A stretch of 33,865 nucleotides of DNA from positions 1-33,865 of the IMG/VR virus record IMGVR_UViG_3300042894_001843; one strand, 5' to 3'. The DNA is from a virus. Made by a program: the position numbers and the translations under genes. Positions 1 to 33,865 of the stretch are shown one piece after another (the stretch's first letter is position 1; each line of letters starts with the position of its first letter). Below the pieces are notes generated by a model. It was not told the origin of the DNA, made no database searches, and saw only the letters and a program-made list of their open reading frames with translations.

Positions 1-123
1 TTTCTCGAGGCTATGCAAAAACACCAACTTCTCTTCTCGCGTCATGTCTTTTAGCGCTTTTTGCGCCGCAAACGCTTCTTCTGGCGTTAAGACTTCTGCT
101 TTTTCTAGGGTTGAGAGGCTCAT
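1..123 (-). CDS. Terminase large subunit, N-terminal fragment (partial)
   Basis: Forty-one codons from an ATG at 123 run without a stop to the window edge, so only the amino terminus is visible. The peptide begins MSLSTLEKAEVLTPEEAF and is acidic and helical, with no catalytic motif yet. The identification rests on context: it starts 6 nt after the stop of a small-terminase-like gene on the same strand, which is the usual order in tailed phages, where the large subunit is the ATPase/nuclease that packages DNA into the prohead. A GAG-type ribosome site overlaps the upstream stop region, suggesting translational coupling. Any other packaging-module gene could sit here instead; the Walker A motif should lie just outside the window. 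Confidence 0.5.
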   Translation of the reverse strand, partial: MSLSTLEKAEVLTPEEAFAAQKALKDMTREEKLVFLHSLEK

Positions 124-129
124 TTTTTA

Positions 130-711
130 TTACTCGTCGTCTTTTTCTTTAAAATCCGCCTCAACCACGTCGACCGCGCCCATGTATTTACTTAATTTAT
201 TTTTTATTTTTTCATCTAGCTCTTCGTCGCTGATTTCATCTGTCTTTACAGAAAGCCTTTCTGTAAAGAGCGCCACTTCCGTCACCTTACCCAGCATTTC
301 CAAGGCTTTTAGACGTATCCGGGCGTCGGGGTGGTCGGTTTCTTTTACTATTTTGGCTACCGACATACTGCGTAGCTCTTCTGCTTGCTCGATAAACTTC
401 CACTGGTAGGCAGTAACCATACCAACTGCGCTTTTTATCTCTTCTGGGAGATCCAGTTCGAGTAGTTTTTGTTTGGCGTTGGGGTTGCCCGTGGTTAGGG
501 CGTTGAATGTGTCGGCGACTTTCTCTTGTTTTGCCCCATCCATTATTTCATCGTCTTCCTCGGCGAGGCTTGCCAGCCACTGGCTGGTTTTTATCTGCGC
601 GTTTAGCGTCTGTGCTGGGGTAAGGGGGTCTAGTGGGGTGAAAGCGGTATCACCAGAAATTATTTCTGGGATAAAGTCAGCGGCTGAAGCAGTGACCAAA
701 TGCTCTAACAA
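130..711 (-). CDS. Terminase small subunit-like protein
   Basis: A 193-residue acidic protein. The C-terminal half, roughly residues 120-185, has the pattern seen in many phage small terminases: a helical segment DARIRLKALEMLGKVTEV, then ALFTERLSV, then SDEELDEKIKNKL. Small subunits bind the packaging site on phage DNA and load the large subunit. The start is TTG at 711: an in-frame TAG lies two codons upstream, and a strong AAGGAG sits 7 nt before the TTG, so no ATG alternative exists upstream. The gene is followed after 6 nt by the probable large subunit. Assignment is from family pattern and neighbour, not from an alignment. Confidence 0.65.
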   Translation of the reverse strand: MLEHLVTASAADFIPEIISGDTAFTPLDPLTPAQTLNAQIKTSQWLASLAEEDDEIMDGAKQEKVADTFNALTTGNPNAKQKLLELDLPEEIKSAVGMVTAYQWKFIEQAEELRSMSVAKIVKETDHPDARIRLKALEMLGKVTEVALFTERLSVKTDEISDEELDEKIKNKLSKYMGAVDVVEADFKEKDDE

Positions 712-850
712 AAACTAACTCCTTTGGTTGCGTGTGGAACTCACGATTTTTCCGATTCTACTTTGTTTTTTAGCTGTTGTGTTATTATTTTCTTACCGTG
801 CCTATTTCCTTCGTTTGGTGGCGCGGTTCCTTATAGGTAAGTGACTTCAT

Positions 851-880
851 ACCCCGGACTAGTTCCGGGGTTTTTTTTTT
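851..880 (+). terminator. Strong rho-independent terminator
   Basis: CCCCGGA (852-858) pairs with TCCGGGG (864-870) around a 5-nt loop, with an extra A-T pair at the base, and is followed directly by ten T residues (871-880). The T run makes it a terminator for + strand transcripts only. No + strand gene lies upstream of it, so it either ends a small RNA or blocks antisense transcription between the divergent units. Confidence 0.8.
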
Positions 881-1032
881 GAATAAGTGGGGTACTAGCG
901 ACAAACATATACGTAGTTGGCAGAAAGGTATGTGCGCTTCCTAGATAGCGCTTTTCACGTTCCTACGTACCGCGTTCCCCCGGTCCACGTGAAGGACAAG
1001 ATTAGTGTACTGCGTTTTCGTGGGTTTGCAAG

Positions 1033-1080
1033 TGTCAAGTATTTGACATGACTCGGTGGATTTTTTTACAAAATTTGACA
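1033..1080. promoter_or_regulatory. TTGACA-type inverted and direct repeats
   Basis: TGTCAA (1033-1038) and TTGACA (1043-1048) form a perfect inverted repeat with a 4-nt centre, and a further TTTGACA lies at 1074-1080. The same heptamer returns as an inverted pair at 1754-1760 and 1812-1818. TTGACA also equals the -35 consensus, but neither copy has a good -10 at 17 nt. Operator use is inference. Confidence 0.35.
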
Positions 1081-1105
1081 AAAATTGGTTTTGCGGCTGA
1101 GGAAT

Positions 1106-1134
1106 AGTATACGCATACAACACGATACGGCTAA
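1106..1134 (-). promoter_or_regulatory. Candidate minus-strand promoter for the packaging genes
   Basis: On the minus strand TTAGCC (1134-1129) is followed 17 nt later by TATACT (1111-1106), a good -10. It is the best candidate I see for transcription of the small and large terminase genes, with a leader of nearly 400 nt. The -35 match is weak (three of six), so this is tentative. Confidence 0.3.
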
Positions 1135-1192
1135 CCAAAACGGCTTGGTGGGTATCGGGTGGGGTTCACGCCACGCTGAATCATGAAGTTCT

Positions 1193-1214
1193 CCACAACA
1201 GGTTGTGGTATACT
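1193..1214 (+). promoter_or_regulatory. Extended -10 promoter with palindromic operator
   Basis: TGGTATACT (1206-1214) matches an extended -10 (TGnTATAAT type). The 16-bp perfect palindrome CCACAACAGGTTGTGG (1193-1208) occupies the spacer and abuts the -10 hexamer, where a bound dimer would block RNA polymerase. No clear -35 is present. It is the best candidate for starting the early transcript that carries the genes from 1326. Confidence 0.45.
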
Positions 1215-1254
1215 GTGGTTGTCGGTAAGGCTTGTAGGGCTTACTGATACAGGT

Positions 1255-1283
1255 AGCCAAAGCCGTTGTGCTTTGGCTTTTTT
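1255..1283 (+). terminator. Rho-independent terminator or attenuator upstream of first early gene
   Basis: AGCCAAAG (1255-1262) pairs with CTTTGGCT (1271-1278) around an 8-nt loop and runs into six T residues (1278-1283). It lies about 40 nt after the promoter at 1206-1214 and before the first gene at 1326, so it would end a very short transcript unless antiterminated. It may be a leader attenuator. Confidence 0.6.
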
Positions 1284-1284
1284 A

Positions 1285-1304
1285 TTTGGGACATCTGTCC
1301 CAAA
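1285..1304. repeat. Palindrome TTTGGGACANNTGTCCCAAA, copy 1
   Basis: Perfect 9-bp arms around the centre TC, two bases after the terminator T run and 21 nt before the ATG at 1326. The 2-nt centre is too short for a good RNA loop, so a dimer-binding DNA operator is more likely. Further copies lie at 1731 and 2427. Confidence 0.75.
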
Positions 1305-1325
1305 CATTTCATAAGGAGTTTCAAT

Positions 1326-1730
1326 ATGTCTACACTATCTAATGCACTCATCACGCTAATCACAGCAGAGCAAGGCTGGAAGAAGGCTTTGGCTGACGCC
1401 CTTAACGGCAAGAAGTTTCTGCCTGAGAAGGCTGTTATTCAGTTAGGTGAAGCCGTTTGCAAGAAGTATGATTGTTTCGTTGACGTGGCAGAGAATGGTA
1501 TGTATCGGTTCTACAAGACCGAAGAAGTAAGTAGTGCAAACATTCACGAAGCCGCAAAGAAAATGTGGCAACGCAGGGTTGCACCATACCACAACATCAC
1601 CCGTAATAATCGTGGTGGCGACACAAGTTCTCAGCAAGACGTTGTGCAATCCAAAGCCAAGGTAATCAAGTCTTGGGGCATGAGCAAGGCTCAGGTGTTG
1701 CGTGCTGTTGAGCGTGCTTTTGCCAAGTGA
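1326..1730 (+). CDS. Unknown early protein, 134 aa
   Basis: Not recognised. A basic 134-residue protein with an N-terminal helical part (ALADALNGKKFLPEKAVIQL), a central stretch with many aromatic and basic residues, and a Ser/Gln-rich linker before a C-terminal helix ending VERAFAK. The reading frame is open 60 nt further upstream, but the ATG at 1326 has AAGGAG at 7 nt spacing while the upstream extension crosses the terminator and palindrome, so I chose 1326. It is the first gene of the + strand early block and is flanked on both sides by copies of the GGGACA/TGTCCC palindrome, the second beginning at the base after its TGA. A DNA-binding or host-takeover role would fit position and charge, but no motif shows it. 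Confidence 0.6.
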   Translation: MSTLSNALITLITAEQGWKKALADALNGKKFLPEKAVIQLGEAVCKKYDCFVDVAENGMYRFYKTEEVSSANIHEAAKKMWQRRVAPYHNITRNNRGGDTSSQQDVVQSKAKVIKSWGMSKAQVLRAVERAFAK

Positions 1731-1748
1731 TTGGGACAACTGTCCCAA
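1731..1748. repeat. Palindrome TTGGGACANNTGTCCCAA, copy 2
   Basis: Perfect 8-bp arms around the centre AC, starting at the base after the stop codon of the 1326-1730 gene. Same core as copies 1 and 3 with a different 2-nt centre, so the arms, not the centre, are conserved. Confidence 0.75.
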
Positions 1749-1753
1749 ACAAG

Positions 1754-1829
1754 TTTGACAGAATTCGTAGGGAAAGGCGAGAGGGCGCGGCTTCTCTGCG
1801 ATTCTGTTTATTGTCAAATCCACGCCCTC
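1754..1829 (+). other. Leader with alternative RNA foldings
   Basis: Between two genes lie nested inverted repeats: TTTGACA (1754-1760) with TGTCAAA (1812-1818), CAGAAT (1759-1764) with ATTCTG (1801-1806), and GAGGGCG (1781-1787) with CGCCCTC (1823-1829). The last pair crosses the first two, so the foldings exclude each other. The second fold ends just before the ribosome site of the gene at 1843. A regulatory leader is inferred. Confidence 0.35.
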
Positions 1830-1842
1830 ATAGGAGTTAATC

Positions 1843-2019
1843 ATGTATGAACCATTGTTAGAACCCAAAGTTGTAAAGGTTGAACTCATGCCTGAGAGTG
1901 ATGTTATTCAAGGTATGCAGACCTATGAAGTTACCTACGAAGACGGCGAGGTTCGTGGCTTTCTTGCGAACTCATGCGAACAAGCCATTGATTTTGCGTA
2001 TCGCTTTTACTTTATCTAA
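1843..2019 (+). CDS. Unknown small acidic protein, 58 aa
   Basis: Not recognised. A 58-residue acidic protein starting MYEPLLEPKVVKVELMPESD, with an alternating hydrophobic pattern (YEVTYEDGEVRGFL) suggesting a small beta sheet followed by an aromatic-rich C-terminal helix (AIDFAYRFYFI). The ATG at 1843 has TAGGAG at about 6 nt spacing. The stop runs into AAGGAG, which serves the next gene 9 nt downstream, so the two are in one transcript. It is preceded by an inverted-repeat leader that may control its translation. Coding is supported by the ribosome site and by clean packing between neighbours; function is unknown. Confidence 0.6.
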   Translation: MYEPLLEPKVVKVELMPESDVIQGMQTYEVTYEDGEVRGFLANSCEQAIDFAYRFYFI

Positions 2020-2028
2020 GGAGTAATC

Positions 2029-2193
2029 ATGTTATCAAACCAAAACTGTTATCTGTTATCACAAGTTGTTGTCAAGAAACCTAAGACCAAAAAGGTTCAG
2101 CCTGTGCGACCTGTTGTAAAAACACAGCCCATGACCATGCAAGAAGCGTTTCTCAAAATCAACGCCCTTGACTACATCAAAAACAAGTTTTAA
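2029..2193 (+). CDS. Unknown small basic protein, 54 aa
   Basis: Not recognised. A 54-residue basic protein with a central Lys/Pro/Val stretch (residues about 14-34) and a C-terminal amphipathic helix (TMQEAFLKINALDYIKNKF). The ATG at 2029 is preceded by AAGGAG at 6 nt, which overlaps the stop of the upstream gene. The charge and short length would suit a nucleic-acid-binding or inhibitory peptide, but there is no diagnostic motif. Confidence 0.55.
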   Translation: MLSNQNCYLLSQVVVKKPKTKKVQPVRPVVKTQPMTMQEAFLKINALDYIKNKF

Positions 2194-2201
2194 CTAACCA
2201 A

Positions 2202-2214
2202 CAAACGAAAGGAA
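2202..2214 (+). promoter_or_regulatory. Shared leader/RBS motif, copy 1 (CAAACGAAAGGAA)
   Basis: CAAACGAAAGGAA ends 5 nt before the ATG at 2220 and contains the AAAGGA ribosome site. The CAAACGA part is repeated in front of the genes at 3602, 5053, 8443 and 10803. Confidence 0.6.
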
Positions 2215-2219
2215 TTACC

Positions 2220-2423
2220 ATGAAATTCAACCCAAACAAACACAGCGGTGGCGGTGTTGTATTCATTGATGTCTTTACCAAGAAACCTGTAACGGATTCG
2301 TGGTGTAAAGAGTATGAGTCTGCCAAGAAGTTTTGGATACGCCACTATCACAAAGACCCTAACATAGCCATGCGCCCTGTCGCTGATGTTAACTTCTTCT
2401 TCATGCGTCATGGTATCTTCTGA
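2220..2423 (+). CDS. Unknown small basic protein, 67 aa
   Basis: Not recognised. A 67-residue basic protein beginning MKFNPNKHSGGGVVFIDVF, with many aromatic and basic residues (KKFWIRHYHKDPN) and a beta-rich pattern, ending FFFMRHGIF. The ATG at 2220 has AAAGGA at good spacing, inside the CAAACGA leader that this gene shares with the amidoligase, amidotransferase, MoxR and 10803 genes. Three bases after its stop begins the third GGGACA/TGTCCC palindrome, followed by the long AT-rich non-coding region, so it probably ends the first early transcription unit. Function unknown. Confidence 0.6.
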   Translation: MKFNPNKHSGGGVVFIDVFTKKPVTDSWCKEYESAKKFWIRHYHKDPNIAMRPVADVNFFFMRHGIF

Positions 2424-2426
2424 CCT

Positions 2427-2448
2427 GTTTGGGACACTTGTCCCAAAC
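2427..2448. repeat. GGGACA/TGTCCC palindrome, copy 3
   Basis: The longest copy, with perfect 10-bp arms (GTTTGGGACA and its complement) around the centre CT, three bases after the stop of the 2220-2423 gene. Together the three copies bracket the first four early genes and are absent from the rest of the window as far as I could see. Confidence 0.75.
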
Positions 2449-2780
2449 ATATTGTGGAGAACGGGGTTTTGGGGGCATCTGACAAACGTCCACCTTTTAA
2501 CCCATAGCGGACACCATGTTGCCGCCCCCAACCCGTTGTGCGTTAAGGCTCCGTCCAACTTTCGGTATACTAGTATATATAAATATATATTCTTATCTCT
2601 CTAATAATAAGTAAGAAAAAAATGGACGGAGTTGCTTCACTTAATTTTTTTCCTTTGATAATTTTTTATTTTTGATAGACGTGTATACACAATTTGTATC
2701 AAACCCAATTACAATAAAGCCTACACGGCGGCTATCCATACGTCCACCTTGGGTTAAACAGTGGACATTTCATAATTTAG
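2449..2780. other. AT-rich non-coding region with GTCC/GGAC boxes
   Basis: No convincing gene lies here. ACGTCCACCTT occurs twice (2486 and 2740), each followed within about 20 nt by GGACA. CTCCGTCCA (2549-2557) is an inverted partner of TGGACGGAG (2623-2631). Between and after them the DNA is very AT-rich (about 2570-2720), with a TATACT promoter-like box at 2566-2571 and the palindrome GTGTATACAC at 2681-2690. Iterated boxes next to an AT-rich stretch resemble a replication origin or a multi-site control region. Neither is proven. Confidence 0.4.
2543..2571 (+). promoter_or_regulatory. Candidate promoter upstream of the zinc-finger gene
   Basis: TTAAGG (2543-2548), 17 nt, then TATACT (2566-2571). 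The -10 is good and identical to those at 1209 and 8394; the -35 is weak. It would transcribe the genes from 2791 with a leader of about 210 nt. Confidence 0.35.
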
Positions 2781-2790
2781 GGTGACGGAA

Positions 2791-3369
2791 ATGCACGAAC
2801 AGCACGACAAACAACAGAATAAAACCTGCACAATGTGTGGCGAAACAAAACCACGCAACGAATTCAAGCGACGCTTAACTAAGCGACAATCAGCCGCACT
2901 ACTACGCAGACCCTCAATCTCAACCGCACTCACCGTCATCTCTACTCGTTGTAAAACCTGTTGGGCGCAAACCAAAAGCCGAAAGCCACTCACCATCAAA
3001 CAAATCAAGAGCAAGAAAGCGAGTGGTGATTTAAGGGGTGTGGTAGCAGACATACTACTCACGCAACGCAAACAAAACGCCAACGCAATCAAGAGCAGAG
3101 TCATGAAAGAGTATTGGGAAAAGCAAAGAACCGCACCTATCAAACAACTAGAACAAAACTTACGGCAACAAGTTGCCAAATACAAGAACAGATACCACGC
3201 AACAAAATCAAAAGACCCACATCACGCCCTGCTAGCGCAACATAAAAACAACTACGAGATGGCAAGGCGGGTAAGAGATGAGTTGTTGGCGAGAGCAAAG
3301 GCAGGTGAAGTGTTTGATGTTGATGTTTTGATTGATGTTTATTTTAAGAAAGGAGTAAGTGATGTTTGA
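2791..3369 (+). CDS. Zinc-finger protein, 192 aa
   Basis: A strongly basic 192-residue protein. Near the N-terminus are two CxxC pairs, C13/C16 (CTMC followed by GETKPRNEF) and C54/C57 (CKTC), the arrangement of a treble-clef zinc finger found in several phage and HNH-associated proteins. The rest (residues 65-190) is Lys/Arg/Gln-rich, helical and probably coiled-coil. No HNH catalytic triad is visible. The frame is open to a GTG at 2782, but the ATG at 2791 has a GGGTGA-like ribosome site and the GTG has none, so I prefer 2791. It leads a short cluster with two mini-genes, overlapping the next by 8 nt. A DNA- or RNA-binding regulatory role is inferred. Confidence 0.65.
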   Translation: MHEQHDKQQNKTCTMCGETKPRNEFKRRLTKRQSAALLRRPSISTALTVISTRCKTCWAQTKSRKPLTIKQIKSKKASGDLRGVVADILLTQRKQNANAIKSRVMKEYWEKQRTAPIKQLEQNLRQQVAKYKNRYHATKSKDPHHALLAQHKNNYEMARRVRDELLARAKAGEVFDVDVLIDVYFKKGVSDV

Positions 3370-3457
3370 TTGGACTGAGAAGTATGGTTGGGTATTGATT
3401 TGTTTTACTTTTATTTTCATGGCGTGTCAGTTGATACGCTTCTTTATAGGGGGGTGA
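3362..3457 (+). CDS. Single-pass membrane mini-protein, 31 aa
   Basis: A 31-residue frame: a short N-terminal part (MFDWTEKYG), one hydrophobic segment of about 16 residues (residues 10-25, WVLICFTFIFMACQLI) and a basic/aromatic tail. Its ATG lies 8 nt inside the upstream gene, whose end provides AAGAAAGGAG as ribosome site, so it would be coupled. The following gene starts 2 nt after its stop. Small membrane proteins in phage early regions often act on the host envelope; here that is only inference. Confidence 0.45.
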   Translation: MFDWTEKYGWVLICFTFIFMACQLIRFFIGG

Positions 3458-3458
3458 T

Positions 3459-3557
3459 ATGACTGAGTTTTTTAAGCAGTGCTTTAGGTGTGGCAAACGA
3501 GGGGTTAGTCGTTGCCATGCTTGTTCGAAAGCGGAGAGAATTCTCTCCAACAAGTAG
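3459..3557 (+). CDS. Zinc-ribbon mini-protein, 32 aa
   Basis: A 32-residue frame with two CxxC knuckles, C8/C11 (CFRC) and C19/C22 (CHAC), 7 residues apart, and many basic residues. That is the minimum for a stand-alone zinc ribbon. It starts 2 nt after the stop of the membrane mini-protein with AGGGGGG just upstream. Phages often carry such ribbons as modifiers of RNA polymerase or other host machines, but partner and role are unknown. Four cysteines in two CxxC pairs in so short a frame make chance coding unlikely. Confidence 0.5.
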   Translation: MTEFFKQCFRCGKRGVSRCHACSKAERILSNK

Positions 3558-3575
3558 CACAAACCACTTTACAAA

Positions 3576-3589
3576 CAAACGAAGAAAGG
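3576..3589 (+). promoter_or_regulatory. Shared leader/RBS motif, copy 2 (CAAACGAAGAAAGG)
   Basis: CAAACGAAGAAAGG lies 12 nt before the ATG at 3602. It is the amidoligase gene's copy of the shared leader; its GAAAGG is the likely ribosome site, though the spacing is longer than at the other copies. Confidence 0.55.
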
Positions 3590-3601
3590 TAGGTTAGCAG
3601 T

Positions 3602-5017
3602 ATGCAGACAATCCTAGAAGTATGGCGTGACTACAACGCACGCCGCCTTGACCGCCCAACAATGTGGTCAAGAGATGAGGTGCGCCAAGTTACACGCGAC
3701 ACCATGATTCGCAACATCAACAAAAGCAACGCAGCCCCATCAAATCAACGCCGACCCGCAAATTGGTATGGCGAGAATGGTCGCAACATTCGGCGTGAGT
3801 TTGGTAGGGGTTTCGCTTCGGCTATTCAAGACAAGGACTACGAGGAGTGCATTGACTTGCTTGAAGCCACTGCGTTTTGGGCAATCAAAGAATACTCCAC
3901 AACAGATTGGGTAGACTTAATCAGAACCAAATGCGACACAGACTATATCCACTCCTGTGATGATTGCGGACACATTGACCACGCAGATAGGGGTTCGTGG
4001 GCATACGACGATAACTGGATATGCGACTCCTGCATTGAGGACAACTATCGGTGGTCAGACAACCGCGAAACCTACATCACAGTCGATGACTGGCATGAGG
4101 AGAATGACGAGCAAGAGGAAGACGAGGATAGGGAAGACTACATCATCGGCGACTACCACGATAGCAAGAGTGTGGTCGGGCATATCCCATCTAGTTACGA
4201 CGAGCGTAAGCCTAGGATTTTATTGGGTATGGAGTTAGAGGTCGAGGTCAACGACGAATACAGTCGCACTGACAAGGCGCAAGAACTCTACGACTCAATC
4301 AAATACACCACCGCCAAAGACGGCATCACCCATCAATACTGTTTCATCGAGCATGACGGCTCACTCAATCGTGGCTTTGAGATAGTTACGGGGTATACGG
4401 GTCTTGATGTTCACGCCAAGCAACTCGAGTTCTTCAAGAAACCATGGCGGGGTGTGCGTAGCCATGACACTCGGACTTGTGGGCTTCATGTGCATATCGA
4501 CAAGCGTGGGGTCAGCCTGTTTCATGCGTGCAAGATGGTGTTCTTCATCAACGACAGCAATAATCAGAAGCTAATCAAGGACATAGCGCGTCGGGCTAAC
4601 GCAGACTACGCACAGATTAAGAACAAGAAGGCGTCGTATCAATGGCTCAAACAAGCCAAGAAAAGCCACAACCCACTTAACTGCCTCAACGAAGAACGGC
4701 GTGAGGCGTTGAACTTTCAGAACGAGGACACCATCGAGTTCCGCTTGTTCAAGGGCACGCTACGCTACGAAACCATCATGGCTTGTCTTGAGTTCACCTA
4801 TGCCACATGGTTCTTCACACGGGACACAGGGGTCAACGAGTTGACCACACCCAACTTCATCAACTTCATATGCCAACCCCAAAACAGGGACTCAACCAAG
4901 TTCCTGCGTGCATACCTCAAGGAGAAGAACTACTCGCTACCCAAACTAGCCTTGGTCAAACCCAACCCCCGCTTTGATGACTACAAACCACAGCCACCCG
5001 AGTCACTCGCCGCGTAA
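3602..5017 (+). CDS. Amidoligase-family (COOH-NH2 ligase) protein with zinc ribbon
   Basis: A 471-residue protein. Residues about 205-405 carry the amidoligase pattern: GMELEVE (209-215), EHDGSL (250-255) followed by EIVTG (260-264), the histidine strand CGLHVHID (293-300), and TIEFRLFKGTLR (377-388). This family has the glutamine synthetase fold and is predicted to form amide bonds between a carboxylate and an amine using ATP. In front lies a zinc ribbon (C119/C122 and C141/C144) and a very acidic linker (about 163-186), while the first 100 residues are basic. The next gene encodes a class II glutamine amidotransferase, the usual ammonia source or hydrolytic partner of such ligases. The substrate cannot be read from sequence; the zinc ribbon suggests docking on a protein or nucleic acid. 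The ATG at 3602 follows the shared CAAACGA leader. Confidence 0.8.
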   Translation: MQTILEVWRDYNARRLDRPTMWSRDEVRQVTRDTMIRNINKSNAAPSNQRRPANWYGENGRNIRREFGRGFASAIQDKDYEECIDLLEATAFWAIKEYSTTDWVDLIRTKCDTDYIHSCDDCGHIDHADRGSWAYDDNWICDSCIEDNYRWSDNRETYITVDDWHEENDEQEEDEDREDYIIGDYHDSKSVVGHIPSSYDERKPRILLGMELEVEVNDEYSRTDKAQELYDSIKYTTAKDGITHQYCFIEHDGSLNRGFEIVTGYTGLDVHAKQLEFFKKPWRGVRSHDTRTCGLHVHIDKRGVSLFHACKMVFFINDSNNQKLIKDIARRANADYAQIKNKKASYQWLKQAKKSHNPLNCLNEERREALNFQNEDTIEFRLFKGTLRYETIMACLEFTYATWFFTRDTGVNELTTPNFINFICQPQNRDSTKFLRAYLKEKNYSLPKLALVKPNPRFDDYKPQPPESLAA

Positions 5018-5033
5018 CAACCACAAACTAAAT

Positions 5034-5046
5034 CAAACGAAAGGAA
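5034..5046 (+). promoter_or_regulatory. Shared leader/RBS motif, copy 3 (CAAACGAAAGGAA)
   Basis: CAAACGAAAGGAA, identical to copy 1, 6 nt before the ATG of the glutamine amidotransferase. Identity across unrelated genes goes beyond what a ribosome site needs. Confidence 0.6.
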
Positions 5047-5052
5047 AAGCAT

Positions 5053-6072
5053 ATGTGTTTATTAGTTACCCAATCCGCAACTTCTCCACAACTTACTGCC
5101 AAATGGCTGACTGACTTTCATGAGTCCAACGCTGATGGTGTCGGTGTCATGTATGTAGAGAACGGCGAGTTAATCGTAGAGAAACTGCTACCCAAGAACC
5201 CCTCCGACTTAATAACTTTCTATCACGCCCACATCGAGGGGCGCGACTGTGCGTTTCACCTACGCATGAAGACCCATGGGCATATCGACATGGAGAACTG
5301 CCACCCATACGAGGTGCTGAATAAGCAAGAGCATGGCATTGACCTATGGCTGATGCACAACGGCGTGTTGCATACCGACAACAAGGCAGACATTACTAAG
5401 TCCGATACATGGCATTACATTCGTGACTACCTACGCCCCATGCTTAACAACAACCCTGACTTTGCCTTTCACCCCGCCTTTGCTGAGTTGATTGGTGAGC
5501 ATATCGGCACAGGCAACAAGTTCGTGCTGATGGACAACCTAGGTAGGCAGGTGATTATCAATGAAGAACAGGGTGTGTATTGGGGTGGGCGTTGGCTGTC
5601 CAATACCTACGCTTGGTCTGCCCCTGCGGGTATTTCTAGTTCTGTTGTTGATGATGTGGCGGACATGAAGTTAGCGGTTGAGCAAATCGCCACAGACCCA
5701 GTGGTTTACAAATACACAGGGCACTACCCATACGCATCATGGGACTACGACGGCGAGATTTATGGCGGTTACAACTCAACCTACAAATCTGCATACAACG
5801 ACCTTGACGCACAGGCTGAGGAAGACCTTGAGATTGACGACATCTTGATTGAGTTGGAGTTGGCAGGGTTTGCTCGTGCGGGTGGGCTAAGTCGCAGACA
5901 AGCGGGTGAGTTCGTGCGTAAGTTTGGTGTTGACGCGTTTTACGAGGTGTCTTACATGGTGATGGACGAAGCCATTGATGAGGATTGGTATGTGCGCATC
6001 ATGTCTGATTTTGCAACGGCACGCGAGTGCTTCCCATGGTTGGAGAAAGAGAGTAAGCAAGTATGGAATTGA
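5053..6072 (+). CDS. Class II glutamine amidotransferase
   Basis: A 339-residue protein starting MCLLVTQ: removal of Met leaves Cys2 as the N-terminal nucleophile that defines class II amidotransferases. Further family signatures are NADGVGVMY (about 26-34), HLRMKTHG (about 69-76), LMHNGVL (about 99-105) and, near 150-185, FVLMDNLGRQ followed by GRWLSNTYAW. These enzymes release ammonia from glutamine or hydrolyse glutamine-like amides. The last 150 residues are extra, acidic and Tyr-rich, with no recognised domain. It lies 35 nt after the amidoligase gene and shares its leader motif, so the two probably work as a pair. Its end overlaps the next gene by 10 nt. The fold call is firm; coupling to the ligase is inference from context. 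Confidence 0.85.
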   Translation: MCLLVTQSATSPQLTAKWLTDFHESNADGVGVMYVENGELIVEKLLPKNPSDLITFYHAHIEGRDCAFHLRMKTHGHIDMENCHPYEVLNKQEHGIDLWLMHNGVLHTDNKADITKSDTWHYIRDYLRPMLNNNPDFAFHPAFAELIGEHIGTGNKFVLMDNLGRQVIINEEQGVYWGGRWLSNTYAWSAPAGISSSVVDDVADMKLAVEQIATDPVVYKYTGHYPYASWDYDGEIYGGYNSTYKSAYNDLDAQAEEDLEIDDILIELELAGFARAGGLSRRQAGEFVRKFGVDAFYEVSYMVMDEAIDEDWYVRIMSDFATARECFPWLEKESKQVWN

Positions 6073-6188
6073 TACTGATTGATGTTGGTAGTTGGCTGAT
6101 AGCGATTGGTCTGACGCTTGGCTTCATTGTGTTTGGGGCATGGGCTATCTCTGTTTTGATTGATGTCTTTTTGGGAGAAAGAAAATGA
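6063..6188 (+). CDS. Single-pass membrane mini-protein, 41 aa
   Basis: A 41-residue frame that is almost all membrane segment: WLIAIGLTLGFIVFGAWAIS spans residues 11-30, with an acidic N-terminus and a GERK tail. It starts 10 nt inside the end of the amidotransferase gene and its TGA overlaps the next ATG (ATGA), so it is translationally coupled on both sides. GAGAGTAAG upstream could serve as ribosome site. It may anchor the neighbouring enzymes at the membrane; this is speculation from position only. Confidence 0.5.
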   Translation: MELILIDVGSWLIAIGLTLGFIVFGAWAISVLIDVFLGERK

Positions 6189-6415
6189 GTGACTTAGTTT
6201 TATTGATAGCAATTACATGGGCGTGCCTGATGACGGGCATAGCCCTGCATTTCCACAACGCGTATCACAAATCAATGCAAGGCGGTGCGCGTCTGTTGCA
6301 GATGCTAATAGGTCTAGGCACAGGCTCAGCCAAGATTGAGAAGAAAGCCGATGGCTCAGTTGTATTTGAAGATGATGAACACAAAATCGTGATGATGAAA
6401 GGAGAACAAGCATGA
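6185..6415 (+). CDS. Small membrane protein, 76 aa
   Basis: A 76-residue protein with one N-terminal membrane segment (LVLLIAITWACLMTGIALHF, residues 4-23) followed by a soluble part with a glycine-rich stretch (LIGLGTGSA) and a charged hairpin-like C-terminus. It overlaps the previous stop by 4 nt (ATGA) and the next start by 4 nt. With the 41-residue protein it makes a pair of membrane proteins inside the amidoligase/amidotransferase operon. Function is not recognised. Confidence 0.6.
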   Translation: MSDLVLLIAITWACLMTGIALHFHNAYHKSMQGGARLLQMLIGLGTGSAKIEKKADGSVVFEDDEHKIVMMKGEQA

Positions 6416-6921
6416 ACCCAGCAATAAATGAAATGCCAGTAACACAAGAAGAAGACGAGGCGATGGACGCCTTGTGTCGGTTGGCAACAGGCAGACCCAT
6501 GTTGGAGATAAACCCAACGACACAAGACATACTCAACAACATAGCCATACCACAACCCACGCCCGACATTGGCACAATCATCAACACTATCTGTGCACAA
6601 CTACAACTCTTGACTACGGTCATCAAGCAAAACCAAGGGAATTCCCTGAACGCGGAAGACCAATCCCTGCAAGAGTGCGTGAACCTCACGCTACAACAAG
6701 CGGGGTGGTTCAAAGAGATGGTCAAAGAAGTTATTGATGATGTGGATATGGAATATGAAATTGAAAGTGCCGTTGAGTCTTACTTTAGCAACTCGTTCAG
6801 CCTTGATGACCATGTAGATATTACCGCAGAGGTTGAGAACAGAATCGAGGAGATTGTTGAAGAGCAACTAGCAGACATAGTTTCAGATAAGTTGCGCAAC
6901 TTGCGTATTACATTTGACTAA
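6412..6921 (+). CDS. Unknown acidic helical protein, 169 aa
   Basis: Not recognised. A 169-residue, strongly acidic protein. The first 60 residues are Pro/Thr-containing and loosely structured (RPMLEINPTTQDILNNIAIP). From about 60 it is helical, and residues 110-160 are rich in Glu, Asp, Val and Ile (IDDVDMEYEIESAVESYF, then VENRIEEIVEEQLADIV), typical of an oligomerising coiled coil. The start overlaps the previous gene in an ATGA, and GGAG lies just upstream. The coiled coil suggests a scaffold or adaptor in the same complex as its neighbours, which is inference. Confidence 0.6.
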   Translation: MNPAINEMPVTQEEDEAMDALCRLATGRPMLEINPTTQDILNNIAIPQPTPDIGTIINTICAQLQLLTTVIKQNQGNSLNAEDQSLQECVNLTLQQAGWFKEMVKEVIDDVDMEYEIESAVESYFSNSFSLDDHVDITAEVENRIEEIVEEQLADIVSDKLRNLRITFD

Positions 6922-6930
6922 GGAGGGCGT

Positions 6931-7383
6931 ATGCCAAGCACGTGTAGGTTTATGGATTTATACAAAGGCGACAACGAGTGGCTCGCAGGAGAAAAACCAA
7001 CTGACCCGCAAGAGTTAGGCGAGTGGCACATTGCGTGGGCTAAGTTGCGAAAAGACTGCGAGCATCAAATACTTTTTGTTGAAGAGATGTATAACAACCA
7101 AGAGTATGGCGACAAACCCGAATGGGTTGACGTGACGCTAAAAGATGAGGGCGTGCTTTTATTCAAAATGGCACGCGGTGTTGTCAAATCAATCGACGCA
7201 AACTCAATTACATACAGCAATGAAAAATATTTTCACGCCACTGCAAGTGATGAATTTAGGATTGGCTTTTCAAAACTTAGCATAAGCGAACATGGTGCAT
7301 TTGTAACGCTGTATGAAAGCGATAGCGCTGAAGAAATAGAAGTAAACATCACCGAGTTTTTTAACCAAACGATAGGAGAGTAA
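6931..7383 (+). CDS. Unknown acidic protein, 150 aa
   Basis: Not recognised. A 150-residue acidic protein with an aromatic N-terminal half (RFMDLYKGDNEWLAGEKP, then ELGEWHIAWAKLRKDCEHQ) and a beta-rich second half (EWVDVTLKDEGVLLFKMARG) that ends with a run of acidic strands. The ATG at 6931 has a perfect AAGGAGG at 5 nt. Its stop TAA overlaps the next ATG (TAATG), so the two genes are coupled. It appears specific to this operon; no fold can be named. Confidence 0.6.
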   Translation: MPSTCRFMDLYKGDNEWLAGEKPTDPQELGEWHIAWAKLRKDCEHQILFVEEMYNNQEYGDKPEWVDVTLKDEGVLLFKMARGVVKSIDANSITYSNEKYFHATASDEFRIGFSKLSISEHGAFVTLYESDSAEEIEVNITEFFNQTIGE

Positions 7384-8363
7384 TGATGGTAATGACATAC
7401 CAACAAGTAGTAGAGAAGTTCAACGACATCAAGAAGCCACCACGCAGTAAGAAATACAACGAGTTTCAACGCCCACTACGCAGGGTCTCAGAGAACTGGC
7501 TGATGTTGCAGAAAGACCCACACAGTTACGTATTCAAACTGTGCAACACAGAGGCGGTGCGGTATCTCGAGCCTGAGTGCAACGACAAGTTCCAAGTGGC
7601 GTTGCGTGGCATGACAAGCACCTACGACGAGCAACAGATGTGGCGCTATACACGCTTTCATAGTCACAACAAGTTGGCAACAATACATGGCACACACGTT
7701 ATAGTTCCACTCAACCCCGCATATACGCAACAGGGCAAGGACTTTAGTGCGGTGCTGACATTCACCAACGCAGGGCTACTGATACCCGAAGAGTCATGGC
7801 ACGCAGACATTTACTGCTTGCGTTCTACTGACGAGGACAAGGCGCGGCGCAAGAAACTCAAGGTTGACCTCGAGGCATACATCACGCTTCAGCAGTTCAA
7901 ATTACAAAGCCTCAAGGAAGAAGCCAAGATTACATACAGGCTCGGTCGTCCGTTTGCATCGTCGGCGCTGTCGCATGGTGCTCGTGCCAAGATGTTCACA
8001 TTCCTCAACGAAGACCCGCTACCACTCGACTTGCCTGAGTTCGCCATGATGTTTGACGAGGTGGCTCGTGATTGCTTCAACGTGTTGGCAAGTAAGCGGG
8101 TATACAACGTCAATCAACGGCTCTTGTATGGTGGTGGTTGGAACAGTAACCCAAGCGACGAGGCGGACAAGCGTGAGCAAGCCGAGGACATAGCCCACGA
8201 ACTGACGCCCGAGGAGTTCAAAGAAAGTCTCACCAACAAGTTGCTGACATTGGCAAATATCAACAAAGGCAGTAACTACGTGCCGATTGGACAGTTTCCC
8301 AACGCGTTGCCGAGAACTTATTACTTAGTTGATAAGGGTAATTCCCAAGGAAAGGGGGTGTAA
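7383..8363 (+). CDS. Unknown protein, 326 aa
   Basis: Not recognised. A 326-residue basic protein. The N-terminal 60 residues are Lys/Arg-rich (IKKPPRSKKYNEFQRPLRR); the middle is beta-rich with several aromatic and histidine positions (RYTRFHSHNKLATIHGTH, about 92-109, and ESWHADIYCLRS, about 137-148), and the C-terminus is helical and acidic before a Gly/Lys tail. The His-rich centre could bind metal or be an active site, but no family motif is complete. It closes the first half of the amidoligase module: a TAATG start couples it to the previous gene, and 79 nt with a promoter-like box separate it from the MoxR gene. Two ATG codons begin the frame; either may be used. Confidence 0.6.
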   Translation: MMVMTYQQVVEKFNDIKKPPRSKKYNEFQRPLRRVSENWLMLQKDPHSYVFKLCNTEAVRYLEPECNDKFQVALRGMTSTYDEQQMWRYTRFHSHNKLATIHGTHVIVPLNPAYTQQGKDFSAVLTFTNAGLLIPEESWHADIYCLRSTDEDKARRKKLKVDLEAYITLQQFKLQSLKEEAKITYRLGRPFASSALSHGARAKMFTFLNEDPLPLDLPEFAMMFDEVARDCFNVLASKRVYNVNQRLLYGGGWNSNPSDEADKREQAEDIAHELTPEEFKESLTNKLLTLANINKGSNYVPIGQFPNALPRTYYLVDKGNSQGKGV

Positions 8364-8390
8364 AGTCGTAGCAGTTTCTATAAATTAGTA

Positions 8391-8399
8391 TGTTATACT
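8391..8399 (+). promoter_or_regulatory. Extended -10 promoter for the MoxR/vWA genes
   Basis: TGTTATACT is an extended -10 box in an AT-rich 79-nt gap, the largest gap between 5.1 and 20.4 kb, 44 nt before the ATG of the MoxR gene. No good -35 is present. It would let the MoxR/vWA genes be expressed separately from the amidoligase genes. Confidence 0.45.
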
Positions 8400-8425
8400 T
8401 TCTAAAAAGCAGTAGTAAATTAAAC

Positions 8426-8439
8426 CAAACGAAGAGGAA
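8426..8439 (+). promoter_or_regulatory. Shared leader/RBS motif, copy 4 (CAAACGAAGAGGAA)
   Basis: CAAACGAAGAGGAA, 3 nt before the ATG of the MoxR gene. Downstream of the candidate start point, so it would be part of the mRNA leader. Confidence 0.6.
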
Positions 8440-8442
8440 TAT

Positions 8443-9558
8443 ATGCAATTACTAAACTTCAAGCAAGTAAAGCAAGCCGTTAAAGCAGTTGGTCACAAGC
8501 GCACCATCATCATTCAAGGTGAGAATGGTGTCGGCAAGACTGGTGTATACCACGCACTCGAGCAAGACCCCGACTTCGCAAACCATGTGGGTGTCAAGCT
8601 TGACTGCACGCAGATGTCAGATGGTTCTGTGTGGATGCCCGACATTGACAGAGATGCAGGGGTCAGTAGGGAACTACCAAATGAAAGATTTGGGGTGAGC
8701 AAACTCAATCAGAAAGGTGTCAATGGTGCGCGCCCATCTCTCGTGTTTCTTGACGAGATTGCCAAGGCAAAGCAATACATCAAAGACGTTCTTGCGCCGA
8801 TTGTTTATGAGCGACGTGTTGGTAACTACGAGATGGCTGAGGGTAGCGTTGTGTTCTGCGCAACTAACTTGGCAGTTGAGGGCTTGGGCGATTCTATCCA
8901 AGCGCACTTACGCAACAGGCTAGTGTTCCTCACCATGCGCAAACCAACCCAACCCGAGTGGCGTGAGTGGGCTATTGATGCGGGTATCAACCCCATCGTG
9001 ATTGCTTGCACCGACGAGAACCCACATTGGTTCGACTCGTTCCTTGACTACGAGGTAGGTGGCAAGTATGCAGGCAAAGACCAAGCACGTGAGAACGACC
9101 TCATCTTCAACCCACGCTTGTCGCAACAGGCATACATCACACCACGCTCGTTGCACTCAGCTAGCGACATCGTCACAGAGAAAGATGGCTACGACACCGA
9201 CACATTGCAAGCGCTACTCACAGGCACTATCGGTCGTGCCGGTGCTGAGATTATGGGTGCGTTCATTCGGTTCGGTGAGGATACCCCTGCGTTTAGCAAG
9301 ATCGTTTCCTCTCCAAGCACTTGCTCTATCCCAAGCAATCCTGTGGCGCAGATTATCACCGTCTTGAAATGCGTTACACAAACAAGCACGAGGGAAGAAG
9401 CCGAGGCTTGCACCGAGTATGTCATGCGCAACCGCAGAGAACTGCAGTCAATGTTCTGCAACAACATCGCCAACTCAACACGTGCGTCGTTGTTTGTAAC
9501 AGTCAAGCCGTTCCAACAGTTGATGCAAGACAACCGCATTTATTTCGCAACTAAGTAA
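8443..9558 (+). CDS. MoxR-type AAA+ ATPase
   Basis: A 371-residue AAA+ protein. Walker A is GENGVGKT (26-33), Walker B is LVFLDE (100-105) and a sensor 1 asparagine follows in FCATN; LRNRLVF (about residues 160-166) holds candidate arginine-finger residues. MoxR ATPases form rings that use ATP to remodel or insert metal into target proteins and nearly always work with a vWA-domain partner, which is the very next gene here, 9 nt downstream. The last 120 residues are helical and variable (lid and a small extra domain). The ribosome site GAGGAA lies inside the shared CAAACGA leader. As a phage gene this suggests a remodelling machine for a host or virion target; the target cannot be read. Confidence 0.85.
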   Translation: MQLLNFKQVKQAVKAVGHKRTIIIQGENGVGKTGVYHALEQDPDFANHVGVKLDCTQMSDGSVWMPDIDRDAGVSRELPNERFGVSKLNQKGVNGARPSLVFLDEIAKAKQYIKDVLAPIVYERRVGNYEMAEGSVVFCATNLAVEGLGDSIQAHLRNRLVFLTMRKPTQPEWREWAIDAGINPIVIACTDENPHWFDSFLDYEVGGKYAGKDQARENDLIFNPRLSQQAYITPRSLHSASDIVTEKDGYDTDTLQALLTGTIGRAGAEIMGAFIRFGEDTPAFSKIVSSPSTCSIPSNPVAQIITVLKCVTQTSTREEAEACTEYVMRNRRELQSMFCNNIANSTRASLFVTVKPFQQLMQDNRIYFATK

Positions 9559-9567
9559 GGAAAGAAC

Positions 9568-10779
9568 ATGAGTAAAACATGGGAAAAATTAGATGCACAC
9601 AACCGCATTATTGCGGTGCACGTAGACATCAGCAACAACGCAGACTTCGCAGGGTTGTCGGGTGTCGTTTACGTGGGCGACATCAAGTTCGTTACAGAGT
9701 GCCCGACTGCAGGCACAGATGGGCGTGATGTTATTTACAACGAGCAGTTCGTCATGGGCTTGACACGCAAGCAGTTGCGCTTTGTTGTGTTGCATGAGGC
9801 TATGCACAAGGCTTTACAACATTGCACCAACTACCAAGCCATCAGCGAGAAGTATCCCTTGCTTACCAACATGGCGATGGATTACGTAGTCAACGCTACG
9901 CTGTTTGAGATTGACCCCAACTTCCAATTCATTGAACGCACCACCGAGCCTGTGCCTTTGTTCGACCCCAAGTATCAGGGGTGGTCGTTCATTGAGGTGT
10001 TGCAGGATTTATTAAAGAATGTGAAAGTAGTTGAAGTAGGCGGTGTTCAGTATGTTGAGGGCGATGGTCAGGGTCAGCCACTCGACACGCATACCTTTGG
10101 CAAGCTACCCAAGGATAGCAAGGAAGCCAACGAGAACGGCAGACAGATTGACGACGCACTACGCCAAGGCAAGGTTCTCGCCAACAAGTTGGCAGGTAAG
10201 AGGTCAGCCAACAATCCGTTGGACAAGGCAACACAGAAACGTGACACCAACTGGCGTGAGCATATGCGTGAGTGGATTACTGCCCTGTGTGAAGGCGACG
10301 ACTATTCTCGCTTTGCCCCACCCAACAAACGTTTGCTACCACAGGGTATCGTCATGCCTTCGCATTTCTCAGAGGCAACAGGCGAGTTGATTGTGGCAAC
10401 CGATACGTCAGGTTCTATGTATGACATCTTGCCTACTGTATTCGGTGAGATTGCTCGTATCTGCGACAACGTCAGACCCGATGCAGTTCGTGTCATTTGG
10501 TGGGACTCAGCAGTATGCGGTGAGCAAGTGTTCAAGCCACATGAATACGAGAAGATTGCAGGCTTGCTCAAGCCTAACGGTGGTGGTGGCACTTCACCTG
10601 AGTGTGTTGTGCAATACATTACCGAGAAGAAGTATCAGCCCAAGGGTATCGTTTGGTTAACAGACGGCTACCTCGACGGCTCTAACTCAGAGACAGGCAT
10701 GCCTGCGCTTTGGGGTGTGGTTGACAACGACCACTTCACGCCCCCCGAGGGCAAAGTAGTTCGCATTTATTCGCAGTAA
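9568..10779 (+). CDS. vWA-domain protein with HExxH metallopeptidase-like domain (DUF2201 type)
   Basis: A 403-residue protein with two domains. The N-terminal domain has FVVLHEAMHKALQHC, an HExxH zinc site (H76, E77, H80), then a predicted helix (NMAMDYVVNATLF), as in the putative metallopeptidase half of DUF2201 proteins. Residues about 272-403 are a vWA domain with a complete MIDAS: DTSGS (D279, S281, S283), T342 in the GGGGTSPE loop and D366 in WLTDGYLDG. Between them is a basic linker with a Trp/Arg motif (TNWREHMREWITAL). It directly follows the MoxR gene, so a MoxR-vWA complex with a built-in zinc peptidase or zinc-dependent clamp is likely. Whether the peptidase is active is unknown, though the metal ligands are intact. 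Confidence 0.85.
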   Translation: MSKTWEKLDAHNRIIAVHVDISNNADFAGLSGVVYVGDIKFVTECPTAGTDGRDVIYNEQFVMGLTRKQLRFVVLHEAMHKALQHCTNYQAISEKYPLLTNMAMDYVVNATLFEIDPNFQFIERTTEPVPLFDPKYQGWSFIEVLQDLLKNVKVVEVGGVQYVEGDGQGQPLDTHTFGKLPKDSKEANENGRQIDDALRQGKVLANKLAGKRSANNPLDKATQKRDTNWREHMREWITALCEGDDYSRFAPPNKRLLPQGIVMPSHFSEATGELIVATDTSGSMYDILPTVFGEIARICDNVRPDAVRVIWWDSAVCGEQVFKPHEYEKIAGLLKPNGGGGTSPECVVQYITEKKYQPKGIVWLTDGYLDGSNSETGMPALWGVVDNDHFTPPEGKVVRIYSQ

Positions 10780-10788
10780 CTTTCTAAC

Positions 10789-10799
10789 CAAACGAGGAA
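10789..10799 (+). promoter_or_regulatory. Shared leader/RBS motif, copy 5 (CAAACGAGGAA)
   Basis: CAAACGAGGAA, 3 nt before the ATG at 10803. It is the shortest copy: the purine spacer is lost and the AACGAGGAA core is kept. Confidence 0.55.
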
Positions 10800-10802
10800 C
10801 TT

Positions 10803-11216
10803 ATGAAACAGATCAGAACTTCTGTATTACATGAAAAAGCATTAACCAACGCAATCAAACTACTCAACGCTATTGGTGCGCAGTATGCAATCAAAGACGT
10901 AGAGGGTAATCTGCATGGCGACTTGACCGCAGTAAGCAAGAAGAGGAAAGCGCCATCAAAGTATCCGTATGGTTCAATTTCCACATACATCAGACCATAC
11001 GTTGAGGCGTGCGGGGTAAATCAAACGGTAACTATTCCGATCGGGCAGTTTGATGTTGACCACATCTATGGGTCTGCATCATCTATGGCTACTAAGCTGT
11101 GGGGTAATGGCTGTCACAAAGTTGGCACGACGACCGACAAGAAAGCCGTTGTTCTTACCCGCACAGAGAAGCTTGACGACCTTGACGATTTGTTCTCACA
11201 ACTAGGGATTAAATAA
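10803..11216 (+). CDS. Unknown basic protein, 137 aa
   Basis: Not recognised. A 137-residue basic protein: an N-terminal helix (HEKALTNAIKLLNAIGAQYA), a Lys-rich loop (SKKRKAPSKYPYGS, about 57-70) and a beta-rich C-terminal half (TVTIPIGQFDVDHIYGSA), ending in an acidic helix. It carries the shared CAAACGA leader and its stop overlaps the start of the next gene (TAATG). Its place between the vWA gene and the DUF3150-like gene suggests a subunit or substrate adaptor of the MoxR machine, but nothing in the sequence proves it. Confidence 0.6.
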   Translation: MKQIRTSVLHEKALTNAIKLLNAIGAQYAIKDVEGNLHGDLTAVSKKRKAPSKYPYGSISTYIRPYVEACGVNQTVTIPIGQFDVDHIYGSASSMATKLWGNGCHKVGTTTDKKAVVLTRTEKLDDLDDLFSQLGIK

Positions 11217-12088
11217 TGACACGATACAACATCGACACATGTGCGTTGCTTGTTGAACTAAGTGTTTCACAATGGACTGCTAGGAAACTAGACAAGTCCA
11301 CGACTGAGGAACTTGTGAAAGACAAGAACGCACAAGACAAAGGCGCGGCACGTGTAAACAAACACCTGCTCGCAGGGCGTAGTGAACTAGAAGTTATTAA
11401 CCAATACGTTACAGAGACTCGTGGCTTTGTGTATGACAACACGTTGCCATGGAGTGACTCGGGTATACGCTTGTTGCCAAGCGCTAAGTTCATGGAGTTT
11501 AATGACCAGTTACGAGAACGAGAAGATAAGTTTTACGGACTGGTTCAAGAGTTCGTTACTGTTTACCCATCACTTATTACTGCACAAGCCATGGCTCTTG
11601 GAGATATGTTCAACAGAACAGACTACCCGTCTGCGGACGACATCGCACACCGCTTTAGTTTCAACGTCAACTACATGCCCGTCCCTGCATCTGGTGACTT
11701 TAGGGTTGACGTGGGCAACGAGGCGCAGAAAGAACTGCAAGAGAAGCTAGCCAAGCTTGCCGACCAACGTGTCGAGTCAGCTATCAACGGCTTCAAGCAA
11801 CGGCTTCTCGAGCATCTCAAGCGTATGTCGGACAGGCTAGGTGTTGACGTCATCGCAGGCGAAGCTAGACCACGCAAGTTCCACGAGACGTTGCTAGAAA
11901 ATGCCCATGAGTTGTGTGAGTTGGCTGAGTCTCTCAACATCATCAACGACCCGCAGATCGAAGAAGCACGCAAGGCGCTGAAGAAAGCTATCAACGGCGT
12001 TGACATCAAGGACTTACGCAAGGACATGGGTGCACGCACCGAGGTCAAGTCTCAGGTTGATGATATTCTCAACAAGTTTTCTTTTTAA
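11216..12088 (+). CDS. DUF3150-like helical protein, 290 aa
   Basis: A 290-residue mostly helical protein. The layout resembles DUF3150 proteins: an N-terminal LLVELSVSQWTARKLDKS segment, a central GIRLLPSAKFMEF motif (about 82-94), a conserved-looking DYPSADDIAHRFSFNVNYMP stretch (about 141-160), DFRVDVG, then a long coiled coil (170-290). DUF3150 proteins of phages and conjugative elements are commonly found with MoxR-type ATPases and vWA proteins, as here, and so probably belong to the same complex. It is coupled by TAATG to the 137-residue gene and followed by a strong AAGGAGG for the next. The family name is recalled from pattern and context; a profile search would settle it. Confidence 0.55.
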   Translation: MTRYNIDTCALLVELSVSQWTARKLDKSTTEELVKDKNAQDKGAARVNKHLLAGRSELEVINQYVTETRGFVYDNTLPWSDSGIRLLPSAKFMEFNDQLREREDKFYGLVQEFVTVYPSLITAQAMALGDMFNRTDYPSADDIAHRFSFNVNYMPVPASGDFRVDVGNEAQKELQEKLAKLADQRVESAINGFKQRLLEHLKRMSDRLGVDVIAGEARPRKFHETLLENAHELCELAESLNIINDPQIEEARKALKKAINGVDIKDLRKDMGARTEVKSQVDDILNKFSF

Positions 12089-12097
12089 GGAGGTAAT

Positions 12098-12388
12098 GTG
12101 AACGCATTTAAGACGCAAGCTATTCGTGCCAAGCACAAGGTGACTATGCCCGAGGAGTATGTATTGGGTATGGTCAGAGCGCTTGAGCCGATTAGCACAA
12201 CGCGTATTCTTAATCTTGCTGAGAAACAAGATGTCATGTCGCCTGCGACTACGCACAAGTATCTCAAGCAGATTGAACGCAAGAAACTTATACACAAAGT
12301 CAAGTCCGAAGACCAACGCATGCACGAGTTTGAAACGACAGGCAGAGGTCTTAGCTTTCTCGAGGAGTTACGTCATGCCTATAGATGA
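12098..12388 (+). CDS. Winged-helix DNA-binding protein, 96 aa
   Basis: A 96-residue basic protein with a winged-helix pattern: helix (YVLGMVRALEP), helix-turn-helix (STTRILNLAEK, then MSPATTHKYLKQIERKKLI, about 48-66) and a beta wing (IHKVKSEDQRMHEFETTGRG), as in MarR/PadR-type regulators. The start is GTG at 12098, chosen because a perfect AAGGAGGT lies 5 nt upstream and no ATG fits. It overlaps the next gene by 14 nt. It may regulate the early genes, for example through one of the palindromes in this window; that link is untested. Confidence 0.65.
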   Translation: MNAFKTQAIRAKHKVTMPEEYVLGMVRALEPISTTRILNLAEKQDVMSPATTHKYLKQIERKKLIHKVKSEDQRMHEFETTGRGLSFLEELRHAYR

Positions 12389-12575
12389 AGCCGAAGTATT
12401 GAAGCTGATGCGTGAGAACGCGGCGCTATGCAACCTTGAAGCTGAGGTTATCTTGGCTCTCAAAGCTAACGCAGTTGGCGATGAACAGATGTTGCAGAAT
12501 CAAATCCAACAGATCATGCTATGCCTACAACGTATTGATGATGTGCGCAGACGTTACGGCAAGGAGGATGCATGA
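12375..12575 (+). CDS. Unknown small helical protein, 66 aa
   Basis: Not recognised. A 66-residue, mostly helical acidic protein (AEVLKLMRENAALCNLEAEV, then QNQIQQIMLCLQRIDDVRRR), likely a short coiled coil. The frame is open far upstream inside the winged-helix gene, but the ATG at 12375 is preceded by GAGGAG at about 6 nt, so I take the short version. It overlaps both neighbours (14 nt and 4 nt), typical of this operon. It may be a partner of the regulator before it or the nuclease after it. Confidence 0.55.
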   Translation: MPIDEAEVLKLMRENAALCNLEAEVILALKANAVGDEQMLQNQIQQIMLCLQRIDDVRRRYGKEDA

Positions 12576-12859
12576 CCCCCGAGGCTAAAGTAAAGAAGAG
12601 GGTAGTCAATGTTCTTAAAGAAAACGGCGCTTACTATTTTTTCCCTGCTACTGGTGGCTATGGGCGTAGTGGGGTTCCTGATATTGTTGGTTGTTATCGG
12701 GGTGTGTTCTTTGGTATTGAGTGTAAAGCAGGCAGTAACAAGCCTACTGCACTACAAGAAGCCGAGATGCGCAAGATACGTGAAGCGAATGGAATAACAC
12801 TCGTTGTCAACGAGGACAACATTGACGACGTAAAGATTATGTTAAGGGATATATCATGA
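12572..12859 (+). CDS. VRR-NUC family nuclease
   Basis: A 95-residue protein that is a complete stand-alone VRR-NUC domain: an N-terminal helix with TPEAKVKKRV, the metal-binding GVPDIVG (34-40, D37), IECK (49-52, E50 and K52) and a glutamine helix (LQEAEMRKI, Q62). This is a PD-(D/E)XK-type fold whose phage members are thought to cut branched or flap DNA during replication and recombination. Start ATG overlaps the previous stop; GGAGG lies just upstream. It belongs functionally with the polymerase, Cas4-like nuclease and helicase genes downstream. Confidence 0.85.
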   Translation: MTPEAKVKKRVVNVLKENGAYYFFPATGGYGRSGVPDIVGCYRGVFFGIECKAGSNKPTALQEAEMRKIREANGITLVVNEDNIDDVKIMLRDIS

Positions 12860-13077
12860 ATAAAGAAGAAGCATACAAGATTGTGCAAGACGCGCTACAT
12901 CAATGCACCGTCAAAGAAGCGCAGCACTGCGCGGTTGTTGTAATAGTCAACGAAAAAACTAGCACAGTCAAAGTCTATGGGTTGAACATCGACGAGATGG
13001 AAGTGCCGTCGCTTTTACTAGAAGCCGCTCAACAAGTGGCTGAGGGTTTTGATACAGAAGGGAGAACGCTGCAATGA
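12856..13077 (+). CDS. Unknown small acidic protein, 73 aa
   Basis: Not recognised. A 73-residue acidic protein with an alpha-beta-alpha pattern: helix (EEAYKIVQDALHQC), strands (CAVVVIVNEK and STVKVYGLNI), helix (SLLLEAAQQVAEGF). It overlaps the VRR-NUC gene and the next gene by 4 nt each. Nothing points to a function beyond membership in the operon. Confidence 0.55.
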   Translation: MNKEEAYKIVQDALHQCTVKEAQHCAVVVIVNEKTSTVKVYGLNIDEMEVPSLLLEAAQQVAEGFDTEGRTLQ

Positions 13078-13292
13078 AAACACCATACAACAACGGTAAG
13101 GTAAGTATCGGCTCAACATGGTACTTAAATAAAATAATAAACCCGCCATACGTAGAGTATGACGACAACATGCTAGAACTACAAAGCTACTTGATTCAAG
13201 ACCCACGCGTGTTAAACAAAGAGTATTGGGCAAAGCGTATATACGTTGCTGTGCTCTTGTTCATTTGCACCATCATCTTAATGGCACACTAA
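13074..13292 (+). CDS. Small tail-anchored membrane protein, 72 aa
   Basis: A 72-residue protein with a soluble Tyr/Asn-rich N-terminal part and one C-terminal membrane segment (VAVLLFICTIILM, about 58-70) preceded by basic residues (WAKR), the layout of a tail anchor facing the cytoplasm. The start overlaps the previous stop (ATGA) with a GGGAGA ribosome site. It is the first of three small genes of which two are membrane proteins, lying before the glycosyltransferase. Role unknown. Confidence 0.55.
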   Translation: MKTPYNNGKVSIGSTWYLNKIINPPYVEYDDNMLELQSYLIQDPRVLNKEYWAKRIYVAVLLFICTIILMAH

Positions 13293-13294
13293 CC

Positions 13295-13456
13295 ATGTAC
13301 TTAATATACGACGAGGACAAAGAACTAATGCGCACAGTTGCTAGGCAAGAAGAAGCTAGGCAAATAGTTGAACAACGTGAGGGCTGGACATTCAAGTGTG
13401 TGCGCATGCCTGTAGCCAAGCCCGATTTATCTCAACTAGGGGAGGCACCATTTTGA
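13295..13456 (+). CDS. Unknown small protein, 53 aa
   Basis: Not recognised. A 53-residue protein beginning MYLIYDEDKELMRTVARQEE, with a strand, a long charged helix (ARQEEARQIVEQREGW) and a second strand (TFKCVRMPVA). The pattern suggests a compact alpha/beta mini-domain. The frame is open further upstream, but the ATG at 13295 sits 2 nt after the previous stop, as expected in this operon. The ribosome site is poor. It overlaps the next start by 4 nt (TTGA). Confidence 0.45.
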   Translation: MYLIYDEDKELMRTVARQEEARQIVEQREGWTFKCVRMPVAKPDLSQLGEAPF

Positions 13457-13632
13457 TTACGACCATAGTTAACTTACTAATACTTTTCGTGGCTACGTTT
13501 GCCATGGTAATTTTTATGCTTGTGTTTGGTTTCTTCGTGTTCATTATGATTGCCTGTACTTATATTGGGTGGAACGAGATCAAAGACAAATCAATTAGCA
13601 GTATTTGGAAACGAATTCAAAAGGAGCAGTAA
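13453..13632 (+). CDS. Membrane protein, 59 aa, TTG start
   Basis: A 59-residue protein with a strongly hydrophobic N-terminal two thirds (residues 5-38, including LLILFVATFAMVIFMLVFGF), enough for one long or two short membrane segments, then a polar amphipathic tail (GWNEIKDKSISSIWKRIQ). The start is TTG at 13453, chosen because GGGGAGG lies 7 nt upstream and TTGA overlaps the previous stop, the same coupling as in the neighbours; the next ATG would cut the membrane segment. An AAGGAG at its end serves the glycosyltransferase. Confidence 0.5.
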   Translation: MITTIVNLLILFVATFAMVIFMLVFGFFVFIMIACTYIGWNEIKDKSISSIWKRIQKEQ

Positions 13633-14409
13633 ATGTTAGAAAATGTAGAAGCAACAGAACCAAAGAAACCCGCCATATTATTTGTAGCTACACCAATGTA
13701 TGGTGGTATGTGTGTAGGTGGATACACCATGGGTATCTTGAACTGCACTCAAGTGTTTATGCAGAACAACGTCAAGATGTACTACTCGTATATGATGAAT
13801 GAGTCGTTGATTACCCGCGCGCGTAACGGATTAGCTTACGACTTCCTATCAACACCCGACGCAACCCACCTAATGTTTATTGATGCGGACATAAGCTTTA
13901 ACCCCGCCGACATCGTGCGCATGATTAACGCCGACAAAGACATCATCTGTGGTCTGTATCCCAAGAAAGAAATCAACTGGCAGTTAGTATCGGATGCGGT
14001 CAAGCGGGGTGTGGACTACAAAGACTTGCCAAACTACACAGGGTCGTTTGTAGTTAACCTAGTGGGCGGTGCAATGGAGACCACAGGCAACATCAATGAG
14101 CCGATGGAGATCGACAACGGCGGCACAGGATTTATGTTGATTAAACGGGGGGTATTTGAGGCACTCAAAGACAAGGTGCCAACCTATACCAACGACATGA
14201 TTCTTATTATTGACAAAAACCCACAGAAGAAAATCATCCATGAATATTTTGCAACTAGTATCGACGAGACATCCAACCGTTTGCTTTCTGAGGATTATCA
14301 CTTCTGCAAACTGGCTAGACAGAATGGCTTTAAGGTATATGCGGCGCCTTGGGCTCAACTAACCCATAGCGGTACGTACAACTTCAGCGGCACACTGCCA
14401 AGGGGGTGA
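13633..14409 (+). CDS. GT-A fold glycosyltransferase
   Basis: A 258-residue protein with a nucleotide-sugar transferase pattern: an N-terminal beta strand and loop (AILFVATPMYGG), LITRARNGLAYDFL (59-72), the metal-binding DxD in MFIDADISF (D84, D86), a long acceptor region, and SEDYHFCKLARQNG (about 226-239), which holds the usual catalytic-base position of family 2-like enzymes. Such enzymes move a sugar from a nucleotide donor to DNA, protein or glycan. It is followed after 18 codons of overlap-packed sequence by an FkbM methyltransferase, which often methylates sugars. No signal peptide or membrane segment. It has AAGGAG just upstream. The acceptor (virion glycan, host surface or modified base) cannot be read from sequence. 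Confidence 0.75.
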   Translation: MLENVEATEPKKPAILFVATPMYGGMCVGGYTMGILNCTQVFMQNNVKMYYSYMMNESLITRARNGLAYDFLSTPDATHLMFIDADISFNPADIVRMINADKDIICGLYPKKEINWQLVSDAVKRGVDYKDLPNYTGSFVVNLVGGAMETTGNINEPMEIDNGGTGFMLIKRGVFEALKDKVPTYTNDMILIIDKNPQKKIIHEYFATSIDETSNRLLSEDYHFCKLARQNGFKVYAAPWAQLTHSGTYNFSGTLPRG

Positions 14410-14410
14410 G

Positions 14411-14593
14411 ATGAAAAAAGTAACAAGAAAAGAATTAGTAGACAACGTACTTAGCCCTGCATTTAAAAACGAAAATTTTGAAGATGTGTTGGGAGAAATA
14501 ATTATTCGTTTACGTGCGGATTATCCAGAGGTTGCAAAAGGGCTTATGGATGCGGCTAAAGAAACACACAGAAAGCTAAAAGATGCTACCTAA
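14411..14593 (+). CDS. Unknown small helical protein, 60 aa
   Basis: Not recognised. A 60-residue helical protein (MKKVTRKELVDNVLSPAFKN, then LGEIIIRLRADYPEVAKGLM) with a Lys-rich end. It sits 1 nt after the glycosyltransferase and overlaps the methyltransferase by 11 nt, with AAGGGGGT upstream as ribosome site, so it is made with both. It may be a small adaptor of the two sugar enzymes, or unrelated. Confidence 0.55.
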   Translation: MKKVTRKELVDNVLSPAFKNENFEDVLGEIIIRLRADYPEVAKGLMDAAKETHRKLKDAT

Positions 14594-15299
14594 CTGCGAA
14601 CTACTTAAAGTCGACGGCACACAGTTTCTCATCTTTAAAGGGCAAGACCTGATCTCAAACTATTTGAGAAAAGACCTGTACGAGAACGACATACATCAGA
14701 TATGCCTCAAGCTTTTGGTTAATGACGAGGTGGGTACAGTGCTAGACATCGGCGCTAACCTTGGATCGTTTTGCCTACCGCTTGCTAGGAAAATATCAAA
14801 GCACACATATCACGCGTTTGAACCGCAACGTATTGTGTACTACCAACTTTGTGGCAACGCGTTCATAAATGGCTTGGACAATGTGCACTGCCATAACTTT
14901 GGGCTATCTAACAAGCGTGATCGCTTTGAGATTGAGATGCCTGACTATGCAAAGGAAACCAACATCGGGGCGTTTAGCATTGACGAAGATACACGTGCCA
15001 ACGACTACGAGTGTGCGACTGTGGGCAAAGTTGAACCCATGGTTGTATTCCCGCTAGACGACGGGCAACACAAGAACGTGCGCTTGATAAAAATTGACGT
15101 TGAGGGTCACGAACTTGAGGTTATCAAAGGTGCGGTAAAAACTCTCAAACAAAACAACTACCCACCGATTATCTTTGAGGCATGGACATGGAAGCCTTGG
15201 TATCAAGAGAAGCGCAAAGATTTGTTTGAATATCTGCAAGGTATGGGATACGAGATCAAAGCAATGGGTCAGAATAATTTAGCCGTAAGGAAAAAATGA
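14583..15299 (+). CDS. FkbM family SAM-dependent methyltransferase
   Basis: A 238-residue protein with a Rossmann-type methyltransferase core: VLDIGANLGSF (53-63) binds S-adenosylmethionine, HAFEPQ (77-82) ends in the acidic residue that contacts the ribose, and IKIDVEGHELEVIKGA (near 170) is the hallmark FkbM motif. FkbM enzymes methylate hydroxyl groups of sugars and polyketides. It is placed beside a glycosyltransferase, which suggests the pair makes a methylated sugar. It overlaps the polymerase gene by 4 nt. The start at 14583 overlaps the previous gene by 11 nt. Family call is good; substrate is unknown. Confidence 0.8.
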   Translation: MLPNCELLKVDGTQFLIFKGQDLISNYLRKDLYENDIHQICLKLLVNDEVGTVLDIGANLGSFCLPLARKISKHTYHAFEPQRIVYYQLCGNAFINGLDNVHCHNFGLSNKRDRFEIEMPDYAKETNIGAFSIDEDTRANDYECATVGKVEPMVVFPLDDGQHKNVRLIKIDVEGHELEVIKGAVKTLKQNNYPPIIFEAWTWKPWYQEKRKDLFEYLQGMGYEIKAMGQNNLAVRKK

Positions 15300-17272
15300 G
15301 CGCACCATTTGAACGCATGCTCGTGATTGATTTTGAAACACGTTGGGATAGTAAGTCCTACACGCTATCAAAGCTGACCACCGAGCAGTACGTACGCCAC
15401 TCGCAGTTCAAAGCGTTTGGTCTAGCGTATAAAGATTTGGCAGATGAAGAGCCTCCTGTATGGGTGTCGCACGATGACATTCCTGCATGGGTCGAGTCGA
15501 TTGATTGGGATACTACGGCAGTGGTGGCACACAACGCACAGTTCGACGTAGCTATTCTCTCTTGGGTGTATGGCGCTAAGCCATGCTTTGTCTTTGACAC
15601 GCTGTCTATGGCTCGTGCGCTGTTTGGTGTAGAAGGCGGCAACAGTTTGGCTAAGCTTGCTGAGCGGTATAAGCTACCGCCCAAGGGCGAGGCAATCAAC
15701 AGTAGCAACGGCTTGGCGGATTTGTCGTATGAAGTAGAGCAAGAACTTGCAGAGTATTGCAAGCACGACGTAACGCTTTGCCAACAGATATTGGAGAAGT
15801 TAGCCATGGAAGTAGAGGGCGGCTACCCAGTTAAAGAGTTAAAGCTCATTGACATGACGCTCAAAATGTTTATTAACCCTGTGCTTGAACTTGATAAGGA
15901 GATGCTAAGTGAGGCTATCGAGGAAGAGAAAGAAAAGCGTGAAGCTTTGCTTGAAAAAATTGGGGTGGAAGAGAAAGCGCTTGCAAGCAACGACCAGTTT
16001 GCAGATGTATTGCTTGGGCTTGGAGTTACGCCACCGAAGAAAGTTAGCAAGACGACAGGTAAAGAAGCGTATGCGTTTGCCAAGAACGACGCTCTATTCC
16101 AAGCGTTACTCAACTCCGATAATGAAGATGTATCGCTCATCTGTGAGGCGCGTCTTAAAGTTAAAAGCACGCTTGAGCGCACAAGAGCGCAACGCTTTGT
16201 GGACATTGCGGGACGAGGTACGCTCCCTGTTCCGCTCCATTACTACGGCGCTCACACCGGTCGTTGGTCTGCGTCCAAGGGTTCGGGGCTTAATCTACAG
16301 AACCTCAAGCGGGGGTCTTTCTTACGCAAAAGTATCTGTGCGCCGGAGGGTTACACCCTCGTTGTATGCGACCTTTCGCAAATTGAACCAAGGGTTCTTG
16401 CGTACCTCGCGGACTACCAACCCCTACTGGAAATCTTTGCATCGGGACAAGACGCATATGCGGCGTTTGGTGCGCAGATGTTCGGTATCCCTGGACTTAA
16501 CAAGAAAGACCACGCAGACCTCAGACAGTCAGCCAAGTCCGCTCTACTCGGATGTGGGTATGGCATGGGTTGGGCTTCATTCTCTGCACAGTTACTTACA
16601 GGCTTTCTAGGCGCACCACCCACACGCTACGACAAAGCGTTTGCCAAGCAGTTGGGGGTAACTTCACAAGACATCGCTGACTTCCTTGGTTGGGAGAAAA
16701 ACCTTGAGATGATGGCGGGTATACCACGCACTTGCACAGATGATGAGTTGTTGGTGCACTGCGTGTCTGCTAAAAAGATTATCGACATCTACCGAAGCAG
16801 AGCAAGAGAAGTTGTTAGCTTTTGGGATTTGTGTGGTGGGCTAATTAAGCACAGCTTAGCTGACGGAAAAGAATACACGCACAAGTGCTTGACATTTTCT
16901 AAAGAAAGCATAAGATTACCAAGTGGGTTGTCTTTACGATACCCTGACTTAACTGGTTCGGCTGATGAAAAAGGTCGTGTTCAGTGGCATTATGGCGTCG
17001 ATAAAAAGAAGCTATACGGCGGTAAGGTAGTAGAAAACGTGGTGCAAGCAGTTGCACGTTGCGTCATGACAGACGGCATGCTCAGGATACAAAAGAGGTA
17101 TTCCTGCGTATTAACCGTTCACGATGAGGTTGTAGTGTTAGTTCCCGAGGACGAAGCCAAAGAAGCAGAGGCTTGGGTTTTAGAGCAGATGGTGGCAGAC
17201 CCACCATATATGAAAGGAATCCCGCTTGATGCGGAAACAGGCTGTAACAAACGATATGGAGAAGCAAAATGA
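15296..17272 (+). CDS. polA-like: Family A DNA polymerase with 3'-5' exonuclease
   Basis: A 658-residue replicative polymerase. The proofreading domain has Exo I (D12-F-E14), Exo II (AHNAQFD, D84) and Exo III (YCKHD, Y154 and D158). The polymerase domain has motif A DLSQIEPR (D359), motif B RQSAKSALLGCGYG (from R410, with K414 and Y422) and motif C VHDE (H609-D610-E611), all intact. Two features are unusual: Pro replaces the common Leu in motif A (SQIEPR against SQIELR), and the residue equivalent to E. coli Phe762 is Leu (L418). Leu at that site has been linked to slower or more accurate synthesis and to temperate or slow life styles. There is no 5' nuclease domain. It overlaps the genes before and after by 4 nt. 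Confidence 0.95.
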   Translation: MSAPFERMLVIDFETRWDSKSYTLSKLTTEQYVRHSQFKAFGLAYKDLADEEPPVWVSHDDIPAWVESIDWDTTAVVAHNAQFDVAILSWVYGAKPCFVFDTLSMARALFGVEGGNSLAKLAERYKLPPKGEAINSSNGLADLSYEVEQELAEYCKHDVTLCQQILEKLAMEVEGGYPVKELKLIDMTLKMFINPVLELDKEMLSEAIEEEKEKREALLEKIGVEEKALASNDQFADVLLGLGVTPPKKVSKTTGKEAYAFAKNDALFQALLNSDNEDVSLICEARLKVKSTLERTRAQRFVDIAGRGTLPVPLHYYGAHTGRWSASKGSGLNLQNLKRGSFLRKSICAPEGYTLVVCDLSQIEPRVLAYLADYQPLLEIFASGQDAYAAFGAQMFGIPGLNKKDHADLRQSAKSALLGCGYGMGWASFSAQLLTGFLGAPPTRYDKAFAKQLGVTSQDIADFLGWEKNLEMMAGIPRTCTDDELLVHCVSAKKIIDIYRSRAREVVSFWDLCGGLIKHSLADGKEYTHKCLTFSKESIRLPSGLSLRYPDLTGSADEKGRVQWHYGVDKKKLYGGKVVENVVQAVARCVMTDGMLRIQKRYSCVLTVHDEVVVLVPEDEAKEAEAWVLEQMVADPPYMKGIPLDAETGCNKRYGEAK

Positions 17273-17574
17273 TGCCAATACCCAAAGAAGTAACGGTCGG
17301 TAAGACCAAAATCAAGATCAATCAACCAACGTCGCTTATGGTACGCGGTAAACCATGCAGAGGTTGTTTTTGTCGCTCAGACAACAGCATTGATGTAGCA
17401 AGAAAAGATATACAAGGCAACTTCTTCAGTAGAGAAGAGCGCAGAGAAACGTTTTGGCATGAGATTACTCACGCCATACTGCACGACATGAAGAACAAAC
17501 TAAGCTACGACGAGAAGTTTGTAACCGCCTTCTCTCAGCGTTTAGACCAAATCGTCAAGACTGCGAGGTTCTGA
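17269..17574 (+). CDS. Small HExxH metallopeptidase-like protein, 101 aa
   Basis: A 101-residue protein with WHEITHAILHDM (HExxH, about residues 65-69) and a following acidic residue region, resembling the minimal zincin domain of ImmA/IrrE or SprT-like proteins. A Cys-rich turn (CRGCFC, about 30-35) lies before it. Small proteins of this kind are common in phage replication operons; they may cut a repressor or a host protein, but the target is unknown. It begins in an ATGATG that overlaps the polymerase stop and ends on the start of the Cas4-like gene. It is the second HExxH protein of the window. Confidence 0.65.
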   Translation: MMPIPKEVTVGKTKIKINQPTSLMVRGKPCRGCFCRSDNSIDVARKDIQGNFFSREERRETFWHEITHAILHDMKNKLSYDEKFVTAFSQRLDQIVKTARF

Positions 17575-18236
17575 TGAAAATTAAATGGTCGCACTCAGGG
17601 CTTAAAGACTTCGAGGGTTGTGCAAGACGTTACCACGAAGTTAAGGTTCTTAAGAACTACCCGTTCACAGACACTACGCACACTATCTACGGCAAGCAAG
17701 TGCATGAAGCGGCTGAACTATACGTACGTGATAGCGTACCATTACCCCCTGAGTTTGACTATATGCAACCCACCCTAGACGCACTGCTTAAGAAGACAGG
17801 GCGCAAACTGACCGAGCACGAGATGGGGCTTAAGGAGGATTTGTCGCCTTGCAGTTTTAACGATGCAGGTGTGTGGGTGCGTGGCATAGCTGACTTGCTA
17901 ATCATTGACGACGATGGGCTCAAAGCTAGAGTGGTGGACTACAAGACAGGCAACGACAAATACCCTGACCGCGACCAGTTAACCCTGATGTCTTTGATGG
18001 TGTTTGCCCACTTCCCCCACATCCGTCAAGTGAACTCGGCTCTGCTATTCGTTGTAAAGAACTCGATGGTCACACAAGTGATGACCGTAGAAGAGAAAGA
18101 CGAGCATTGGTGGCGCTATCGGGAGAGGGTAGCCAAGCTTGCTGCTTCGTACGACAATAATGTTTGGAACCCTACGCAAACGCCTTTATGCGGTTGGTGT
18201 CCTGTCAAGACATGTGAATTTAACCCCAAGCACTAG
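17574..18236 (+). CDS. Cas4-like PD-(D/E)XK exonuclease with Fe-S cysteines
   Basis: A 220-residue RecB/Cas4-type nuclease. Metal ligands are in GIADLLII (D107) and VVDYKTG (D122, K124), followed by the glutamine of DRDQL (Q135). Four cysteines, C16 at the N-terminus and C206, C209 and C214 at the C-terminus (CGWC, then C), match the arrangement that holds a [4Fe-4S] cluster in Cas4 and AddB nucleases. Phage members probably resect DNA ends for recombination and replication. It is placed among the polymerase, HNH and SNF2 helicase genes, which supports this. There is no CRISPR array or other Cas gene in the window, so a spacer-acquisition role is not suggested. Confidence 0.85.
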   Translation: MKIKWSHSGLKDFEGCARRYHEVKVLKNYPFTDTTHTIYGKQVHEAAELYVRDSVPLPPEFDYMQPTLDALLKKTGRKLTEHEMGLKEDLSPCSFNDAGVWVRGIADLLIIDDDGLKARVVDYKTGNDKYPDRDQLTLMSLMVFAHFPHIRQVNSALLFVVKNSMVTQVMTVEEKDEHWWRYRERVAKLAASYDNNVWNPTQTPLCGWCPVKTCEFNPKH

Positions 18237-18245
18237 GAGAACAAA

Positions 18246-18503
18246 ATGGCAACAAAACGCAACTACGCACAAGAATACGCAAACTACGACGGCACCGAAA
18301 AGGTAAAGAAGAAGCGCGCGCAACGCAACAAAGCAAGACGTATGCTTGAGCGTGAAGGTGTGGTACACAAAGGCGACGGCAAAGACGTTGACCATAAGAA
18401 ACCGCTAAGCAAGGGTGGCACAACAGTTCGCTCTAATTTAAAAGCCGTACCCGCATCAGCAAACCGCTCATACAAGCGCACGTCAAAGGGGGCAATCAAA
18501 TAA
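18246..18503 (+). CDS. HNH endonuclease-like protein, 85 aa
   Basis: A strongly basic 85-residue protein whose C-terminal half is an HNH core: DVDHKKPLSKGGTT (48-61, D49-H50), then VRSNLKAVPASANRS (N64, N73). The final His of the classic motif is replaced by Asn (HNN variant), which is common in phage HNH proteins. The N-terminal Lys/Arg-rich helix should bind DNA. The CxxC pairs of many HNH proteins are absent. It may act as a nicking enzyme in replication or packaging. GGAG lies 8 nt before the ATG and its stop overlaps the next start. Confidence 0.75.
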   Translation: MATKRNYAQEYANYDGTEKVKKKRAQRNKARRMLEREGVVHKGDGKDVDHKKPLSKGGTTVRSNLKAVPASANRSYKRTSKGAIK

Positions 18504-18886
18504 TGGGCATATCAGACGAAGACTATGCAAAGGCTCTTAATGAACACTACCAACAACAAGCACAAGCAATAATAAGGGAACAAGAGAAACAACGAATGAT
18601 GGGGGCACACACAACCACAGGAGCACTGCATTACCCAGCACAACAAGCAACCATAGGTATTAAACCGTTGCGAGAACAAGACCTAAAGCATGACGCTATG
18701 CAAGCGCCGTTAAGTTCGTTGGCTGATATGTGGACAATGCGTTGGGATAACCAGTGGGTCAACGAAACTGAGTTTATGGACGATGACTTTTGGAGGCTTG
18801 CATTAATTCGCTTGCTTGGCGCTAACAAATTAGAAAAACATAACTTAGTAAACCAGTATCACGCGGTTTACAGAATCATCACTTAA
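18503..18886 (+). CDS. Unknown protein, 127 aa
   Basis: Not recognised. A 127-residue protein with a Gln-rich N-terminal helix (NEHYQQQAQAIIREQEKQRM), a loop, and a Trp-rich segment (DMWTMRWDNQWVNETEFMDD, about 76-95) followed by a helix. It overlaps the HNH stop (TAATG) and ends 1 nt before the helicase gene, so it may be a cofactor of the helicase. No motif supports a specific role. Confidence 0.55.
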   Translation: MGISDEDYAKALNEHYQQQAQAIIREQEKQRMMGAHTTTGALHYPAQQATIGIKPLREQDLKHDAMQAPLSSLADMWTMRWDNQWVNETEFMDDDFWRLALIRLLGANKLEKHNLVNQYHAVYRIIT

Positions 18887-18887
18887 C

Positions 18888-20447
18888 ATGCAGATCATAG
18901 AAAACAAAGCGTTGTTATTTAAGACACGCAATCCTGAGAAATACAGCATCATCCCCCGCCACAAGATTGTTAGCGAGAGCAACGGCACATACGAAGTAGC
19001 GGTGCACTGGGGGTTAGATGAAGTGCGCGTGCTTCGCAACCTAGGTGTGAAGAACCCCCCATCGCCCATCACCGCCAAGTACAACTGGCCCGGACGCTTC
19101 AAACCATTTGTTCACCAAGTCGATACATCATCGTTCTTGACAATGAATCGCAGAGCGTTTGTGTTTAACGACCCCGGAACTGGCAAAACGTTCTCAGCAT
19201 TATGGGCGGCTGACTATCTGATGAATCTTGGGCAGGTGCGTAGGTGTTTGATTCTATGCCCCCTGTCTATCATGCACGACGCATGGATTAGCAGTATAGG
19301 CAAGAGCGTCATTCATCGCTCAGTTATCGCGGCTCATCACGTCCAAGCAACACGTCGTATAGAAATGGTGCAAGGTGACTACGAGTTTGTGGTGGTTAAC
19401 TACGATGGATTGAACCTAATTGCAGAAGAGATTATTAACGATGGTCGCTTTGATTTAGTTATCGTGGACGAAGCAAACGCATACAAGAACGTAAGCACCA
19501 AACGTTGGAAGTCGCTCAACAAGATATTAAAGCCTGACACCATGCTTTGGATGATGACTGGCACTCCTGCATCACAGTCGCCTGTCGATGCTTACGGCTT
19601 GGCTAAGTTAGTGAATCCTAACGGCGTACCCAAGTTTGCTACTGCATGGCAAGATAAAGTCATGGCTAAAGTCAGCAAGTTCAAGTGGCTACCCAAACCC
19701 AATGCGCAACAAGAAGTGTACAACGCGTTGCAACCCGCAATTCGATACACCAAAGAGGAATGTACCGACCTACCGCCTGTGCTTACCGAGACCCGCGAAA
19801 TACCTTTGACTGCACAACAAGTTAAGTATTACCGCTTGCTCAAAGACAAGATGGTGCTACAAGCCGCAGGCGAAACAATCACAGCAGTAAACGCCGCGGC
19901 GGGTGTATCAAAGCTACTTCAAATCTCTGCGGGAGCGGCTTACACAGATGAGAAAGAGGTAGTTGAGTTTGACTGCGCGCCTAGGCTGAACGTGCTACTT
20001 GAAGTTCTTGAAGAGACTAGCCGTAAGGTTATTATCTTTGCACCGTTTAGGCACAGCATTGAAACGATTTCTACTTTCTTGCAAAGACACAACGTAGATT
20101 GTGAAGTGGTGCATGGCGACGTTGGGGTCAACAAGCGCACAGATATTTTCAAGCGCTTCCAAACTACTGATAAGCCACGCGTTTTAGTAATTCAACCGCA
20201 AGCGGCATCACATGGTGTAACATTAACTGCGGCTGATACTGTAATATTCTACGGACCAGTTATGTCTGTAGAGACGTACTTGCAGTGTATTGCACGAGCA
20301 GATCGTATTGGGCAAACCAGCACAAACGTAACGGTGATACACTTACAAGGTAGTGAAATAGAAAAACGAATGTTTGCACAACTTGAGAAGCGTGTCGAAG
20401 GACATGACCTCTTGTTGAGTCTGTATAGGGAAGAAATTAGTTCTTAG
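18888..20447 (+). CDS. SNF2-type DNA helicase/ATPase
   Basis: A 519-residue superfamily 2 helicase. Walker A is DPGTGKT (95-101), the Walker B box is VDEAN (193-197), motif III is MMTGTPASQSP, and the C-terminal domain has IIFAPFRHSIETI, QPQAASHGVTLT and the QCIARADRIGQT motif VI of SNF2 proteins. These proteins move along duplex DNA; phage versions are thought to remodel forks or displace bound proteins. In the second motif DEAN replaces the usual DEAH. Length matches compact phage SNF2 proteins without added domains. It is the last gene before the promoter at 20465. Confidence 0.9.
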   Translation: MQIIENKALLFKTRNPEKYSIIPRHKIVSESNGTYEVAVHWGLDEVRVLRNLGVKNPPSPITAKYNWPGRFKPFVHQVDTSSFLTMNRRAFVFNDPGTGKTFSALWAADYLMNLGQVRRCLILCPLSIMHDAWISSIGKSVIHRSVIAAHHVQATRRIEMVQGDYEFVVVNYDGLNLIAEEIINDGRFDLVIVDEANAYKNVSTKRWKSLNKILKPDTMLWMMTGTPASQSPVDAYGLAKLVNPNGVPKFATAWQDKVMAKVSKFKWLPKPNAQQEVYNALQPAIRYTKEECTDLPPVLTETREIPLTAQQVKYYRLLKDKMVLQAAGETITAVNAAAGVSKLLQISAGAAYTDEKEVVEFDCAPRLNVLLEVLEETSRKVIIFAPFRHSIETISTFLQRHNVDCEVVHGDVGVNKRTDIFKRFQTTDKPRVLVIQPQAASHGVTLTAADTVIFYGPVMSVETYLQCIARADRIGQTSTNVTVIHLQGSEIEKRMFAQLEKRVEGHDLLLSLYREEISS

Positions 20448-20464
20448 TGAAAACCCTATTTCAG

Positions 20465-20501
20465 TTGTAACGTCGTCTCTATAGGTGTAAAATATTTTAC
20501 A
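20465..20501 (+). promoter_or_regulatory. Promoter with 16-bp palindromic operator
   Basis: TTGTAA (20465-20470), exactly 17 nt, TAAAAT (20488-20493): four and five matches to the sigma-70 hexamers. The perfect palindrome TGTAAAATATTTTACA (20486-20501) overlaps the -10, so a dimeric repressor there would block initiation. It lies in the gap before the coiled-coil and SSB-like genes. Confidence 0.6.
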
Positions 20502-20514
20502 AAGGAGCATATAA

Positions 20515-20925
20515 ATGCCAAACGAAGATGAAGTAATACCGCTAGATAAACTAGCGCGTGTGTATCGCAAGATATATACAAAAGTTCAAGAACTGACTCA
20601 AGAGTACGAGAGCCAAATCGAAGAGCTTAAAGCCAAACAAGATGAGATCAAGAACGCCATGAAGGATCAAATGATGGCGCTTGGAACTAACTCGGTGCGT
20701 ACGCCCGAGGGCACAATCATCTTGTCTCAAAAGACTCGCTACTATACAGACGACTGGGATTCATTCAAGACGTTTGTCGTGGAGCATGACGCGTTGGATT
20801 TGTTTGAGAAGCGCATAGCGCAGAAGAACATGGCAACGTTCTTGGAAGAGAACCCCGGTGTAGTTCCTGCGGGTTTGAATTCAATGTCTGAGTATGCAGT
20901 AACTGTTCGTAAACCAACTAAATGA
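20515..20925 (+). CDS. Coiled-coil protein beside SSB, 136 aa
   Basis: A 136-residue protein with a coiled coil at about residues 15-55 (YTKVQELTQEYESQIEELKA and onward), a small beta part (GTIILSQKTRYY) and a C-terminal domain (DDWDSFKTFVVEHDALDLFE). Proteins with this layout, a long helix pair then a compact domain, sit next to single-stranded DNA-binding genes in many phages and include Gam- and Gp157-like groups. I cannot say which, if any, applies. It is the first gene after the operator-controlled promoter, with AAAGGAG at good spacing. Confidence 0.6.
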   Translation: MPNEDEVIPLDKLARVYRKIYTKVQELTQEYESQIEELKAKQDEIKNAMKDQMMALGTNSVRTPEGTIILSQKTRYYTDDWDSFKTFVVEHDALDLFEKRIAQKNMATFLEENPGVVPAGLNSMSEYAVTVRKPTK

Positions 20926-20935
20926 AGGAAACATC

Positions 20936-21835
20936 ATGGGCGAAATAGCCAAATTTAATCCTGCACAAGTACCCGCCTTTGCTCGCAAAGGTGAATTATC
21001 CGATCTTGCCAAAAGCCTTGCAGGTGGCGTAGGCATAAACAGCAAACGCATTTCTATCAAGGGCGGTGTATTCCGCTTGATGGCTGACGGTAAAGAGATT
21101 ACATCAATCGACGACCGCCACCTTGATGTTGTGATTGTTAATGCAGCACCAAAAATCAGCCGTACATTCTATGCAGGCACATACGAAGAAGGCGTCAACA
21201 AAGCGCCTGACTGTTGGTCTGCTGATGGTGAGAAACCTGATGCAAGCGTTGAAGAGCCACAAGCTAGTGACTGCGCATCATGCCCAATGAACGTTAAAGG
21301 TTCGGGTCAAGGTGATTCCAAAGCCTGCCGTTTCTCTCAGCGTCTTGCAGTGGTTCTTGCCAACGACATTGGTGGTGATGTAATGCAGTTGACTTTAGCG
21401 GCTACATCAATCTTTGGTAAAGAAGAAGGCGACAAGCGCCCACTACAAGCGTACGCACGTTACCTTGCGGCACAGAATGTTAGCCCTGAGATGCTTGTTA
21501 CACGCTTACGTTTTGATACCAAGGCGGCAGTACCCAAGTTGTTCTTCCAACCAGTGCGTTACTTAGAAGAAGACGAGTATGCAACGGTAATTGAGAAGGG
21601 TCAGTCTGTAAGCGCTAAAAACGCAATCACAATGTCTGTATCCAAGCCTGCTGACAAGCCACTACAACTTGAAGGTGCAAAGCCTGCGGCTAAAGCCAAG
21701 GTAGCGCAAGTTGAGGTTGAGACTGACGATGTTGACGAGCCTGAGAAACGCAAGCCAGCTACAAAGCCAAACGCTGTTCCGCAGAAAAAAGCCAGTAGCT
21801 TAGCCTCTACCGTTGAGGAGTGGGATGATGAATAA
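20936..21835 (+). CDS. Probable single-stranded DNA-binding protein
   Basis: A 299-residue protein. The middle has a four-cysteine site (C93, C113, C116, C131) likely to bind zinc, set in a beta-rich region (HLDVVIVNAAPKISRTFY), then an Ala/Lys/Pro-rich linker, and an acidic C-terminus ending EEWDDE. An OB-like core with an acidic tail is the layout of phage SSBs such as T7 gp2.5, where the tail recruits replication proteins. Context fits: replication operon, next to a coiled-coil protein and upstream of the primase. The C-terminal codons overlap the start of a small secreted-protein frame. Called from layout and context, not from a strong motif. Confidence 0.6.
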   Translation: MGEIAKFNPAQVPAFARKGELSDLAKSLAGGVGINSKRISIKGGVFRLMADGKEITSIDDRHLDVVIVNAAPKISRTFYAGTYEEGVNKAPDCWSADGEKPDASVEEPQASDCASCPMNVKGSGQGDSKACRFSQRLAVVLANDIGGDVMQLTLAATSIFGKEEGDKRPLQAYARYLAAQNVSPEMLVTRLRFDTKAAVPKLFFQPVRYLEEDEYATVIEKGQSVSAKNAITMSVSKPADKPLQLEGAKPAAKAKVAQVEVETDDVDEPEKRKPATKPNAVPQKKASSLASTVEEWDDE

Positions 21836-21983
21836 GCTGATTCTTGGAGTTGTTTTATCATTAACCGCTCTCTCGGTTTACGCACAATGCAGAACTTCAA
21901 CAATCATGACGCCTGATGGCAGAATGGTCGTCTGTACAACGTGTTGTGACCAATGGGGTAATTGCAACAGTACTTGTTTTTAA
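21828..21983 (+). CDS. Secreted Cys-rich mini-protein, 51 aa
   Basis: A 51-residue frame starting 8 nt inside the end of the SSB-like gene, with GAGGAG and TGGGATG just upstream. It begins with a typical signal peptide (MNKLILGVVLSLTALSVYA; cleavage predicted after VYA) and then has six cysteines in 31 residues (C21, C36, C39, C40, C46, C50), including a CTTCC cluster. That suggests a disulfide-rich peptide exported to the periplasm. The cysteine is not in a good lipobox, so a lipoprotein is less likely. It may act on the host envelope, for example in superinfection exclusion or lysis; no homology is claimed. Confidence 0.55.
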   Translation: MNKLILGVVLSLTALSVYAQCRTSTIMTPDGRMVVCTTCCDQWGNCNSTCF

Positions 21984-21987
21984 GGAC

Positions 21988-22003
21988 GGGGGCGCAAGCC
22001 CCC
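21988..22003 (+). other. GNRA-capped hairpin before the HTH gene
   Basis: GGGGGC, loop GCAA, GCCCCC: six G-C pairs closed by a GNRA tetraloop, 8 nt before the ATG at 22012. No T run follows, so it is not a simple terminator. It lies where a ribosome site would be, and none is visible. Confidence 0.5.
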
Positions 22004-22011
22004 AAACAAAC

Positions 22012-22275
22012 ATGGCTTATTCAGAAGAAATCAAACAAGCAACAAAACAAGCGCCTAAGTCTTTGGGAAACCAACTTGGGCGGTGGGCTATTCATCTAGA
22101 CTTCCCAGTCATTGAGATAGCCAAATTTACAGGCGCAACAAGGCAAACGGTATACAACTGGTTTAAGGGTAGCGAAGTAACGCCCTCATACAGAAATAGC
22201 GTAAGTTCTTTGTTGAACATTTTATCCACAAGTCATTCAGCAGAAGAGGCACTCAGAAAATGCATACGCAAATAA
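22012..22275 (+). CDS. HTH transcription regulator, 87 aa
   Basis: An 87-residue basic protein with a helix-turn-helix of the Cro/XRE kind: FPVIEIAKFTGATRQTVYNW (31-50), where GATRQTVYNW is the recognition helix. It may be the phage's early-gene repressor or activator and could bind one of the palindromes at 1193, 1285, 1731, 2427 or 20486. The frame is open to an ATG at 21916 inside the Cys-rich gene; I prefer 22012 because the upstream extension is not protein-like, though 22012 has no ribosome site and follows a strong hairpin. Translation may therefore be regulated. Confidence 0.6.
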   Translation: MAYSEEIKQATKQAPKSLGNQLGRWAIHLDFPVIEIAKFTGATRQTVYNWFKGSEVTPSYRNSVSSLLNILSTSHSAEEALRKCIRK

Positions 22276-22343
22276 ACCCTACGTCACTATCTAAAACCGA
22301 ATGGCACTTAACTAAACGTATCAAATAACTCAAGGGGTATCAC

Positions 22344-25193
22344 ATGGCGTCGCAGGAATTCCTAGCGACTGTGCTACCGTCTTCGGGTCTGTATTGCACC
22401 GTTGAAATAAGCACAGCAAAAAGAGAGCACGTGTTTGTCGACACAATCGACGAACTGTATAGTGCTGCCATGGCGTTTGACGCAAAGGGATACAACGCAT
22501 TTTTCGCGCTTGCATCGTTTAGTGCCAAAGAACGTAAGGCAGAATCGGCAGTAAAAATTAAGTCGCTGTTTTTGGATATTGATTGCGGAGAAGGAAAAGA
22601 GTATCCCAACAAAGCTGAGGCAGCTAAGGCATTAGATTCATTTATAACAGAAAGCGGACTTGCTTCGCTAGGCTCTCCTTGGATTGTTTCAAGCGGGGGT
22701 GGGCTACATGTCTATTGGCCTTTCACCGAAGAAGTAACCATTGAAGCTTGGAAACCTGTTGCAGAGAACCTCAAACGGCTTTGCAGAAAGCAGGGCTTTA
22801 AGATTGATGCCGCAGTTACGGGCGATGCGGCTAGGGTGCTACGGGTGCCTGATACGCACAACTACAAACAAGAGAAGCCACGCAAGGTAACGATCAAGCA
22901 TAAAGGCGACGTGTTTGATTTTGAGACGCTTTCTACGACCCTGAGAGACCTAATCGGGCAGTCGGCATACGAAACCATAGCGCCTTTGCAAATCCCCGGC
23001 AAACGCCCCAAAGCCCCTCCAACAGCCAATAGCGTAAAGCTAATAGAGAACAGCATTACATTCTTTAAAACTATCGGCGATAAGTGCGGGCAGATCAATT
23101 ATTACCGTGAGAACGCTACCAAAGACGGCATGGAACCCCTGTGGCGTGGCATCCTCAGCATAGCTAAATATTGCGACGATGGAGAAGAGGCAGGCTTGGC
23201 AATCTCAGCCATGCACCCTTACGAGATCGACCGCCATATGGAGAAGTGGAACGCTATCAAGGGTCCGTATGGGTGTCTTAAGTTTGACGAAGCTAACCCC
23301 GGCATCTGCGAGAAGTGCCCACACTTTAGCAAGATTACCAACCCACTAGCCCTAGGCAGAGAAATTAAGGTTGATAACGCTCCCAAGGAAGTCGTTGTGG
23401 AGAAGGCTGAAGATACACCAGAAGCTGAGGCAAAAACCATAACCCGCCCCACACCGCCCAAGAATTTCAGCTACGGCGCTAACGGTGGTGTCTTTATGGA
23501 CAAGCTACTGGACGACGAGGACGGCAAGAAATCGCGCAAACAAGTCATGCTACTACCTTACGATCTGTTTGCGGTGGACATTCTTAACAACGAGGGCGAT
23601 CACTTGGTGCATATGATTGCTATGCGCCCCGAAGGAGCTATTGATATATTGCTTCCTCAGAAATCTGTTGTCAGTAAAGATGAAACGGTTAAGGCTTTGG
23701 CTAATCAGAACATCATCGCCTCGTATGGTTCAGGTAACGACAAGAATCTGTTTGAGTATGTGCGTGGTTGCGTAGAGTTTGTAAGCGCCAACAAGCGTGC
23801 AATCAAGGTGCCCACTAACTGCGGGTGGCAAGAAGACAAGTCGTTTGTATACAACAGCACCGTGTACTATCAAGGCGGCAAGGAAGTGTATGTACCGACC
23901 CCTGCTTTGGACAACATCAACAAGGCGACCAAGCCAACCGGCACCGTAGAGAACTGGCGCAAGGTCTTCAACATGCTGATTGCTAAAGAAGAGTGGCAAT
24001 TGTTAGCCATGGCGCTTGTCGGGCCGGCATCCTTGCTTATGGACTTTACCAAGTTCAACGGTTGCGTTTACCACCTAGGTTCTTCGGAATCCGGCACAGG
24101 TAAGTCGTTGACCCTTGAGTTAGCGGCTAGTTTCTTCGGGCACCCTGAGCGCTACCGTGTAACCCAAAGCACATCTATCGTTGCGTCGCAACAACGCCAA
24201 GGTTTGCTCAACAGTCTGCCGTTCATTATTGACGAGACCACCAGTAAGAGCCGTGACGACTTCGAGTGGCTACCTGAGTTCCTGCTTGACTTAACGCAGG
24301 GTAAAGGCAAAGACCGCATGAAGCAAGGCACCAACGAGGAGCGTATCAATAACTCTACTTGGCAACTGCTTGTGCTTCTCTCATCCAACACCCACGTCAT
24401 GGACTACCTGTCAGGCGCGCGTAAGCATGCGTCTCAGGGCGAGATGTTCCGTCTGCTTGAGTTAAAGATGAACCGCAAGCTAAGGTGGGCGCCTGATGAA
24501 GCCAAAACTTTGGGTCTTCTCAAGGACAACTACGGCGTGGTTGGTCGGGAACTAATCAAGTGGCTTGTGGCTAATCGTGAAACCGCTAGAAAGCTTTACC
24601 TTGAGGTGCATGAGCGCGTAAAGGAAGAGTTCCAAGCTAACGACGATGAGCGCTATTGGACTGCGGGTAACGCTTGTATCATCACCATGATTCAGTTACT
24701 CGGTAAAAAGCATGCCAACCTGATTGACATACCGATTGGTCCGATTGTTGATGTATTAAAAGGTATGGTAGTAAGCGCCCGTTCCACAATATATGGTAGT
24801 CAAAGAAGTGCCGAAGACATTCTTAACGCTTACACCCGTGAGCACTACGGCAAATTTGTGGTTGTCAAAATGGTGGATGGTACGTTAAAAGCTACCCTTG
24901 GCGACGATGGTAAGATTGACCAATCTATTACTCGAACTAATGTAGCCGGTCGAGTTGAGCATGGGTTTACGCCGGGGCACGTCAACTACTACATTGAGAT
25001 TCAACTAATCAAGGCGCACTGCGTAGCTATGAGTTATGGCTACTCGGACTTCAAAGAGCAGCTTGAGAAACTACCAAACTTTAAGGTAGATACATGTAAA
25101 CCAAACATGCTGTCTAGAACGCGTGGTCCGGAAATGCGTGTCAATGCTTTAAGAATATGTCGCCCAATTACAGAAGACGATGAGGAAAATTAA
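22344..25193 (+). CDS. AEP primase / DUF927 helicase fusion
   Basis: A 949-residue replication protein. Residues 1-200 have the archaeo-eukaryotic primase pattern: FLDIDCGEG (D78, D80), SSGGGLHVYW (116-125, H122) and DAARVLRVPDTHNYK (161-175). A Cys/His piece with CEKCPHF (about residue 326) follows. From about 370 is a DUF927-type ATPase with Walker A SSESGTGKS (K587) and Walker B FIIDET (D630), then LVLLSSNTHV as sensor region. Such fusions prime and unwind DNA at the phage fork, and would work with the family A polymerase and SSB. AAGGGG lies 7 nt before the ATG. Its end overlaps a last small frame by 14 nt. Confidence 0.85.
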   Translation: MASQEFLATVLPSSGLYCTVEISTAKREHVFVDTIDELYSAAMAFDAKGYNAFFALASFSAKERKAESAVKIKSLFLDIDCGEGKEYPNKAEAAKALDSFITESGLASLGSPWIVSSGGGLHVYWPFTEEVTIEAWKPVAENLKRLCRKQGFKIDAAVTGDAARVLRVPDTHNYKQEKPRKVTIKHKGDVFDFETLSTTLRDLIGQSAYETIAPLQIPGKRPKAPPTANSVKLIENSITFFKTIGDKCGQINYYRENATKDGMEPLWRGILSIAKYCDDGEEAGLAISAMHPYEIDRHMEKWNAIKGPYGCLKFDEANPGICEKCPHFSKITNPLALGREIKVDNAPKEVVVEKAEDTPEAEAKTITRPTPPKNFSYGANGGVFMDKLLDDEDGKKSRKQVMLLPYDLFAVDILNNEGDHLVHMIAMRPEGAIDILLPQKSVVSKDETVKALANQNIIASYGSGNDKNLFEYVRGCVEFVSANKRAIKVPTNCGWQEDKSFVYNSTVYYQGGKEVYVPTPALDNINKATKPTGTVENWRKVFNMLIAKEEWQLLAMALVGPASLLMDFTKFNGCVYHLGSSESGTGKSLTLELAASFFGHPERYRVTQSTSIVASQQRQGLLNSLPFIIDETTSKSRDDFEWLPEFLLDLTQGKGKDRMKQGTNEERINNSTWQLLVLLSSNTHVMDYLSGARKHASQGEMFRLLELKMNRKLRWAPDEAKTLGLLKDNYGVVGRELIKWLVANRETARKLYLEVHERVKEEFQANDDERYWTAGNACIITMIQLLGKKHANLIDIPIGPIVDVLKGMVVSARSTIYGSQRSAEDILNAYTREHYGKFVVVKMVDGTLKATLGDDGKIDQSITRTNVAGRVEHGFTPGHVNYYIEIQLIKAHCVAMSYGYSDFKEQLEKLPNFKVDTCKPNMLSRTRGPEMRVNALRICRPITEDDEEN

Positions 25194-25368
25194 GGTGCAT
25201 TACCCTTGGGTTAACACCCCCGTCAAGGGGGCTTTTTTTGTGCCAACGCTAAAGCTAGCAGAGACTAGAGAAGAAGGGCTCAAAGCCGCCATACATAGCG
25301 GCATCATTGGCAAAGCCGAGTTTGGTGTACAAAACGGCAAGATCGGGGTGCTATTTAAGAGGGTTTAG
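25180..25368 (+). CDS. Unknown small protein, 62 aa, containing a terminator
   Basis: Not recognised. A 62-residue frame starting 14 nt before the primase stop. Its C-terminal 45 residues look protein-like (LKLAETREEGLKAAIHSGII, then FGVQNGKIGVLFKRV), basic and alpha/beta. Codons 13-20 (TPVKGAFF) are made by a complete rho-independent terminator, so most transcripts should end inside the gene. It is either read by antitermination, or begins downstream at GTG 25240, or is a remnant. It overlaps the stop of the opposite-strand giant gene by 14 nt. Only a weak AGAAG ribosome site is seen. Confidence 0.4.
   Translation: MRKIKVHYPWVNTPVKGAFFVPTLKLAETREEGLKAAIHSGIIGKAEFGVQNGKIGVLFKRV
25216..25239 (+). 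terminator. Rho-independent terminator of the early block
   Basis: CCCCC (25217-25221) pairs with GGGGG (25227-25231) around GTCAA, extended at the base by A25216 and C25232, then seven T residues (25233-25239). It ends + strand transcription shortly after the primase stop at 25193 and before the converging giant gene. It lies inside the 62-residue frame. Confidence 0.75.
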
Positions 25369-28300
25369 ACTTATTAAGCGCCTCAGCCATCTTGATTCTA
25401 ATTGCGCGTAACTGCTTGATTTTCTCAGCTTTCTCGTCAGCGCTCATGCGCTTGTCTTCACGAACCGCTTTTTCAGCGGCAGCTAGCTGACCCATCTCTC
25501 TAGTAAACGCACCGGCGGCTTGCTCAATCATCAACTCGTTGCTGTATTTACGTACAAAGGCTTCGATCTCTTCTTTGTTGCCCTTGGCGGCAATCTGCTT
25601 TAGCGTATTAGAAGCTTGTTGCGCGCGCTCTGCGGTCTCGTAGGCTGCGTTAATTACCCCGCTTGCATCGTTAGGTTGAAAGAAACCGCCAACAATTGGG
25701 TACTGGCTAGGCATTTTGGTGGGTGAAGCCACGTCTGTTGTTGGTGCAAGCACAGGATTTAAGGCGCTAGTAAGCGCAAGCGTTAGGCCACCGCCGTATG
25801 CCTTGGCTAAGTAATCAAGCATCACAGGCGATAGCAGTTCTTTATCAAGGCTAGATACCCACTTGGCTAATTCAGTTGTTTGTGGGCGCTCTCTGTAGCC
25901 GGGCAGCATTCTTTTCTCTTTTGCGGACTCAATATCTTGACCGGTAAAGAACGAGAAATTAGCAGTTGCTTCGATTGCTGGCTTGATTGCCTGCGGTAAA
26001 CCAATTGGGTTACTGTTAGAAGCGGCTTGCTTGAAGAACTTAAGTACGTTCTTAGCTTCTTCGTCATTAAACATCATGTTAAATACTGCTTCGGGTAAAC
26101 CCTTAAACACGTATCCAAATTCAAACGGTGTTGGGACTCTGATCGGTTCGTCAAGGAACGGCACCCTGATAAACCAACTGTTGTACTTAACAAACGGATC
26201 AGCATTTTTATATGCCTCGTCGTCTTGCATAGCTGCAGCGTACATCATGGTAAACAACGCCAAGTACGTACCGCGCTTAAACATCTTCATACGCAAATCT
26301 TTTTGTCCGCCTAGGTTGCTAGTTCCCTTAAACGACTTGGCAAACATAGTCAAACCTTGAACCTGTGTGTTCATGAACGGTACCAAAGTAGACATCCAAT
26401 ACACGCTTGGCGATAAACCACGCTTATTTACGTTTAGCGACTCTAAAACAGCTAGCTTAGCCCGCATAGGCGTCATGCCTTGTTTTAGGTATGCGTTGTA
26501 CATAGCTACACGGGTAGCCGCATCACCCTTCATAGCGGCCCGATCTAATTTAGCTAGCAACATTTGCCAACCCGTTTTACCACTGGTAATCTGCAACATG
26601 ATTCTGCTCATGTCCTCTGGCATACCGGTAAACAGTTGACCGCCCACTAAACCAGCTCGTTGTAGTTCTTTCTCAGTCTGGTTCTTGTTAGCCCACATGC
26701 TGCCAAGTTCTTTGGTAGCGTCAATTACAGGCTTAGCATTTGCGCCTGAGTAAAGCCACATTGCCGTAGAGTCTTTAATGATCTGCCGCACAGAATACGC
26801 AGGATCTCTAGTAATCATGGTGCGCAGCCAACGGCTTGGCAAACCTAAAATCTTAACTGCCACAGGTATCTGCAGCTTAATACCGTCAAGCCCTTTAATT
26901 AACAGGTCAGCAGGTATATCTTCAAAAGGTGTATCTTTGGTATTCAAGCGCCAAGCCGCATCCACACCGTCTATTTTTGCCCTAATAATGTCTGTGCCAG
27001 TTAGCTTGGGGCTAACACGTGTGGCAATTTTAGTCTGCCCTGTGCCAATCTTCTCAAGTTGTTGGGCTAATTGACCTGTGGCTAAGTTACGTAAAGCTAA
27101 ATCAACCAATACAGCTGTATTTTGAAACGCGCTTTCTTCAAAGTTGACCAACATCTCTTTGCCGCCAACCAACTCATCTAGGTAAGGCTGATCTGTTAAA
27201 CGCCCTACATTTATAACTTGCTCGCCTGAGATAACTAGTTGCGCAATACCGTCACGCACCCTGTAAAAAGGCACGTAATCGTTGTATTTAGTTAATCGAG
27301 CACCTTCTTCTTTAGAAATAGCGCCTGTCTGAACTGCAAAATTAATTAAATCTTTGTTGTACTCAGCATAAACTTTAGCCGCTTCTTCAAATATAGGTTT
27401 AGCGCCGGCTTGTTCAATATTAGCAACAACGTCTTTTAATTCTTTTTCTGTTATCCGTAAGTCTGAAGCTAGCGTTTTTAACCCAACACGCTTAGCACGT
27501 ATAGCTACTAAATACAAACCAAACAAATTATTAATGGCCTGCGCATTACCAAGCATTTTTGCTCGTTGCAATATATTGCCAACCTTAATTAAGTTAGCGC
27601 CATCTTTTTTACCAAGCACTTCCATTTCACCAGCGGCATTCTTAGTTAGCTGTGGTACGCCATCAGTAGCAGATTGAGCCGTCAAATTTAAACGCTGATC
27701 TGTTTGACGTAAGTACATAGTAGTTTGCAAAGCTGACACAGAGTCAATCATGCCTGCGCTCTCGGCTTTTTCTATAATCTTTGTGGCAGGCGCTAAGCGG
27801 TCAATAAACTGTGTGTAACCAGGCAAGCCAAGCACGTTTGCAAAAATGCCATCTTTAACTGATTTTTTCTGCGCAAACAGTTTGTTAATAACATCAATCG
27901 ACTTCTGTTCTACTTCACGGCTGTAACTTGTAGGGGCCAAGAAAGCTGTTTTGCCGTCAGGAGTTCTGTATGCTCCGAGCCTGCCACCCTCATATTGCTT
28001 TTTAGCTTCGCGGATTAAATTAAATATTTCCTGCGTTGTTTTGCTAGGCATGTTGTCAAAGCCAGCGCCCGTAAAGAACTTGCGCACGGCGTTAACAATC
28101 ATCTTAATAAAGTCTTTTAAAGCTGAGCTTGCTTTGCTAGGTAACGGACGTTCTGCGGTGTGTGCTACCATTTCACGAGTAACAAGCATGCGCATTGCTT
28201 CTTCAGACATGTTAGTGCCTTTAGCTGCGGCAAAAGCTTCAGTTACATCATCATATACACCTAGTTCAGTAGCTAATTTAAGTACGCCTTCTTCTCCATC

Positions 28301-31300
28301 GGCAAACACTTTTTTAACAAGCGCCTTCATGCCCGCCGGGCCAAGTAAAGTATCTACTGCGTAGTGTCCAATAAGCTCGTGCTCAATGGTTTCTTGCAGG
28401 TCATTTAGGTCCGTGTGCGCGTCACCAATAACTACTACTGTGCCATCAGGCATTACGCCACCACGAACTTTAGTCAAGTCTTTGCCAGCGGCAACCGCAT
28501 CGTTTATAAATTGTTGCGGTGCATCAGAAATGTTTTTAGCGTATATAAAGTTAACGCCTGTAGCTAACGTTACTTTTTTACTACTTGTTTCTTCAATAGT
28601 TTTTTCAGCTTGTTGTGTATTTAAACCAACTGCTTGAAGTGCTTTTTTGTACGCTTGAGCAACAGTTGCACTATATTCAACAGAATCGTCTATATATAAA
28701 GCAGAATGTGCTTTGTGCCATTCATTACCTATTTGGCCTCTGTCAGTAGCCATCATGTATTCAATATATTCTTTAAAATCTTCGTAATTTTCTTTTTTAG
28801 CGTACTCTACAAAGTTTTCATGAATTATTGATTTGTCTTTGTTGTAAAGTTTTCTTAATGCTTCAAATATTTCGTTGTTAAAAGTTTCATCAAAAACAGA
28901 TGCTTTATCTACGCCTTTTTCAAATTTGTCTTTGTTGTAAATAGCTTTGTACGTATTTTCAAATAACGTAAGCACCCCACCTGTAACTTTGTCCGCACTA
29001 TGCTCAAGATCGCCCATAGCATCAGGCCAATGGGTACCGTATTTTTTATAAAAGTTATCACTAAAATCAGAAGTATCGTCAATGCCAAGAGATAAGCCAC
29101 TCAAAGCATTTTGAACAATCATTTTTCTAAAGTCAGCATTAACATCGGCTAATTTAGGTATTTTTATTGGCAGACTAAACGCGCCTAAAGCAGTGGTTAC
29201 AGCACGCCTTGTTGGGTCAAACCCTTGCTTTTTAATTAAGTCATTAATAAACGAGTCTGCAACAAACATATCAATGCCGCCCGATTTGCCGGGTTTGTCA
29301 CGGAACATTGTTCTGTTAATTGTTTCTTTATCGTCAAATTCAGCTTCAACTTGTCCTTGAGAATAAAATTCGTCTAACGCTTTGTTGTATAGCGTTGTTT
29401 TGTTAAGAGCAACGTATTTATCAAAAGCTTCACCTTGTAACCCAAGTTCTTTGGCCTTTTTCTTAGCCACAGTTTCAGCAGCACGAGCAAAACTATTGGT
29501 TCCTGTACGAAGCGCATGCTTATGTACAGCTTTTTCAGGATTATTACCAATACGTAAAAGATCTTTTTCTGCATTAAGTAAAACTTGTAGTTCTCTAGCT
29601 GCTTCACGCGCAGCGTTTGCATTTGTTGTGTTTCCAAGTTTAGCGGCAACTACAGCTTGCGCATTAAAGTCTTTTATAGTGTCTTCTAGCTCTTGCAAAG
29701 ACATTCTGTTTTCAGATGTGCTTTCTTTGATTTCTTTACGAGCTTTGTAGCTAAGCACAAAATCAACTGCGTTTTCAATAGACTCAAGATTAATATCACG
29801 CAAAGCTCTTTCGCCACGGGCATTCAAACGCCCTATCATTTGCTTAATAACTTCTTTCTTCTTTTCTAGCTCATCAATAAGCTCTTTAGGCGCTTTAAGT
29901 TTGTTTTGCTCGTAAATTTGATCTTGATATTCGTTTTTCTTAGCATTAAGCGTCTGCGACATGATCATCATAGCTTGCGTTTTATCCGCAGCCTGCTCTG
30001 CTTCAGACTTTAATTTGGTTTCGGTTGGGGTAATTGCTAATTTCTGCACAGCAGAAACAGCTAATTTCATTTTGTCTTTTGTTTTTTGTAAATCTTCATA
30101 AGCTTTAGTTAACGCTTTTTCTTGTTGCGCACCTAATTTTTTTGGTGTACCGTTTTTACTAACAGCTATTTCAATTGCTGGTGCTTTTTCTTTTGGCCCA
30201 AGCTCTTTAATAATAGTTGCAAGATCAACAAAAGGCGTTAGTTCTTTAACTTTTTTAGCGGTTTTAGGTATTACTCCCGTTTCGCTTGCTAGTTTTTGTG
30301 CTTCAAGACGCGCAATCTTGTCTTCAAGCAAAGTAATCTGCATTTGATCTGCCGCAAAAGCAGCGCCAGCAGCACGTTGTTTTTGTAACGTTTCTAAAGT
30401 TTTAGCGTTAACTTTTGTACTAGATTTAACTGTGTATGTAATTCCGTTGTACACAACACGATACTGTTTAGTTTGGCTTACTATTTGTGCATTAGCTTGC
30501 GCGGCCGCTTTAACACGTTCCGCAATAGTTTTATCAAGTAGCGCACGCTCATCTCTAAAATTTTTACCTTCTGCAGAAATACTTTGCTTTTGTTCTTTTG
30601 TAGGTTGCTTAAACTGTTTAAGTAAATCATTAAGTTTTTTTCTAGCTTCTACAACAGTTTCATCAGCGTTTACAGCAGCGCGTACTTTGTCTAAATCTAA
30701 AGCAGATTCAATACTCTTAATAGTTTCGTCTGAATAGCTAAAAAGTTGCGTTGCCGCTTTTTTAGCTTCGAGTGTGTCTTCACGTTCTTTTTTAGTAGCG
30801 GGCAGCTCGTTAAATTCTTTAGCTTGTAAAACTTTTAACTTGGCATCGTACTCTTCCATTTTAGCTTGAGCCGCAGTGCGCATTTTTAACGCATGCAAAT
30901 GCCGTTCAGGAGCAGTTTTAATAGACTCTAAAACCGCTTTATGGTGCGCATAACGAGCCATTAATACTTCTTCTAGCTCAGACGAAGCGTTAGTAAGTAA
31001 TGTTTCGTAAACGCTTTTTGGTTTTAGCTTTTTATCTTTACGGCTAACGTACGCTTTATCTTCTTTTACGTATACTTTTACGCCTATTATGTTTTCAATA
31101 TCTTTTATGCGGTCTATAAATTTTTTACGAATATCAAAATACTGTTGTTTACGCTGCTGTTGTTCTTCTGTACGAACGCTTGTACCTCGAATAAATCCAG
31201 GAATATTTGCAAATCTATAGTCTGCATTTAACTGACTAAGCTCACTAGCTATTTCATTAAGTAAACGTACATAGCCAGCAAATGTATCTGTAAGTTCGTT

Positions 31301-33850
31301 TTCTTCTTTAGCGTTCTGTGCAGCTTGTTGTAGCGTTTTAACTTGCTCTGCTATAGTGCCATCAGGAGCATAGTAAAAATAAGGGTCTTTGGCATATTGA
31401 GATGCCGGACGACGAAGCGCCGAAGCAAGCGTTGCACGCCCCATGCCACTAGGTTTAGCAAACTGAGTAAGCCATTCTTCGGTTTCTTTTAAGCGTTTAT
31501 TAAGTTCTGCTAAAAAACCAATATCTTTAAGATCTTTTACTCGCCCAAGCTCTTCAATTTGTTCGTTAATGTCTTTAAGTTGACGATTAGCTGCTCTTTT
31601 GCTTTGGGTAAATAACTCTAACTGAGCGCCTTCTTCAACATCAGCGTAACTGTCTAGCAACTTGTTAATGTCTTTAGCTACATCACCTGCATATTTTTTG
31701 TTTACGTCTTGCCCAAGCGTAAGCCTATGTAACTGTTCGTCTACTAAATCAAGTACGTTGTCAATTTGTTTGTTGTCAACATCGTCTCGTTTATCTTGTT
31801 CAATTTTGCCTTTAACAAAAGTAGATGCCCGTATTAAAGTTCTGCCTACATCAAAAGCATTTTTTGGCAAACCAAGTTGATTTTGTAAACGGCTACCAAC
31901 ATTAAGAGCGTTATCCAACAAACGATCAATGCGCTTTTGATCTGTTTCTTTAGGTTGTTTTTCAGTTTTTTGTAAAGTTAAAAGGTCACGTTCTTTTGGA
32001 ATTCTTTTTAAAGGGCCACCTGTTTCGCCAGGCTTTTTCTCTTTAAACTTACCGCGCATCAAGCTGTACTTTATTTGCGCTAATTTATCTTGCACGTAAC
32101 CACGATGCTCTACCAGTTGAGGTGCTTTTGATTTTTCAAACCCTGTCATGCGCTCAGATGGTTGCCCCGTAGCTCTTGCACCAATACCAAATGCACGTAA
32201 ATCTTTAACTAAATTAGCAGGCAGTCTTGGACCATAGTCAAACCCAACACTGCCCAAAGCGTATTCACGACTTAAATACGGTTGTGTTCCTTCAGGCGCT
32301 TCTTGTGTTGTGTCTAAATTTTCATACCCAACTATCTTACGGGTTGTATAGGCAGGTCTTGCAATTTTGCCAGCACGCATTTGCGCTGGAATAGTAACTT
32401 CTTCATAAATAGGTTTAGCTTTACCAGATTGAACTTGGGCAAATTCGTTTTCTTTTAGTTGCCCACGAGCAATAGCGTCTGTTAAAACTGCATCAAGTTG
32501 CTCAGCTATTGATTTAGCTTCGCCTTCAGTTAAAGGGTCTAAGCCATTAGATTTACGATACGCATCTGCTTGAATTAAGGCACTATTAATATAGTCTTGC
32601 TTTAATTCATCAAGTTTTTGTATAGCTAACTCTTTGGTTGTTGCAGCGCCTTCGTATCCTTTACCTAAAAAAGAATTTTCAGCAACATCATCAAGCGTAA
32701 GCCGGATATCATCAAAAAGCTCTTGCTGTTTGTCTATTTGACGACGTGTTTCTTTTTGATACTCAAGCTGGCTTAAATTAGGTGCAACTAAATCAACAGA
32801 CTGCGGTAGCTTACGTTTTGCTTCTATTAAAGCAAGATTAACAGTTTCTTTGTCTTTATTTAGCTCAAGAGTACGTTTAGCCGCATTTGCTAAACGCTCA
32901 AGTTCGACGTATGCAGCTTCATTAGCAATTGCTTGATTGTAAAACTTTGTGGGTTTTCCGGCGTCGTCAAAAAACTTTTTATCTAAAAGCTCCATGCGTG
33001 AAGCTTTGTATGCTTTTAGTCTTTCTTGCAAAATGGGATATGCCAGTCTAGCGTTTTCAAGCACTTCATCACGTTGCTCAGGCGTCATGTCAGCAGTTTC
33101 AATTAACTGCTGTGATTTTTGACCTAATTCTTTTTCAGCGCCTAAGCCTAAAAGATTTTTTACATCTTTGGTTAATATTCCAGCATCGATATTTGCTTCT
33201 AGTTTTTTACGCTCGTTTGATGTAACTTGTTTGCCGGACTTATTTAATAGTTGCTCAAGCCCTTTTTGACGAATAAGTCCAGGTTCAGAAACATCAAGCG
33301 GTATACCTTCTTTTGGATCGTAACGTCCAGTAGTTTCGCTAGTAACTGTATAGCCTTTACGCGTTGCCAGTCTTGCATCAACGTAATCACGGGCAAAATC
33401 AGAAGCGCTACGAATCTCATCAATCTGTTGCTGTAAAAATGCTTTACGGGCTTCTTCTTGTGCTGTAAGTTTTTCTCTAGCTTCTTTTTCTTTTAACTTT
33501 TGCAGGTCAAGCATTGCACGATCGGCGTCTGCTTTTTCTTTTAGCGTTAACTCTCTACCGGCAACGGCACCTGATTTAGTAAGCCCCGGTATGACATTAC
33601 CAAACTCGTCAGTAACTAAGTCCGCAGTAGCAGCAATTTCTTTAGTCTGCTTTTGAATTCTCTCTTGCTCTTTGCGTTGCGCTAAAGTTGGGGGTAGCCC
33701 TGGTGTATCAGGTGCAATCTCACGCAGGCTTTCTGTAATCTGGTCAAGCTCAAGACGTAAGTTTTTTCTTTCAGCAGCAGCTTCGCGCTTTAACTGTTTT
33801 TCTTCGTCAGTCTGTGATTTAATCTTAAGAATGCCGTCAAGTACGGTCAT
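25355..33850 (-). CDS. Giant polyvalent virion protein, 2,831 aa (possibly 5' partial)
   Basis: One frame of 2,831 codons, a quarter of the window. About residues 1-1,450 are Lys/Ala/Glu/Gln-rich and largely coiled coil. Near 1,825-1,832 is IEHELIGHYAV, an HExxGH zinc-peptidase-like motif as seen in other phage polyvalent proteins. Residues about 2,320-2,520 (GLPSRWLRTMITRDPAYSVR, then a helical stretch with MKGDAATRVAMYNAYL) resemble the LPD38/PLxRFG region of large polyvalent proteins. Such proteins are packaged in the capsid and injected with the DNA, where their enzymes protect the phage genome or alter the host. The frame stays open upstream of the ATG at 33850 to the window edge, and that ATG has no well-spaced ribosome site, so the true start may lie outside. 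The N-terminal half looks more AT-rich than the C-terminal half. Confidence 0.7.
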   Translation of the reverse strand: MTVLDGILKIKSQTDEEKQLKREAAAERKNLRLELDQITESLREIAPDTPGLPPTLAQRKEQERIQKQTKEIAATADLVTDEFGNVIPGLTKSGAVAGRELTLKEKADADRAMLDLQKLKEKEAREKLTAQEEARKAFLQQQIDEIRSASDFARDYVDARLATRKGYTVTSETTGRYDPKEGIPLDVSEPGLIRQKGLEQLLNKSGKQVTSNERKKLEANIDAGILTKDVKNLLGLGAEKELGQKSQQLIETADMTPEQRDEVLENARLAYPILQERLKAYKASRMELLDKKFFDDAGKPTKFYNQAIANEAAYVELERLANAAKRTLELNKDKETVNLALIEAKRKLPQSVDLVAPNLSQLEYQKETRRQIDKQQELFDDIRLTLDDVAENSFLGKGYEGAATTKELAIQKLDELKQDYINSALIQADAYRKSNGLDPLTEGEAKSIAEQLDAVLTDAIARGQLKENEFAQVQSGKAKPIYEEVTIPAQMRAGKIARPAYTTRKIVGYENLDTTQEAPEGTQPYLSREYALGSVGFDYGPRLPANLVKDLRAFGIGARATGQPSERMTGFEKSKAPQLVEHRGYVQDKLAQIKYSLMRGKFKEKKPGETGGPLKRIPKERDLLTLQKTEKQPKETDQKRIDRLLDNALNVGSRLQNQLGLPKNAFDVGRTLIRASTFVKGKIEQDKRDDVDNKQIDNVLDLVDEQLHRLTLGQDVNKKYAGDVAKDINKLLDSYADVEEGAQLELFTQSKRAANRQLKDINEQIEELGRVKDLKDIGFLAELNKRLKETEEWLTQFAKPSGMGRATLASALRRPASQYAKDPYFYYAPDGTIAEQVKTLQQAAQNAKEENELTDTFAGYVRLLNEIASELSQLNADYRFANIPGFIRGTSVRTEEQQQRKQQYFDIRKKFIDRIKDIENIIGVKVYVKEDKAYVSRKDKKLKPKSVYETLLTNASSELEEVLMARYAHHKAVLESIKTAPERHLHALKMRTAAQAKMEEYDAKLKVLQAKEFNELPATKKEREDTLEAKKAATQLFSYSDETIKSIESALDLDKVRAAVNADETVVEARKKLNDLLKQFKQPTKEQKQSISAEGKNFRDERALLDKTIAERVKAAAQANAQIVSQTKQYRVVYNGITYTVKSSTKVNAKTLETLQKQRAAGAAFAADQMQITLLEDKIARLEAQKLASETGVIPKTAKKVKELTPFVDLATIIKELGPKEKAPAIEIAVSKNGTPKKLGAQQEKALTKAYEDLQKTKDKMKLAVSAVQKLAITPTETKLKSEAEQAADKTQAMMIMSQTLNAKKNEYQDQIYEQNKLKAPKELIDELEKKKEVIKQMIGRLNARGERALRDINLESIENAVDFVLSYKARKEIKESTSENRMSLQELEDTIKDFNAQAVVAAKLGNTTNANAAREAARELQVLLNAEKDLLRIGNNPEKAVHKHALRTGTNSFARAAETVAKKKAKELGLQGEAFDKYVALNKTTLYNKALDEFYSQGQVEAEFDDKETINRTMFRDKPGKSGGIDMFVADSFINDLIKKQGFDPTRRAVTTALGAFSLPIKIPKLADVNADFRKMIVQNALSGLSLGIDDTSDFSDNFYKKYGTHWPDAMGDLEHSADKVTGGVLTLFENTYKAIYNKDKFEKGVDKASVFDETFNNEIFEALRKLYNKDKSIIHENFVEYAKKENYEDFKEYIEYMMATDRGQIGNEWHKAHSALYIDDSVEYSATVAQAYKKALQAVGLNTQQAEKTIEETSSKKVTLATGVNFIYAKNISDAPQQFINDAVAAGKDLTKVRGGVMPDGTVVVIGDAHTDLNDLQETIEHELIGHYAVDTLLGPAGMKALVKKVFADGEEGVLKLATELGVYDDVTEAFAAAKGTNMSEEAMRMLVTREMVAHTAERPLPSKASSALKDFIKMIVNAVRKFFTGAGFDNMPSKTTQEIFNLIREAKKQYEGGRLGAYRTPDGKTAFLAPTSYSREVEQKSIDVINKLFAQKKSVKDGIFANVLGLPGYTQFIDRLAPATKIIEKAESAGMIDSVSALQTTMYLRQTDQRLNLTAQSATDGVPQLTKNAAGEMEVLGKKDGANLIKVGNILQRAKMLGNAQAINNLFGLYLVAIRAKRVGLKTLASDLRITEKELKDVVANIEQAGAKPIFEEAAKVYAEYNKDLINFAVQTGAISKEEGARLTKYNDYVPFYRVRDGIAQLVISGEQVINVGRLTDQPYLDELVGGKEMLVNFEESAFQNTAVLVDLALRNLATGQLAQQLEKIGTGQTKIATRVSPKLTGTDIIRAKIDGVDAAWRLNTKDTPFEDIPADLLIKGLDGIKLQIPVAVKILGLPSRWLRTMITRDPAYSVRQIIKDSTAMWLYSGANAKPVIDATKELGSMWANKNQTEKELQRAGLVGGQLFTGMPEDMSRIMLQITSGKTGWQMLLAKLDRAAMKGDAATRVAMYNAYLKQGMTPMRAKLAVLESLNVNKRGLSPSVYWMSTLVPFMNTQVQGLTMFAKSFKGTSNLGGQKDLRMKMFKRGTYLALFTMMYAAAMQDDEAYKNADPFVKYNSWFIRVPFLDEPIRVPTPFEFGYVFKGLPEAVFNMMFNDEEAKNVLKFFKQAASNSNPIGLPQAIKPAIEATANFSFFTGQDIESAKEKRMLPGYRERPQTTELAKWVSSLDKELLSPVMLDYLAKAYGGGLTLALTSALNPVLAPTTDVASPTKMPSQYPIVGGFFQPNDASGVINAAYETAERAQQASNTLKQIAAKGNKEEIEAFVRKYSNELMIEQAAGAFTREMGQLAAAEKAVREDKRMSADEKAEKIKQLRAIRIKMAEALNKSKPS

Positions 33851-33865
33851 CTCTTCTTGTAGTCT

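Follow-up and report, generated by a model that had tools for sequence, protein, structure and literature searches.

Genes for an amidoligase and a glutamine amidotransferase (GATase) recur in phages, and papers on these phages predict a change of the cell wall against superinfection or the synthesis of a metabolite, giving neither substrate nor assay in the passages that deal with these genes (PMC10580990, PMC5498523, PMC11318856). As the source of phage amidoligase predictions, Iyer et al. 2009 is cited (among PMC3890496, PMC10580990, PMC7824862, PMC5705681, PMC12419801, PMC11318856, PMC3517423, PMC5498523 and PMC6256558). In LUZ24- and phiEco32-type phages the pair is described as part of a larger 'Peptidoglycan Modification Cassette' (PMC5498523), and pairs of the kind found in Mycobacterium phages Marvin and Gattaca and in Methylophilales phages MEP401 and MEP402 are recorded as an amidoligase and a GATase of unknown function (PMC10580990). 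A literature search that left out Iyer et al. 2009 returned no published report of a finger in an amidoligase.

The window analysed here, the whole 33,865-nucleotide stretch of viral record IMGVR_UViG_3300042894_001843, encodes a ligase (P0001) and a GATase-like neighbour (Table 1). As in the LUZ24-like and phiEco32-like phages, an Amidoligase_2-type ligase stands beside a class II GATase-like protein and the pair carries a Cys4 finger. However, the finger is on the ligase in the window and on the GATase in those phages, where the LUZ24 gp18 and phiEco32 gp84 ligases have no finger and the GATases end in one and several CxxC pairs, respectively. Their cassette also adds genes for an ATP-grasp protein, a gamma-glutamyl cyclotransferase and a second ligase. 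Searches for the cyclotransferase (PF06094) and the ATP-grasp gene (LUZ24 gp21 as query) each found it in 8/8 LUZ24/phiEco32-type records and in 0/24 finger-on-ligase records including the window, the latter having been chosen from the available loci mostly for length, with some of them, and perhaps the window itself, being fragments. The COOH-NH2 ligase PF14395 was found in 0/24 of these records, by a search that recovered just 3/8 positives. As the cyclotransferase and ATP-grasp genes are missing, we rejected a full peptidoglycan cassette in the window and regard its pair as a two-gene core, to which the cell-wall idea for phiEco32 is not transferable by default.

The Marvin/Gattaca and MEP401/MEP402 pairs resemble the window in having the finger on the ligase and the GATase directly downstream, but are remote (about 25-28% identity) and have a shorter acidic part; in Gattaca and Marvin the GATase also bears CxxC pairs. 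Stand-alone cellular members of Amidoligase_2 (PF12224) belong to the same ligase family, but lack both a finger and, within about 1.5 kb, a GATase, and are about 330 aa long.

Table 1. Features of the amidoligase locus in the window; residue numbers refer to P0001.
Feature	Coordinates	Strand	Details and basis
Putative ligase subunit P0001, Amidoligase_2 type	3602..5017	+	471 aa; PF12224 and phrog_16683
N-terminal helical region, residues 1-111	3602..3934	+	secondary structure of the AlphaFold2 model
Cys4 finger, residues 116-148 (C119, C122, C141, C144)	3947..4045	+	conservation and model secondary structure
Acidic stretch, residues 156-186	4067..4159	+	strand and helix running into a predicted disordered linker; D/E counts, pLDDT
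Glutamine-synthetase/YbdK-like ligase domain, residues 198-446	4193..4939	+	VIA-align and conserved columns
Putative partner, class II glutamine amidotransferase-like	5053..6072	+	339 aa, Met-Cys start; GATase_4 match, conserved residues

The ligase, its Cys4 finger and its acidic stretch

P0001 scores 30.8 bits against Amidoligase_2 (gathering cut-off 22) and matches phrog_16683 at E 5.1e-29 as well as phrog_2443, which bears the name amidoligase enzyme. An alignment of 51 sequences, taken from viral loci and the window, yielded an AlphaFold2 model (md526b76342b0) with a mean pLDDT of 86.0 and a pTM of 0.63, whose best structural matches are of the glutamine synthetase (GS)/YbdK type. VIA-align places the modelled ligase domain on the YbdK-type structures 1r8g and 1tt4 with Z 12.0 and an rmsd of 4.4-4.6 Å over 215-218 residues, and the C-terminal part of the model also aligns to plant glutamate-cysteine ligase (Z 11.2) and to glutamine synthetases. 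The GS-like fold expected of Amidoligase_2 is thus present in the predicted structure. Asn371 is kept in 45 of the 51 aligned relatives, and E211, E213, D252, E260, H296, H298, R331, E379 and R381 in all 51; we take these conserved acidic, His and Arg columns to be the Amidoligase_2 active-site residues. With 471 aa, P0001 is longer than the finger-less cellular PF12224 members of our sample (296-438 aa, median 331, n=23), in agreement with an earlier note on this DNA, which had described stand-alone amidoligases as usually shorter. A PADLOC search for defence systems returned no match for P0001, the window GATase, LUZ24 gp19 or the L007 ligase.

The cysteines of P0001 lie at positions 83, 111, 119, 122, 141, 144, 247, 293, 310, 361, 395 and 424, and both CxxC pairs, C119/C122 and C141/C144, sit where the same note had placed a zinc ribbon. 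These four are kept in 51, 51, 47 and 51 of the 51 aligned relatives, respectively, so that the pairs withstand comparison with close homologues. Chance cysteines were ruled out because C83 and C111 vary among the same relatives while the finger cysteines stay. In the model, residues 116-148 run from a strand through the first CxxC, a hairpin and a second strand to a helix beginning at the second CxxC. This order is that of treble clefs, whereas a classical ribbon has two knuckles. Since the second CxxC opens a predicted helix, the module looks treble-clef-like more than like a classical ribbon; what stands of the zinc ribbon is a conserved Cys4 module ahead of the ligase. The region is confidently predicted as one compact unit (mean pLDDT 86-96 in the ten-residue blocks from 111 to 160). 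Alignment and model together give four conserved ligands on a knuckle-hairpin-helix, as is general for zinc fingers, and the module may accordingly be described as putatively zinc-binding.

No curated Pfam zinc family was matched by P0001 at its cut-off, and relatives reach such families only below it (the L007 ligase scores 22.4 bits against Double zinc ribbon, cut-off 27.3). An assignment of the finger to a class by comparing its profile with PDB sequences was rejected as too weak, the matches being RSC8 (E 8e-4 as a sum over a chain with repeats, in which no single stretch passes) and ASH1L (0.042). In most of 72 distinct relatives, the residues ahead of the ligase domain include one CxxC...CxxC pair near the ligase, and in some there are tandem arrays. 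By a greedy count over 125 clusters, ligases carry no CxxC pair in 47, one in 26, two in 8, three in 26, four in 9, five in 7 and six in 2, which makes at least three pairs in 44/125. As a background, a CxxC...CxxC pair is present in 16/675 distinct other ORFs of at least 200 aa from the collected loci. The ligase at L063:2614-3861 has 27 overlapping CxxC motifs before its ligase domain.

The acidic run reported between finger and ligase is real, with 13 D/E at residues 163-186 (about 14 had been claimed) and a densest 24-residue segment, 156-179, that holds 14. A segment with at least 14 D/E was found in 1/675 background ORFs. Relatives were scored for at least 10 D/E in a 24-residue segment within the 110 residues before the ligase domain; 36/675 background ORFs reach this density anywhere along their length. 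Among finger-bearing clusters such a segment occurs in 20/61 with the finger on the ligase only, 4/14 with it on both proteins and 2/19 with it on the GATase only; the remaining classes give 2/6 (GATase without finger), 0/2 (finger without GATase) and 0/23 (neither). By these counts, acidity marks some but not all of the finger-bearing enzymes. On the branch with L200, L213 and their kin, most ligase finger cysteines are gone and the acidic run is kept, and in the truncated relative L093 this position is taken by a simple run of aspartates. The expectation of a conserved ribbon and a variable linker is therefore borne out for the ribbon and for the length and letters of the linker, but the linker remains acidic in many relatives. 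Residues 171-175 of the model have a pLDDT below 50 and are predicted to be disordered; most simply, the acidic residues belong to a flexible linker that joins the finger to the ligase.

The neighbouring genes

The downstream gene reaches E 4.1e-4 and 19.8 bits against Pfam GATase_4, and is called GATase-like here because this score lies under the cut-off of 23; the LUZ24 partner scores 92 bits against GATase_6 (cut-off 27). Class II glutaminases are marked by a Cys beside the initiator Met and by Arg, His-Asn-Gly and Asp motifs. The window gene encodes all of these elements (MC start, HLRMKTHG, HNG, SDT), as expected of a candidate class II glutaminase, and C2, H69, R71, T74, G76, N82, H84, P85, H102, N103 and G104 are invariant in eight aligned relatives. 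By a strict pattern, all four elements occur in 74/99 GATase clusters, while 20 miss only the Arg and 5 miss others. In the 99 clusters that could be graded for position, the GATase is always on the same strand as the ligase; it follows the ligase within 250 bases in 82, follows it at a greater distance in 7 and precedes it in 10. Among the best 80 matches of one viral scan, a GATase-model match lies beside the ligase in 80/80 loci, with a model whose seed included one non-GATase (the L005 neighbour); later counts come from a model made without it.

Further genes of the window around the pair were found again in only 1-4 of the collected loci, which have short flanks. Upstream of the ligase, the gene at 2782-3369 has CxxC motifs of its own and a weak endonuclease match (phrog_2340, E 1.2e-4), with relatives at L002 and L010 (same contig) and at L011. 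An AAA ATPase (phrog_1297), a VWA/metallopeptidase-like DUF2201 protein (phrog_1314, labelled HNH endonuclease there) and a DUF3150 protein stand in a row at 8443-12088, in what looks like a separate phage module. At 13633-15299 a glycosyltransferase-like protein (weak Anp1 match, below cut-off) lies beside an FkbM methyltransferase, adjoining the DNA polymerase gene. The right quarter of the window is filled by a single 2831-aa ORF (25355-33850, minus strand), for which no PHROG family was found at E 0.001.

Occurrence of the finger across related loci

Loci were gathered from four viral scans, one genome-contig scan, phage records and Pfam-based searches that covered 245 genomes of Oscillibacter's class and 398 of Polynucleobacter's phylum. 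Two of the viral scans consisted of the best 80 matches to one query and so favour that query's relatives. At 70% identity the 325 loci fell into 128 clusters, 124 of them scored; the four left unscored were three in which the ligase is cut (L276, L093, L194) and one lacking a flank (L248). Fifteen PF12224 loci missed by the ligase models stand outside the 124-cluster table and were checked by position, some of their ORFs perhaps being in the wrong frame.

A GATase is found nearby in 100/124 scored clusters and is missing from 24. At least one partner bears a finger in 95/100 clusters with a GATase (ligase only 62, both 14, GATase only 19, neither 5), compared with 1/24 clusters without one, where the single finger ligase is L189 and the other 23 have none. 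Where a GATase accompanies a ligase without a finger, the finger is on the GATase in 19/24 clusters, against the 16/675 background ORFs. Fisher tests, which treat clusters as independent, give 1e-7 for ligase finger versus GATase finger and 4e-19 for any finger versus the presence of a GATase.

The same picture is seen in a PF12224-only sample from the two taxonomic groups searched with Pfam, which was not picked by similarity to the window and in which inspection left 5 of 57 loci with both finger and GATase and 52 with neither. The raw counts, before four rows were inspected, were 50 with neither, 4 with both, 2 with a finger only and 1 with a GATase only. Both finger-only rows (L256, L261) proved to be ORFs on the opposite strand, and the single GATase-only row (L276) an ORF truncated by a contig end, where CxxC pairs are visible; for L272 and L334 the position check gave no ORF covering the locus.

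A tree of 120 ligase domains implies 4 changes of the ligase finger and 8 of the GATase finger. Counting supported branches, the ligase finger yields 3 independent pairs with no direction (not significant), and GATase presence 2 independent pairs, which mostly agree in direction with the finger (p 0.5). Three places carry the pattern: the LUZ24/phiEco32 clade, where the GATase bears the finger in 16/19 rows; the L213/L216 branch, nested in a clade with fingers on both proteins, which has lost the ligase cysteines and has the finger on the GATase only; and a clade with L005, L176 and L178, inside a finger-bearing clade, which has neither finger nor GATase. With so few independent events, the association of finger and GATase is a well-marked pattern with few replicates.

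The consensus sequences of the ligase and GATase fingers look alike, and one hhalign comparison gave a probability of 90. However, a ligase-finger model matched 34/270 GATase ORFs (E up to 10) together with 118 other ORFs, some of which outscore every GATase. A common origin of the two fingers is therefore not established.

Among cellular loci, several genomes of Ruminococcus flavefaciens (in the L096-L165 group of Ruminococcus and relatives) have more than one finger-bearing ligase locus each, and PF12224 is found at 6 places in the genome behind L108 and at 4 in that behind L102. On an archaeal contig, from Nitrosotalea (L169), a finger ligase has a GATase 2.4 kb upstream.

Possible roles of the finger

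A ligase domain, a conserved finger, a conserved neighbour and the pattern in which the finger occurs can all be read from sequence comparison. Based on these, we propose, at a probability of roughly 0.45, that P0001 is the ligase subunit of a two-protein glutamine-dependent amidoligase and that its finger helps to hold the pair together. Most simply, a GS-like ligase and a class II glutaminase-like neighbour would turn a carboxylate, ATP and glutamine into an amide. The downstream protein would supply ammonia by splitting glutamine; with ATP, the ligase would activate a carboxylate and convert it to the amide; and the Cys4 finger would hold the two in a complex so that ammonia could pass between them, with the acidic stretch as a flexible spacer joining finger and ligase.

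That the finger accompanies the GATase, on either protein, suggests a role in the pair, and its near-invariant cysteines and its presence in 95 of 100 clusters against 1 of 24 argue for docking. Against it stand the small number of independent events on the tree, the five GATase clusters in which the pattern used detects no finger, and L189. Moreover, docking from either partner would call for two distinct contact surfaces, and the spread from 1 to 6 finger pairs is unexpected in a fixed docking site and is also compatible with recruitment of a substrate.

A precedent for docking comes from MurT/GatD, which like the proposed window pair comprises two proteins, carries out glutamine-dependent amidation and has a Cys4 insertion in the ligase (PMC6085368, PMC6113224). 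In the pneumococcal enzyme, the Cys-rich insertion of MurT is reported to take part in the interface with GatD, and a four-Cys mutant affects association (PMC6085368), whereas the ribbon of the S. aureus complex is described as exposed, variable and of unclear role (PMC6113224); the latter counts against docking. GatD is there compared with the glutaminase HisH (PMC6085368). The two systems are non-homologous and form a working analogy only, MurT having a Mur-ligase fold and the window a GS-like ligase with a class II glutaminase-like protein. Glutaminases of the HisH type, by comparison, are class I.

The same observations leave room for a second reading, which we consider possible, namely that the finger brings the target of modification, whether a protein or a cell-envelope precursor, to the ligase-GATase pair and could thus sit on either partner or be repeated. 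The earlier note, too, had suggested that the ribbon could select what is modified. Its occurrence on the ligase, the GATase or both and the tandem arrays of at least three pairs are in line with this, and a Cys4 finger as a possible protein-contact platform is discussed for MurT (PMC6113224). However, the 23 finger-less clusters among the 24 without a GATase speak against it, as those enzymes need a substrate too. We rank docking first and recruitment a close second because of the company of finger and GATase and the MurT/GatD precedent; the two are not mutually exclusive, and their probabilities need not add to one.

In ergothioneine synthesis, EgtA and EgtC add and remove a gamma-glutamyl group. 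By analogy, the GATase-like protein could be an amidohydrolase removing gamma-glutamyl groups that the ligase adds, which we regard as unlikely. In its favour, LUZ24 gp19 weakly matches the EgtC model TIGR03442 (29.2 bits, cut-off 218.65), and the cyclotransferase accompanies all eight LUZ24/phiEco32-type pairs; against it, gp19 matches GlmS and PurF models at least equally, and the cyclotransferase is found with none of the 24 finger-on-ligase pairs. Similarly improbable is that the finger merely braces the N-terminal part of the ligase and owes its link with the GATase to common descent and not to function. The few changes on the tree would suit such a brace, but the L213/L216 branch without ligase cysteines has a GATase finger, as does the separate LUZ24/phiEco32 branch. 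The earlier note's suggestion that the finger binds nucleic acid while the acidic tract mimics DNA is very improbable and, given the predicted disorder at 171-175, unsupported: such acidity is unusual among background ORFs, but the tract is a short run between two folded parts, the poly-Asp run of L093 fits a linker, known relatives of the ligase fold act on small carboxylates or peptides, and no link to DNA binding was found.

The finger thus probably serves a two-protein machine rather than DNA mimicry, and its pattern of occurrence means that the two genes are to be treated as one enzyme. It offers a simple marker that separates a paired from a stand-alone amidoligase subfamily, and a small module bearing on how the partners or their substrate come together. 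More tentatively, a mobile Cys4 treble-clef module may be a third component common to the glutamine-dependent amidoligases of one widespread family, found in phages, Bacillota, Pseudomonadota, Bacteroidota and archaea; the module would be carried by the ligase, the glutaminase or both, multiplied in tandem and lost with the glutaminase. If this is true, then, taken together with MurT/GatD, unrelated ligase-glutaminase pairs would have independently acquired Cys4 fingers that couple ammonia release to ligation.
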